DNA of 64,000 bases from Trichobilharzia szidati (Eukaryota; Platyhelminthes; Trematoda; Strigeidida; Schistosomatidae), in NCBI GenBank assembly GCA_944472155.2, contig OX235272.1:107080020-107144019 (forward strand), in the 5' to 3' direction. The notes beneath the pieces were generated by a model. That model was not told the origin of the DNA and searched no databases. It saw nothing but the letters and a program-made list of their open reading frames with translations. Position numbers and translations under genes: made by a program. This document shows, one piece after another, positions 1 through 64,000 of the stretch; within the stretch, counting starts at the first letter, position 1; every line of letters begins with the position of its first letter.

Positions 1-230
1 CATTGGATCGGTCGAGTCCCAGTGGCTTAATGGTCTACGAGTTGGCTCGCCTTCTAACCAGAAGGTCCTGGGTTCGAACTGATGAAGAGTCCCAAACTAG
101 GCTGACGAAACAGCTGTCTGGCAGTACTCCCAGCTTGTTTTCCAATGATTCTCTCTAACCGATGTCAGCTCATCATGAAATCCTGTAACCAATCAATCAA
201 ATCCCTACAAAAACCAATTACTTGAATATG
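1..230 (+). mobile_element. Retrozyme T copy: tRNA-like region plus decayed hammerhead
   Basis: A tRNA-like region has A box TGGCTTAATGG at 23-33 and B box GGTTCGAAC at 71-79, then a hammerhead-like motif. The motif keeps GUCC...GAC for stem II and GAAA, but its core reads AUGAAGA where CUGANGA is required. The family's conserved tail follows (tgtcagctcatcatgaaatcctgtaacc). The left end may be cut by the window. It lies in an ATXN3 intron. Confidence 0.7.
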
Positions 231-266
231 CACAATCTGTATTACACGAAAAACAGTTACACTTAC

Positions 267-467
267 ATCTGCTGAAATTTGTAAAGCACGTTGTAAATCT
301 GGATCGTCATTTTCAGAAGATTCTAAAACACGTTTAAGTGTTACATCTTCTTCATCAAATTCTGTCTGACTCATAGCTACAACAGCCTCTACATCATCTT
401 GACTTTTGCTTTTGTCTTGTTGAGCTAAAGAATACCTGATCACATTGTCCTCAGTAACAGGACATAT
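267..467 (-). CDS. ATXN3: ATXN3 exon 4: acidic linker and ubiquitin-interacting motif
   Basis: There are 67 codons, residues 174-240, after a ctag acceptor at 470-468. The acidic segment SQTEFDEEDVTLKRVLESSE leads into a UIM with the Ala/Ser core (LQRALQIS). A gtaagt donor follows at 266. The next exon is not in the window; 1-230 holds a retrozyme T copy in the next intron. Confidence 0.85.
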
Positions 468-3400
468 CTAGTTAATTGAAGAAAAAAAAAGAGAGAAAAG
501 AATTCAACAAAACCTTAGAGAAAACATATATTTGTTAAGTGTACAAACATGAAATTTACACATTTATCACAACAGAGGTGTAAGTATCCCAGCTATATCG
601 ATTGAGATAACTAGGAAATGTGCTGTGCATTCTGAATCACTGTCTTTCTCAATGAGCAATTTTACTTCACCTAGATATAAAAATAGAACTTGTGCACTGT
701 AGAGGTAGAGTATATTTCCATTATGGATAAATTTTATTTTGATAAAGTCTCACAGTGTTGTTATACAGTAATATTTACTGATGACCACGTTTCCAGCACA
801 ATTCACTACTCATAATCTCATATCAAGGCAGTACTCACACAACTTTACAACTTCGTTTATATAATTCCATTATTTTCCATCTCTTGATTTGATTGGTAGT
901 AGTATTTTCCACATTTCTGGTATGAGTGATGAGTCATTCCTATTGCACGTGTTGGGTGTAGATCATTCTATGAACAAAGATTCAGTAATCAACCTCTCTC
1001 TCCATCTACCTATATTACTTTTTAGAATTTTGACTCTGTCCCACCCACCCTATTGTGTGATTGTGTGTTAATGCATGCAGGCACTGCAATTGCTGAGCTT
1101 CTTTTTTCTAAATTATTTATCTTTGCTGGGTCAATCATTCTAACCTTAGCTAAATTCTTATCTTCTAACAATCTGACTACCCCTGATCTACTAGTTCGAC
1201 CTATGTAGTTGACTTAACTCACAGTCATTGCAAGGTATTTTGTAAATTATATTATTTTGTCTAATTGGGTCAACCAACAGGGTCCTTTAACCTACAGAGT
1301 TTGAACAAGGAGAATTAGCTATGATGTTAGATTGTGAAATAAAACAAACAGACGAAGGTAAAGTGCACACTGGTGTTTATAAAATGCCAACGCATTCTGC
1401 TAATAGATATTTAGACTTTAATTCATCTCATCCATCATCTGTCTGTGAAGGCAGGCTTAGTTGTCTGTCTAACAAACTGAGTAGTAGCACTAAGTAGTAC
1501 ATCGAAAAATCTAAATGATGAAATGAAACAGATAGAAGAAGAAGCGTTGGTGTCAAATAAATAACTATCCTATAAAATTGATTAGGAAGATCAGAAAAGG
1601 TCAAAACCAAAATAAAAGTAATGGTTAAATTAATAATGATAACATAAATAACAAAGAATATAAGACGTCTACAGTTTTACCATATAAGGAGGGGACATCT
1701 GAGACCCTCTCTACGTAGGATTCTTGATAAAGCAGGAATTAGGCTGGTGGCATTCAAACCTACAAACTCACTCAGACAGGACAAGCTCTGTAGGTTAAAG
1801 GACCCTATCGGTTGACCCAATTAGACAAAATAATATAATTTACAAAATACCTTACAATGACTGTGAGTTAAGTCAAACTAGTAGATGGCGAGTAGTCAGA
1901 TTATCAGAACATAAGAATTTAGTAAAGGTTTAAATGATTGATCTCACGAAGACAGATGAGTAATTTAGAAAAGAAGCTCAGCAATAGCACTGCATGCATT
2001 AACACAGCACCACAGAATAGGGTGGGACAGAGTCAAATTTCTAAAAAGTAATATAGGTAGGTGGAGAGAGAGGTTGATTACTGAATCTTTGTTCATAGAA
2101 TGATCTACACCCAACACGTGCAATAGGAATGACTCATCACTCATACCAGAAATGTGGAAAATACTACTACCAATCAAATCAAGAGATGGAAAATAATGGA
2201 ACTATATAAAGGAAGTTGTAAAGTTGTGTGAGTAATGCCTTGATATGAGATTATGAGTAGTGAATTGTGCTGGAAACGTGGTCATCAGTAAATATTAATG
2301 TGTAATACTGTGAGAGTTTATCAAAATAAACCTTATCCACAATGGAATTACTTGACCTAGGACTAGGCTACAGAAGAGTTACAGATAGTCAAACGAAAAC
2401 CCGGCATCAGTCCATGAAGCCTCTGATAATTGGTTTGAATCACATAGGGAGGTGTAGACTGCCTGATTGGTGTACATGGGATACTAAGAACCAATTGGCT
2501 GGAGGCTATTAGTGGCATAGCTTAATGTCGTTTTCCCACATGCATAAAACCCTTAAATTTTCTCATGTTGCTATTCTCTTTCCCGCACATTTCCGCTCAT
2601 TATTAATTCTTTTGTATCTCTTTCGTGTGATATATGGAGTGTGGCTGCTTGAACTACTGTTCTTCTGTGCAAAGTCCCATGTTGAAACTCTGTCAGTCAG
2701 TCAGTCAGTCGGGAAACATAATGATAGCCTCTAAAATATCACTATTAGGGCTACCATAACAATGGATATTGAAGAACTGAATATAATCAGTTTTCTTAAA
2801 AGACGATAATTTACACAAAAACAATGTTTATGAAACTCCGGAAGTGTTCATACTGTATTTTAAATTCAACAATTAATTGCAGTCAATTTTAGATATAGTA
2901 ATGTACAAATTTTAACGCATACAGAATAAGGATTCTGAATGATTACAAACCTTTTGGAATGTAAAACAGAGAGCATTTCGTCAGCAGTATTATTCATTTT
3001 AGTTTAGAGGAGCAATTAACACAACCAACTGAGAACATTTTTTAACCATTGTGCCAGAAATTAGTGACTTGTTATTATTTCAAACGTCTGCGGCTTAACG
3101 ATGTAGGAAAGCCACCATCCTATCTACTAAGTATTAGATGGTTGGCGGTAATCGGCAGGAAGCCTTGGACTTATGTTTCATGCTTGTTGTCAATCACCAG
3201 TCAGCCTGGCCTATCTGTAATCACCTTGAAGGAACTCATGTCTCTTCTGAGCCACCTAGTGGCATGATGGCCACGTTGCAAACTTGAATGATCGAGTTCA
3301 GTCTGCACCAAAGACAGGACTAGACACACACATTACACTAGTTACTGACTAGTGTCCAATCAAAAATATCTAATACAGTCCTACAGGAGGTCAGTCGAGA

Positions 3401-6400
3401 GCCCGAATAGCTCAGTGGTAACGTCTCTGACTGTAGGCGGCACTGGACGACGTGGGCTCGAATCTCAGAAGGGACATGAATTCTATCAAGGTTGCAGGTA
3501 CATCTTGCTGACTGGTGGCGAGTGCTACCTAGCACGAAACCTAGGGCCTGGCAAGGCTTCCTGCCGATTACCGCCAACCATTTAATGTCATCAAATCAAA
3601 GTGCACCGTGATGACGAGCCACCTAGCACTGACGACCCACTCGTCGCTTCCCATTTCAATTCAACTAGAGCAATGGCCTAGCGATGTCATTCGACGGCCT
3701 CTTCAATGTATGCCTGATTCATCTCTATTTTCTCCTGCATGTGTGTTGAGAGATCAGCTCTTGGTTGGTTTGTTCCCAGCCAGAGTTTCTTGTTACTTAT
3801 TCTTTCTGGCTATTTGATCTTCAGTATGGAGCCAGAGAAGGCAGTTGTTGACGAAAGTTTGCAACCTGTTGGAAATCGTTTTCGTTACTAGTAGGAAGTA
3901 TTATTCAGCTGAAAAGTTTAAGGGGAATTTCATTGATTGCACGGTAGATTTGAATAGCAATTTTAGAATATCATACTAATTATAACTTATGCCTAAAAGC
4001 CACATAACCTTTAGTAGCTAGCATCACACAAATTAATGAACAGACAATTTTAGAAATCAACCTCCCCCCACAAATATAGATTTAATGATATTAATTTTAA
4101 GTCTTGAACAAAAAAATTCAGTAATTTAAAATTGCTATATCTGATCAAAAAGATTTACTAATCACTCCACACACTAACTGCTATAGTGACGTCAAGCTAG
4201 AAGCACACTTAGGCTTTTTTATTTCTCCATACCGCTGATTTATTGACCTGAAGACACTGATAAAATCTAGTCTTCTAAACACATTGAAGAAAAATCTCAG
4301 TTGTTTTTGGCCTGAGACTGGTCCTTGTCATATTAAAATATGATGCTGCACGACTGTCTGTCTTTCTGTCTGTTTTCGACATAGAACTTTGCACCGATGT
4401 GCGACAGTTCAAGTCGCCACACTCCATGTAGCACACAAAGCAAGAGAAGAAAGTAGAAGAAATGCATAGTAGAGACAGTAAACAGAGGTGTGAGACAAAG
4501 GAATAGTAATAACGAAGAACGATATAGTTTCATTTGAAATCATAAGTCACAAGGAGTGGATGCATCTGCGCCATTGAGAACGACTAGTCTACACTGACTA
4601 CTAGTTTGAGGATAGGAAAGAAATAGTTGAATATCATATGGTGACCACTTCATTGACTTCTGAAGTTTCATCAGTCTTCATGGATTGATAGTTGACAACA
4701 TATCGTTCGGAATTCGCTACATTGTGTCATCTTTCTTGTAAGCACGATATTTGTCTTCGCATTAATAGATATACCGTGTATTAGTTAGTTCTATCTTACT
4801 TAGCCGCCAACTTCTTTGACGAAGAACGTTAGCTGAAAGGTTAAGGTGAAAAAATGTCTAAGATGAGACAAGCAAAACGTGGTACAAATCTATGAAGTCA
4901 ATGATTAGCGATCTAAGCCATGTGTGGAGGTATAGAGTGCCCGGCTAGAGTCGTCAGAAAGTTAAGAACCAATGGTTAACGAAACTCAGTGGCATAAAAT
5001 TGGGGTGATATGATCTGAACACTTTCACTTAAATGATGAAGTGAAATCATTCAAGAATATTCATAAAGTTCTATAGATTCTGAATATAATATATACAATT
5101 GACTACGACTACTTAAAAAGATGTGAAGACATGGCTAAATGACTTGAGCACTCAACTTTTAGCCAGTGAATCTCCACTCAGAAACCCAATAATTGTACTA
5201 CGGTCTGCGCCACTAGATAGTATCTCCAACCCTCACACAATAGGTTTGGTTTGTAGCCTGATACATGAAAAATTAGTTCCGGGAAACTGATGAAAGATAC
5301 ATTAGTGAATACTGCCCATCAATCTATAATACTACAGGTATAGATAGCGAAGGGATATCAAAGAAAGACTGAACAAAAATAATACCAGTGATAATAAAAA
5401 TGGAATGCACACTGTAAGATTTACCATTCAAAAAAACACAAAAGAATATGAATGCGTCTCATACGAAAAGGATACTTCTGAATTCAAGAAACACATTGCC
5501 TACAGCAGCTTCCATACTTGATATAAGAGAAACTATTAAATCTTGTAAGCGTAACATTGAAAAAAAAAGTTTCAAATAGTGTCAAACAGTATGAAAAGAT
5601 TTGCAAACTTACAGATAATACTTGATCAGCTTCACATTCAGGCAAGGTACCAATAATAAAAAATATTGAATTGCCTTCTTCCTTCAATTGAGCTAAATAA
5701 GTGGTAAGATAAGTTTCAGAGATCAATCTTGGTGCAGGAAGTATTGAATTAAGATTGAACCATTGATTTCCAATCTTTCTTATCGTGAACCAGTGATGCT
5801 GATAATGACAAATGAAAGCTTTTTGTCCAGCCGGATTTTCTCTGGCTAGCTCTGCTTCGGGACACTGTCTCAAGAAAGGCACTAATTCTAAAGACCATAT
5901 TTGCAGAGCTTTGCAAATAACCTATAAGGTCATAGGAAGAAGAAAAAATACAGAAAAGCGTATTAAAGTATATAGAGATAGTAATTGCAAGTATGAAGTG
6001 TCATGTTGGATAAATCAGTGTATTCATCAAATCACTAGTTGTGATAACTTCACAGATTGAGATGGAGTACAAGAAAGCCCAAAAGTCCAGTGCAATAGAA
6101 AAACTATAATCAAATTAAAACCACAGTAGCAAAGTCACCTCTAATTCTTGTTGTGTTTTTTTAAAGAGAACAAAACATGAGCTAATAGTAAAAGATAGTC
6201 AGTAATAATAACAATGGTAATAATAGAATTTGCTTTGCAAAAGTGGCACTACATGTTTCAGTAGTTCATTTTGCGAAAGACACCTTTGACTATACAGCCA
6301 AAAAAGAATCAGAAGAGAAAACTTAAGATAGTTATTATTACCGCACAAAATAAACTCAAAAAAGAATGGTAATTTTTCATGATGGGGTAGAATCAAAAGC

Positions 6401-8181
6401 TATTAAAGAAAATAGGTGCGATTACCGACACGACTTAGGCATTAAATAAAGGAGGGGAATCCTCTTGAATGCTCCAAGTTGCTAACTGCCATATATATTT
6501 AAGGGAAGTAGAAAAGTCTTTAAGCACTGATTATGAATGAATAAATGTGACGAACACCTTTAATATGCTGACCCATATGACTATATGATGCTCAGAAGCT
6601 ACGAACATGAGAAAACCTACGTGTGCCGACTACACTCCGAACACAATCACTGGCATTGTTCGTACTCCTTGATCTAAGAGTAATATTCTATTCTGTCGAT
6701 CCCTGTGGCATTGCTTCCCATTAAAAAGAATGTCTAGTAAACACACCCCGAACAAAATCCAATACTATTATCCTCGTTATTAAACTAGTATACTAAAAGC
6801 TATCCAAAAAGTTGTGTAATTTACGTTAGATACTCATTTCTCCATCGAAGGACGCGTGCTGCATATTGGATCGTTCCATCTTACTGCACGGTTTCGACAC
6901 AGTTGTTGGTGCAAGGCATGAGAAAAGTGGTGGTTTGGGACTATGACATTCTTCCGTTTAGTTTCTTTTGATAGGTGAAGCGACCCGGTAAGTATTAACT
7001 AGGTTAGGAGAGAGAGTCAGTCGATAGATCCCTTCTTCTTCTATTTGTTTGACATGCAGATATGAGATTTGAAGAATCAGGCTGTTACAGAGAAATGCTG
7101 AATGATATGTCGATGTACACTGATATACTTGTAGTATCTTGACAGGGGTGTAATAACATCACAGTTTCTTAGTATCACCCATTAATATAGAAAGGTTTCA
7201 GAAGGGTAAACTAAATAAAGCGATAAGGAGCAATTTTAATTAACATTTTTGTGATGAGAAAAGTCTAAATATCCACTTATGGCTATAGGTTTAAAAGCAG
7301 TATCGACAGAGGTCAACAGAAATCACTGGTACTTAAGGTCGACTGACAGGTAGTCCGAAATGTTCTGTGTTGCTGTACTATAGTCCAGGATGGCGTATTT
7401 TTACGAATGATCATTAAGTATTTTCACTTTCACTTTTATTTCTTGGGCAGGACTTCATATCCGGCTACTCAAACTGTGTATGGTATTAATATGCAGTACT
7501 TAAGAGTTGTTTAATCATTATTACAAGACTATGAAGAATACAAAGGAAAGGCAGAACATTAATGGTGTATAGTGGTGCATGAATACGAATGACATCAGCT
7601 TTGAGCACATTATTGATATAGAAACGATAAATCATTAAGATAGAAGTGACAATTGAACAGTGGTGCCATGGTCTTTTTAAAAATCACAAATATGTTAATA
7701 AAGTTTGAGACCAGTGAAAAATCCACTTAGTTGAGTGGCTTATTCAAAGCAAAAATACCAACATTGTTGCATACTACTCTTAGAACGCTATCATGATTAT
7801 GACTAATAATCCACAAAGCTATCATCCCGCTGCTGTGTATTCGAAAAACTCAAAAGCAATGTCGCGTACTTTTGGAATATATTCAAAGTACAACTCTGCA
7901 TAAGTAAAGCAAACAGATTGCCTAAACGAACTCACTTGCACTGAGAAATAACCTGTTTCGTCCATGTTCTGGAAACTGGGAATTGCTCCACAACTACTCC
8001 CCATTGCTGAAGATTCTTGTTCATCTAACTGGCTAGCTATGTTGGCTAAATCAACTGCTGTGAAATAAGGACCTTGCAGAAGTGCATTCAGGCAATGTTG
8101 GGCACATAAGGAACCGTCTTGCTACTCCATATTAGTAAAACATTAATCGTTATCTACCTTTTCGTGAAAAATTAACTCCAT
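267..8181 (-). CDS. ATXN3: Ataxin-3 (Josephin-domain deubiquitinase), 3'-partial gene of four coding exons
   Basis: Ataxin-3 is a cysteine protease that trims ubiquitin chains in protein quality control, in cytosol and nucleus. Coding exons on the minus strand are 8181-8158, 8121-7936, 5921-5613 and 467-267, all joined in phase 0 with GT/AG borders, giving 240 aa so far. Residues 1-173 form the Josephin domain: oxyanion Gln9, catalytic Cys14 in GSLCAQHC, His113 in HHWFT and Asn128 in WFNLNS, with the 15-residue His-Asn spacing of human ataxin-3. A ubiquitin-interacting motif (DDPDLQRALQISAD) ends exon 4 at about residues 227-240. A donor at 266 shows that the coding region continues beyond the left edge, where further UIMs would be expected. 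No polyglutamine tract is visible in the part present. The introns carry PLE, N-family, retrozyme and RTE insertions. Identification is firm; the splice sites are read by eye. Confidence 0.93.
718..2346 (+). mobile_element. Penelope-like element with ~560-bp inverted arms
   Basis: The coding direction is plus: a broken RT C-terminus and linker at about 1306-1700, then a GIY-YIG endonuclease remnant and the 3' end at 1700-2346. Positions 718-1295 are the inverted copy of about 1790-2346, so the element carries a partial upside-down copy of its own 3' part upstream of its body, an arrangement known in PLEs. Stops and frameshifts are everywhere; it is dead. It lies inside ATXN3 intron 3. Confidence 0.75.
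2390..2715 (+). mobile_element. N-family LINE, 3' end (RT C-terminal tail and 3' UTR)
   Basis: Positions 2390-2520 match the C-terminal tail seen at 18850-19030 and, inverted, at 20470-20810 (ending like ...SQWRRCIHSL). The stretch near 2637-2690 is the family's 3' UTR, also at 4333-4440, 20270-20370 and 27290-27400 on the minus strand. The copy ends in a CAGT microsatellite at about 2693-2710. Confidence 0.6.
2716..3105. other. Intronic stretch, nothing recognised
   Basis: AT-rich ATXN3 intron sequence with no element, tRNA-like box or exon that I can support. Confidence 0.4.
3110..3600 (+). mobile_element. Retrozyme C copy with inverted ~125-bp arms
   Basis: A Cys-like tRNA region has A box TAGCTCAGTGG near 3407 and B box GGCTCGAATC near 3456. 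Right of it are the hammerhead relic (3503-3556) and the conserved tail (ctgccgattaccgccaacc). The left arm, about 3128-3255, is a diverged inverted copy of the right arm, about 3460-3590. The middle (acactagttactgactagtgtccaatc) is shared with the copies at 27.7, 33.4 and 39.1 kb. Confidence 0.65.
3503..3556 (+). ncRNA. Decayed hammerhead of retrozyme C
   Basis: Stem II (GUGC at 3522-3525, GCAC at 3532-3535) and GAAA at 3536-3539 are intact. The CUGACGA core is split by an insertion (CTGAC-tggtgg-CGA), and the base before the cleavage site is G instead of U. It is predicted to be inactive. Confidence 0.55.
3601..3900 (-). mobile_element. RTE-like LINE, C-terminal fragment
   Basis: On the minus strand this is the RTE tail (…GHTLRRPSNDI…W), similar to 52480-52800 and 61540-61860. 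It has stops and carries no RT core. Confidence 0.55.
4333..4600 (-). mobile_element. N-family LINE, 3' UTR and end of coding tail
   Basis: The minus strand carries the family's 3' UTR (ggagtgtggcgacttgaact) and, at 4540-4600, the end of the coding tail (ggatgcatctgcgccattgaga on plus). It is almost the same as 20270-20520. Confidence 0.6.
4870..5000 (+). mobile_element. N-family LINE, short C-terminal tail fragment
   Basis: It aligns by eye with 2390-2520 and 18855-19000 (…gttaagaaccaatggtt…gaaactcagtggcat). It is too decayed to translate. Confidence 0.45.
5613..5921 (-). CDS. ATXN3: ATXN3 exon 3: Josephin C-terminal half with catalytic His and Asn
   Basis: There are 103 codons, residues 71-173. 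The exon starts VICKALQIW after a ttatag acceptor and contains HHWFTIRKIGNQWFNLNS with catalytic His113 and Asn128. It ends CEADQVLS before a gtaagt donor at 5612. It joins exon 2 across a 2.0-kb intron in phase 0. Confidence 0.92.
5922..7935. other. ATXN3 intron 2, nothing recognised
   Basis: This 2.0-kb AT-rich intron lies between two firm ATXN3 exons. I see no tRNA-like boxes, RT motifs or GIY-YIG motif in it. Confidence 0.5.
7936..8121 (-). CDS. ATXN3: ATXN3 exon 2: Josephin N-terminal half with catalytic Cys14
   Basis: There are 62 codons in phase 0, starting with Gln9 directly after the acceptor tag. It contains GSLCAQHC with the nucleophile Cys14, then the helical segment ending GYFSVQ before a gtgagt donor at 7935. 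The read-through into the intron looks like an open frame but is not coding. Confidence 0.92.
8158..8181 (-). CDS. ATXN3: ATXN3 coding exon 1 (8 codons)
   Basis: This exon encodes MELIFHEK and ends at a gtagat donor. It matches the very short first coding exon of animal ATXN3 genes. The following intron, 8157-8122, is only 36 nt, typical of small 5' introns in schistosome genes. An in-frame TAG lies at the acceptor (8124-8122), so the intron must be removed for the protein to be made. The 5' UTR was not resolved. Confidence 0.85.
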
Positions 8182-8865
8182 TTACATTTCTTCTTTGCAG
8201 TGACTAATATATTTTAGTTGACTTGCCACTGAGGAAGACAAGATCGTAAACAGCGCTGGTGAGTGTGTGTACTGAAGTCACGCTGCAATTGGGAGTAGTC
8301 AAACGACCTTGAGCCGTAACCCAATTTCGTTTTAAGTATGCTAACATGATATGGTCCGTTAGTGTTTTATATCTAGAAGGTGAGGACTTTGGTACATTAA
8401 TGTGGTCTGAGTTGTTTTTTGAGATCTGGAGATGTGGGTTTCGCTAGCTTTAGTTCAAAAGGTCTCAAAACCCATGCACTATAACCCACAGTACTCCTCT
8501 TCACGCTGGACCTTGTGTTCTCCCATGCTGAGGATTTTGGCCCCATACGACATCCTCCTCCTATATGAATAAGTGAGCACAGCGTGATCACCTTCAATTT
8601 CAAAGTAGGAATATCATTGGCCCAAACCCCAATTCGGCAAACGTTTGGAAAGCTGCAGAAGCCGATTCACTGAACTGGTAAATAGGCCAAAAGCTCCAAG
8701 CAGAAGCCATATGGAACCAATTTAATCAGCTCTACGCCCACACAACCGAACCTTTCATCCTTTGGTCTGTCCCAGAGGGTCAAAAACATTGTCCCCCACT
8801 GGATAAACTGAGATATTCGTAAATTACTCAGATGTAAATATTAATACTGGAATCATCACACCTGG
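8182..8865. other. ATXN3 upstream region, nothing recognised
   Basis: The region is upstream of the ATXN3 start codon. No clear promoter motif or upstream exon is visible. Confidence 0.4.
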
Positions 8866-8869
8866 GAAT

Positions 8870-10520
8870 TCTGAGACGAGAAAGTTATACAACGTCACCA
8901 GGAATAAAGCTATTACTGAAATCCGTCAATTAAGGATGAAGTTCGAAAAGCCTCCGACTCAAAATGCAGCGCCATAACCTAAGAAAATTTTGTCTTTCAT
9001 TAACTTCACGAATAAGACATCCAATGGGGTTTTAAACCTGACTAGTGACAAAGAAACAATCGAAGAGGATCAAGAAAAAGCAGAAACAATGACAGAGTAA
9101 TTCTTCAAAGTCTCTACACAGGAGTCGTCTCTCCCCATAGAACCAGCCCTGGTTGCATCAGAAGAATACAGGATGGACTCCATTGACATTGACGAAAACA
9201 TCATGTTTAAGTTTCTGAGGAAATGAAATGCAAGGAAGTCAATGGGTCCCGATTATCTTCATCGAAGGCATTTCAAGGAGCTATCGGCTGAGATAGCCGG
9301 GCCACTGACTATGACTTCCAAGCTATCTGTCTTAAATGAAGTGTTACAGTGCGATTGGAAAGACGCCTTAGTAGCCCCATCAACAAAGGAAGACCAAGGT
9401 AATGCCCTTCAAATACAGGCCTACTAGTCACATCAGCACCTTTACCAAGATACTAGAAAGAATCATCGAGAAAGTTATCATGGTATATCCGTAAACCACC
9501 AGTTGTTGTCCAGAGGAAACCTCTTATGCCTGTCAAATCTTCCTACGGCAAGTGAAAGGTGGGTCAGGTCAAGGGAAAACAGAAGACTCGTCGACGTGGT
9601 TTTCATAGACTTCAACAAAGCCTTCGATAAAGTTCCTTATAAAAGACTTATCACGAAGTTAGGAAATTTTGGTATCAAATGCAGCTTACTAAACTGGATC
9701 AGGGAATTCCTCGTAGGTAGGAGGCAGAGAGTCAGGACCAACTGCAAACACCCCACCTGGACAGCAGTATATAGTGGAGTGCAGCAAGGTAAGATACTCA
9801 GGCTTCTCTTGTTCACCTTTTACATTAATGAGTTATCTGTGCTCACTGATTCCCCTATGGTCAACAAGTGATTTAAAATTCTGTACAGGGCTGCGGGGTG
9901 GCAATGATAAGCTCACGTTGCAAAGCGACAAACTTTTAGAGTGGTCCAAATAACGAGTGCTCCCGGTCAAATTAGCAAAATGCTCATCCATACGCATTAG
10001 ATACACACTGTTGCGCTTCAGATCTTTTTGAGCAATTCACAGAACCTTTACTAGAGTCTTAGAGATATGTTCACCTCCCCATATACATCTCTGGTGAGAT
10101 CAAGACTGGAAAACTGTATCCAGGCCGCCATTCCTTGTCTTTAAGGGAGCTCACATATTTTAGAATGGGTTCAAAGGAAGGCAACACGTATGATTCCTGG
10201 TAGGACCAATTAATCATACGAGAAAAGGCTAGACAGTTTAAATCTCCCCCCATCGCAATGCAGGCAGGGGGGAGATCCAATTACAGTGTTTAAAATTTTG
10301 AATAACGACTATGGACTTGGCCTTTTTCTCTTTTCCTTCTCCCCAGGTGGGAACACCCTAGAGGATGTAGCAGGGGAATTCAAAAGACAGAAACAAACTA
10401 TATTGCTGTGGAGCAATGGTTGTCACAACCAGTAAGCAACCCCTAAAACCGACTCCCAGAAGAAGTAACGTCGGCGCTCTCAGTTGATTCATTCGTAAAG
10501 GTTTTGAATAAGCATGCAAA
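8870..10520 (+). mobile_element. CR1/L2-like LINE reverse transcriptase pseudogene
   Basis: Frames switch several times, but the order is right for a non-LTR RT. First is a linker (RNKAITEIRQLRMKF near 8900), then a fingers region (KSMGPDYLH near 9238), motif A (VVFIDFNKAFDKVPYKRL near 9597), motif B (GVQQGKILRLLLFTFYINEL near 9776), and a thumb and C-terminus to about 10520. Motif C, normally FADDLK, now reads TSDLKF after a one-base frame shift near 9868, so the catalytic aspartate pair is lost. No endonuclease domain is recognisable upstream, so the copy is 5' truncated. Confidence 0.8.
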
Positions 10521-10799
10521 TTTACCAGAAAAGGATTAACTTAAGCTTCAACCTCCTATCCTCAAGCGACAAATCTGAATCTGAAGAACGCATAGGACAA
10601 TTGTATGGTCAATCGGAAATAGAGATTTATGGTGGATACTGTGTTTCGATACGAGTGAGTAAAACCGACTCTCACCAGTCGATGTGTTATTCTCTGTTAA
10701 TATGAATGGGATAAAATCTTCAATAGGCCAGCTGACCTCAATCCCATATTGATGCCTCAGGTTTATTTTAATCTCGTCATTTCTGTTTTTAACCTCGCC

Positions 10800-10905
10800 T
10801 AGTTAACTGGCTTGCTAGTTTTCGAGCCGGTCCCAAGTCTTGGTGAAGAGGAAGTGTTGGGCATAAGGCTGGCATCCCTACACCACAAAAGCTATCAAAC
10901 TGCAC
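10800..10905 (+). repeat. SINE-A / LINE-tail fragment
   Basis: The sequence cttggtgaagaggaagtgttgggcataaggctggca resembles the segment after the tRNA-like region of the SINE-A copy at 58795-58860. No tRNA-like part is present. Confidence 0.4.
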
Positions 10906-11029
10906 AAAAATATATCAAGAATACAAAAACTTCAAATAAAAATCTTATTCTATGCTTGAATCGGGGAGGCAGAATGACGCGAGCTGGTGAAACCATAACT
11001 CCGGTAAACCAGTCAGCCAGCCGATGTGT

Positions 11030-11830
11030 CTCTTCTCAATGACAGCAAGAACAGGAATGGGGATGTAGAATGTCAGTACAATGTACGGGACCAGGAAGGC
11101 TGTCCAGGTTGCCAAAGGAATGCAAGATATGGCATAGAAGTGCCGGGTATCTGCGAGAGCAGATGGAATGGATGTGGATTATCAAAATTGTCAACTAGAG
11201 AGTCAGTAATTTACTCCAGTCTGGTCAACCAGGTGAAAAACACGGGCACACTAAGGGAGTGCCTATCATGGTGTCGCCGTTTACAGCTAGAGTCCTAGTA
11301 CGGTGGGAGCCAATTTCAACCAGGATTATGACAAGTTTTAACTCAAAAGGGAGGAAGGTCACAATTATCCAGTGCTACGAACAACGAGGAGCTAGAGAAG
11401 AGGGAAGATTTTCATCGACAACCACAAACAATGATGGACAGTATTCCAAATAGTCACAACGAAATCCTCATGGGTGATATGAATGCCAGATGAACTGGGA
11501 ACAGATAATACAGGAAGAGGAGTCATCACAGGTGGAAAGGATTTAAGAGAAATGGATGACAGTTCAGAACTCTTCGCAAACTTCTGAGGAGACCGTAGAA
11601 TTACATGGCACGCCAGGCCATTGTTCGAGTGGGATCCAAATGAGAAGCGACGAGTGGGTCGTCTGTGCGAGGTTTGCATGGAGTAGATCATGTGGGCAGG
11701 CGGAGATGAGAGATTATTGGCAACCAGACATAGATGAAGAGGATGGCAGGAAACAGAAGAAAGTGGAGGTGCTTTGTTGAAGCCCCATGTTCCACTGGGA
11801 ACCCAAGGGAATAATGATTTTAGTTTTTAG
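11030..11830 (+). mobile_element. RTE-like LINE with the whole RT deleted (endonuclease joined to 3' tail)
   Basis: Positions 11050-11520 hold an APE endonuclease N-terminal remnant (GIEVPGICESRWNGCG, then IIQCYEQ and ILMGDMNAR) in several frames. At about 11580 the reading passes from the endonuclease segment ELFANF straight to the C-terminal tail (RR...ITWHARPLFEWDPNEKRRVG). The RT domain is absent. It ends with the family's 3' tail (gaagccccatgttccactggg) near 11780-11815. Confidence 0.7.
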
Positions 11831-12640
11831 TGCAGGTAGAACTCTACTGAATTAACCAGCAGGTGCTAATTCGGCACTGAATTTGAGTAGTCCATGACTC
11901 ATTCCATCAAATGAAGTGGTAGATGTAGACGATTCCAATGTGATTTTTATGCCGATATGTAATTTTCGAACTAGTTGTCGGTTCCATAGAGGGAAAATGC
12001 GCATGACGGATCATCACGTGAATCATTGTGTGGAAGCGGAATGTTAACAGGCAGTTTCCACTCAACCGATCATAGGACGGAAAGACTAAATGAAACTAGT
12101 CCTAATCCCCACTGCAAGGCTTATTATTAAATTATTCATACCATGCATTCTAAGCTTCAACAGTTGAGGCTAATTCAATCATCACAACCTCTATACTTTA
12201 ACTGTAACATTTCGAATAAAAACAAGGCCGAAATATTACTAAAAGTGCATTTAGAGAATATATAAAGGAAGGGGCTATACAGCACTTAGAACAATGATGT
12301 GCATTTGCAGTATATTACGAAAAGAATAATGGTCTTACTATGAAAAATACGATGGTTTGAATGGAAGGTTCTCCCGGCAAAACCAGACGTAGGGGAAAGA
12401 GAGAATGTGAATAAAAGGAGAAAGTGCCGAATTTACAAAGAGCTTGAAAAGGTAAAATTTGTTAAAACATATTGGAACTCAAGCAACGCCATTCTTTGAG
12501 AAATGTCCACACGTATTCCAAGACCTGTTGTTACTCAGTCTTTATGCCTCGAAGTTTTAATGTTTACACAACCTTTAATACCCTGGATTATATGCTACTG
12601 ACAAGCTGATGTCATCTAGATATGTCTGACCAGATGTTAA
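11831..12640. other. No recognised feature
   Basis: No open coding region or repeat that I can support. It may be decayed Gypsy pol sequence upstream of the integrase, but no motif supports this. Confidence 0.35.
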
Positions 12641-13320
12641 TTGAGCCATGCGTAATTGGACGCGTTCTTGCAAACAGTGCCAACTCTCCAAAATTCACAA
12701 GCACAGTGCCTTCCGGTTGGATCATTTGCTACACTTGATGCACATTTTAAAAATGTTCATCTTGAAATCGTACGTCCACTACTTCTTTCGCATGGCTACT
12801 CGTACTCACTCAAGTGTGTGGATCGCTTCACTCGTTGGCTGGAGGTTATCCCTGTTGCCGACACAGCAGCTGAAACGATTTGTCAAGTATTCATGAAAAG
12901 ATGGGTTGCTGTGTTCGGATGCCCTTCGATGGTGACAAGAGACCGTGGGCAACAATTCAGAAACGTAGCCTTCATAAAGCTTTTGAAACTGCAGGGATGC
13001 AAACGCATTCGCACCACAGCATAACACTTAGCATCTAATGGACTAGTAGGGCGTTTTCATCGGCAACTTAAAGCTTCTCCAATGGCAATTGACAACTTCA
13101 GATGAACAGATTCTCTTCTTCTAGCCTATCTCTGTATCTGTTGTACTTTTAAAGTGAGTATACAATGAATCTTAGCAAAGCCGGTTTACGAAACCACACT
13201 TTATTTACCTGGTGAAGTAGTTTCTTCAGAAGGTGTTGAGCCAAGTGTTTCTGACACATTAGTCAGTGTGTGTACTGGCCTGAATGGTACGCAAATTTTG
13301 CTAACTGGGTCAATTTAACC
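12640..13320 (+). mobile_element. Ty3/Gypsy retrotransposon integrase fragment
   Basis: The zinc-binding end (CKQCQLSKIHKH) is at about 12665. The catalytic core follows at 12700-13024 with the first Asp near 12740 (TLDAHF), VDRFTRWLEVIPV, and the second Asp near 12943 (TRDRGQQF). A stop at 13022-13024 interrupts the core, but homology continues. The expected catalytic Glu (LVERFH) reads LVGRFH at about 13042-13060, so the third catalytic residue is gone. Homology runs on to about 13320 (SSEGVEPSVSDTLVSV). No LTRs or protease/RT were found near it. Confidence 0.8.
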
Positions 13321-16265
13321 CTTCAAGCGACTGTTGTATCCCACATATAGAACAACCCTACTCAAGGATCTCCATATATTCGGTTTTAACTCACCCGTCA
13401 CTTTATAAACAGAAAAAGTCAAAAATGTCCCCATCATAATTAAACAAAGAAAAAGTTTCATTTCTTGTTCAAGGCGTATTATGTACTTCCTTCCCCTCCT
13501 TTCTTCATATCCTCTGTCTTTATTCTGCTTCTGGTAATTTTATGGGTTTAGAGTCTTCCTCTTTTTCATGAGTAACATCCTTTATTTTCTCACTGCAGCG
13601 TGGCCACGGAATCCCAGGAATCGAATGCAGTCGGCCCTTGCTGACGCCCCATGGATCTTTCCGCAGTTCCAGTTTTACCAATTTTCCACTTCGCCCATTA
13701 TCCCAATCAAGTCACTACCTGTCTTGCAGTCAACTGCTGGGATCGAAGGTTGCCGGTATCACACCAACCTTCTGATGGGGGTACTCTATATTGCACATTT
13801 CCAATGTTAAAGGCTTTGTATTGATTTATACTTACACCAACTGGCTCCAACACCATTTTATGATTTTCCGTTGTGCTATCTATACGTACATTCCATGAGT
13901 TTGTCACAAAGCCATAACCGTTAAATAAGTCCCAGATCTTTTTCCTTCGATAATCTCTACCTTTTCATTTACTCAAATAAATGACTCATCTGAACACTTT
14001 CCCCCTAGTAAACAAGTCTTTTTAATTTGCATTTATCGTCAGTACTTACAGGTTAAATACAGCACTGCATTATTGGGTACATAGGAAAATTTCATTAAGC
14101 AAGAATTGGTGAAGTGCAACTAGTCTGCAGCACTACCAGTACTTTACAACCCATTGATACATAAACCGGAGGATTTTCGTCAAAGACAGATTAGGTTTCG
14201 AGAAAAAGCATCTAAGAGAGAAGTAAAATATTTCGCTTACCCACACGAACAGATTATCTCCTATGATACGAACTACATCTATAGCAGTAATAATCTCTAA
14301 CATGGTTGTATTGTTTTAGCATCATAGTATTGCCACAAACACAACTCTTAGTCACTCCAGTTTATCCATTATTAACACAGTAGATGAAGGCTTGATTTTT
14401 GCGGAGCCCACTAACCAGATTTATGAATGCAGGCGTGATTTCTGCTTGGAATTACCTTCGGAAGCGTTCAACGAATCTGACAAGTCAAACTTCAAAGACA
14501 TTGATACTTTAACTTTGCCGGGATAATGGCAGCACGGATTTCGCGGGACACATGAAACAGAAATTTGAGGCCTGGACTGAAGTTACGGGAAGTCTTGAGG
14601 ATTTTCTAGAGTATGGGGATGGCATGAATCCTCTTGTTCACGGAAAACAAACTCCTGATAAGTGGTGAGAGAAGGGAAACCGAACAAGAGTTAACCACCT
14701 CTGAAGTATGAACATATGCGGTTTACACATACTTTATGAAACAAATGTGATATAATGATCAGAAAAGTCTTAAAAGGCAAGCATCAACTGTTGCTGTTAA
14801 TGACTAGTGTTCTAGATCTGAATGCAGCGGTTGTCCATCAGTAATACGTATCCGACTTTAGCACAATAAGTTCAATTTTCCTTCGGCCTGCATGGTCCGT
14901 AATCACCGTAGGTGGTAACACTCTGCAAGTGCATTTACCTTGCACCTTATCAACTACCGGATATGTGGACTCATCGATGACAAAACACAGTTGTAAATAT
15001 GGTTTTGAAATTCGCAACTACCTTCCTACCGGCATATTCGGTTAACCTTAACAATAAAGGCTGCAAAGTAGGTAAACTTTTGTTGGCTGTTCATATCTTA
15101 ATACCTTGTTTACCCTCCTTCCTCTGCAACCTCCTGTCATTTTACCGGTGCACATTCCACATAGATTTGTGCAGAGCATCAATACCTCTTCGCAAGTTTC
15201 TTTTGACCAACCTGTGCAAACAATTAACACTATTGTTGGTATTATTGCCAAGTGATAATCCATTACGGTTGAATACATCTACCCGTAATTCCTTCTAAGT
15301 TAACCATTACTTGCGTATGTATCTCCCAACATGGACATCTATGCGATATATTGTACTGAGGTATTTGTAAAATCTGTAGATAATAATAATAGTATATTCC
15401 CATTTTTTTACATGATGGACGCCAGTTTACAGGCATCGTCAATTCGTTTACAAACCTACACTCTGGTTGATTCCTGGTGAATCATGCTGGATATGTCCTG
15501 CTCAACAATTCTGCTTATACCCAAAAAGCATCCTGGAAATTCGCCAACAATTGCTTTCTTATACACGGCACGGCAAAAGTGGAATGTGCACAATATTATA
15601 TGTGTACTGCGAAATGGGCACGTTGTTTTCACTTCACCGTTTAACACTTTTGAGCAGTCCATCATAAAAGTTTCAGTATCATATGTGAAGCCCATAATGC
15701 CCTTAAATTTATCCAAATCTGAGGTTTCATCCCTTATCCTTTCGTATCTGTTTCATGCAAACATCACCGGCAGACTCCCCAAATAGTGCCCCGTAACGAA
15801 AAATTGGAATAGTTTATAACTTCATGTATTAGATTCAGAAAACATCTACACCGACTTTCCTTCGCTAGTGTTGTAAGTGGAATCGAAATCCACAACCTTC
15901 AGGAATTTGTGGTATATTTCAATCTATTTATTGGAACTGGAACGGACAATTTGTAAGCTGTCAGCGTTTTTTTCATGAATAATAATCAGCTTACCAGTTT
16001 GTTGTTACTCCAACAAAACCACCGATTGTAAGCCACAACTGAGGTCTCGCATTCAGCTACAGTACTTCGAAGACTCGGTGGACAACAGTATGCCATTTAT
16101 TTTTTATATCGTTTTGCAAGATATATGATAACACTTTCCTATTATGATGGAACAACCAACATTGACTTTACTACAGCCATTTCTGATTGGTTTGAATTAT
16201 GACTTTTGAAGTCATTCACTGAATGCTCGTGAGTCAACAGGATGTAAAAATCATATATGCCGAGA
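13321..16265. other. Long stretch with no assignable gene
   Basis: Only short open frames with no recognised motif. It may include decayed LTR-retrotransposon sequence downstream of the integrase, but I cannot point to an LTR pair. One short segment (15385-15440) recurs at 38453-38512. Confidence 0.4.
15385..15440 (+). repeat. Short unassigned dispersed repeat
   Basis: The segment taatagtatattcccat…acatgatggac…gccagtttacaggcatcgtc is nearly the same as 38453-38512. It matches none of the other repeat families named here. Confidence 0.45.
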
Positions 16266-16269
16266 GAAA

Positions 16270-17060
16270 AATGAATTTCAGTTTAACATATTCATCGGGT
16301 CAAGCGAATCCTTTAGCCTTCCCAATTAAACAAAATAATATAATTTACAAATTACCTTGCCATGAATGTGAGTTAAGTCAGTTACATAGGTCGAACTAGT
16401 AGACCAGGGGTAGTCAGATTGTTAGAACATAAGAATTTAGCTAAAATTAGAATGATTGATCCCACAAAGATAATTTGGAATAAACTCCAGCACCGCATTG
16501 CACTGCATGCATGCACTAACTTACAACCGCACAATAGGGTGAGACAGAGTCAAAATTCTAAGGAGCAATATGGGTATATGGAAAGAGAGAGAGATCGATT
16601 ACTGGATACTGGTTCATCGAGTCTACACACCCAGCACATGCCCAACACAAGTGACCTGACATAAATACTAGAGAAATACAATATATTATAACTGTGAGTC
16701 AAGCCAGAGGATAAAAAGTAATGTTAAAATGTATTCAATTCAGATTATAACATTCTAACAAGTTATTTATTTATTTTAACATAAAAACATCTTATTTCCC
16801 ATTTTATTATATTTGGCTGATAACCCTCATTTTATTTCCGAATATACTTTATTGATTTTATTCAAATGTCCAATCATCAATTTTACTTATGTATATTGAA
16901 GCAAAAAGTTATGGGAATGACTTAATATGATTATGAGCAGTAGTTTGTGGTCATCAGTAGTAAATATTACTGTGAAACACTGTGTGATTTGTCAAAATAA
17001 AATTTTATTCATAGTGGAGTTATACTCTACCACCACAGTGCCCAAGTTTTATACCTATAT
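16270..17060 (+). mobile_element. PLE 3' fragment (same family as 718-2346)
   Basis: GIY-YIG region remnants (tgtgagttaagtcag…cataggtcgaactagtagacc) are near 16365-16410. The conserved C-terminus and the terminal segment follow (gtggtcatcagtagtaaatatt…tggagttatactctacc), ending near 17055 (gtgcccaagttttata). Confidence 0.65.
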
Positions 17061-18420
17061 GTTTAGAGTGTATCGCAATGAGATCATATAGCGCGCACAG
17101 CAACATGGCATGCTGAAAAATCAGATTTTCCACCAATCCAGACAACATATATCACAGTTTTAGTACGAATTATCCACAGAAAACTGCACCAAGAGAAATC
17201 TCAACCAATCGTCGCGATAAGTCCCACCGCAAAGTATAGATACTGCGTTACGAGATTTTGATTGGTAGGTCTTCATATGTAATTGTTAATACATTTGCCC
17301 AAGCAGTATTTCACGTATTCGTAGGCTTTTTGCATTATGAAGACTCATTCGTACTTGAGTAATAGTTAAATCATACTAAGGGAGAAGCTGGCCAACCTAC
17401 AATGTTAAGACATACGATTCATCTCAGGAATTTGACGACAGTTGACTGCCCAGCTAGTATTGAATTCGGACACACTGCAGAGACTTTGAGGCAAGCATCG
17501 GGTACATTGCAGAAACTTCCCCAGCTTTTAATGGCATTATGTTTCACTTTCTGCATTTGACCCGACGGTTTTACTCCTAAGTTTCTGCAGTGTGTCAGTA
17601 GTTTATGCTAACTGGATGGTGCTATACTTGCAAGGATCCACCCTGGTGTCGGCATAATATTCTGTCACCTCCATAGCTTACAGTTACGCCAGGATAATTC
17701 AAGTAAAGTCTTGGACAATATCTTTTCAGCATCATTTCGTCATTTGCACTGACCACCGGTGTGTTTACACTACTCGGTAGACCTAATTAGTTCATCATCT
17801 GTCGATAGCACTCAAGTGCTATTTTCAACCACAGGTTAGTTTTCTTACATCACACACAACCGATTGGCATTAAATCGCATTATCTACGCATGGTTGAAAT
17901 CGACTCAAAATTATTGCAGGCTTGCACTATCGAGTGAAAGTGGTACTATCACTAGATTGATTATCCGATATCTAGCCCATGGACTACACGCTTGAAGCTC
18001 ACGTATGAAGGTTCGGTTATCCACCAAGTAATAGCACAATACCATTAAATGCGGAGAATCCTGCCACTAGAGCATCTTTTCATCACCTGCCACTGATACA
18101 AACGTTAGCTCAGATTTTACCAGTATAATTTTCGCATTATTGTAAGTTTGGGATACTGTAGCCGTTGATCACCAGGTAAATAAGCATACATATCGCTGTT
18201 AAGTTACATACGATGAAATAGTAAATGCATGGCTCAGCAGCTCATTCGGTTATGTCTTAAGGCTTTGAAAAGTGTTTGTTGAAATCATGAGCTGTAAGAG
18301 AGTTTAGGTCTTTGACTGTAGTTGCTTTCGTTCTGTTCCGCTAAAATTTTGGAATGTTTGTCACGTAATTCCCCACTGTCAATTGTCGGGTGATACTGCA
18401 ACACTGATCTGTGTTGACTC
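17061..18420. other. No recognised feature
   Basis: Intergenic, mixed composition, no supported ORF or repeat. Confidence 0.4.
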
Positions 18421-18439
18421 CTAGTTTGAGGATAGGGCG

Positions 18440-18600
18440 TTAAGTGTATCATTGACATTAGTGTAAAACTTGGGCACTGTGGTTGTGTAAGTAACTTGAT
18501 ATGATTATCAGAAATAATTTGTGTTCGAAACATCATCAGTTAATATTACTGTATTACTGTGATTTATGAAAATAAAATCTTATCTATAATGGAGGGCGTG
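18440..18600 (+). mobile_element. PLE terminal segment
   Basis: It contains aacttgggcactgtggt and tgttcgaaacatcatcagtta, and ends with aaaatcttatctataatggag. These are the terminal sequences also found at 2270-2346, 16925-17055 and 39759-39829. Confidence 0.6.
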
Positions 18601-18601
18601 A

Positions 18602-19040
18602 AGTGGTTAAGCGGGTCTATCACTTCACTAATTGTGTGGTATTTGCCAGCTTACGTTATCTTTGGCTTAGACGTGATATCCAGCTGTCGACCAGGGGACG
18701 TGTATGGCGCATAGCGGTTCGCTCTTTCCTTTCTGGCAATAAGACTTGATCGTTGGAAGTGGGAGATATAAAGAGGTTATCTCTCTTTAACGAAGGATGT
18801 TTCCGTTCTTTCTCCCGTGTTAAGTGGTATTGATTAAGTTCGGAGTGGCCAAATCAAAACCTGTTATCAATCCATGAAGTCTTCGACTGTTGATTCGAAC
18901 CACATTAGTCGGTGTAAACTGTCTGGCTTGGGTCCTTGAGATGCTAAGTACCAATGGTTTCAGGCTGTTGGTGATACAGCTCAAAATCATTCTCAGTGGC
19001 ACAGATGCCCTAGATCCATCAAGTTGTAATGTTTCCCCGT
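18602..19040 (+). mobile_element. N-family LINE, C-terminal part
   Basis: Translation pieces include LRYLWLRRDIQLSTRGRV near 18650, then FRSFSRVKWY near 18800, then the tail to ...SQWHRC near 19000. They match the minus-strand copy at 20470-21560. Confidence 0.65.
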
Positions 19041-19257
19041 GTAATTATCCTTTCTCCGGTACATTTTTGAATCCATCATACTTCTTTTGAGATTTTTTTT
19101 TATTCCTGTATGCTATGTATGCGATGCGAACCGTTCAACCGTGACATAAAGTTGAGGTATTTACTTTTTTCTTTCAATTTAAAGCGTTTCACGAATCTTT
19201 TGTTAAGTGTTTTACAACTTTATCTATCCTAAATTTTTCAATTAACAGGTAGTGGTT

Positions 19258-19470
19258 ATGTTAACTTCATTGGAGGATTATCGTGTCTCATCGTTGCCAT
19301 CAAAATTCTTCTACATACCAAATTTTATAAGTGAAGAAGAAGAGAAAGATTTATTAAGGCACATTTATGCTTCACCTTTGCCGAAATGGGTTGCCTTACG
19401 CGACAGACGATTACAAAATTGGGGTGGCCTACCGCATGTTAAAGGCATGCTGGTTGAAAAAATTCCACAG
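19258..19470 (+). CDS. ALKBH6: ALKBH6 exon 1
   Basis: 71 codons ending in GMLVEKIPQ with a CAG|gttcat donor. The next intron is 52 nt and contains an in-frame stop, so retention would truncate the protein after a few residues. Confidence 0.92.
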
Positions 19471-22400
19471 GTTCATTTAATATCTTTGATGAATTTAAAA
19501 ATATAGTCTGTTTATTTTTTAGTGGTTACAAGTATACATGAATCGAGTTTCAGCTTTAAATCTATTCCATGAGAATAAAGCCAATCATGCATTAGTAAAT
19601 GAATATGAATGTGGACAAGGCATACTTGTAAGTTCACTACTTTTGTTTGTTTGCTTAGGAGGACGGAGTATTTCTTAAGTTTTTTCTGTTGTCATTAGAA
19701 ACGCATTCTACCAATCTACTTATTTCACGTACTCTAGGCTATAGATTTCAATGTGAGAGCTAGTGATGGTATGTAAAGTAATAATATTAGTTTGGGTTCG
19801 GAGTAGAATACAGGGTTTCAATAGCACTTTGCCATTTTACTGTTTTTTGCAGTTCTTTTTGGATAGGTTCAAGATTGTCTATAAGCTTTCATTTCCTCGT
19901 CAAACAGATGTATCTCATATCGCCGTCGGACGCTCCCCTGAAGTCGTTGCTTCTCATTCAGATTCCACTCGAGCGCCTGGCGCTTGTTGGTAATCAATGC
20001 TTTCCTCAGCATATATCCAATTCACCTCTATTTCCTTATGCGTATTTATAGACTACGGATTAGGCAAATAAGTATTTCCAGGAAATTTTCACCAGTCTTT
20101 ACATTTACGTAATAAAATATTAGTCATAGATATTTGAAACAGCGTCGATCAATAGAATCAAAACTCAGGGATGTGAGTTAGTGGATAACAACAGAAGCGA
20201 TCATCATCATAAGAATAATAATGACAAGGTTAAATTCATTCAAGTGATTATGCAATCTAAGTAGTCGTGAATGTGTAAGTAGAGTGTGTCTCTCTGTCTG
20301 TTTTCAACATAGAACTTTGCACCGATGTGCAGCAGTTCAAGTCGCCACACTCCCTCCTGGTAGCACACAAAGCCAGAGAAGAAAATAAAAAGAAACGCAA
20401 AATAGAGACAGTAAAGAGAGATATGAGGCAAACAGAATAGTAATATCGAAGAACAATATAGTTTCATTGGAAATTATAAGTCGCAAGGGGTGGATGCATC
20501 TGCGCTACATTGAGAACGATTTTGAGCCATATCACTGACTGTCTCCAGTCATAAGTTTTTACCGTCCCGAGGAACCCAACCAAGAAGTCTGCACCTTCCT
20601 TCATGTTTTAAACTAACTGTTGTGAATTTCGTTGACTGGCGCCATGTTTTGGTTTGACCGCAGCTAGCTCTTTTCCAGCCTGACCCTATATCAGCTAACA
20701 TTGCCCGTTGTCGAGGAAGGCTATGGCTAGGCATGCGTAACACATGTCCTAACCGTCTCAATCGATGTATCTTCACAGACTCGTCTATTGATTTCCCATC
20801 TATACCTAGCAATTGATTTTTTTTTTGATTTACAGCTTGATTCCACACCGTATTTTCAGTACAAGTGTGGAATTTTCAGCATGGATATCGGTTGCCCAAA
20901 TTCAGGCATACCATAGATATCGGGTGTGCGCCGGCAGGGGCTCGAACCCCGGACCATGTGCATGGTCGGCGAGAGTCCTAACCACTGTGCCACCGACGCA
21001 CAATGGATGGATGACTAACCTCAATATTGCTCACCCTACTATACCACTTCACACGGAAGATAGAATGCAGGCACCTATGATCAAAGACAGCTAATCTTTT
21101 CATATCTTCCACTCTCAATGGCCAAGTATTAGCCATGAAGGAGGATGGAGCGGACTGCTGAGCTGTACACTCGCCTTTCGGTTGGTAGCTGGATATCACG
21201 TCTACGCCAGAGACGGCGTAAACTGGCATATGCGAAACTAGCCTTCTGTATCCGTGCTGAGATTTCGTCAGCGATCAACCCGCTGGCATTGGCTGATGCA
21301 ACTTCCCAAATAAGTGAAGCGGTCAACGTGCTCTACCACTTCACTCCCTATTTCTAAGGTAGGAGTCAATGTAGTCCAGTCCTGTAGGATGCATCATCCT
21401 ACATTTGGCGGGCGCGAATCCCATTCCATACAAGGTACCAGCTTAGTTGCCTGAGTTTGTAAGTCTTCGATTGCTAAGCATAACTAAGGCAGTTTTCATA
21501 ATGAAATTGTCAACTCAGTCTCTGTGTTGTATAGAAAGAGTTTGTTAAGTTCGTCTCATTCCATGGCCTTCACCCCCAACCTAGAATAGTTGCGTCTCCC
21601 GGAGACACTGGATAATTGTAAATATTATTTTATTTTTATTTGTACTGCCAACTATATTATAGCTATATCATGATATGGTATAGTTGCATATTTTAAGCTA
21701 AGTTCTAAATTTATTCTTGTCATTATAATATCATGTGGTCTCTAAATGACAATAGTTATTTCACCCACCCCCTCCTACCTCTACTACTATATACACTCTA
21801 CTTACATATTCACGAATACTTAGATTATATAAACACTTGAATGAATTTATTATTATTATTATGATCACTTCTATTGTAATCCACTAACTCACATTCCTGA
21901 GCTTTGATTCTATTGATTGACGCTGTTTCGAATATGTCTATGACTGTGTAATTGTAAAGGTTGATGAGAATTTCCTGAAAACACGTAGTTGCTAATATCG
22001 TGTTTGATAATTATCATAATGGGTATATTCGAGTTGTGCATATTTTTGTAGGTGATAGATAGGTCTTTGATTTGTTCGTTACCATTGGTTCCTTATCCCT
22101 TTTCCTTTCTGACGCGCTATCTCATCTTTAGAATGAAACTGAAACAATTGTTGATGAAAGTTTCCAGTCTTTTGGATATGCTATTCATGACGCTTGAGTC
22201 AAGTCTCTGAACCAGATAGAAGCACTGATTGACTTGACATTAGTGTTGAAGATCCGGATCTTGGTCCTCATTTGGAGCGTAGTAGGTCTCCACACTGATT
22301 TCAGGTCAATGGAAATCTGTCTTGGTACTTAAATCCTCCTTTTAACCTCCGCGTTGATGACCAACTAATATACAAGGCAAGGTTGGTAGGGCTAACTGAT

Positions 22401-25400
22401 TTTCAGTTGTCGAGCTGACTTCGTCGCCTGACTTTTCCTTATTGTGTAGTGTGTTGGTTAATGAGGTTATTGCTTTCTGATATTTCCGCCATTATGTCAT
22501 TCAGTGAACTGTGAGGCTGACAGCAGCTGATATCATTTCATAGCTGCACGCTTAATGGTAGCTTACAACGCTACAATAACGCATTGTGCAGTTCTACCTT
22601 TGGTGTAGTAGCAGTAAAGTATTGTCTAAAAATTCAAGGTTTTTATGTCTTTACTGTTTCAATCCAAAATTCCTGGCGCCGGGTTCAGGGTGATCAAGAA
22701 TGCTCTGACTCCGGGTGGAGGCTCACCATTGCACCTCGGTGGGCTGAAACTCGTAACAGCCCCTAATTGGGTGCGCTCAGGCGTGTAGTTTTTGTCAGTG
22801 GGCTGGCCTCACGGTCCTCCCTTTATCGTGCTTCGGTGGCACAGCGGTTAGGACGCTCGCCGACCACACACACGGTCCGGGGTTCGATCCCCGGTCGACG
22901 CACACCCCATATCAATGTCTGGCCTGCAAAATTTGGGCCACCGATATCACATGCTGAAAATTCCATACTTGTATAAAAAATACTGTATGGAGTCAAGCTA
23001 TAATAAAATAAAAAGTAAATAAATAAAATAGATATAAGCAGTATGATGAAACATGTATTTTTGTTAGCTTATATAGTGAAAGCATAGTGTAATTAAGATT
23101 TGAATTTAGTGACGCATAACAAGACTATTGTTTACGAGGCTGTGATACGCACGTATTGTATCAATGCTGATAATTTTACTCAGTCCGCAAAACTGAAGTC
23201 ACTGAAGTGGGGACCGAATTCAAGTTCTGATTCATTTACTGTAGACTTGATCTTTTATTATTTTCAGGGGAAATACCCATCCAGACATGAATATAAGAAC
23301 AAAAAAGTTTAGAGAAGAGTCTCTTTTCGACGGCGAGTTCATTCACGTACGATCGCACTTATATATATTTATTTTGTGCGCGTGTGTGTGTACATTAGGA
23401 TTGCCAAACAAAAAAAAAATAAAAATTAGTTGGGGTTACTGTTTACGTCATCGAAATGTTTCTAAAATGTGATGAATAATCAAAATTGTAACTAGGGGAG
23501 GGGGTCGTGAAGATTGGTAAGTATTGACAAGGGTTGCGGAATATGAAATAGGATGTTGGTGGAGACACGTGTCATGACAAGCTGTGAAAAGAACATTCCC
23601 TGCTGCTACATTACGATTGGTATTCTCAAGCCGCCCATTGTTCCTCAACAACTCCAAAGATAAACTACCGCATTTAACCACTTCTACGTGTATCTACCAG
23701 TTTACTTGCTCATGTAGAGAGAGTGAGATATATAGGTCGTTCGATGCGTGTTTTATCCAAAAGAGTCAAAGAACATTATCCCGCTTGGTTACGAAAAGGT
23801 AACAGTGGATCAATAAAGAGTGCTATAATTGAACATATAGTCAACACTGGTCACTCAATATGCACGGAGAATTCATTCAAAGTCATCTAAAAAGTCAAAA
23901 GAAGCCTCCTGAAAATGGTAGGTAAGCTTCTGTATACTTTGCATTGCCGAGGCCTTAGCGATCCGGATACGAAACCCTGACTTATGCACACAGAAGAAAC
24001 TTCTCCACCCCCTCCTTCTACCTTGGGTATAATTTCAAGTTCTACGACTTTGTTAATAATGTTTTGTTTTCTTTTTTTGTTTTTTGAATTTTTGTATGGC
24101 ATCTTAGTAACATCTTCTTCCTAATCAACCCCTTATTTACTCTTCCTACCCACTACATAATTTATTTCTTGGACACGTCTTCCCATTAACATCCTATTTC
24201 ATATTAATAGACAGAAAACCAGTAGTTCAGCGATGAGTCTCTTTTCGGCGAATTGTTTTGTATGTGTGTACATTAAATTTGGCAAACGGAAATACAATTA
24301 GTAAGTTCAGAGAAATTAGATGTTGATAGAAGAGGATAGTAACAAAAGTGATGAGTTGTCACAAATGATTGTTAAAGAAGAGTTACGTAATAACGTGAAA
24401 GAGTTGTGCTCAGGGTGTACATGGAAACAAAGTAACATACGGAATTACGCAAGAGTTTTAAGCAGTTAGAAAAATAAGCATACAAGCAAAAGTTAAGTCA
24501 AATCAACAGAGTTGTTACGATGATAGTAGAAGTGGTTGAATAATTTTCTTTTGTATGCATAGTTCTGGTTCTTCTAACTCTCCTTATATGGCCACCACTT
24601 CCTTCCTGCAGCCACGCTGGATAGTGTTCTTTGACCCTTTTTGACAGGATGCACGTCGAACGACCGATGTACCTGGCTGGCTCCACAGCAACAGGTGAAC
24701 TGATATATACACATAGAAGTAGTCAGGCACGGGATCTTGTCCTTCGGGGTTCTGCAGATCAGCGGGCGACTGGAGAACACTACTCTCAATGTTGCCGCCA
24801 AGAAAGTTCTTCTTAAAGAAGTGGAAATTTCATGTTACACAACTCTTGTCAATACTCACCAATCTTCACCACCCTTTCTAGTTACAATTTTGATTATTCA
24901 TCACATTTAGAAACATTTCGATGACGTAAACAGTAACCCTAAATAACTTTTATTTTATTTTTGTTTGACAATCCTAATGTGCACACATACACACACAAAA
25001 TAATTATATGTAAAAAATGAAAGATAAATTCAGCGAAGAAAATTTTCTTTATCAACGAAATCATCTTCAGAGGCTGTACAGTCGTAATTATATTTACCAA
25101 TTATGTATAGTAGTCTATTATAGAGTAATAGGCGGAAGGGCGACATAATTGATATAATAACTCAGAAATGGCTTAAGAAGTGAAAATTAAAAGTCGTAAT
25201 TTACGTAGTACTGAACGATAATGCAAAGGAAGAAATGGTTAGAAATTTGATGGGGTTAAAATTGTTATTGAGTGAGAATAAAGGCAGTTGAGTGTCCAAG
25301 TGTGAACAAGTGTGAAGAGGGTATGAACATGTACAAAAGGAACATTGAGGCTGATAATAGTGAATTAATTATTAAAGTAAAAGCAAACTAAAAGTAAAAA

Positions 25401-28400
25401 TGAGAATTAAAAAATTAAAATTTTTACAGGGAACGACTAGTGAAGAGGTTAAGACCAAGGTAGAATAAGAGACTGGACAAACTTTTTCTCTACACAGAGT
25501 TCGAGGTTGTATTGATAAATAGCTGGGTCCCTTTGAGAAGAAAGAGAAACCTGATCTACTCCTTATCCTCAAGAATAAGAAGGATATGTGCCAGTGATGC
25601 AATCGATGGGGAACTGGAGCGACTCAGACAAGTCCTCATAGAAAAAGGATATCCTTCAAGATATATCGAGAAAAACATGAAGTTTAAGCAAAACCCTGAA
25701 AGAATCCAGACGGTGCCGAAGAAACTGCTATTGTTGAACGTTGGATTTAAAGTTGATACCGCAGCTGAGGTCCTGAAAAATCAATTATGCAGATCACTGA
25801 GAAAATCCTTCTTTATGGCTGAGCTACGGATCAATTTCTTCAGCCGACAATTGATCAATGGATGTGTGAAGGATAAACTACAGCTTTGGACGGGCCACTT
25901 CAATGTGTGTTTATAAATTCACCTGCTCGTGTGGAGCTAGTTATATTGGCCACATAAAGCGCAAACTTTCTAAACGCATCTCTGAATATTATCCGTCATG
26001 GTTAGCAAAAAGACAATGCAAGACAGTTACTAGCTCAATTCTCGAGCACTTGGTGAACTGAAGCCACGTAGCTCCACTAGAGTCATCTTTCAAGATCATC
26101 TACAAAATGAGGCCAAATAGTACAAAGGGCGTCAGGTTTCGGCTTTTGTGTATGGTGGAGGCGCTGGCAATTCGTCAATACAACCCCAACTCTGTATACA
26201 GAAAACGTTTGTCCAGTCTCTTATTCTACCTTCGTCTTGATCTCTTCACTAGTCGTTCCCCGTAAAAAATTTTAATTTTTTTAAATTCCCAATTTTACTT
26301 TTACTTTGCTTTTACTTTAATAACTAATTCACTATTATCAGTCTCATATGTTCCTTTTGTATATTTTCACACCCTCTTCACACTTGTTCATACTTGGACA
26401 CTCAACTGCCTTTATTCTCACTCAATAACAATTTTAACCTCATCAAATTTCTAGCCACTTCTTCCTTCGCAGTATCGTTGAGTTCTGCGTAATTTACGAC
26501 TTTTAATTTTCACTTCTTAAGCCATTTCTGAGTTATTATATCAATTATGTCGCCCTTCCGCCTATTACTCTATAATAGACTACTATACATAATTGGTAAA
26601 TATAATTACGACTGTACAGCCTCTGAAGATGATTTCGTTGGTAAAGAAAATTTTCTTCGCTGAATTTGTCTTTTATTTTCTTCATGAATGAATGGATATT
26701 TTCGGTGATTTGAAACAGAGGAAGAGTTATATATAAATGCGACTGTACAGTTAAGTGAATGAATTCGCCGTCGAAAAGCGACTCTTCGCTAAACTTTGTT
26801 GTTCTTATATTTTATTATTTTAACATTGTTTCCTTCCCACAATGCTTCATTTACAATCGAAGAGCTTGTGTTACATGATTTTGTAAGCGTTTAACAGCAG
26901 CATGAGACAGATATATCAGACTGCTGTGTAGCATTTCATTATTCATTATGTGATACCGAATATTTTTCAAGTTTTGAGTTGTATTCACTTGACTGATTTC
27001 ATTTTGGCTGTCATTACGAAGCTACATCAGTTGGAGAGCCACTTAGAATCAAGGCGCACTGAAAAACTGTTTCAGCCGAATGTTGACCTCTTCATTAGTG
27101 AGCACGTACCACGCCATCAGAAATTGGACCCAAAACTTTGAGGTTATAGATCGACCCCCTCGACCAATGTACAATAATAGTCTGGATGTTTGATACTGAA
27201 ACGATTATTTTTGTATTTTTATGAAGTGATAGCTAAATACCGCTTTCTATAGTTGAGAATTGTTACTAGTATTAGATCGATAAATGTTTGTGTGTTTGCC
27301 TGGCTGACTGACTGGTCTCAACGTAGAACTTTGCATAGATGTGCAGCAGTTTGAGTTGCCACACTCCCTCCTTGTAGCACACAAAGCAAGAGAAGAGAGT
27401 AAATAGAAACTCAAAAGAGAGAGAGAGAGATAATAAACAGAAATATCAGGCAAACAGAATGGTAATATAGGAGAACAACAACTTGAATTTTTTTCGAGGT
27501 TTTAGATACGCCTTGCTGATGAGTGCCAACTAACACGAAACCTAGGTCTAAGGCTTCCTGCCGATTGCCTCCAACCATCTAATACCAACAATTCACAGTG
27601 GACCGTGATGGCGAGCCACCTAGCATAGTGTCCACATTACAAGCTTGACTGATAGAATTCAGTCTGCACCGAAGATAGGACTAGATACATTACTGACTAG
27701 TGTCCAATCAAAAATATCCCATAGTCAGTCTTACAGGAGGTCAATCGGGAGTCTGAATGGCTCAGTGGTAACGTCTCTGACTGCAGCACTGGGTGACGCG
27801 GGTTCGAATCTCAGAAGGGACATAAGTTCCTTGGAGGTTGTAAATACGCCTTGCTGATGAGTGCCAACTAGCACGAAACCTAGGTTCAAGGCTTCCTCCC
27901 GATTGCCTTCAACCAGCTAATACCAACAATAGAGTTTTATTGGACATGCTAAATCACGAAGAGTGAATGCATGTATGTCATCGCCGTGAACGATTGTGAG
28001 CCATATCACCAATTGTCTCCAGTCTTCATTAGTTTTTACCGTCCCGAGGATCTCAACCAGTCAGGAAGTCTACATCTCCCTACGTGGCTGACTTAAACTA
28101 ACTATTATGGATTTCATTGACTGATGTAGCCATGCTTTGGTTTCACGACCACTAGCTTTCTTTTTTCCAATCTCTTCCATCCTATTTCAGTCAGCTGACA
28201 TTTCCCGTCGGTTGAGGAAGGCGATCGATGGCTCAGTGGTATGCGTAACACATGTCGTAACCATCTCTCTCAATCGGTGTAGTAGCTCCACAACCACCTC
28301 GTCGATTGATTCCCCCTCCTTACCACCTACCTAGCACTCGACCACCGATGCCTAACCTCAGTATTGCTCACCTTATGATACCATCACCTAACACGGGACG

Positions 28401-30279
28401 TGTATGGTTTGCAAAGTACACCACTTAACCACGCACTTATTGACTGGGTTAATTTTTTTCTAAAATTTCTTAATTTTAACTATAAATTATAATGAATTGC
28501 ATTACTTTCTTTTGTTATTAATATTTATTTTATGAGTTATGTTGTGTTTTTTTTTACCAATTCATTCTCAATATAGCCTCATCATGATGGACCGCTATAT
28601 TATCCTGTTGTGGCTACAATCAACTTGAATTCTTACGGTGTCTTAGATTTCTATACACCATTGGATAGAGGAGATACAGATCAGGTAAAATCACTTTCTT
28701 ACAACTGGTTCCCTTGATAAATTTCGATAAAGAAAGGAAGACGAAATTTGCAGTATAAAATGATATCATTCTATTTCACAGGTTCTCATCAGCTGCAGAC
28801 TACCTGAAATTGTAATGGTTATATAAATGATAATAACATACTTTAATGTTTAAGTAGTAGTAGAGAAGAGATAAAACTGACGCATCCAAAAAAGAATGAA
28901 AGCATTACAATTTTTAGTTTAAGTATTCATCATCAATTTATACACTTTCAAAGTTGAAAAGAGTGGGGAGGGGTAAAACAGAAAACAGAAAAATTGATTA
29001 ACAGAAACAGTCTTAGCTTGTAGGTTCACATAGCAATTCCAAATAACAAAGGCGGTTACAGTTTATGAAATTAAGATTTGTTCAGCGAGTTGAGATCACT
29101 GAATTAGATGACTCATTATTGTAATCAAAATCGAAATTCAGTTACCAAGGGAGTGAGAGGTTAATCACACTTTCTTTCTGTATGCATAAGTCTGGTTGGT
29201 TTGAATCGTTTGATTGCGATCGCTTCGGCAAATCGTAGTAAATTTGCTGTCCTTTGTCTGTTTAATATTTTGAAGGACTTAGAAATCTCTACGAGATGTC
29301 CGGTACCAACAATATGTCTGGTAATTGCACTCTGAGAATATTTGCTTCCTTTCAGGCATAGGTTTCTTGGAATATGTTCAGAAAACCTGAGAGAAGCCCT
29401 TCTTTCTGTCCTTCCAATGTACTTGCTCCCGCAAGTGCATGTAAATTCATAAACGCAGTTGGAGGTGACATCAGCAGGGTATTTATCCAGTTTTCAGTGG
29501 ATTATAGAAGGAGTGGTGTTGTATACTGTTATGAGTTTTGCTGCCGGGAAGCTTCTATTTATTGCTCCTTTCAGTCTTCTGTCAATCTTTTGTGACACTG
29601 CATCTCCTTTGAATGGGAGACAAATAAACACTTTTTTCTTTTCTACAGTTGGATGCTTTTCTTTCTTATCTTTTTCTCTGCTATACTTCTGTATAAATCC
29701 TTTAGGGTATCCATTTTCCCTCAGGCATTTCTCGACGAAATTTAGTTCTTCTTCGACCTTGTTTGGTGAACATAGCTTCCTGGCTCTGTCGTACAAAGTC
29801 CTCACTAATCCACGTTTATAGCTTATGGGACAAAAGCTGTTATAGTGAAGATATTGTCCAGTCCAGGTTTCTTTTCTTTATTAAAATCACTTTCTTTATA
29901 GTAATTCACTATTTTTTTCTTTTTCCTTTTTGTTTCTAAGAAGGAACAATCAACTTTACTAGAGGATCGTTATATCGGTTCAGTTTATCTTGAACGGTGT
30001 AGTTTAAATATACTTACTGAAGACATGTACACCCACTACATGCATGGTATTGCACAACGTGAAACTGACTCACTAATACAATATGATGATGAAAGTAATT
30101 CTTCAATGTCTTCGTTGAAAGCAGTTGATAATACCGCTGTAATTCATAATTGGTCTGCCATCAATCTGAATGATATTCAACCACAATCACACCGACGTGG
30201 TAAACGTGTTTCAGTAACTATACGTTATGTACCTAATGTAAGCAAGCTCAGTGTGAAAGATTTATTGTTCAAAAAGTAG
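19258..30279 (+). CDS. ALKBH6: AlkB homolog 6, Fe(II)/2-oxoglutarate dioxygenase (complete, four exons)
   Basis: This is a member of the AlkB family of oxygenases; the physiological substrate of ALKBH6 is not well settled. Exons 19258-19470, 19523-19627, 28577-28684 and 29941-30279 all join in phase 0 and give 254 aa. The N-terminus has FYIPNFISEEEEKDLLRHIY and RRLQNWGGLPHVKG, the ALKBH6 signature. The iron ligands are His108 and Asp110 (PHHDGPLYYP) and distal His177 (YMHGIAQ). The 2-oxoglutarate region is RGKRVSVTIRYVP with Arg231 and Arg237. The start is ATG 19258, just after a possible acceptor (attaacag, 19241-19248). That acceptor may join a 5' UTR exon or a spliced leader. Introns are 52 nt, 8.9 kb and 1.26 kb; the two long ones hold the transposons described below. 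Confidence 0.95.
19523..19627 (+). CDS. ALKBH6: ALKBH6 exon 2
   Basis: 35 codons (WLQVYMNRVSALNLF to YECGQGIL) between a ttttttag acceptor and a gtaagt donor. Phase 0 on both sides. Confidence 0.92.
19840..20010 (-). mobile_element. RTE-like LINE, short tail fragment (tentative)
   Basis: The segment tctcattcagattccactcgagcg resembles cccattcggattccactcgag of the minus-strand RTE tail at 61549-61571. The rest is too diverged to be sure. Confidence 0.35.
20270..21560 (-). mobile_element. N-family LINE, RT C-terminal half, split by a SINE-A insertion
   Basis: Read on minus from about 21560: a thumb region with FAPAKCRMM near 21415, EISARIQKASFAYASLRRLW near 21230, WPLRVEDMKRLAVFDHRCL near 21110, then IEVSHPSI near 21010. 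The SINE at 20822-21005 interrupts here. Beyond it the coding tail resumes (LLGIDGKSIDESVKIHRLRR near 20790) and runs to about 20470. The 3' UTR with GVWRLEL-like sequence follows to 20270. Several stops. Confidence 0.75.
20822..21005 (-). mobile_element. SINE-A inserted in N-family LINE
   Basis: On minus, a tRNA-like head has A box TGGCACAGTGG near 20992 and B box GGGCTCGAACCC-like near 20945 (ggttcgagcccc). The SINE-A body follows (ccatagatatcgggtgtgcg on plus) and a T-rich end at about 20819-20828. The same body and tail occur at 22840-23030 and 49455-49650. Confidence 0.7.
21600..22070. other. Intronic AT-rich stretch with ATT repeats
   Basis: It contains a short (ATT)n run near 21849-21862; nothing else recognised. 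Confidence 0.4.
22080..22360 (-). mobile_element. RTE-like LINE fragment
   Basis: The plus-strand text gatccggatcttggtcctcat and cattagtgttgaagatccgg is the complement of the RTE C-terminal region (KIRIFNTNVKSVLLYG-like), as at 52820-52880 and 61860-61900. Confidence 0.55.
22675..23035 (+). mobile_element. SINE-A, near full length
   Basis: A leader at 22675-22830 (ctccgggtggaggctcacc…gggctgaaactcgtaacagcccc) precedes the tRNA-like region. The A box is TGGCACAGCGG near 22836 and the B box GGTTCGATCCCC near 22882. The body (gggccaccgatatcacatgctg) and an A-rich AATAAA-repeat tail to about 23030 follow. Confidence 0.7.
23280..23960 (+). mobile_element. Internally deleted PLE
   Basis: The 5' terminal segment (gaagagtctcttttcgacgg near 23310 and gtttacgtcatcgaaatgttt near 23440) passes near 23580 into the C-terminal linker (KRTFPAATLRLVFSSRPLF). 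The GIY-YIG region follows (CIYQFTCSCRES near 23690) and a C-terminal remnant. The RT is missing. Confidence 0.65.
24200..24540 (+). mobile_element. PLE 5' segment
   Basis: It begins with the terminal motif (cagcgatgagtctcttttcggcg near 24230) and continues with the PLE 5' leader, which matches 44480-44660. Confidence 0.5.
24541..24995 (-). mobile_element. Internally deleted PLE in inverted orientation
   Basis: Read on minus: the leader (gtttacgtcatcgaaatgtttc near 24930-24905), then an abrupt change near 24820 to the RT C-terminal linker and the GIY-YIG segment (CIYQFTCCCGAS near 24690). It is a mirror partner of 23390-23960 but with its own deletion point. Confidence 0.6.
25018..26690 (+). 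mobile_element. PLE with ~505-bp terminal inverted repeats
   Basis: Arms at about 25021-25527 and 26182-26688 are near-perfect inverted copies. Between them lies an RT C-terminus (SSRIRRICASDAIDGELERL near 25572, KKLLLLNVGFKVDTAAEVL near 25720) and a GIY-YIG remnant (TCSCGASYIG-like, frame broken, near 25925). The catalytic RT palm is absent. It lies in ALKBH6 intron 2. A second copy, on minus, is at 39855-40800. Confidence 0.75.
26700..26835 (-). mobile_element. PLE terminal segment
   Basis: The plus-strand text gaattcgccgtcgaaaagcg…cttcgctaaactt is the complement of the PLE 5' segment at 23300-23345. Confidence 0.5.
26840..27285. other. Intronic stretch, nothing recognised
   Basis: ALKBH6 intron 2 sequence with no supported repeat or exon. 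Confidence 0.4.
27510..27554 (+). ncRNA. Hammerhead ribozyme 1 of retrozyme C (GUC cleavage site)
   Basis: Stem I is GCCUUG (27510-27515) with UAAGGC (27549-27554), five Watson-Crick pairs and one G-U. The core CUGAUGA is at 27516-27522. Stem II is GUGC with CAC (three pairs, one mismatch). GAAA is at 27537-27540. Stem III is ACC/GGU with a two-base loop. The predicted cut is after C27548. All conserved core bases are present. The short stem III is like Sm-alpha hammerheads. Confidence 0.8.
27848..27892 (+). ncRNA. Hammerhead ribozyme 2 of retrozyme C (GUU cleavage site)
   Basis: Stem I is GCCUUG (27848-27853) with CAAGGC (27887-27892), six perfect pairs. The core CUGAUGA is at 27854-27860. 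Stem II is GUGC/GCAC with loop CAACUA, four perfect pairs. GAAA is at 27875-27878. Stem III is ACC/GGU with a UA loop. The base before the cut is U27886 (GUU), allowed by the GUH rule but usually slower than GUC. Confidence 0.82.
28577..28684 (+). CDS. ALKBH6: ALKBH6 exon 3 with HxD iron-binding motif
   Basis: 36 codons starting PHHDGPLYYPVVATI directly after an atatag acceptor and ending GDTDQ before gtaaaa. It holds His108 and Asp110. It is separated from exon 2 by 8.9 kb of transposon-filled intron. Confidence 0.93.
28900..29890 (-). mobile_element. PLE C-terminal half in ALKBH6 intron 3
   Basis: On minus: RARKLCSPNKVEEELNFVEK near 29770, KKKVFICLPFKGDAVSQKID near 29640, then a GIY-YIG domain (CVYEFTCTCGSKYIGRTERR near 29455-29400) and C-terminus (LCIQKESVINLSL near 29180). 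The frame is mostly open, so this is one of the better preserved PLE pieces, but the RT palm is missing. Confidence 0.75.
29941..30279 (+). CDS. ALKBH6: ALKBH6 exon 4 (C-terminus)
   Basis: 112 codons plus TAG, starting KEQSTLLEDRY after a tttctaag acceptor. It contains distal His177 and the RVSVTIR strand. A low-complexity acidic/Ser insert (residues about 185-205) fills the region that varies between ALKBH6 proteins. Confidence 0.93.
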   Translation, partial: KEQSTLLEDRYIGSVYLERCSLNILTEDMYTHYMHGIAQRETDSLIQYDDESNSSMSSLKAVDNTAVIHNWSAINLNDIQPQSHRRGKRVSVTIRYVPNVSKLSVKDLLFKK

Positions 30280-30355
30280 ACAAGCACCGTTATTCCCCGG
30301 ACACTGATCCAATCTAATACTTCGGGATATTATGTTTTGTATTATTTTATATCGG

Positions 30356-30361
30356 AATAAA
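30356..30361 (+). promoter_or_regulatory. ALKBH6: ALKBH6 polyadenylation signal
   Basis: AATAAA lies 77 nt after the stop codon, followed by a T-rich stretch. Confidence 0.65.
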
Positions 30362-30469
30362 TATTTTTGTGTTGAAAAGAATTTATATTTTATATTCAGA
30401 AAAATTGGTGTTTATTTTTGTCTGCGCGTCTGCATCTTTCTTTCAAGGAAACCTTATTTCAGCAGTAGA

Positions 30470-31530
30470 AGGCTCGCTAACCACCGCGGTACTCCTACGT
30501 CTCGCTAAGCCGGTAGTAAGTCCGGTAAAGAGGGAAGGTTGGGTGTGAGGCTAGTATAACCCCACTTAGTAGTACCAAGGAAAATCTAAGACAGGAAGTG
30601 ATACGTATAAGAGAAGCCTTGAAACTTAATAATTACCCTGATAAATTAGTCAGGAAATATGTAAGGAAATGTAAAAATAAAATAAATAATGATAGTAGTG
30701 ATAGTGATAATAATAATAATATTAATGACGACATGCATGGCAAATATGAGCTAGATAGTGACAACACCAACAATAAGGAATCTAAATCATCAGTAGTAAT
30801 TCCATACAAAGAAGGAACCTCGGAAACCTTATGGAGGAGAATTCTTAACAATGCTGGCAGGAATAAAGGTGGATAGCATTCAAACCCACAAACTCAATCA
30901 GAAACAAGCTTTGTCGGTTAGAGGATCAATCCTGTGGAGCCAATTAAACAAAAATTTAGTTTATCTAATACCCTGCCGGAATGATTGTCAGGTCAAATAC
31001 ATAGGTCAAACTAGTAGAACAGGGGCAGTCAGACTAGCCGAACATAAAAACCTAGCAGCAAAATCTAGATTGGTTGACCCAAATAAGATAAGAAATCTAG
31101 AGAATAGTTGAGCTATAGCACTACATGCAGTTACACACAACCATACAATAGGATGGGATAGGATGACAGTTTTAAAATCTAATGTCACAGGGTGGAGGGA
31201 GAGATTGATAACAGAAGTTCTGTTTATCGAATCAACACCTGTCCACCCAGATATGTGGAAAATTCTACTACCCCTACGACGACAAATAGGAGAGAACAAA
31301 GAAAACTATAAAACTCAAGTTTCGAAGTCTTGTGATTATAATTGACGAAATGATTATGAACAATAATGAATTGTGTTCGAAACGTCATCCAGTAAATAAT
31401 ATTGTTTCACTCACTGTGTGATACATCTAATAAACAAACTAATGTGGAATAACCCCACCCCGTAAAAAGAAAAAAAGCCTACTACTACTGAAACTTCAAA
31501 GCTCTAGCTTGAAGCCCCCTAAATAATACT
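30470..31530 (+). mobile_element. SINE-A-like element split by a PLE
   Basis: The left part is 30470-30565 (agagggaaggttgggtgtgaggctag). The right part is 31449-31530 (cctactactactgaaacttcaaagctctagcttgaagcccc). Together they match the body of SINE-A at 58795-58905. Confidence 0.6.
30566..31448 (+). mobile_element. PLE insertion with 10-bp target duplication
   Basis: It is flanked by ataaccccac at 30556-30565 and 31449-31458. The insert holds a PLE C-terminal part: IREALKLNNYPDKLVRKYVR near 30606, an Asn/Asp-rich linker, VVIPYKEGTSETLWRRIL near 30795, and GIY-YIG (LVYLIPCRNDCQVKYIGQTS, RLAEH) near 30958-31045. It ends with the family's 3' end (tgttcgaaacgtcatccagtaa near 31375). It is 5' truncated. 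Confidence 0.8.
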
Positions 31531-31990
31531 TCAGCAAACATTGTCTTCTTGGGAAGAGAGTGGCTTGGCACGCTGAATTCATATTCCAATCAGCTTAATT
31601 AGTGACATGTTATCACCTTCTTGATAGATATGTCCTTCCTTCCTTATACTTGACCTAATCTTTGCATTAATCCACTTTCTTTTGCTGTCTCATGTGAGCA
31701 ATAAAATGAAAAACATCTAAAATTGAAAACATGAAGCTCTTTCGTAGCTTTCAACTTGAACAATCAGTTCTCTTAGTCGTAAAGTATGACAGAACGAACT
31801 GCTGAGCCGTGTTACTTGCTATTTCATGGTATGTGTTACTCAACAGCTATATGCATGCTAATGTTAGTGGGGATGGGTGATGTCTGTTGTATGATGAGGC
31901 GTTGATCATACACACTTCATGGCTACTCAAATATCTATATTTTCTATAGGTGATTTGTAAGGATTAGTTTTGTTTTTTACGAGTTGATCA
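31531..31990. other. No recognised feature
   Basis: Intergenic; no repeat or exon supported. Confidence 0.4.
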
Positions 31991-31994
31991 CGGA

Positions 31995-32140
31995 TTGATA
32001 TCAGTTAGAGAGCCATTGAAAACCAGCACTGGAGTACTGGACAACTGTTTCATCCTAGTTTGGAAATCATCGGCAGCACGCACCCACCGGGGTTCGAACC
32101 CAAGACCTTCTGGTTACAAGGTGAGCTCGTATACCAATAA
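31995..32140 (-). mobile_element. Retrozyme T fragment
   Basis: On minus: the T tRNA-like 3' half with B box GGTTCGAACCCC near 32090, then a hammerhead relic. The relic has core CCGATGA (U4 changed), weak stem II, GAAAC present and GTCCAGTACT after the cut site. Confidence 0.6.
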
Positions 32141-32144
32141 TTTG

Positions 32145-32900
32145 ATTAATTTGTGGGTATATTCCAAATCAATTCTTTTAATTATTACAAATGTATCATC
32201 AACGTAACGTACCCAGACTTTTGGTTTAATTACGGGTAGGGCATAATGGCTTCAGCTATTAATCGGGATATGGGCGATGATCCCATTGATGTTCCTTTTA
32301 CCTGTTCGTATATTTGCTTATTGAATTGGAAGTATGTTGTAAGACATAATTCTATAAGTTCCGTCCAAGTTGAACATCACTGCGTTTTTGTGTTCTCATC
32401 GCTGCAGATTAGTTATTGCATAGTTTCTTTTGCTAGTTTTGGACCAATTGAAGCATACAATGTTGTGACATCAAAGGACATCGTGATTTCATTGTCATCC
32501 TTCAGATGAATATTTTTTTGATTTTCTCTAAAATCATTGAGTTGGCGAATTGACAGAATGATTACATGATTCTGTTAGATATTTAAATTTTCTGAAAAGT
32601 TTGTTTTGACAGATTAATTGTTGACGTTCCCCGCGGCGAAATGATTGGTGTTTGTAAGGGAGTATCTGGTTTGTTTAGTTTAGTTTCGGTCTACCGTAAA
32701 ATCGAGGTAAAACAGGTCCGTTAGATTTCAGTCCCCACTGATCGCTTGCTTTGTAATTTGTCCTGGTTTCGTTAGTTTATTTAATGTTATTTTGATTTTG
32801 TGATCTAATGTTTGTATAGGGTTTTTCGTCAACTGTTAATATACATTATCATCTTTGAGTAAGTCATCTGATCACACACGTACTTGTCAGGTATGCTTGC
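32145..32900 (-). mobile_element. PLE reverse transcriptase fragment (fingers and palm)
   Basis: On minus: PRFYGRPKLN near 32700, motif A (SFDVTTLYASIGPKLAKETM) near 32480, motif B (GTSMGSSPISRLIAEAIMP) near 32280, and motif C (RYVDDTFVIIKR after a frame shift) near 32200. All three RT catalytic aspartates can be seen, but across shifted frames and stops. Confidence 0.75.
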
Positions 32901-32984
32901 CTAAAAGGTATCAGACTCTGAAGGGTCAAAATTAAATGGATATAGGTCAAAATGTTTACAGTTCAGGATCGTAGATTGTTTGTT

Positions 32985-33140
32985 GTTTGTTTTTCCTTCA
33001 CGTTCCCAGTGGAACATAAGGCCTCAAGCTAGTGGCTTGAAGTTTCTGTAGCAGTGTTTATTTTACAGGATGAGGTTGCTGGCCTCATGCCCAACCTTTC
33101 CTCTTCGACAGTATTATTTCTGCCTTAGTGAGGTAAAGGA
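32985..33140 (-). mobile_element. SINE-A 3' half ending in RTE-like tail
   Basis: The plus-strand text cttcacgttcccagtggaacataaggcctcaagc and ctcatgcccaacctttcctcttcg is the complement of the SINE-A body and tail at 58795-58925. The tRNA-like head is missing. Confidence 0.6.
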
Positions 33141-33244
33141 GTGCGTCGGGCGTAGATAAACGGTAAGAAAAAGGTGAGGGAGGATGAAGATATTCTATTA
33201 AGAAAATTAGACCTTAGTTTTAGAATTAGATTACCAAGGCTAGT

Positions 33245-33550
33245 TCAAAACAATAGATACGCCCTGCTGACGAGTGCCAACTAGCATGAAACCTGCGTCA
33301 AGCAAGGCTTCCTGTGGCCAGTTGCCTCCAACCATCTAGTATTAACAATTCAAAGTGCAAGGTAGTGGCTCGCCACCTAAAATGGTGACTGACAAAATTT
33401 AGTCTTCACCAAACAAATGACTAAACGCACTACACTAGTTATTAACTAGTGTCCAATCAAAGTATCCAGCAGAGCCCTACAGGAGGTCAATCGGGGTAAC
33501 GTTTGTGACTGCAGGCAGAATTGGTTGACACGGCTTCGAATCTCACAAGT
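33245..33550 (+). mobile_element. Retrozyme C monomer fragment
   Basis: A hammerhead at about 33261-33308 is followed by the C family middle (acactagttattaactagtgtccaatc). The tRNA-like part lost most of its A box (tcggggtaacg) but keeps the GCA anticodon region and a damaged B box (GGCTTCGAATC). Confidence 0.65.
33261..33308 (+). ncRNA. Hammerhead of retrozyme C, damaged stems
   Basis: Core CUGACGA at 33267-33273 and GAAA at 33288-33291 are intact. Stem II is GUGC/GCAU with one wobble. Stem I has a mismatch and three extra bases before CAAGGC. Stem III reads CCUGCGUC, weaker than in the copies at 27.5 kb. Activity is doubtful. Confidence 0.6.
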
Positions 33551-33689
33551 CTACTTCAAAGTAATAGAATATATTTTTGTAAACAAAAATCATTGATCAC
33601 TATCAATAGGAGAAATCCAGAGGAGGTCATCTGTTTGGCTCATGTAGCCGATATCGTTTCAAACACAGGCGACACAGATGAGAATGTCA

Positions 33690-34235
33690 GAGCTAAGTAA
33701 GATCGGATGAGTCGAACACACTTCCTTTCATCTGAAGTCAGTATGGAGACCTATTACATTCGAAATAGGTACCAAGATCCGGATTTTCAACACTAAATGT
33801 CAAGTCAGTCATTGTTTCTATTTGTTCCAGAGTCTTGACTCACGTGTCATGAATAGCAGATCGAGCAGGCTGGATACTGTCATCAGCAGCTGGTTTAGTT
33901 CCATCCTGAAGAAGAGATAGCCGATCAAAAAAGAACATCCACAAGGAAGTATATTACCATATCAACCAAAAGCCTATTTCCCAACCAATATGCACAAGGA
34001 AAAGGAGATGGAATAGATAAAGTAGGAGGGGACCGTTCAGTGACGTCATGCACCACACCCTCGAATGGAAGCCGAATGAGGAATGATGATTTGGTTATGT
34101 GTCTAAGGATGATATAGAGGAGACCGTGTAAAGAGGAAATGGAAGCCTATAGGCAGCCGCGTACCAGCCGAGGAAGACTAGATTGGATTAATGAGGTTCT
34201 GTGTTCCACTCGTATCCTAAGGGATTAATAATGAT
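33690..34235 (+). mobile_element. RTE-like LINE, C-terminal end (decayed)
   Basis: The left part (gtaccaagatccggattttcaac) corresponds to the RTE KIRIFNT region. The middle has KEKEMEWIK-like remnants of the RKRRWRWIGH tail, then EWKPNEE near 34065. The 3' end is ttctgtgttccactcgtatcc near 34200 with a TAATAATGATAA tail. Confidence 0.5.
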
Positions 34236-34379
34236 AATAGCTTTCTATGACCCATAGATGTATTATTTATGAGTTTGAAGCAAAAGTGGAATCAACTTTA
34301 TGGCCGAGATACGTGACGTTAAGTAGTATATATTTCCAGGGTCAGTTGAGTGGAGCGATTTTATTTATTCTTAAATCGA

Positions 34380-35470
34380 TCTATGCATTTGTTCTGAAAC
34401 CTTAACCTTCAGGGATGGATAGGAAAGGAAAGGAGTAATTAATGACTTGGATTTCTACTGTCGATATATGGATGATACATTTCTGGTTATGAAAGACGAG
34501 AATGATGCAATAAACATCCTTGACAAGTTTAATGATGCACATTCAGCAGTAAACTTTACCATAGAGAAAGAAAGTAATGACAGTATCCCATTCCTAGACG
34601 TCTTCAAGGCAAGGAAAGAAGATGGCACACTAAGAAGAAGAGTGTATTGGAAACCTACAACAACAGGTCAGTACACTCATTTTTTGAGTTTTGTACCTTT
34701 GAAATATAAACGTAACCTGGTAAAGTGTCTGGTTCATAGAGCTAGGTTAATCTGTTCAGACGACTGCCTCAATGAGGAGCTTAAGATTATTAGAGAATTA
34801 CTTAGAAAAAATGGTTATCCAGATAAATTCATTGAGAAAAATATGAATTCAGCACCTAGGAGAGTCAGTATAGCAACAGTTCCGAAAAAACCAATGTTCA
34901 TAAAACTGCAGTTCCTCGGTGACAACATCAGCGAAATAATAACACAGCGCCTGAAGAATGCAGTTAAAAGAGCTTTTTATGCAGCAGAGGTACGTTGTCT
35001 CTCCACAACCACCCGTATTCTACGTTCGAGAAAAAAGGAGAAACTACCTAAATTTGCCTCCTCTATGTGTATCTACCAGTTTGACTGCAGCTGCGGAGCC
35101 AGCTACATTGGGCGTACAATTAGGCAGGTTCATCATCGTTTTTCCGAACATATCATTCAACATGCTTAAGTAAGGGACAAACAAGATCTATTCGTAGTTC
35201 TATTTCAGCACACCTTGTAGACAGCGAGCATAAGGCTGACGTTAATACAGCATTTAAAATTATCTATCGCGTTCCTACTAATCTTAATTTTACTTTACCA
35301 GTTCGTCTTCTACAGACAGCTGAAGCAATCGGAATCCACCAGAAGAAACCAAGCCTATGTGTACAGAAGAAATATGTACAGCCACTTTCCTTACCGTGGC
35401 CATCTCTAGAAGAATGCATAAACAGGACTACGTCGCCCTCCTCCCCCCAAACCTTTAAAAACTATAAAAA
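34380..35470 (+). mobile_element. PLE: RT palm end, linker and GIY-YIG endonuclease
   Basis: A 240-codon open frame from about 34447 begins at RT motif C (FYCRYMDDTFLVMKDENDA). It continues through the thumb (IPFLDVFKARKEDGTLRRR), the linker (LLRKNGYPDKFIEKNMNSAP, KKPMFIKLQFLGDNISEII) and CIYQFDCSCGASYIGRTIRQ to a stop near 35167. A frameshift then separates the remaining C-terminus (ending LCVQKKYVQPL near 35370). It is among the longest intact frames in the window. Motifs A and B are missing (5' truncation). Confidence 0.85.
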
Positions 35471-35863
35471 TTATAATTGTCCAAATTATTTTATTTTTAT
35501 TTATAATGTCCACTTCATCTTTAATTACGTGTTATCCTTGTAAAATTAATTTATTCTAACCATTTCTACCTTTTAATTGTTTGTATTGATTTTCTTCGTT
35601 TATTATCAACCCATTGACATTTTGACACTGACTAATTATTGTTAACAAACATATCAGTGCCACTTGATTGGTAAACTGTTGTGTATTGTAATAAAAATGC
35701 TATACGTGTATATTAGAGTAGAGTCAGGGTGAGATGAAGACCTAATTGAAAAGTAAATATTTCTTCGCTCAATCTTTCTGTTTTCTAAATGTCTAAATGG
35801 GGATTTTTTCTACAATGGTATGTGCCGTTATTATTCAGATAATGTGACGTTTTGTCTATCAGA

Positions 35864-37575
35864 ATGAGTTTGATTGAACAGTTAGTTCTAATGAGTGCCT
35901 CTCTGAGTCTTTGTTTACTGACCAGCCTGTGGCAATCACACGTGAGCAACCAAATTATATCTATACGAGAATTCGACAGCTCAAATTACGTAAGACTGAT
36001 ATAATTTCATTCAAAAGCAGGTGCGTTCATATTTAAACACTTTTCTGTACATGTTCTCATCTTTACACTGTAGATGTCTGCACAATACTTTAGGAACAGT
36101 CAGATGTGTCCAAAAGCTTTACATTCTCAGCTGTTCATAAATACGTCAGCTACTGCATCTGTGGTAAGCCTAATTTAATTTTAATAATTCTTTTGAATTT
36201 AATAATAATACCTTAATTCCAAACAGTAATTTTGGTACATATATGGAATTTTCAGCAAGTACCACAGTATTACATCTGACTTTCTCATTATAGAAGAAAT
36301 AATTGAAACACGCCATTTACATTGATAACATTGTTCAGTAAGAAAATGAATATAAAATTAAACATTGACAACAACGTAACAGTGAAAAGAATGGGGCCGC
36401 TTACTTAGAGTTACACAGTAATTTGGTAATGCCCTTCCTGCCTTACACTTTTCTCATCACATAAAATGTGTGCTTGGCAAATAAGGTATTGAAGAGATTT
36501 TGTACTAAGTCGTGCGATCATTTAGTCTTGCATAGTTGCTTGTAGTTCCGCTAACTGATGAGATGCAAGCGAGAAGAGAGTTATGTATCGAGCGAGAGAG
36601 AGGATGTTGAGAGTCTGACGAGATAATATTTGATTAATTTATTGCTTGAGTCCATGTGTCTATCTGCAGTAGTGCTAACGAGTTGGTTTAGCAACAACTG
36701 ACTCGACCTACTGACGACTTTTAATATCCTTCACAGTGTAAAGAAGTCTTTCTTAAGTAGCCCGGGGAAGATAAATCTGAGGAGGAGGAGCAGCAAAGAA
36801 GTATAGGCAGGGTACTAGAATTAGCAAGCTATAATAGTAGAGACGAAATGAGGCCAGATTGTCTTCACCTCCTCTGATAGAACGTCAAAAGTAATATCTT
36901 TCTGGAAACTGATATGATGTGGCAAGACCAGGGAGGGTGATCAGCAGAAATCCACAGTCCGAAGTATTTAACATTTCATTTGGTTTCAACTTCTATGGCA
37001 GGTATGATAGTGAAATCGTGGGAACTGACGAGTTCATGTAAATCTCGCTTGCATTTGGAAGTGAAATTAACCACCCTATATTACGAGGGATTCAGTTTAA
37101 GACGATTTGACGGGAACCCCTGACTTGACTAATTTCTGATAAAAAGTTATTCATTTTGGAAGAGTTTGACCGAGTAGTAACCGTCGGCATAGAAACAGGG
37201 AGATCATCTGCGTACTTACCAAAATTGGCTTTGTCAGAATGTGTGTGTAGTGCAGTTCATATAAGGAGAAAGAGAACAGGGAAAGCGAACCTGAGGAACA
37301 ACGGGTAGAGTAAGCGAAGCAGTGGAGGATTTCCCATTGCAAACAGTGTACTACTTCCTATCAGAGAAATAGGAATATTCCAGATGCCTGAAACAAATAT
37401 TGACACACTTTTATTGAATTTATCCTCAACCGACTTGAAAATTCTACACCTTTACAACAAATACGAAGGAAGAATCTTAATTGATAAAAATCGAGTTTTG
37501 AAGTTGTGTGCGGAAACAATTGATCTGATTATGGACAATAAAATTCTATTTGAAACGTTTTCATTTAGTAAATAA
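35864..37575 (+). CDS. Putative three-exon gene of unknown function (135 aa)
   Basis: Exons 35864-35989, 36074-36163 and 37384-37575 are bounded by gtaaga, gtaagc and tgtag/ttccag sites. All are phase 0, giving 42, 30 and 63 codons and ending in TAA. The protein starts MSLIEQLVLMSASLSLCLL and ends DNKILFETFSFSK. The N-terminus is hydrophobic and could be a signal or anchor; the C-terminus is Leu/Ile-rich and probably helical. In the chosen frame a stop (TAA, 35840-35842) precedes the start, supporting ATG 35864. I do not recognise the family. The 1.2-kb intron 2 is mostly a CR1-like LINE. Codon use looks host-like, but expression is unproven. Confidence 0.5.
36195..37365 (-). mobile_element. 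CR1-like LINE, RT C-terminal half and 3' UTR
   Basis: On minus: FSLYELHYTHILTKPILV near 37270 (before the ADD motif), followed by the KCQVV-like thumb remnant near 37080-36980 and the long 3' UTR to about 36195. It matches 55670-56790 almost along its whole length. Its 5' truncated end stops about 15 nt before the acceptor of the unknown gene's exon 3. Confidence 0.7.
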
Positions 37576-37859
37576 TACTAATTCACTCTGTGTGTGTGTG
37601 CGTGATATATACAATAAACAAATTAACTAACTATTGTTATTTCAACTTTCACTTATACCACAGCAGAGTTTCTGATAAATTCATTTTCTTTTAAAGTTTG
37701 CTTTTATTGGCTATTGTATTATTGTATTTATAACTTCTACATACAGCCTGAGGAGGGAAAAATTAATTGAAATAATTGAAATTGTTTTTCTTAATTATTC
37801 TTCTTTCATGAGTAAGATTTGTTGATATTCTAATTATTTCTATTGGTTGGTGAGAGTCG

Positions 37860-38110
37860 TGTTAAATCACGAATTGGTAGAAGTTAGAATTCATGGACTG
37901 GTCATTGAATCGGGTGCCATCTAGTGGCTGAATGGTATACGAGCTTGCCTTGTAATCGGAAGGTCCTGGGTTAGACCTGTGGCAGTGGGTGCGTACTGGT
38001 TCCGATGATTCCCAAACTAGGCTGATGAAACAACTGTCCAGCACTTTGGTGCTGGTTTTCAATGGTTCTCTAACTGACATCAATCCGTGGTCAAACTCGT
38101 AGAAACAAAT
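37860..38110 (+). mobile_element. Retrozyme T copy
   Basis: The tRNA-like region has the T-family A box (GTGGCTGAATGG near 37923). The hammerhead relic at about 37995-38050 has core CCGATGA, stem II ttccc/…, GAAAC, then GTCCAGCACT. The tail cttgttttca…aactgacatcaatccgtgg follows. Confidence 0.6.
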
Positions 38111-38290
38111 TTCATTCTTGCAAGCCAACTCTTGAAAACTATTATTATTATTACCTTTTCTATCCACAATTATTATTACTATTATTATTATTAATATTAT
38201 CAGTGAAAATATCCCTTCCCTTTTATAAATTCTGTCTTTTAACATCCTCATCACCATCTCATTTAAGTAGTGCAATTTGATCGACACCGA
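38111..38290. repeat. ATT/TTA microsatellite region
   Basis: Runs of (ATT)n at about 38143-38153 and 38168-38200 after the retrozyme T copy. Confidence 0.5.
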
Positions 38291-38460
38291 TATAAGGATA
38301 AAACTTGGGCACTGTAGTAAATTACAACTCCATTATGAATAAAATTTTTTTTGATAAAATCAAACAGTGTAGTGTTATACAGTAATATTTACTACTGATG
38401 ACTACACGCTTCGAGCACAAATTATTTATTACTGCTCATAATATCATATAATAGTAATAA
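38285..38460 (-). mobile_element. PLE terminal segment
   Basis: The complement of the PLE 3' end (aaacttgggcactgtagt…gatgactacacgcttcgagcac), as at 18440-18600 but reversed. Confidence 0.55.
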
Positions 38461-39115
38461 TATATTCTCATTTTTGTACATGAGGGACACCAGTTTACAG
38501 GCATCATCAATATGATAAATTATATATGCGTTTAGTAGGCATATTTAATAATAATAATATAATATATATTTATTCCTATCTATGTAGGCCACACCAGTAG
38601 TGCAGGCATGAATAAGTATTATTTAAATTACATAAATTTGGTTTATGGTGAAATTACATGGTTGCTGTCTTTTTTGTCTTTAGTTTGTGGGAACAATCTG
38701 CTAACTAGTGGTTCAATGGACCACATCAAGAAATATAGAAATATTGTCTTCGCATTAACAAAATCAAAACCAAGTATGTGTTAGATGGATTACGAATATT
38801 TGGGAGAAAAAATAAAGCTGGAAGTCATTTCCCTCATATAACTTTGGTGTGTACGGCATCGAATCTTATTCTTGATTTATATCCAAATTGGGCAATAATT
38901 TAAAATAAGTGATGTATTGGTATAATTTTGTCAGCATTTTTATCGTAAGTAACACCAGAAGTGAATTGTACTCAATGCAGACTACTACTAATAATTTATA
39001 TTTTCTAATAAACGGGTGTTTACAAAAAATGCACACCATTTTTACAGCCATGATCAGTTATTTTATAAATTACAATCGTGAAGTATTGTAAATTAATATC
39101 AAGGTACTCCTCACA
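38461..39115. other. Unassigned stretch with a short shared repeat
   Basis: 38453-38512 matches 15385-15440. The rest is AT-rich and unassigned. Confidence 0.4.
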
Positions 39116-39119
39116 TAAC

Positions 39120-39360
39120 TTTCTTGCTTCATACTTTGATTGGACACTAGTCAGTAACTAGTGCGATGTGTGCCTAGTCCTATCTTCAGTGCAGACTGAA
39201 TTCTATCAATCAAGTTTGCAATGTGGGGCCACCATGCCACTAGGTAGCTCACCATCACAGTGCACTTTGAATTGTTAATATTAGATGGTTGGAGGCAATC
39301 GGCCACATGAAGCCTTGTGTGACCTAGGTTTCATGCTAGTTGGCACTCGTCAGCTTCATT
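39120..39360 (-). mobile_element. Retrozyme C fragment
   Basis: On minus it begins at the hammerhead core and runs through the tail (ccgattgcctccaaccatc) into the family middle (gactagtgtccaatcaaag near 39150-39135). The tRNA-like part is absent. Confidence 0.65.
39312..39353 (-). ncRNA. Hammerhead of retrozyme C without 5' stem I strand
   Basis: Core CUGACGA at 39353-39347, stem II GUGC/GCAU, GAAA at 39332-39329, stem III ACC/GGU and a GUC cut site (C39321) are all intact. The sequence upstream (aatgaag) does not pair with CAAGGC, so the copy starts at the core and should not fold as a complete ribozyme by itself. Confidence 0.6.
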
Positions 39361-39529
39361 TATATACATGAGTGAAAATTGATGATTAGACATCTGAATA
39401 AAATCAATATAAGATAAGATAAAGTACATTCGGAAATAGTATTAGTGTTGTCAATAAAATACACTCAGATGGGAAATAAGATGTTGTTAGAATGTTATAA
39501 TGTATGTGAATTGAAATACATTTTAGCAT

Positions 39530-39835
39530 TATTTATTATCCTCCTCTGATTTGACTGACTGGTGGTAATAATATCTTCCATATCTCTGGTATTTGCATTG
39601 AGTCACTTCTATTGAACATGTGTTGTGTTGGGTGTGTAGACTCGATGAACCAGGCAGGATTCATTGTGGATAAGAATTGATTTTGATAAATCACAGTGTT
39701 GTACAGTAATATTAACTGATGACGTTTCGAGCACAAACTATTGCTCATAATCATATGGATATGGTTATGAGCAATAGTTTGTGCTCGAAACGTCATCAGT
39801 TAATATTACTGTACAACACTGTGTGATTTAAATCA
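39530..39835. mobile_element. PLE ends joined head to head as a palindrome
   Basis: 39535-39757 is a PLE 3' end on minus; 39759-39829 is the same terminal segment on plus. Arms 39688-39756 and 39759-39829 form an almost perfect palindrome with a 2-nt centre. Confidence 0.7.
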
Positions 39836-39854
39836 CCGAAAATACCCATTGATT

Positions 39855-40800
39855 CATGAAGAAAATAAAATTTTCTTTGTCGACGAAATCATCTTCAGAG
39901 GCTGTACATTTGTATTTATACTTACAAAAATATATAGTGGTCTATTATTGAGTAATAGGGGGTGATATAATTGATATAATTACTCAAAATTGGCTTTAGA
40001 AGTGAAAATTAAAAGTTGTAAATTACGTGGTACTCAACGGCACAAAGATAGAAATTTGATGAGGTTAAAATTGCTATTGAATCAGAATAAAGGTATTTGA
40101 GTGTCAATTTAACAAGTGTGAAGAGCGTGTGAAAATATACAAAACGAACATATGAGAGTGATAATAGTGAATTAATTATTAAAGCAAAAGCGAACTAAAA
40201 GTAAGATTAAAAATTACAAAAAAGAAAAGAAAACATCAAAATTTTTTAACAGGAAAGATTAGTGAGAGTTTGAAGACCAAGGTAGAATAAGAGACTGGAT
40301 AAACCTTTTCTGTATACAGAGTTCAGGGTTGTATTGATGAGTTGCCAATGCCTCTGCCATACAGAAAAGCCGAAGCCTGACGCCCTTTGTACCATTTGGC
40401 TTCACTTTGTAGATAATCTTGAAAGACGACTCCGGTGGAGCTACGTGGCCTGAGTTCACCAAATGCTCGAGAATTGAGCTAGTAACTGTCTAGCATTGTC
40501 CTTTTGCTAACCATGACGGGTAATATTCAGATATGCGTTTGGAAAGTGTGTGCTTTGTGCGGTCAATATAACTAGCTCCACACGAGCAGGTGAATTTATA
40601 AACGCATTGAAGTGGCCCGTCCAAAGCGGCAGTTTATCCTTCACACATCCGTTGATCATTTGTCGGCTGTAAAATTTGATATGTAGCTCAGTTATAAAGA
40701 AGGCTTTCCTCAGTGATCTGCACAAGCGGTTCTTCACGACCTCAGCTGCGGTATCACCTTTAAATTCAACACTCATAAATAGCAGTTTCTTGGGCACTGT
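39855..40800 (-). mobile_element. PLE C-terminal part, second copy of the 25018-26690 family
   Basis: On minus: KKLLFMSVEFKGDTAAEVV near 40790, a GIY-YIG remnant near 40600-40540, and C-terminus (…LCIQKRFIQSLILP near 40300). The 3' region 40260-39860 is the arm sequence (tcatcttcagaggctgtac). A single arm is present, unlike the copy at 25 kb. Confidence 0.7.
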
Positions 40801-40875
40801 CTGGATTCTATCAAAATCAAATCTTATCCATAATGGAGTTATGCTCTACCACAGTGCCCAAGTTTTACACTTGTA
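40800..40875 (+). mobile_element. PLE 3' end fragment
   Basis: The sequence aaatcttatccataatggagtta…tgcccaagttttaca is the same end as 17000-17055. Confidence 0.5.
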
Positions 40876-41340
40876 TCAATAGGCAGGATTCAATAATCAA
40901 TACTGATTGAAATGAATCATTGTTTCGATATACGAAAAAAAGTGAAATAAGTACATATACTTGAACTGAAAGCATAAGCCAAAACCGTAATCTTCTTGTC
41001 AATTCTGTACAGTAAGACAATGACCCTAAGAGGTCATATAAAAATGCCAATGAAATAGTCAAATATTACCGTTGATTAAGTAATAAAAAATATATGGTTA
41101 TATTCATGAAAGGAATTCGATTATCTATGTGAAATTCGGTTGCATAGTCTAAAATAACCCCTAGTTAGAACACAAATATAAAAGTTGTATAAAATTCTCT
41201 TTTGAAAATGTTAAGAGTTTGGCACATTAAAAATTGAAAACACACATAAGTATTCAGGGCTAATATATTAGAAAAAGATTGTATAAATAATTGTCGATCT
41301 GTATATCTCTGAATTCCCTACCTGTTTTATTTAGTTGATG
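40876..41340. other. No recognised feature
   Basis: AT-rich, no supported element. Confidence 0.4.
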
Positions 41341-41350
41341 TTGATTAATA

Positions 41351-41398
41351 CTGGAGTCAAGGATGTACATTTCGTCCTGTTTGGGACGAATTCCCAGT
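41351..41398 (-). ncRNA. Sm-alpha-type hammerhead relic
   Basis: On minus: the 5' core is replaced (ggaattCGT where CTGACGA is expected), then CCC…AGGAC, GAAA at 41373-41370, stem III AUGUACAU and tccttgactcc, as in the Sm-alpha 3' half. Inactive. Confidence 0.5.
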
Positions 41399-41624
41399 GA
41401 GTAGGTGATTGCGCTATCACAAATCAAACTTGCCGCGTTTTCATTTCAATATATTTGTATAGGCAGAACGGAGATAGTTAGCTGTGGGTTGAATATTCTC
41501 GGATTGTTGATTTTGTATTACAGGCCTAAAGGAATGCTGGAATCATATCAGAGATTATGTCTGACTGTTTTAAAATGGTGTACCATCAACTTTTTTATGC
41601 AGCTAAAATATCTATTATAATAAA

Positions 41625-43587
41625 GGTATTTTGTATTTCCCAATGAATGAAAAACAAAACGATATTGTTTTTACTAACGTTTCGCTATTTAATGCTAGTA
41701 GCTTTATCAAAGTATTATTAAACCGGGATTAACAAAATCTCAGCATATATATAACAAAGAGTTAGGGAGTGAGAAAATAGACTAAATACCTACTCTCGGT
41801 ACTACAACCACGAAAAAGGGACACTCAAAATATTGTAAGAAATTCATATGATTTCAAATGGAAAATAGAACACCGAGAAATTGATGAAGACGTTAAAGTA
41901 AGCTATGATATTAACTCATTATATACTAGTATCCCTATTACCGAAAGTTTTGATATCATTTCGAGTCTACGAGAATCAGATACAACGCTATCACAAAGAT
42001 GTCCACTGGACACCAGTCAAATAATTAAGAGCTTGAAATTCTGTCTAGAAAGTGATTATTTTACATTTAAAGGGAGTTTATATATACAGAAAAATGGTGT
42101 TGCTTTGGGTTCATCAGTCTCCCCAATAGTCGCTGACCTTTTCATAAATAGATTTTGAAGATAACATCTTTTCAAGCATACTCACTCCTAAAATGTGATT
42201 AAGATATGTAGACGATACTTTTTTAGTGCTAAAACGAGATCTACACAATTCCCTCCTGGAGAAAATAAACTGTGTATCTCCCAGAATCCATTTTACTTCG
42301 GAAGCAGAATCAGACGTCGGTGAACTACCATTTCTAGACTGCCTAGTTAAGAGGAGGGAAAACGAACATTTTAGTATATCTATATTCAGGAAGAAAGCCC
42401 ACTCCAATAAATATTTAGACTTCAAATCATCACACCCCACCAGCGCAAATATTTCAGTTGTTTCAAGTCTTCTTGGACGAGCACACTCTCTGATAACGGA
42501 TGAGAAAGAAAAAAGAAGAAGAAATATCAAACATTACTGAAGCTCTCAAGCAAAACCACTACCCAAAGAACTTCATCAACAGAATCAACACAGACATTAA
42601 GTGTGGCGAAAACGCATTCCAAAAACCATGTACCTCAACAGTCGTCATTCCGTATAGAGCAGGGACATCAGACGATATCAGAAGAGTACTCAATCAGCTT
42701 GACATTAGAGTTTTCTTCAAAACACCAGACACTACGAAACAACCTTGTCCATATAAAAGATCAAATGCCCAAAGATTCTCTATCTAATTGTGTCTATAAA
42801 ATGAAATGCTTGGAATGTGATGCTATATACATCGGACAAACATCTCGAGAAATCAAAATCAGAAGAAATGAACACCATAGAGCATCTGTTCGACCACCGA
42901 GAAATCCAGTTGAAATAGAAAAACTTGAAAAATCATCAGCCATAGGTCACCTACACACTATAGAATCAGGCCACAAAATTGATTTCGACAATTTTGAAAT
43001 AATCCGGAAAATCTTCAGGAATCACAAAGAACGTCTAATATCAGAAGCACTTCATACCAAGCGGAATCTGAATTGTCTGAACAGGAATGATGGACTAAAA
43101 CAGAATCTGATCTTGTTACAAAACCTCCCTCTCCCATGAGCTGACAAAATCAACACGAATGTGACAAGCAAGTTCAGTATGTAAACACACACTGCTTTTG
43201 TAATTTTACACACTGATCAAATTCAACAATCTACACTTGGTTTTGTTATCTTTACCAATTGACCAAATTGACTACGAAAAATGACCGCAGACTGACGAAC
43301 GAACGAACTTTGTTCCGATATCATTACATACGTAGTATTACCTTTGTTATTTGGTTTAGTGATCTTCATTGTTATTTTGACTTTCAATATGTCCCCCCTT
43401 TTAACCCCTCCTTTTAACTTGACCCAAGTCTATTTCTCACCTCTTAACTCTTTGTTATATATATGCTGAGATTTTGTTAATCCCGGTTTAATAATACTTT
43501 GATAAAGCTATTAGCATTAAATAGCGAAACGTTAGTAAAAACAATATCGTTTTGTTTTTCATTCATTGGGAAATACAAATAACCCTT
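41625..43587 (+). mobile_element. PLE with 145-bp terminal inverted repeats and target duplication
   Basis: Inverted ends lie at about 41630-41775 and 43436-43580. The direct repeat attataataaa flanks it (41614-41624 and 43588-43598). Inside, on plus: RT motif A (YDINSLYTSIPITESFDI near 41912), motif B (NGVALGSSVSPIVADLFI near 42090), motif C (YVDDTFLVLKRDLHN near 42208), thumb, linker (TSTVVIPYRAGTSDDIRR near 42635) and GIY-YIG (CLECDAIYIGQTSREIK near 42813, RRNEHH). It ends at a stop near 43139. There are at least three frame breaks. The fingers are missing. Confidence 0.85.
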
Positions 43588-43759
43588 ATTATAATAAATA
43601 TCATATACGCAATGCCCAAATTTTTTCTAACTGTTAAAAGTGAACTTGGTGTGGACATATATAGCTAAAATATCTGTTGAGACATTGAATCTAGAATGAG
43701 CAAATACATCTCAAGATTGTCTTTATCTTTTCTTGGCTGCTGGATTCTAGGCTCAATGG

Positions 43760-43900
43760 GTACTTAATTAATCAGTTACTGAGGATGTAGCGCAGTAATC
43801 GAAAAGCGCGGATGTAAGCACATCCAGCCGACGAGTCATAAATAGGACGAAATGCACATCCTGGACTTTACTGTTAGCTATCGTCAACCAAATAATACCA
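43760..43900 (+). mobile_element. Sm-alpha-like SINE relic
   Basis: A hammerhead-containing repeat with a degenerate tRNA-like start (gtagcgcagtaatcg) and 3' body (ctggactttactgttagc). Confidence 0.6.
43821..43868 (+). ncRNA. Sm-alpha-type hammerhead, U4 mutated
   Basis: Stem I is CAUCCAG…CUGGA. The core reads CCGACGA instead of CUGACGA (U4 to C, expected to inactivate). Stem II is GUC…GGAC, then GAAA. Stem III is AUG/CAU with a short loop, then the GUH-like cut site AUC. Confidence 0.65.
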
Positions 43901-44159
43901 TGTTATTCTTCAGACACCTCTTAAAAGTCCGTAAGAAGAGCTTACATGTCAACAGCGACCAAGCATTTCAGTTGAATGAATACCAATCAACGAGAAATAC
44001 AAATTCAGTCAAAATCGCAATTTCGGGGAATTTTTTCACTTAGGTGTACAATCGCAGTTATGTATAATTATTTTTCCATGTGCGTGTACATTGGGTATGT
44101 CAGACAAGAATAAACATTTAATTGAATTTTAGATTTTCCCCTACGATTGATTGGACCGA

Positions 44160-44345
44160 AGTGCTAGGTCTTAGTTTGGTCCAAGTGGTCTAGTGGATAA
44201 CGCCTTGGCGTTTGAAAATATGGGCACTGGGGCCAAGACTCGGTGGGAACATCATCACTAACTGGGGGATTCGGGTACATCCATTTGACGAGTCCCGAAT
44301 GGGGCGAAATGCGCATTATCCTGGATTCCACTGCTAGTCACCATC
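44160..44345 (+). mobile_element. Sm-alpha SINE copy with A and B box relics
   Basis: The A box is TGGTCTAGTGG near 44187 and the damaged B box gggccaagactc near 44230. The hammerhead at 44274-44330 and the body ggattccactgctagtcacc follow. It lies directly upstream of the PLE at 44360. Confidence 0.65.
44274..44330 (+). ncRNA. Sm-alpha-type hammerhead, decayed
   Basis: ACAUCCA, then UUGACGA (C3 to U), stem II GUCCC/GGGGC, GAAA, and stem III AUGC/GCAU followed by an inserted UAU before CCUGGAUUCC. Core and cut-site spacing are both damaged. Confidence 0.6.
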
Positions 44346-44359
44346 CACCTATTAAAAGA

Positions 44360-46200
44360 ATAAAATTGGTTAGGATTGTTGTTTACGTTATCAAAATATT
44401 TCAAAAAAATGTGATGAATAATCAAACTCTAAGTAAGGGTGTAAAGATTTGTTAGAGGGTAGCAGTGTTAGTTGTCAAAAATTGTGGTTATGTAATAAGA
44501 TGAACAATTTCATGAGTGAGTTTTCATTAGGCTTTACATAGAAACAAAGGAAAATATGGAATTATGTAGGAGTTGTGAAGAAAAACAAGGGTTATAAGGA
44601 GTTAGAAAAGCGAGCAAGCAGTAGAAATCAACAGGGCTGTTGGCATGATAGTTATAACGAGATTTCAAAAACTGAGTAGTGGTAAAAACACAACTGAGGC
44701 AACCGAGCGCCAAATGGCTAAGATAATAAAATCACTCCTTGGGAGCAATCTGGTTCCTAAGGGTACACTCGAGGAATCGGAAGCCTCATGTACACACACA
44801 CACGAAAACTTTATGGTTTACCGAAAGTAGCACTACATCTCATTCTAGATATGTGTCACTCTCCCTATCATTCTACAGCAAAGTGGTTGGTAAAGGCATT
44901 GGGACCGTTGCATCGTGAATTAGCGAAATTCAGTGTAAAAGACGTAAAGGGAAAGAAAATGATATCACTGGATGTTGTATCATTATTCTTCAGCGTCCCA
45001 TTGCTCGAAACAGTCAAATACCTATGTGACCAGCCGATAGAACGAAAGATAGATATGGGAATTCCATCCTAAAAAGTCATGGAGTTATTATTGAAATGCA
45101 CTATGAATGTTCAGTTTATGTTCAACAATGGTTTTCATAGACATGTTGATGCTGTTGCCATGGAATCACCTCTGGGCAAAGCTTGAAAATGGTCCGCTCG
45201 AAGATACGATTAAAAGGCTTGACTATTATTATCGATACGTTGATGATCCCTTCATCGTTTGAAATAGAAATCTTAATAAACAAGAGCTTCTGAATGCTGT
45301 TAATAGTGTTTACCTAGCTATTCAGTTTACATATGAGGAAGAAGAAAATAACAGTATACCTTTCTTAGACGTCCTCCTCACCATGAAGACAGACACATAT
45401 CTACAAAGGAACTTATTTGGGAAGAAAAGTTGGACGGATCAGTACACGCATTTTCATAGCTTCACATTGATTCAATACAAAAGAAACTTAGTTAAGTGTT
45501 TTAGCTATAGAATAAAACGTATATGTTCAGGGGAATGCATTAAGGAAGAAATGTGTTGACTGAAACTTACACAGTAAGAAAATGGATACCGTGAGAACTT
45601 CTTAAAAAAGTATCTGTCAATACCTAAAGATAGGGTAACAATGGATACCATAGATAAGAAACCTTTGTATCTTAAGTTAAGTTACAAAGGGGAAATTTCA
45701 GCTGACATTCTAAAATGTCGATTTATTAGAGCAGTGCAGGAAACATTTCCTGCACCTAAACTAGTACTCAGCTTCTCAACTAAACCAGTACCCACACAAC
45801 GAGTCAAGGATAAATTACCAAAGATGGCCTCACCAATGTGTATCTATGAATTCAACTGCTCATGTGGAACTAGTTACATTGGCCGTACACAGAGGGCTTT
45901 AATCCATGCGCGCACGTGAACATGTACCTGTATGGTTGAGTAAAGGGGTAACCAAATGCGCAAATAGTGTCTTAGACCACTTAGTATATACTGGGCACTC
46001 AATAAAACCAAAGCAGGCATTCTCAGTTATTTATCGCATTCCTGGTAATCTATCGAGAGGAGTTCGACTACGTCTTCTCTCAGTAGTTGAAGGGGCTGCA
46101 GTCAATACCAGAAGACCACCTCTTTGCATACAGAAGAAGTATGTTTACCTTGGCCTACAAAAACACAAACAAGTCCTCCGTAAACATTAGCACTTTAAAT
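44360..46200 (+). mobile_element. PLE, 5' leader to C-terminus, many frame breaks
   Basis: The leader at 44360-44680 is shared with 23420-23530 and 24310-24540. RT follows with motif A (MISLDVVSLFFSVPLLETV near 44960), a damaged motif B near 45160, and motif C (YYRYVDDPFIV near 45231). The thumb (IPFLDVLLTMKTDTYL near 45355), linker (KKPLYLKLSYKGEISADIL near 45658), GIY-YIG (CSCGTSYIGRTQRA near 45859) and C-terminus (LCIQKKYVYLGL near 46125) complete it. All domains are in order. It is the most complete PLE here, but it has multiple stops and shifts. Confidence 0.8.
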
Positions 46201-46625
46201 TCCTATCACAATATTTTTCTTTTCCTTTCTTCTTCTTTTCTGCCTTTGTTGTTTCATCAACAAACGTTCGTTTCTGACTTTTTACAATTTCATGATCTTT
46301 CTTATGATTTTATTACCTTAGGTTTAAGCAATACTTTTCTAACTAGTTAGCATATTTACAAAATCCTGTTCATTTCACTTCACTAAATTCATCATTATTG
46401 TTATTATTATTTGATAATCGTTCGCCAACAGTACTTTTAAGTTTATACCACATCATCGTTATTATTTCACAATCATTATTATTGTCATTATTCTCGCCAT
46501 TAGACTCAAGTCCAGTCTATCCCATTTGTTGGTTTATTTTTCTGTAGTATTCATACTGCCTTCCACACCCCTAATCACACTCACTCTCGAAACCTGTACC
46601 TTCGTTGACTATATGTACATATATA
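46201..46625. other. AT-rich stretch, nothing recognised
   Basis: T-rich with ATT repeats near 46393-46412; probably the PLE 3' flank. Confidence 0.4.
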
Positions 46626-46629
46626 TATT

Positions 46630-47190
46630 CAAGTATTGGTTTTTGTAGGGAATTTTGTTTGATTGGTTGGAAGTTTTCATCATGAGCTGACATCATTTAG
46701 AGAACCATTGGAAAATATGGGAGTGCTGGACAGCTGTTTCGTCCTAGTACGCATCCACCGGGGTTAGAACCCAGGACATCCTGGTTACAGCTAACTGATG
46801 TCAACTCATGATGAAATCCTCCAACCAATCAAACGAAATCCCTGCAAAAACCTATACTTGAAAATTAATCTGACGCTCACTAGCGACTGGCCCTATTCAG
46901 GCAGTTAACCTGGGGTTCTGTTGGGAAGCCGTGACCAGTAGGGTGCAGCAGGCTGAAGGCGAGGCAATAACTCGCCAAGGATGATATTGCGAAGTGGTAA
47001 CGCTATGTCTTGAATTGGCAGAAGTTGGAATTCATATACTGGCCATTGTATCGGGTTCCAGTGGTCTACGAGCTCTCTCGCCTTGTAACCAGAAGGTCCT
47101 GAGTTCGAACCCTTGTGGTGGGTGCGTACTAGTGAAGAGTCCGAAAACCAGGACAAAAAGCCGTCCAGTACTCCTAGATATATATACATA
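46630..47190 (+). mobile_element. Retrozyme T composite 1 (inverted head plus forward unit)
   Basis: 46630-46790 is a T tail, hammerhead relic and B box on minus. 46791-46862 is a forward T tail, 46865-47040 the T internal region (gacgctcactagcgactgg…), and 47040-47185 the forward tRNA-like region with hammerhead relic. Confidence 0.65.
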
Positions 47191-47439
47191 TCATTAAAAT
47201 ATTTCATCTCAGTTTATCTCATATTCTCATTGACCATAGATATTCAAAACTAAATGACTGTTGTCCCATCTCATCTTTCTTATACTTGTTCCACAATAAA
47301 CTTTCTGATATGATTCTTATTCGCCTTTACTGGCTGGCAATTGTATGGAATAAACGAATGGATTTATAAATGTAGAGCCTGAAGTAGAAGAATTTATTGA
47401 AACCAGAATTGTTCACTCTAACTATTTTGTTCTGAATTA

Positions 47440-47530
47440 TGTAAGAGTTGTGAGGAAATACAAGAGTTATAAGAAGCTAGAAAAGCAGGCACACACATCA
47501 ACTGAGTAGAAATCATCACCGTTGTTGTCA
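47440..47530 (+). mobile_element. PLE leader fragment
   Basis: The segment aattatgtaagagttgtgagga…aagttagaaaagc-like matches 44562-44620. Confidence 0.45.
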
Positions 47531-48099
47531 GAAGAATAATCCCTCAAGCGACATTTCGGTGCTTGTCTAATTCTTTACTTCCGAATTTTCGATAGTCAAA
47601 CAGTTTTGATGAAGTTAAACTTTAAGATCCCAGCCGAACAAGTTCACGAATGACACTGAACTGACCACTTTGTGTACACCAGTCAGAATAGGTTCGAGCC
47701 TTCTTTTTTAGACTACACACTTCTGCTTTTGATAACTGTATTCCTAGGGCACTTTTACTAAGCCAGCTGATTTCAACAAACACCGAATTCTGGGTCACAA
47801 GGTGACTTTCTTCTAATTTTTTGGGTAGAAAACTGTAACGACAGAAGACAAGAGTCAGGCAACAGATCGTTTATTGAGAAAATCAACAGATATTTATAGA
47901 TTTTTATGTACATTATTATTCGTTATTGTTAGCAGAGAGGTAACGTCTTCTGATTGGTTGTTTTTCTGCTGAAGGTTATTCTGTCGTCTCTTTGTTGCCG
48001 TTTCTTAGACAGTCCGTTGATATATCTGCTAATCGTATCCGCCCACGCTAAGTCTGCTGTGATTGGTTATTGAGTTAGTCTTTGTTCTTGTTTTTTTTC

Positions 48100-48995
48100 T
48101 CATGACCAAGATTTGGGACGAAACATTGATGTAAATTTCTGTCTACAAATTCGGCTAGCAGACAGCTCTCACCACAAAACAACATACTGTTTTGAAAGGA
48201 AAGCTGTCCACTTAAAGTTAATGCTCTCTCCATTCCTTTTTTCTTTCTTTTTGCATGACCTTCCATATTCTTCTAAAGCTAACTTCATTAAATGTGCCGA
48301 TGATATAATCATTTCTGTCCCAGTAGTTTTTGCTGTGAATTGTTAGATGAGTGGATTCTTATCTGAAGTTAACAAATGGTCTCACCTAAATGGTCTTAAA
48401 CGAAATCCATCTAAATGTCACATTGTTGATTTTAGTTTCAGATGCGAACAAGACTTGCGTGCGTCGACTGATTGATTCAGTCTCATGATTCCTGTAATAT
48501 TGATGCCTCTGTGATGATAGGGAGTAAATCGAATACCTCTCATCTCAGCATCAGTTTCTCTTCGAATCTCTGTTGGTCGTCGTCTCATATCCTGTTGATC
48601 CCTAAGAAGATTTTTCGTTTGACTTATTACATATAGAAGTTGAGAATTTCTGGTATAGTTCAGCCTCTTCCATTAGAATTTTTTAATTCATGTATTTGTC
48701 CCGTTCTCCTTTATCGTTCACCATTATTCTTCCCTGGATTTGTCAAAAAAGACTGTATCATATTACGTAGGACACTGAAAATTGTGAGTAGGCAGGGTTA
48801 GTGGTCTGTCTCTGATTCAGCTAACTGACATTTTGTCAATAGGTACTTCAATTCTTGCATTCATTTGGCTAAATTTATCTTGCCTGATGTTCATAAAATG
48901 AGCTAAATCGTTGTAATGTGTAAAAAGAAACGTTGAAAATTTCATTCTGTATGATTATTATTTTTCGTAATAAAGTGGTTATTATTATCATATTT
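48100..48995 (+). mobile_element. CR1-like LINE, RT motif C to 3' end
   Basis: LSPFLFSFFLHDLPYSSKAN near 48222 and KCADDIIISVPV near 48291 (motif C intact) are followed by FLSEVNKWSHLNGLKRNPSK and a decayed C-terminus. It ends in a TTATTATTATCA tail near 48990. Confidence 0.7.
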
Positions 48996-48996
48996 G

Positions 48997-49710
48997 GTTA
49001 CAGGATTTCATCATGAGTTGACATCGGTTAGAGAACCACTGGAAAACCTGCAGGAAGTACTGGACAGCTGTTTCGTCCGAGTTTGGTACTCTTCTGCATG
49101 ATAGATCAAATCCCTACAAACCAATACTTAGATATCAATGAGACGCTCACTAGTGACTGGCCTTATTCAAGTAGGTAGTTATCTGGGATTTTAGTGGGTA
49201 GTCGTGACCAGTAGGGTACAGAAGGTCGGGTGTGAGGACAAATACTCGCCAAAGACATTGGCTAGCGGTCGCGCTGTGTGGTGAATTGGCAGAAGTTGGA
49301 ATTCATAGGTCATTGGATCGGTTGAGCCCCAGTGGCTTAATGGTCTACGACCTCGCTCGCCTTGTAACCAGAAGGTAGTGAGTTCGAGCCCCACCGTGTG
49401 GGCGCATTTTGATGAAGAGCTCCAAACTGGCTGTCCAGTACTCCCTACCAATGTCCTAATGGTGCCAGTGGCACAGCGGTTACGACGCTTGCCCACCATG
49501 AGCATGGTCCGGGACTTGGTCCTCGTCCGACGTAAACCTGCTAAATTTGGGATACCGATATCACATGCTGAAGATTCCATACGTACACCAAAATAATGTG
49601 TAGAATCAAGATATAACAAAATAAAATAAAATAAAATAAATAAATAAACAGCAGCTCATGATGAAATCCTGTAACCAGTCAGTGAAATCCCTGAAAAACA
49701 ATACTTGAAT
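48997..49710 (+). mobile_element. Retrozyme T composite 2, with a nested SINE-A
   Basis: 48997-49105 is the inverted T arm (tggacagctgtttcgtccgag). The forward internal region is at 49130-49310 and the tRNA-like region has A box TGGCTTAATGG at about 49330-49340. A hammerhead relic is near 49405-49445 and the tail at 49651-49710. The SINE-A at about 49452-49650 interrupts the tail. Confidence 0.65.
49452..49650 (+). mobile_element. SINE-A nested in retrozyme T
   Basis: The A box is TGGCACAGCGG near 49470; the B box region is damaged (ggacttggtcctcg). The body is gggataccgatatcacatgctg and the tail an (AAAAT)n run at about 49617-49645. Confidence 0.7.
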
Positions 49711-50745
49711 AGTATTAAAACAACATATACATTAAAAGAAAGTGTTCAAATAACGGCAGAGATATTGAACAATTCATCTTTCTCTAAAATGTTGCCAGAA
49801 TAACTCTCAATTTCTTGTGAGAAAGTTATTATTCATCCAGTTGTTTATCGGTTAGAGCAAGCAACTAAGGTTAGGGTAAGGGATAGATTTTGGTTAGGAT
49901 TTGATTGCACTTAACTCAAAGTTAAGGTTAAGAATTATAATATTAAGATTTAGTATGACATAGATCGATTCCTGATGAAATCCTTTCTCTAAATTCTAAA
50001 CAGCGTTCATTATTAATACTTAATTACCTGTGATCCTGATGAAAGCATTTCAAGGAAGCATCTTCACTGAGAATCTTATTTAATGCTGTTTGAAATAACC
50101 TGATTAGAACAGATCTTTGACGTATCAGGCAGTGATCCGCATCTATTCCATGAGGTCGGATGAAATTACTCCTTTACCCAGGTTGAATTAGTTGAAGCCG
50201 GACAGAAACCCGTAAATTATTGATGTAAAATTCAAATGCTTAAGCAGTCGAATCACATCTCTACTTCTGAGAATCCTAATTAACTTAATTTTCATCCTGT
50301 ATGGAACACAATCAGAATGTTTCCATCCTTAATTTATTGAAGTCGAAAGTGTTTTAAATCAAAAAAGCTTTCATAGAAAGTTGCTGTTTTGAAGAGTCGA
50401 GATAAAGTTGTCTTTCGTGAACACACTCAGGCTTTCTATTTTGGCATACATTCACTAGACTCATGATAAGTAGTTTCCATCAAGGATAACTAGAAAACCA
50501 TTAGTCACTAGATAGTTAGATGGTTAGACTTTCCCTACCCTTACGAATTCATTAATTTTGAAGTGCCAATTCTAGAGACATAAAATATCTCAATGCGAAG
50601 CAGACCATTGAGATATGATGAAACCCTTTCAAACTTTCCCTGTTCCCTAATTAAAAGCGAGCAATATTTTATTTTAGCAATCACAAAAGTGATGATGAAA
50701 TCGATAAGATTGTCGTTTAACACGTGGATTTATAAGTTTGATTTG
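49711..50745. other. No recognised feature
   Basis: AT-rich, with a few TTAGG-like words near 49870 that are too few and irregular to be telomeric. Confidence 0.4.
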
Positions 50746-50749
50746 ATTG

Positions 50750-50990
50750 ATTTTTTCCTTCACGTTCCCCAGTGGAACATAGGGCTTCAAGCTAGAGTCT
50801 TGAAGTTTCTGTAGCAGTGGTGTTTATTTTACAGGATGGGGTTGCTAGCCTCATGCCCAACCTTTCCTCTTCGCCAGCATTATTTCTGGCTTAGAGAGGT
50901 AAAGGAGTGCGTCTGTGGTCGGGGATCGAACCCCGAACCATGTGCATGGTCGGCGAGCGTCCTAACCGCTATGCCACCGACGCTTGGTAT
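50750..50990 (-). mobile_element. SINE-A with RTE-like 3' tail, full length
   Basis: On minus: tRNA-like head with A box TGGCATAGCGG near 50975 and B box GGTTCGATCCCC near 50930, the body (gcactcctttacctctctaa), and the end cttcaagctctag…gaagccctatgttccactgggg near 50790-50765. It is the reverse-strand twin of 58700-58945. Confidence 0.75.
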
Positions 50991-51389
50991 TATGTGATAA
51001 GTATAACGGGTGTTCGTTGAGCATCATATCACCTCACCTTTTTCAGCCACTTCCAACTCTGCTGAGCAGTACAGAACATAGAGTGGTTTATTCCTCTAAC
51101 TAATACTACACAACGAATGACCACTATGTAGTCTCATATACACCTGTGAGAGGGAATTCTTTGAAAGTTCTGTGACTGTATTTACTGTGTTTAACATTAG
51201 CTATGGAGACAAATTACAGGAAGTCAGAACTGTGTATGTCAAAGTGATTGAAATGGTCTTTTTCATTACTGTCGGTATAAATCCCCATCATAACAAACAC
51301 TTAGTTCAGATCACTTTGGCTTTCTGACTTTTTGTTACCATACATTTTCAAATTTTGTATTACAGCATTCTAACATTTCATCGAGTTTT

Positions 51390-52260
51390 ATGCTTGTATT
51401 GTAATTATTCCCTTGGGTTCTAGGTGGAACACAGAGTTTCACCAGCACATAACCATTTCATTCTCTTCTCTGCTGTCTTTTTCAAGCTGTCCGGATGATT
51501 GCCTACGGGCTTTTATTTCCGCCTCATATTATCTGCCCCCTCCCCATGTCAACCTACGACACACGTCCAACATGCCCTTCCCCATTTGTGTCACATTCGA
51601 GGGCCTGATGCTTGATGACGCTTAACAGTTTACTCAACGTATGTCCAGTCAGTCACTATTCCCTCATGTAATCTTTTAGATAGTGGATTCTTCGCTGGTT
51701 CTTCCTCAAAGATCCTCAACACTTATCCTCTCTGATCAGTCATCTAGACTTCAATATGGAGTGAAGTTAGATGTTGATGAAAGTCTGTTGTCTTTTGGAA
51801 GTGTTTTTGATGAACCGTGAGTTAATTCTCTGAACCATATAGAATCACTTACTGACTTGATGACAGAGTTGAAAATTCGGATGTTGTTCACTGTACTGAG
51901 TGCAGCGCAAAGTGTTTCTAGTTTACCTGATTCTAATTGGCTTTTACATCATCGCCAGTGTTACGTGTATTTGAAACAATCCTGACTCCAGTTAATAGTG
52001 ATTGACGCTTGTTACTATTGATTAGGTATCTTCACCACTCCTGTCATCTTTATATTCACTCGTAGTCGTGTGTTCACTGCCTTTTCTACTAACTTGTAGG
52101 TTCCTACATGTAGATATTCCAGTTTGTGTGACATTAAAGATGAATCACCCTTGATGTTTAGACCTACTGGAGTCTTTTCATCCACCCAAAATATGTCCAT
52201 CTTCTCGCTCCCCACAGTCTGTTTCATGATTTATTTCATAAAACTCAAGAATATCCCTGA
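51390..52260 (-). mobile_element. RTE-like LINE C-terminal fragment
   Basis: On minus: MRQTVGSEKMDIFWVDEKT-like near 52220-52160, DVTQTGIST-like thumb remnants, the KIRIFN region near 51880, and the 3' end near 51405 (ttctaggtggaacacagag on plus). Confidence 0.6.
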
Positions 52261-52299
52261 TGGCAATAGGCATCATTGTCTCAATCGTGTCTGTGCTTC

Positions 52300-53920
52300 A
52301 CAGGCATCACCGAGCTTTCCATAGTGAATCAGTTGGCATTCGGGATGTTTTTTATTATTGTTTCCTTCAATTCCTAGAGGAACATAGGGCTTCAGCCGTG
52401 CGTCTCCATTGCGTTCGGTTCTCTGCTAGAGTCTTCACTTGGCTCCAAGTCTGCCCACACGCTTTCATCTCCTCTTCACATGACCTCCTCCAAGTCACCC
52501 TTGCACTGACGACCAACTCGCCGCTTCCCTTTCGGGTTCCACTCGAGCGATGGCTTGTCTAGTGATGTCACTTGATGGTTTCTTTCCTCAGAGTATGGCC
52601 AGCCAATCCATCTCCATTTCTTCCTGCCTATTTGTTGCACAATCGGTTCCTGCTGTGTTGGTTCGCTCATTGCCAGAGATCCCTGTTGCTGATCTTTTCT
52701 GACCGGCCATCTGATCTTGAGTATTGAGCGAAGACAACTGTTAATGAAGGTCTGTAGTTTGTTTGAGATGCTCTTTATGACGCACAGTGCAAGTCTCTGA
52801 TCCGTATAGTAAGTAGCACTGACTTCACATTGGAGTTGAAAATCCGGATCTTATTTTTGATGCTGAGTAGTGCTGTTGACCTCCACACACACTTGAGAGT
52901 AGTGAAAGCTTATCTTGCTTTTCCGATTCTTGCTTTGATATCCTCGTCAGTTCCGCCTGTAGTTGAAACGATGCTTCCCAGGTAGGTAGGTAAAGGAGGT
53001 TGTTTCTTTCAGGTTCCTCCCATTTATGCTGATTGTTGTCTGTTGTTGTTGTTCTTGTCCAGGAATCTTCATCACCTACCTCTGTTTTCTCTATGTTCAC
53101 CTGAAGTCCTATCTTTGATGCTTCTTCTGCCAACTTGTTGCTTTTCGCTTGCATATCTTCCAGTTTGTGGGAAATCAGACATATATCATCGGCGAAGTCC
53201 AGATCCTCCAAGTTTTTTGTGTGAGTCCATTTTATGCCTGTTTCCTCATTGCCCACTGTTTGTCGCATTATCCAATCTACTGCAATCAGGAAAATCATTG
53301 GTGATAGTAGGCAGCCAGCTTGTCTTACTCCTGTCCTCACTTCGAAGGATTCCATGAGTTTCCCGTTGTGGATTACTTGACATGCAGCATTGTCGTACAA
53401 CTGTTGGATGAGATGTATAATTGTCGGTGGCACCCCATAGTAGCGAAGTAGTTTCCAAATCACCTCTCGATGGACGCTGCAATATGGGAGGCCTTTTCAA
53501 AGTCGATGAAGTTGAGATAGAGAGGTGACTGCCATTCCAGCTTCTGATCAATGATGATCCGTAGTGTGGCGATTTGATCGATGTATGACTTGTTTCTTCT
53601 GAATCCAGCCTGTTCCGGTCGATATTTTTCATGCAGGGCTGGTTTGATTCTCTCCAGGATGATGCAGCTTAGTATTTTACTTAGGATGAACAGGAGCATA
53701 ATTCCGCGCCAGTTCTTGCATTGACTTAAGTCTCATTTCTTTGGTAGTTTGAATAGGTATCCTCTCTTCCAATCCTCGGGTACTTTGCCTTCTTTCCACA
53801 CCTTCTCCAGTAGTGGCGTCATCAAGTCCCCTGTTGTCTCTGGGTCCATTTTCAATGCTTCTGCTGGGATTCCATCTAGTCCTGCTGCTTTCGGGATGTT
53901 TACTGAGGTTTATATGCATT
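52300..53920 (-). mobile_element. RTE-like LINE: RT domain to 3' end, best preserved copy
   Basis: Read on minus from 53920: GLDDATTGEGVERR and EERIPIQTTKEM (fingers). A frame change leads to MLLFILSKILSCIILERIK near 53699 and EQAGFRRNKSYIDQIATLRI. Motif A (YLNFIDFEKA) is near 53490, followed by a break. Then come LLRYYGVPPTIIHLIQQLYD near 53450, motif B (RTGVRQAGCLLSPMIFLIAV) near 53330, motif C (LDFADDICLISHKLED) near 53200, and the thumb to NIEKTEV. The tail RRKWRWIGW near 52625 and the 3' end near 52375 follow. The APE endonuclease is missing. Confidence 0.85.
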
Positions 53921-54090
53921 TGCAGTACTCCATAGTGTTGAGACAGTTTCCAAATTACTTCACGGTCAACTCTATCGAGGGGATTTTCAAAGTCAATGAA
54001 GCTGAATTAGGGAGCTGACTAATATGCCATTCTCTGTTAGATAATGATGTTGCCTAGCGTTGCAATTTGATTCGCATATGATTCGCTTTC
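53921..54090 (-). mobile_element. Second RTE-like fragment
   Basis: The sequence gttgagacagtttccaaattacttcacggt and cgaggggattttcaaagtcaatgaagctgaa repeats the motif A neighbourhood seen at 53440-53520. It is a separate short copy. Confidence 0.5.
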
Positions 54091-54509
54091 GTAAATTCAG
54101 CCTATTTTATGCTAGTGACAATAGTTTATTCCCTTCAATTTTCAATTTTACTGTAATTTGACCCGACATAGTGATGTTTATATATATGCTATATATATGA
54201 GCATTTTTCATTTCCGAATGTATTTAATCTTTCTGTAAGACAAATGAGTCCTGTCATTATCTATTTACTTGTATGTCTGTTTTGCGTTTCCTTTTAACCT
54301 TGAGTCATTTATGCATATTTCAATCAATTTATGATTCATAGTCCACTCCAGTAAATTTATTACACTTCAATATTTCTCCTATGCATACCTGTTAATATTC
54401 TATAAAAATTATTCTTTCAGCTATGTGAATGAATTGGTATTCAAGTGAATTTTCTTCTCATAAGTCAATCATTCGAGATGTGATATCTAAGAAGTACCAG
54501 TACTTCTTG

Positions 54510-55045
54510 ATTTTGGTTACAAGATTTCATCATGGGCTGACATTGGTTAAAGAACAATTGGAAAACAAGCTGGGAGTAATGGACAGCTGTTTCGTCAGTC
54601 TAGTTTGGGACTCTTCATCAGTAGGCACTCACCGGGGTTCGAGCCCGGTGGCTCACTGGCGACTGGCCCTGTTCAGGTAGGTAGCTACCTGCGGTTTCAG
54701 TGGGAAGTCGTGACCAGTAGAGTGCTACAGGTCGGGCATGAGGAAAAATACTCGCCGAAGACATTGGCTAGCGGTTGCGCTATATCGTATATTGGCAGAA
54801 GTTAGAATTCATGGGCTGACCATTGGATCGGGTCCCAGTGGCTTAATGGTATACGAGCTCGTCTTGTAACCAGAAGGTCCTGGGTTTGAACAGGCTGTGG
54901 TGGGTGCGTACTGATAAAGAGTCCCAAACTAGGACGAAACAGCTGTCCAGTACTCCCTGCAGGTTTTCAAATGGTTCTGTAACCAATGTCAGCTCATGAT
55001 GAAATCCTGTAACCAATCAAACAAATCCCTACAAATCAATAATTG
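54510..55045 (+). mobile_element. Retrozyme T composite 3
   Basis: 54510-54645 is the inverted arm: tail, hammerhead relic with core AUGAAGA, and B box ggttcgagcccgg. 54646-54830 is the internal region. 54830-54900 is the tRNA-like region (A box TGGCTTAATGG near 54838). 54908-54953 is the forward hammerhead relic and 54954-55045 the tail. Confidence 0.7.
54908..54953 (+). ncRNA. Hammerhead relic of retrozyme T with perfect stems
   Basis: Stem I is GUACUG/CAGUAC (six pairs), stem II GUCC/GGAC (four pairs), GAAA at 54936-54939, stem III ACA/UGU, and the GUC cut site at C54947. The core at 54914-54920 reads AUAAAGA, so C3 and G5 are changed; inactive. Confidence 0.6.
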
Positions 55046-55049
55046 AACT

Positions 55050-55665
55050 TCTTGGTTTTGTTTTCATAGCACCTGGTCGAATATTCTTTACGAAGAGTAA
55101 GCATAATCCAGCTGAATACGTTGAGAACTGTCTACTGTGTGTAAACCTCTCCAGTAAGATTTAGTACACATCTAGTCAGGAGTGGGTCGACCTGAGAGTT
55201 CAAGGTCTAAATCAATGTACAGCAGCAGCAGCAGCATCAGATATGTTCTTAACACACTGCATACTGCAAAGAACATATAACCAATTACTCACACGACTCC
55301 TCTTGAGATTAAACAGAACTATGACAGGAGAGTGGCTGGAAAATTTACGCAAAAGTCTATCGAAAATCTGGAAGCTTTACCATTCAACCACGATGCAAGC
55401 CTAAAGAAAACAATCTGGTTTGCCGTGGTTTGTTAAAAGGATATTAGATAACGAATACTGAACATGGAGTATCATAAACCAAGTGATCGACCAACCAGAT
55501 GACACTGTACAAACAGTCAGATCATTCCTCTTTCCCATCCATTCTTCTCCAAGCATTTAAACGGTAATCTGTAATTCTATCTTGATTTATTTCACTCTGA
55601 ATTAGGTTTAAGATTTGAGTTGATGATAAGGCTGTGATTGGGATTTAGGTTAGTACTAGGTTTTG
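55050..55665. other. No recognised feature
   Basis: A short (CAG)n run near 55220-55235; otherwise unassigned. Confidence 0.4.
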
Positions 55666-55669
55666 GATG

Positions 55670-57130
55670 ACTAATAATAATAGCTTTATTCTAAACAGTA
55701 CTTTTGGTACAAATATTGAATTCTCAACCTGTAATACAGTATTGCATCTAAAATTCTCATTACATGGGTAATAATTAAAACACGCCATTTACACTGATAA
55801 CATTACTCGATAAGAAAATGAATATAAAATTAAATTAAGTGAAAATATTAACAAGAATGTAACAACTAAGAAAAGAAATGGGGCCGTTTACTTAGATTTG
55901 AGATTTTGTACTTATTCCTCCGAACATACAGACTTCCATAGTTGCTTCTAGTTCTACGTGATGAGATGCAAGCTAAGTGAGAGTTGTGTATATAAAGGAT
56001 ACTGAGAGTCTGACAAAATAATATTTGCTAATTTCTCTCATGAGTCCATGTGTCTATCTACAGCAGTATTAACGAGTTGGTTTGGTAACACCCAACTTGC
56101 CTTGCTGACGACTTTTATTGTCCTTCGTAGTATAACAATGTATTTCTTAAGTAGCCCAGGGAATATTAATCTGGCTGCAGGGGGGCAAGAGCAGGAAGGA
56201 AATGTAGGCGGAATTCAGAAATTGACAAACAGTAACAGTAGAGACGGAATGATGCCAGATCGTCTTCACTTTCTCCTTTACGTGGAAGGTCAAAGGAGAT
56301 ATCATCCTGGGAACTGAAATGATGTGGGAAGACCACGGAGAGTGATGAGAGGAAATGCACAGTCCAAGGTATTTCATATTGGATTTAGTTTCAACTTCAG
56401 TGGCATCTGTGATCACGGAACCGTGAGAATTAACCAGTTCACGTAAGTTGGGCTTGGATGTGAAAGTGAAGTTCACCACCTGACATTTGTTGGGACTCAT
56501 CTTGGGACTATTTGACGAGAGCCCGTGATTAATTTGTGATAAAAGTTATTCATATTGGAAGAATGTGACAGAATAGTAACCATCGGCACAGACACGGTAA
56601 GATCATCTGCATACTTAACAAAATTGGCTTTGTCAGAATGTGTGTAGGGGTGTGTGTGGTGCAATTCATGTAAGAAGAAAGAGAAGAGATTAGGAGGAGG
56701 AACAGCTCCCTGATGAACAACAGCAGGTATAGTAAGTGAAGCATTGGAGGATTTCCCACTCTAAACAGTGTACTATTTCCTATCCGAAAAATAGGAACGC
56801 GACCATTTATTAGTCCAGCACTGTGCTTGTGTCGCAGCATTAAAGAAATCTAGATAAGGTAATGTCAAAGGCAGATGTTTAATCCAGGAAGGCACACCGA
56901 AAATATTTGTCACCTCTATCAAAGCTAGAGACAGTATTATGATATAATACGGCAGTTGCATCTAAAGAACACTTACTATGTTTATAAGCAAATTGATTAG
57001 GGTCGTTAGAAGCCTTCAATGAAGATTGAAGGTTAAGTAAAACCAGTCTTTCCAATATTTTTAAAAACGGTGAAGTAATTGCAAAAGGTCTTAACTTCGC
57101 CATTGGTTCACTGAATGATTTAGACACAGG
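55670..57130 (-). mobile_element. CR1-like LINE, RT to 3' UTR
   Basis: On minus: KLRPFAITSPFLKILERLVL near 57090 (fingers), NQFAYKHSKCSLDATAVLYH, KYFRCAFLD before the motif A position near 56890, YFSDRK near 56780, the SFYMNCTTHTPTHILTKPIL region near 56640, MSPNKCQVVNFTFTSKPN near 56500, KYLGLCISS near 56390, and a 3' UTR to 55670. Several shifts. Sister copy at 36195-37365. Confidence 0.8.
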
Positions 57131-57239
57131 AACAATTTAGATTTTATTCATTTAATCGTCTTAAATGTACGTTTTTAATTATTCATGTATTAATATCATG
57201 TGGCTATCTGGATTGATTGTGCAAGGTCCTTCAGTTAAT

Positions 57240-58040
57240 TGTGTTGGCTTATGTTTACTGGATTATGCGTCAGACTGTTGAGGGCGAGGAGTCGGGAATA
57301 CGCTGGACGACCGATAAGAAGACTCTAGAAGATCTAGATGATGATTTATGTTGAATGTCACACAAAATCGAAGACTTACAGGCAGGCGAAAACCAACAAA
57401 CTGGCTAAAGAGGCTGTCAGCAGAAACAGGACTGCAGGTGAACACAGAGAAGACAGAAGTGATGAAGATAACTAACCAGTCAACCGACAGCAACAACAAC
57501 AACAACCAGCACCAGTCACCATCAATGAGAGAGATTTAGCAGAGGTTACCTCCTTCACTTATCTGGCAAGAAAGCACCGTTTCACCAACAGGCGATTCAG
57601 TATAAGGAACATGATTCGGATTTTCAATACCAATGTGAAGTCGGTTCTTCTATACGGGTCAGAAAATTGCACTGTGTGTCACGAAAAGGATTTCCAACGG
57701 CCAGCTGCAGACTTTAATCAACAGCCACTCGCTTTGCTGGCTTCATACTAAAGATTAAATGGCCAGAAATAATAAATAACAAATATGTAGGAAAAAGTGG
57801 AGATAGATTTGTCGGGCATACATTGAGGAGGTCGCCGAATGATATTGCACGCGAGGTCATTGATCTAGTGAAATGGAAATGGGAGGCGACGAGTGGGTCG
57901 TCAGTGCTAGGGTGACATGGAGTAGATTGTGTTAGGAAGAGATGAGAGTCTGAAGAGGATGGCAGAAAACAGAACAAAGTTGAGATGTGTTGCTGAAGCC
58001 CTATGTTCCACTTGGAGCGCAAGGGAATAATAAATTAATT
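57240..58040 (+). mobile_element. RTE-like LINE, RT motif C region to 3' end
   Basis: MRQTVEGEESGIRWTTDKKT near 57265 and a damaged motif C (LEDLDDD then LCLMSHKIEDLQA, frame shifted) near 57330. The thumb (RLSAETGLQVNTEKTEVMKI), a (CAA)n run at 57489-57509, the tail RRSPNDIAREVI near 57830 and the 3' end gaagccctatgttccacttgg near 57993 follow. Confidence 0.7.
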
Positions 58041-58265
58041 GATCAAACATCTATCGTGATCAGTATATTAATACCAAAATTAAATGCCAACCAACTGATT
58101 TTAGTTGAGCACATGAGACAATTATGTGTGTTCATAAGAAATAAAGACCTTACCTATCCAGACAAAGGTGCTGGCATTCTTCTCTTAAATCTTCGAAACC
58201 AGATCGACAAAATGACCACTTTATATCACCACATTATAATCGCACCTATCACCTGTAAATAATTA
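58030..58265 (+). mobile_element. PLE RT N-terminal fragment
   Basis: The frame FIRNKDLTYPDKGAGILLLN then LRNQIDKM resembles the conserved PDKG block at the start of PLE reverse transcriptases. No further PLE sequence follows. Confidence 0.5.
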
Positions 58266-58699
58266 CAATGTTTTTAAATAATTTCTCATTTTATCATGTT
58301 CTGTACCATTATAAGTTCAAGAATAATAATAATTGCTGTTAACCAGTACGGTCAGATAATTATAGAATCCGGATAAGAAAAATAATTTTTTCTGAAAGAA
58401 TATTCAATGTTCAATGATGATTGTTTTAACCCTTGTAGTGAAAAGTTTTCAAATAACACACTTTACTCTTGAGAATAACTGCTTCACTGTCAATTCTTTT
58501 GTAAATAATAATTAATATAATAGTTCTATTATTTATTTATTTATGTACTAGTGTCAACCGGAAGTATTTATGTTATTATTTAAATAAACAGGTCAAGTTT
58601 TCCATCATCTTGGCTGTCCAATATTTTAATTTTTCGTTAATAATGATGAGTAATGAACATTTACGTATAGTGTAGGCTTGATCATTATTATGGCCAACA

Positions 58700-58945
58700 T
58701 AGTGCGTTCGTGGCACAGCGGTTAGGACGCTTGCCAACCATGCACATGGTCCTGGGTTCGATCCCCCGCCACAGACGCACTCCTTTACTTCGCTTAGCCA
58801 ATAATAAGACTGGTGAAGAGGAAAGGTTAGGCATGAGGCTAGCAACCCCATCCTGTAAAAATAAACACTGCTACAGAAACTTCAAGCCTTGTAGCTTGAA
58901 GCCCTATGTTCCACTGGGAACGTGAAGGAATAAGAATAAAAAATG
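58700..58945 (+). mobile_element. SINE-A, long form with RTE-like 3' tail
   Basis: The A box is TGGCACAGCGG near 58711 and the B box GGTTCGATCCCC near 58755. The body is cagacgcactcctttacttcg, ggtgaagaggaaaggttagg. The 3' end gaagccctatgttccactggg near 58898 is the same as the RTE 3' end at 57993. Confidence 0.8.
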
Positions 58946-59825
58946 GCCAACCTAAAGAACACCAACCATAGAGTGGAAGCGCACCAGTTACCATGAACGT
59001 ATACTGTTATTGCCGCACTAGTATGAACGCTGTACACGAATTGATGTGAAAATGTCATCGTTGTTAAGTACTTTCACGACAATGAGCTGATGGTGCGTTA
59101 GGGTTCGGGTTGTGAATAGGATTAGGGTTCAGGTAAGTATCAAGGGCAGGGTGTTATGTGTATTTTTCCTCTAAGTAAATAAATTGGAGGAGTGTATTTC
59201 TTTTTTAGTACAGATGAAACCGTTTTGTTAGCTATGAAATTTGAAAACTGACGCCATTGATTGTGACTGGGAAGTACACTTTTCAGTTACGTGTAGTGTA
59301 CAGTATCGTCTTTAATGCTTTCCATTACATAATTATATTAATTTTTCTCTTGGATAAACACTAAAGGTTGTGTAATCCAATGAATGATATGCGTTCAAGG
59401 TCATTGGTGAGTTCCCACTCGATGGTCGCTATTCTCTGATTGGCTTTATTGCATAACTCCACTAATTTTAGCGTCGTAGCCCGTTGCTATGGTTTTTTAA
59501 TGACAAGTTACATTTTTTTGTATGATTTTTAAATAAAATTTAACATTAAAAAGTTTTTCTGAAATATATAATATGAACTGCGTTACATTTGTTGCACTTG
59601 TATCAGAAAATGTCATTTGATACTAATATTTGAGTTTTGCAACGGAAATAAGTGAAGCGGTCGGTTTAAAAGTTGTACCAATATTTTTGAATTTTACATG
59701 AAATCCTACTGGTATATCTGGTTGTTTTTTTATTATTGAAACGCGCTAATACCTACTGCATAAAGCAGGTGGTGCCACTTAAAAATAAGGATATACCATA
59801 TAATCGCCCCCTATTCTCTTTGTTC
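58946..59825. other. No recognised feature
   Basis: AT-rich, no supported repeat or exon. Confidence 0.4.
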
Positions 59826-59829
59826 ACCA

Positions 59830-61330
59830 TCATTTTTTAAAAGTTTATTTCTTGAGTTTAGAGTGGAATGTGGGACTTCGGCCGCATATAGCCATTTCAT
59901 TCTGTTATCTGCTGTCTTTTGCAAGCTGGTTGCATGACTGCCTACAGGCTTTTATTTCCTCCTCATATTATCTTCCCCCCTCCCCATGTCACCTTACGAC
60001 ACACGCCACACATGTACTTCCCCATTCGTGTCCAAATCGAGGGCCTAACGACTGATGCCATTTAACAGTTTACTCAATGTATGTCCAGTCAGTCACTATT
60101 CTCCAATGCAAACTTGTTAGTTAAATACCTTCTCCGTTGGTTCGTCCCCAAAAATTATTGTCACATCCTCCCTGATCAGCCATCTAGTCTTCAATATGGA
60201 GTGAAGTCAGGTGTAGATTAAAGTCTGTTGTCTAGATATGATGGAGAAGATTTGTAGCTCAGGTGGGTGATTTTGATGTGGTTGTGTTCTCTGAGATGGA
60301 TAGTTAATTTGCGAAGCTTTCATCACCCTACTAGGTGACATCTTCAGCGCATACTTCAATTTGAAGTGAGCTTTTAGATTTCTCCACGAGTTTATTAGTC
60401 ATCTCTCCTGGTGACCTTGAATGTGACTCTGGTTGCTTTTGTGTGTTTTCACACCGTCTAGGTCACTTGTATTGGAAGTGATTGTTTCCTTGACTTGAAC
60501 TTTGACCCTTCGTGTGTTAGGTTTCTTTCTTATTATCAATTGGTAAATTTTGTCTATCTCGATGTGTTTATTGATTGATGATTCACTGGAATGCCAAGCT
60601 TCTAAGAATTCTCTAGCACTTTAGTTGTTTCTTCTGTCTAATATTTGAACATTGTCCAGTCGAATGGAATGCCAACACTACATTGGCCAAAGTGGACCTC
60701 CCCTTCGTCTTCGTATCCACGAACATAAGCTAGCCGTCAAAAGACATGACATCCACTCCCTCATATCACTACATTCAGACAACCACGGGCATCAATTCGA
60801 CTGGGACAATGTTCAAATATTAGACAGAGGAAACTCTAAGAATGCTGGCCAGAGAATTTTTAGAAGCTTGGCATTCCAATGAATCATCAATCAATAGACA
60901 CATCGAGATAGACAAAATTTATCAATCGATAATAAGAGAAACCTCACACACGAAGGGTCAAACTTCAGGTCAAGGAAACAATCAGTTCCAATACAAGTAA
61001 CCTAGAAGGTGTGAAAACACACGAAAACAACCAATCACGTCCAAGGTCACCAGGATTAATAAACTCGTGGAGAAATCTAAAAGCCCACTTCAAATTGAAG
61101 TATGCGCTGAAGATGTTACCTAGTAGGATGATGAAAGCTTCGCAAATTAACTATCCAGCTCAGAGAACACAACCACATCAAAAGTCTGTTGTCTTTTGAA
61201 AGTGCTTTTTGTGACGGTCGATTCAATTCTCTGAAGCAAATCGAATCACTGAATGACTTGATGTTAATGTTGAAAATTGCCATCTTGTTCGTTCTGCAGA
61301 GTGCAACAGATTCCCAGTTATTTGTACACT
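59830..61330 (-). mobile_element. RTE-like LINE fragment split by a PLE
   Basis: 59830-60233 and 61181-61330 are continuous with each other when compared with 51420-51900 (gaaagtctgttgtcttttggaagtg). The PLE at 60234-61180 separates them. Confidence 0.65.
60234..61180 (+). mobile_element. PLE with ~340-bp inverted repeats and 14-bp target duplication
   Basis: The direct repeat aaagtctgttgtct lies at 60220-60233 and 61181-61194. Inverted arms are at about 60271-60618 and 60850-61180. The small unique centre encodes a GIY-YIG endonuclease remnant (CQHYIGQSGPPLRLRIHEHK near 60662, then HDIHSLISLHSDNHGHQFDW). It belongs to a PLE family other than those elsewhere in the window. RT is absent. Confidence 0.85.
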
Positions 61331-61369
61331 GATTTCAGAGGAATAGAAGTTTGTCTGGAGGTATTATTA

Positions 61370-62060
61370 TTATTATTCCCTTGGGTTCCGAGTGGAACAT
61401 GGGGCTTCAACGAAACATCTCCTTTTTGTTCTATTTATTACTGTCCTCTTCATCTGGCTGAACCCACGACTGCCCATAATCTCTCGTCTCCTCCTCACTA
61501 CACGATTTCCTCCATGTCACCCTCGCACTGACGACCCCTTGTCGTCGCTTCCCATTCGGATTCCACTCGAGTGATGCTCTACATTGCTTGCGATTTCATT
61601 TGACCGCCTTCTCAGTCGCATGTGCCCGATCCATCTCCATTTTCTCCTATGTATTTGCTGAACAGTTGGCTCTCGCCTGTTGGTTTGTTCCCAGACAGAG
61701 TTTTTTGTTGATAATTCTTTCTGATCTTCTGTATGTAGCCAGTGAAGTGGGCAGCTGTTGATAAAGATCTGCAGTAGCCTGTTGGAAATGCTTTTCGTGA
61801 CACGCGGCTCAAGTTTGTGACCCATATAGAAGAAGTGACTGACTGACTTTACATTGGTGTTGAAAATTCGAATCTTGTTCTTTATTCTGGCTGAGTGAGA
61901 GCAGAAGATTTCCAAACTGGTTTCAGATTGATGAAGGTGTATCTCACATTTCTGATTCCGGCTTGCTTTGCCTGTGGTTGAAACCGTGCTTCCTAGTCAG
62001 ATAAGTGAAGGAAGTAACCCCTTTCAGATTTCTCTCATTGGTGGTGATTGGTGCTGTTTG
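61370..62060 (-). mobile_element. RTE-like LINE C-terminal fragment
   Basis: On minus: NGRNLKGVTSF near 62030, KIRIFNTNVKSV near 61870, the inner tail with INSCPLHWLHTEDQK near 61750, QQIHRRKWRWIGHMRLRR near 61660, and the 3' end near 61390 (gggttccgagtggaacatgggg on plus). Confidence 0.7.
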
Positions 62061-62890
62061 ATATAAGAATAGAACTTGTGCACTGCAGTGGTAGAGTATA
62101 ATTCCATTGTGGGTAAAATTTATTTTGATAAAGTCTCACAGTGTTGTTATACAGTAATATTTACTGATGACCACGTTTCCAGCACAATTCATTACTGTTC
62201 ATAATCACATCAAGGTACTATCACACAACTTTCCAACTTCGTTTATATGGTTACACTATTTCTCATCTCTTGATTTGATTGGTAGTAGTATTTTCCACCT
62301 TTCTCGTATGATTGATGAATCATTCCTATTGCATGTGTTGGGTGTAGACTCGATGAACCAGACAGGATTCAGTAATCAACCTCTCTCGCTCTCCACCTAC
62401 TTGCATTACTTTTTAGAATTTCGACTCTCTCCCACCCCACATCGTGTGGTTGTATATGAATCAATTCAGTGCTATTGCTGAGGTTTTTTCTAAATTACTT
62501 ATCTTCTCGGGGTTAATCATTCTAACCTTAGCTAAATTCTTATGTTCTGACAATCTAACTACCCCCGATCTACTAGTTTGAACTATGTGGTTGACTTAAC
62601 TCACAGTCATTGCAAGGTATTTTGTAAATTATATTATTTTGTCTAATTGGGTCAACCGACAGGGTCCTTTAACCTACAGAGCTTGTTCTGCCTGCCTCAG
62701 TGAGTTTTTCGGTTTGAATGCCACCACTCTAATTCCTGCTTTATTAAGAATCTTACGTAGGAAGGGTCTCAGATATCTCCTCCTTACATGCTCAAACTGT
62801 AGATGCCTTATTATCTCTCTTATTTATGTTATCATTATTCGTTTCCCCATTGTTTTTATTTTAACCTCTTCTGAACTTCTTAATGAATTT
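62060..62890 (-). mobile_element. PLE C-terminal half (same family as 718-2346)
   Basis: On minus it runs from the linker (GTFRFEHVRRRYLRPFLRKI-like near 62790) through the GIY-YIG remnant near 62590 to the 3' terminal segment near 62070. Collinear with 1660-2346. Confidence 0.7.
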
Positions 62891-62914
62891 TATAGGATAG
62901 TTGTTTACCCACAG

Positions 62915-63250
62915 TGGAATTGGTGCTGTTTGTTCTTGTTGTTGCTGTGGGTTGGTTATCTTCATCACCCTCTTATTCACCTGGATTTCTGTCTTCATTA
63001 GCTGCTTCTTCTGCCAGTTTGTTGGTTGGAGATTGATTGGGCACATGCTGAGGAGGCCGTCGAATGACATCGAGTGCCAGGTCAATGCTTGACGGGAATC
63101 CGAATGGAAAAACGACATGGATGAGATCGTGTGGCGAGTAGGAGACCAGAGATTATGGGCAATAATGGGGTCAGCCACCTGAAGAGGGGAGCAGAAAATA
63201 GAAAAATAGTGGAGATTTTTTGTTGAAAACATATGTTCCATTTCTAAGTA
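62915..63250. mobile_element. Two RTE-like fragments joined in opposite directions
   Basis: 62915-63028 is the thumb region on minus (QKKQLMKTEIQVNKRVMKI). From about 63029 the tail reads on plus (RLIGHMLRRPSNDIECQVNA) to about 63250 (aaacatatgttccatttct). Confidence 0.65.
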
Positions 63251-63595
63251 GAATATTTCCAATTTCCAAAAAGGTGGAATCAAAACTCAGTCCACAAGAG
63301 TCACACACCAACCATTTCCACAGGCAGTCCAAGATCAAGGTCATTTTGACTCACTCAGACAAAATCATATATATATTACAACACATTATCAGTGTACACA
63401 ACACCACAAATAGTAGCATTAAAATTAAAAGAGATTAAACAGGGACGGGGACAAATAAAATAAGTGTTAAATTGACATATGGTGTGGAAACGTGAGAACA
63501 ATGATATACATTCTAGGAGTAAAAACGGATTATAATTAAGAAGTTAGTTGGAACATTCAAGTATAAGTATAAATACCGTAATTAAATCTTTTTCA
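63251..63595. other. No recognised feature
   Basis: AT-rich, unassigned. Confidence 0.4.
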
Positions 63596-63599
63596 GGAG

Positions 63600-63890
63600 A
63601 GATTTTCCAGATAATCTTTCCGTTATAACAGTATTATTTATTTACTCATGACCTTCCATGTACAATTTATTGCTCATAATCATTATTATCAAACTGTTTA
63701 CTAACATAACTTTCATATTCTGTTCATAAAGTTCCAACAGTCTTTATTCCTTGATTTTATTGATTATAATATTTTCCATGTCTGTTTTTGTTTCGATTGC
63801 AAATTTTTTGGTGTAGATTCGATGATCGAAGAAGATTTAGTGACCAACCTCTTTTATTGCACCTAAATATATATATCACTTCATATACCT
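63600..63890 (-). mobile_element. PLE 3' fragment
   Basis: The complement of the PLE end (ctcatgaccttccatgtacaatttattgctcataatc), with the C-terminal segment and the MWKIL-like motif near 63775. Confidence 0.5.
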
Positions 63891-64000
63891 GTAGCTCTGT
63901 ATCATACTGCGGTGAGGAGCTGGCTGCTAGCCAAAGTTGGTAGACAGTAATTGACGTCAATGTTTATGTCCCCAATAGTGGTGGTGAAAAAATGAGAACA

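Follow-up and report, generated by a model that had tools for sequence, protein, structure and literature searches.

A Hammerhead-Bearing, SINE-Like Repeat Family in Trichobilharzia szidati: Insertion Sites and Insert Ends

Hammerhead Elements in Schistosomes and Other Metazoans

The works cited for the Sm-alpha and Sj-alpha elements of schistosomes are reportedly Ferbeyre 1998 and Laha 2000. Both elements are SINE-like Schistosoma repeats with hammerhead ribozymes (HHRs), and the sections of the source that deal with Sm-alpha derive it from tRNA-Gln-TTG, estimate its copy number at >10,000 and class 2,342 of the 2,368 tRNA-Gln-TTG-like loci of S. mansoni as SINEs similar to it (PMC2770079). 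Metazoan retrozymes have been described in a study that also mentions platyhelminths, whose relevant sections present the non-LTR type as type I hammerhead repeats of about 300 nt in a dimer-like arrangement, with target duplications of >4 bp when present and a short, tetraloop-capped helix III, and call a helix III of two pairs capped by a tetraloop similar to invertebrate HHRs (PMC7229834). As stated in a passage of another paper, metazoan retrozymes could be regarded as a novel SINE family (PMC7761336). In S. mansoni, hammerheads also occur in the W-elements, and three of five candidates cleaved in vitro (PMC8490949). No paper on Trichobilharzia hammerheads was found in the open-licence literature searched, the 15 papers listed out of 1,827 on flukes contain no mention of a hammerhead ribozyme, and passages of PMC10886601 have nothing on schistosomes. 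An exact-pattern scan of viral contigs gave no match, near records possibly being left out of it.

The repeat family described here, family A, was found in a 64-kb window of Trichobilharzia szidati, that is, the whole stretch of DNA that was analysed (64,000 nt of contig OX235272.1). It resembles Sm-alpha and Sj-alpha in its schistosome host, its SINE-like build, its hammerhead and its tRNA-derived region (tRNA-Gln-TTG in Sm-alpha), but, in a comparison by description only, the tRNA-like head of family A is degenerate and could be assigned to no tRNA. With the metazoan non-LTR retrozymes it shares a type I hammerhead repeat of similar size in a dimer-like arrangement and a short helix III with a tetraloop, and its putative target duplications would be of comparable length (PMC7229834, sections on these elements). 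Its G+C content of 47% compares with <45% in the Figure 1 legend and <50% in the text of that paper, in whose main text the terms “polymerase III” and “SINE” have 0 occurrences, whereas family A contains A and B boxes; moreover, the circular RNA of family A would be a prediction from DNA sequence. The W-element families likewise are schistosome hammerhead repeats, comprise several families and have copies also off the W chromosome, but they are satellite-like W-chromosome elements, and “tRNA” and “retrozyme” have 0 occurrences in the main text that describes them (PMC8490949). Penelope-like elements (PLEs), too, carry hammerheads in retroelement repeats, but, according to the pertinent sections of PMC6155905, they are autonomous and their HHRs usually lack helix III.

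The best reading of the sequence is that family A is a new SINE-retrozyme family, with a combination of tRNA-type promoter and hammerhead that is already known from human blood flukes. The earlier note had seen in this combination a new link between SINEs and retrozymes, which is no longer tenable, since the sections cited above already present Sm-alpha as a SINE family that carries HHRs and derives from tRNA-Gln-TTG (PMC2770079). The hammerhead/SINE link in schistosomes is already established; newly seen here are the empty sites and the mapping of insert ends.

A 338-Nucleotide Unit With a Hammerhead at Each End

27479..27924, + strand: inserted element, about 1.3 units of the 338-nt family A repeat, placed by the empty site and repeat mapping (edges +/- about 6 bases)
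27486..27592, + strand: terminal direct repeat, first copy, 107 bp, from repeat comparison
27824..27930, + strand: terminal direct repeat, second copy, 107 bp, from repeat comparison
27549..27886, + strand: 338-nt unit between the predicted cuts, from unit mapping
27510..27554, + strand: HHR1, type I hammerhead, Rfam Hammerhead_1 35.2 bits, E 4.5e-05, predicted cut 27548/27549 (GUC), one mismatch in stem II
27848..27892, + strand: HHR2, type I hammerhead, Rfam Hammerhead_1 39.4 bits, E 1.7e-06, predicted cut 27886/27887 (GUU), stem II all paired

At the 27.5-kb locus a direct repeat of 107 nt is present in two copies, which are spaced 338 nt apart and 89% identical (27486-27592 against 27824-27930), while BLAST aligns 100 nt of the first copy to the second at 91% identity. 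Along the copy, HHR1 is followed by the body, the A and B boxes and then HHR2, and no ORF of at least 120 aa was found inside 27479-27924. The 107-nt repeat, its spacing and the Rfam matches confirm the coordinates of the 338-nt repeat with a hammerhead at each end that had been described in the earlier note: at least two tandem HHRs bound one unit, and a type I hammerhead lies within a short repeat (150-450 bp; here 338-nt spacing with Rfam type I matches). The description as a tandem retrozyme holds in part: two HHRs at a spacing of 338 nt make this schistosome unit one of SINE/retrozyme type, but the locus looks like 1.3 units that were inserted in a single piece and not like an array.

Both hammerheads score at or above the Rfam Hammerhead_1 gathering score of 34 and both contain the core motifs CUGAUGA and GAAA. 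A chance match as the source of the two is unlikely, given the E-values of 4.5e-05 and 1.7e-06. Each is laid out with stems I, II and III of six, four and two pairs, stem III reading ACCUAGGU, which by eye comprises two pairs and a palindromic tetraloop. HHR2 is free of mispairs; HHR1 has one G-U pair and one non-pair in stem II (C27526/A27533), so that the two hammerheads, which had been called intact, are so in their core motifs and Rfam scores but not in stem II of HHR1. By standard hammerhead numbering the cuts are predicted after 27548 (GUC) and after 27886 (GUU), at a distance of 338 nt that agrees with the earlier note. A GUU cleavage site is usually poorer than GUC.

Folding predictions recover the hammerheads in short sequence contexts but not in long transcripts. 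With 5-nt flanks, the probability of stem I was 0.40-0.98 for HHR1 and 0.89-1.0 for HHR2, with 50-nt flanks 0.08-0.19 and 0.01, and in the 445-nt transcript 0.00 and 0.26-0.29, respectively. HHR2 gave 0.78-0.88 in 27824-27930 and 0.00 in 27749-27937, the putative pol III RNA. The folding test has little power, because the hammerhead at 43822, the top scorer of the window, which departs from CUGANGA, performs likewise poorly in it. The predicted stability of the circular monomer was not unusual against 100 shuffles (z -1.22).

Promoter Signals and Transcription

27758..27811, + strand: tRNA-like promoter signals for pol III, with an A box at 27758-27769 and a B box at 27801-27811, one mismatch in each, assessed with a Markov control
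27488..27494, + strand: run of seven T before HHR1, possible pol III terminator; runs of four T also at 27500 and 27935

The window contains five pairs of A and B boxes with at most one mismatch per box, whereas 100 Markov-resampled windows average 0.19 such pairs with a maximum of 2, and the tRNA-like A/B box region proposed inside the unit is borne out by this excess. Its designation as Cys-tRNA, by contrast, found no support, and a tRNA-Cys origin was rejected: ARAGORN (bacterial code) returned 0 tRNAs in the window and Rfam no tRNA match at E<=1 in the 161 bases of 27700-27860, although a degenerate head could escape both, and the region varies among copies (CTGCAG versus CTGTAG, plus a 4-base length difference). 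Neither program found a recognisable tRNA fold or a named tRNA ancestor for family A.

From these boxes pol III would be expected to start near 27750 and then to encounter the T4 run at 27935. Because the boxes sit downstream of HHR1, a pol III transcript of the 27.5-kb unit excludes HHR1, while pol III transcripts from upstream would encounter the T7 run at 27488 and the T4 run at 27500 ahead of it. The suggestion that the internal promoter drives production of the 338-nt monomer was therefore rejected for this unit, where the monomer could be released only from pol II or other read-through transcripts that start elsewhere. TTTT is absent from the 338-nt unit, including the joint between two units, so that pol III could traverse several tandem units in a longer array.

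Family A Copies and the Ends of Their Inserts

33254..33549, + strand: family A copy, unit 293>269 across the cleavage junction, from unit mapping; A-box region deleted
39135..39354, - strand: family A copy, unit 305>164 across the cleavage junction, from unit mapping; A/B-box region absent; flanked by ATGAAGC
3131..3628, + strand: family A locus of two joined pieces, one inverted (3131-3251, unit 262>37) and one direct (3249-3628, unit 65>77); HHR cores broken

Relatives of the 27.5-kb element lie at three further loci in the window (3.1-3.6, 33.3 and 39.1 kb), so that it is not a one-off local duplication. With unit position 1 as the first base after the HHR1 cut and the tRNA head at about unit 200, the 27.5-kb copy maps to unit 276>44. 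The cleavage junction is spanned at all four loci and none starts or ends at it; likewise, none starts at the tRNA head. The 3' ends are scattered (unit 44, 77, 164 and 269) and, by eye, no constant 3' tail was seen among the copies, so that a fixed 5' end at the tRNA head together with a fixed 3' tail is found at 0 of 4 loci. The 5' ends of three of the four cluster at unit 276-305 (27486, 33254 and 39354 on the minus strand), just past the tRNA-like region, which could reflect a preferred 5' end, a stop of the reverse transcriptase or chance, and could mark processing past that region.

The inserts at 27.5 kb (445 nt) and 3 kb (380 nt, just over one turn) exceed one turn of the unit, and both A/B boxes are kept at these two of the four loci, with one and two mismatches at 3 kb. 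One hammerhead each is present at two of the other three loci, and the 3-kb locus has two broken ones in inverted arrangement. Both core motifs are retained in four of the six family A hammerhead sequences, among which all but the 27.5-kb pair have additional bases between cut and stem I. At these four loci, scattered 3' ends and lengths of more than one turn are compatible with circular or uncut multimeric RNA templates and variable start points. The order of the pieces at 3 kb would fit twin priming of one multimeric RNA; the two HHR pieces there are only 75% identical, which disfavours a single circle as template or else points to great age.

Empty Sites and Target Duplications

27474..27478, no strand: putative target duplication AACAA, left copy; single AACAA in the empty site; a CAACAA placement at 27476-27481 also possible
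27925..27929, no strand: putative target duplication AACAA, right copy; single in the empty site, double at 27.5 kb

Both flanks of the 27.5-kb element (27308-27478 and from 27925) match the continuous stretch 20294-20806, which represents a paralogous empty site (left flank 82% over 171 columns, right flank 71% over 400), so that the element looks to have entered an older repeat as a single 1.3-unit piece. For the duplication, a match of 6 or more was obtained with a chance of 0.060 in 400 random placements. Because the internal unit also reads CCAACAAT, AACAA at the right edge may instead be microhomology between element and target.

For the 39.1-kb copy, the upstream flank matches 16609-16896 (71% over 314 columns), and the empty site at about 16897-16902 contains a single TGAAGC, compared with ATGAAGC on both sides of the copy (39353-39359 and 39126-39132; chance 0.043 in 400 random placements). 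The right flank also aligns beyond the empty site, with a score that 1, 6 and 2 out of 500 random stretches reached at lengths of 30, 60 and 120 bases, respectively, although the 400-base downstream flank gave no BLAST match there at 1e-5. The 33.3-kb copy is flanked by the 6-base TTCAAA (chance 0.090, 400 random placements), with no empty site found for it, and the 3-kb locus has no target duplication (chance 0.62, 400 random placements). Thus, putative duplications of 5-7 bp occur at three of the four family A loci (chance 0.043-0.090) and not at the fourth, and two loci have empty sites; short target duplications are probable on this alignment evidence, and the empty sites indicate that the 27.5-kb and 39.1-kb copies are discrete insertions.

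Other Hammerhead Families and Neighbouring Repeats

Rfam hammerhead matches in the 64-kb window number 11 at E<=1, five of them at gathering, and by eye the hammerheads were sorted into families A (four), B (four) and C (three, nearest the Rfam consensus). Family B shows a tRNA-like head in the alignment, with A/B pairs that reach only one and two mismatches, of which 1.7 are expected by chance per window. Family C has a tRNA-like stretch upstream of one copy by eye, and the A/B scan gave no match there. Family A is probably not alone in the source genome in combining a tRNA-like head with a hammerhead. In family B, the three loci 54512-55047, 48993-49446 and 46628-47174 have in common an antisense piece of the HHR region and, after it, a sense unit whose head is tRNA-like, which looks as though a single element, an inverted-repeat composite, had spread. 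The hammerheads of family C lie at 43822-43866, 44279-44326 and, on the minus strand, 41362-41387; the first two are 457 bases apart, with a tRNA-like stretch seemingly before 44279, and this family (43822, 44279) looks closer to Sm-alpha in a comparison by eye with the Rfam consensus.

An inverted repeat of 176 bp with 95% identity between its copies (41608-41783 and 43427-43601) bounds ORF fragments at 41781-43136 that are Penelope-like by eye. At 22666-22893 a U1 snRNA match (88.3 bits) is followed within 13 bases by the A/B boxes of another tRNA-like repeat, which could be a gene with a neighbouring SINE or a chimeric repeat. The Rfam match to mir-3492 at 21240-21321 (49 bits, gathering 44) lies in a repeat-rich stretch and may be repeat-derived, and a weak twister-P1 match at 10786-10860 (29.5 bits, gathering 67.2) is probably due to chance. 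Also encoded in the window is a partial ataxin-3 (Josephin) protein, which matches a Trichobilharzia regenti protein with 90% identity and 99% query coverage.

A Model for Family A and Its Alternatives

With reasonable confidence, 27479-27924 can be read as a single, old insertion from family A, a family of short non-coding retroelements that would spread through RNA that is either cut and circularised or multimeric; the 27.5-kb copy itself is probably a relic. The model builds on the repeat, the motifs, the boxes, the empty sites and the scattered 3' ends. For the cycle, we infer transcription, cutting, circularisation and the identity of the enzyme as follows. Transcripts through two or more units would be cut by the hammerheads into 338-nt monomers, which a host RtcB-type ligase may close into circles, or multimers may escape cutting. 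A Penelope-like or LINE reverse transcriptase, provided in trans, would start at variable positions and may exceed one full turn, and the cDNA product would insert with a target duplication of 5-7 bp. Owing to the internal A/B boxes, full-turn inserts could retain the promoter. A more specific form of the model, in which the template is a hammerhead-made RNA circle with its own pol III promoter, hence the permuted, over-one-turn inserts of a SINE that passes through a circular RNA stage, is unlikely. If it held, new inserts could be transcribed again, because a promoter that lies within the circle would be kept through a full-turn permutation.

It is somewhat unlikely as well that family A is an ordinary SINE of tRNA origin whose hammerhead is vestigial and which is copied from linear multimers made by read-through, with no circle and no role of the ribozyme in mobility, the 1.3 units then stemming from a multimeric genomic source. 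The uncut junction at 4/4 loci is expected where cutting is rare, permuted ends may also arise from linear multimers, and the 75% identity of the 3-kb HHR pieces is as in a heterogeneous multimer; the poor hammerhead formation predicted in long RNA and the three of four 5' ends that fall within 30 nt point the same way. Unlike in a classic SINE, however, the 3' ends are scattered with no constant tail by eye and the tRNA head is the start of no locus, and both hammerheads at 27.5 kb retain their core motifs despite 9-11% divergence of the repeat.

It is improbable that the copies come from a tandem satellite array, as fragments that were moved or trimmed by DNA-level events such as unequal exchange or extrachromosomal circular DNA. 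DNA circles would also explain tandem units and permuted ends, and circular DNA intermediates are raised, for instance for schistosome W-elements, in a passage of PMC8490949; yet at two loci the element entered an older repeat and is flanked by what may be a short duplication, and Tandem Repeats Finder finds no array of the 338-nt unit in the window, though 1.3 copies are below its reach. It is more improbable still that family A is a remnant of the terminal repeats of a Penelope-like element. A PLE-type ORF fragment at 34423-35166 (72% identical over 97% to a Trichobilharzia szidati protein) lies on the same strand as the 33.3-kb copy, which is about 870 bases upstream of it, further ORF fragments are PLE-like by eye, and HHRs have been reported in PLEs (PMC6155905). 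Nevertheless, a different repeat (33716-33948) separates this copy from the ORF, no family A match is present on the other side of 34423-35166, no family A copy in the window abuts a PLE-like fragment, and the PLE hammerheads are usually minimal, as described in part of that paper, whereas in family A a short helix III occurs together with A/B boxes.

As a single copy, the 27.5-kb element is a modest finding, and the insertion-end data are its most useful part. For the insertion of hammerhead SINEs in schistosomes, the sources drawn on here leave a circle, a cut monomer and an uncut multimer as alternatives. Mapping of insert ends on the unit combined with empty sites, done here for four loci, needs only an assembly and would show whether the ribozyme plays a part in spreading. 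If the circular-template reading is true, the scattered 3' ends together with the empty sites would be traces left in the genome by a circular RNA step.
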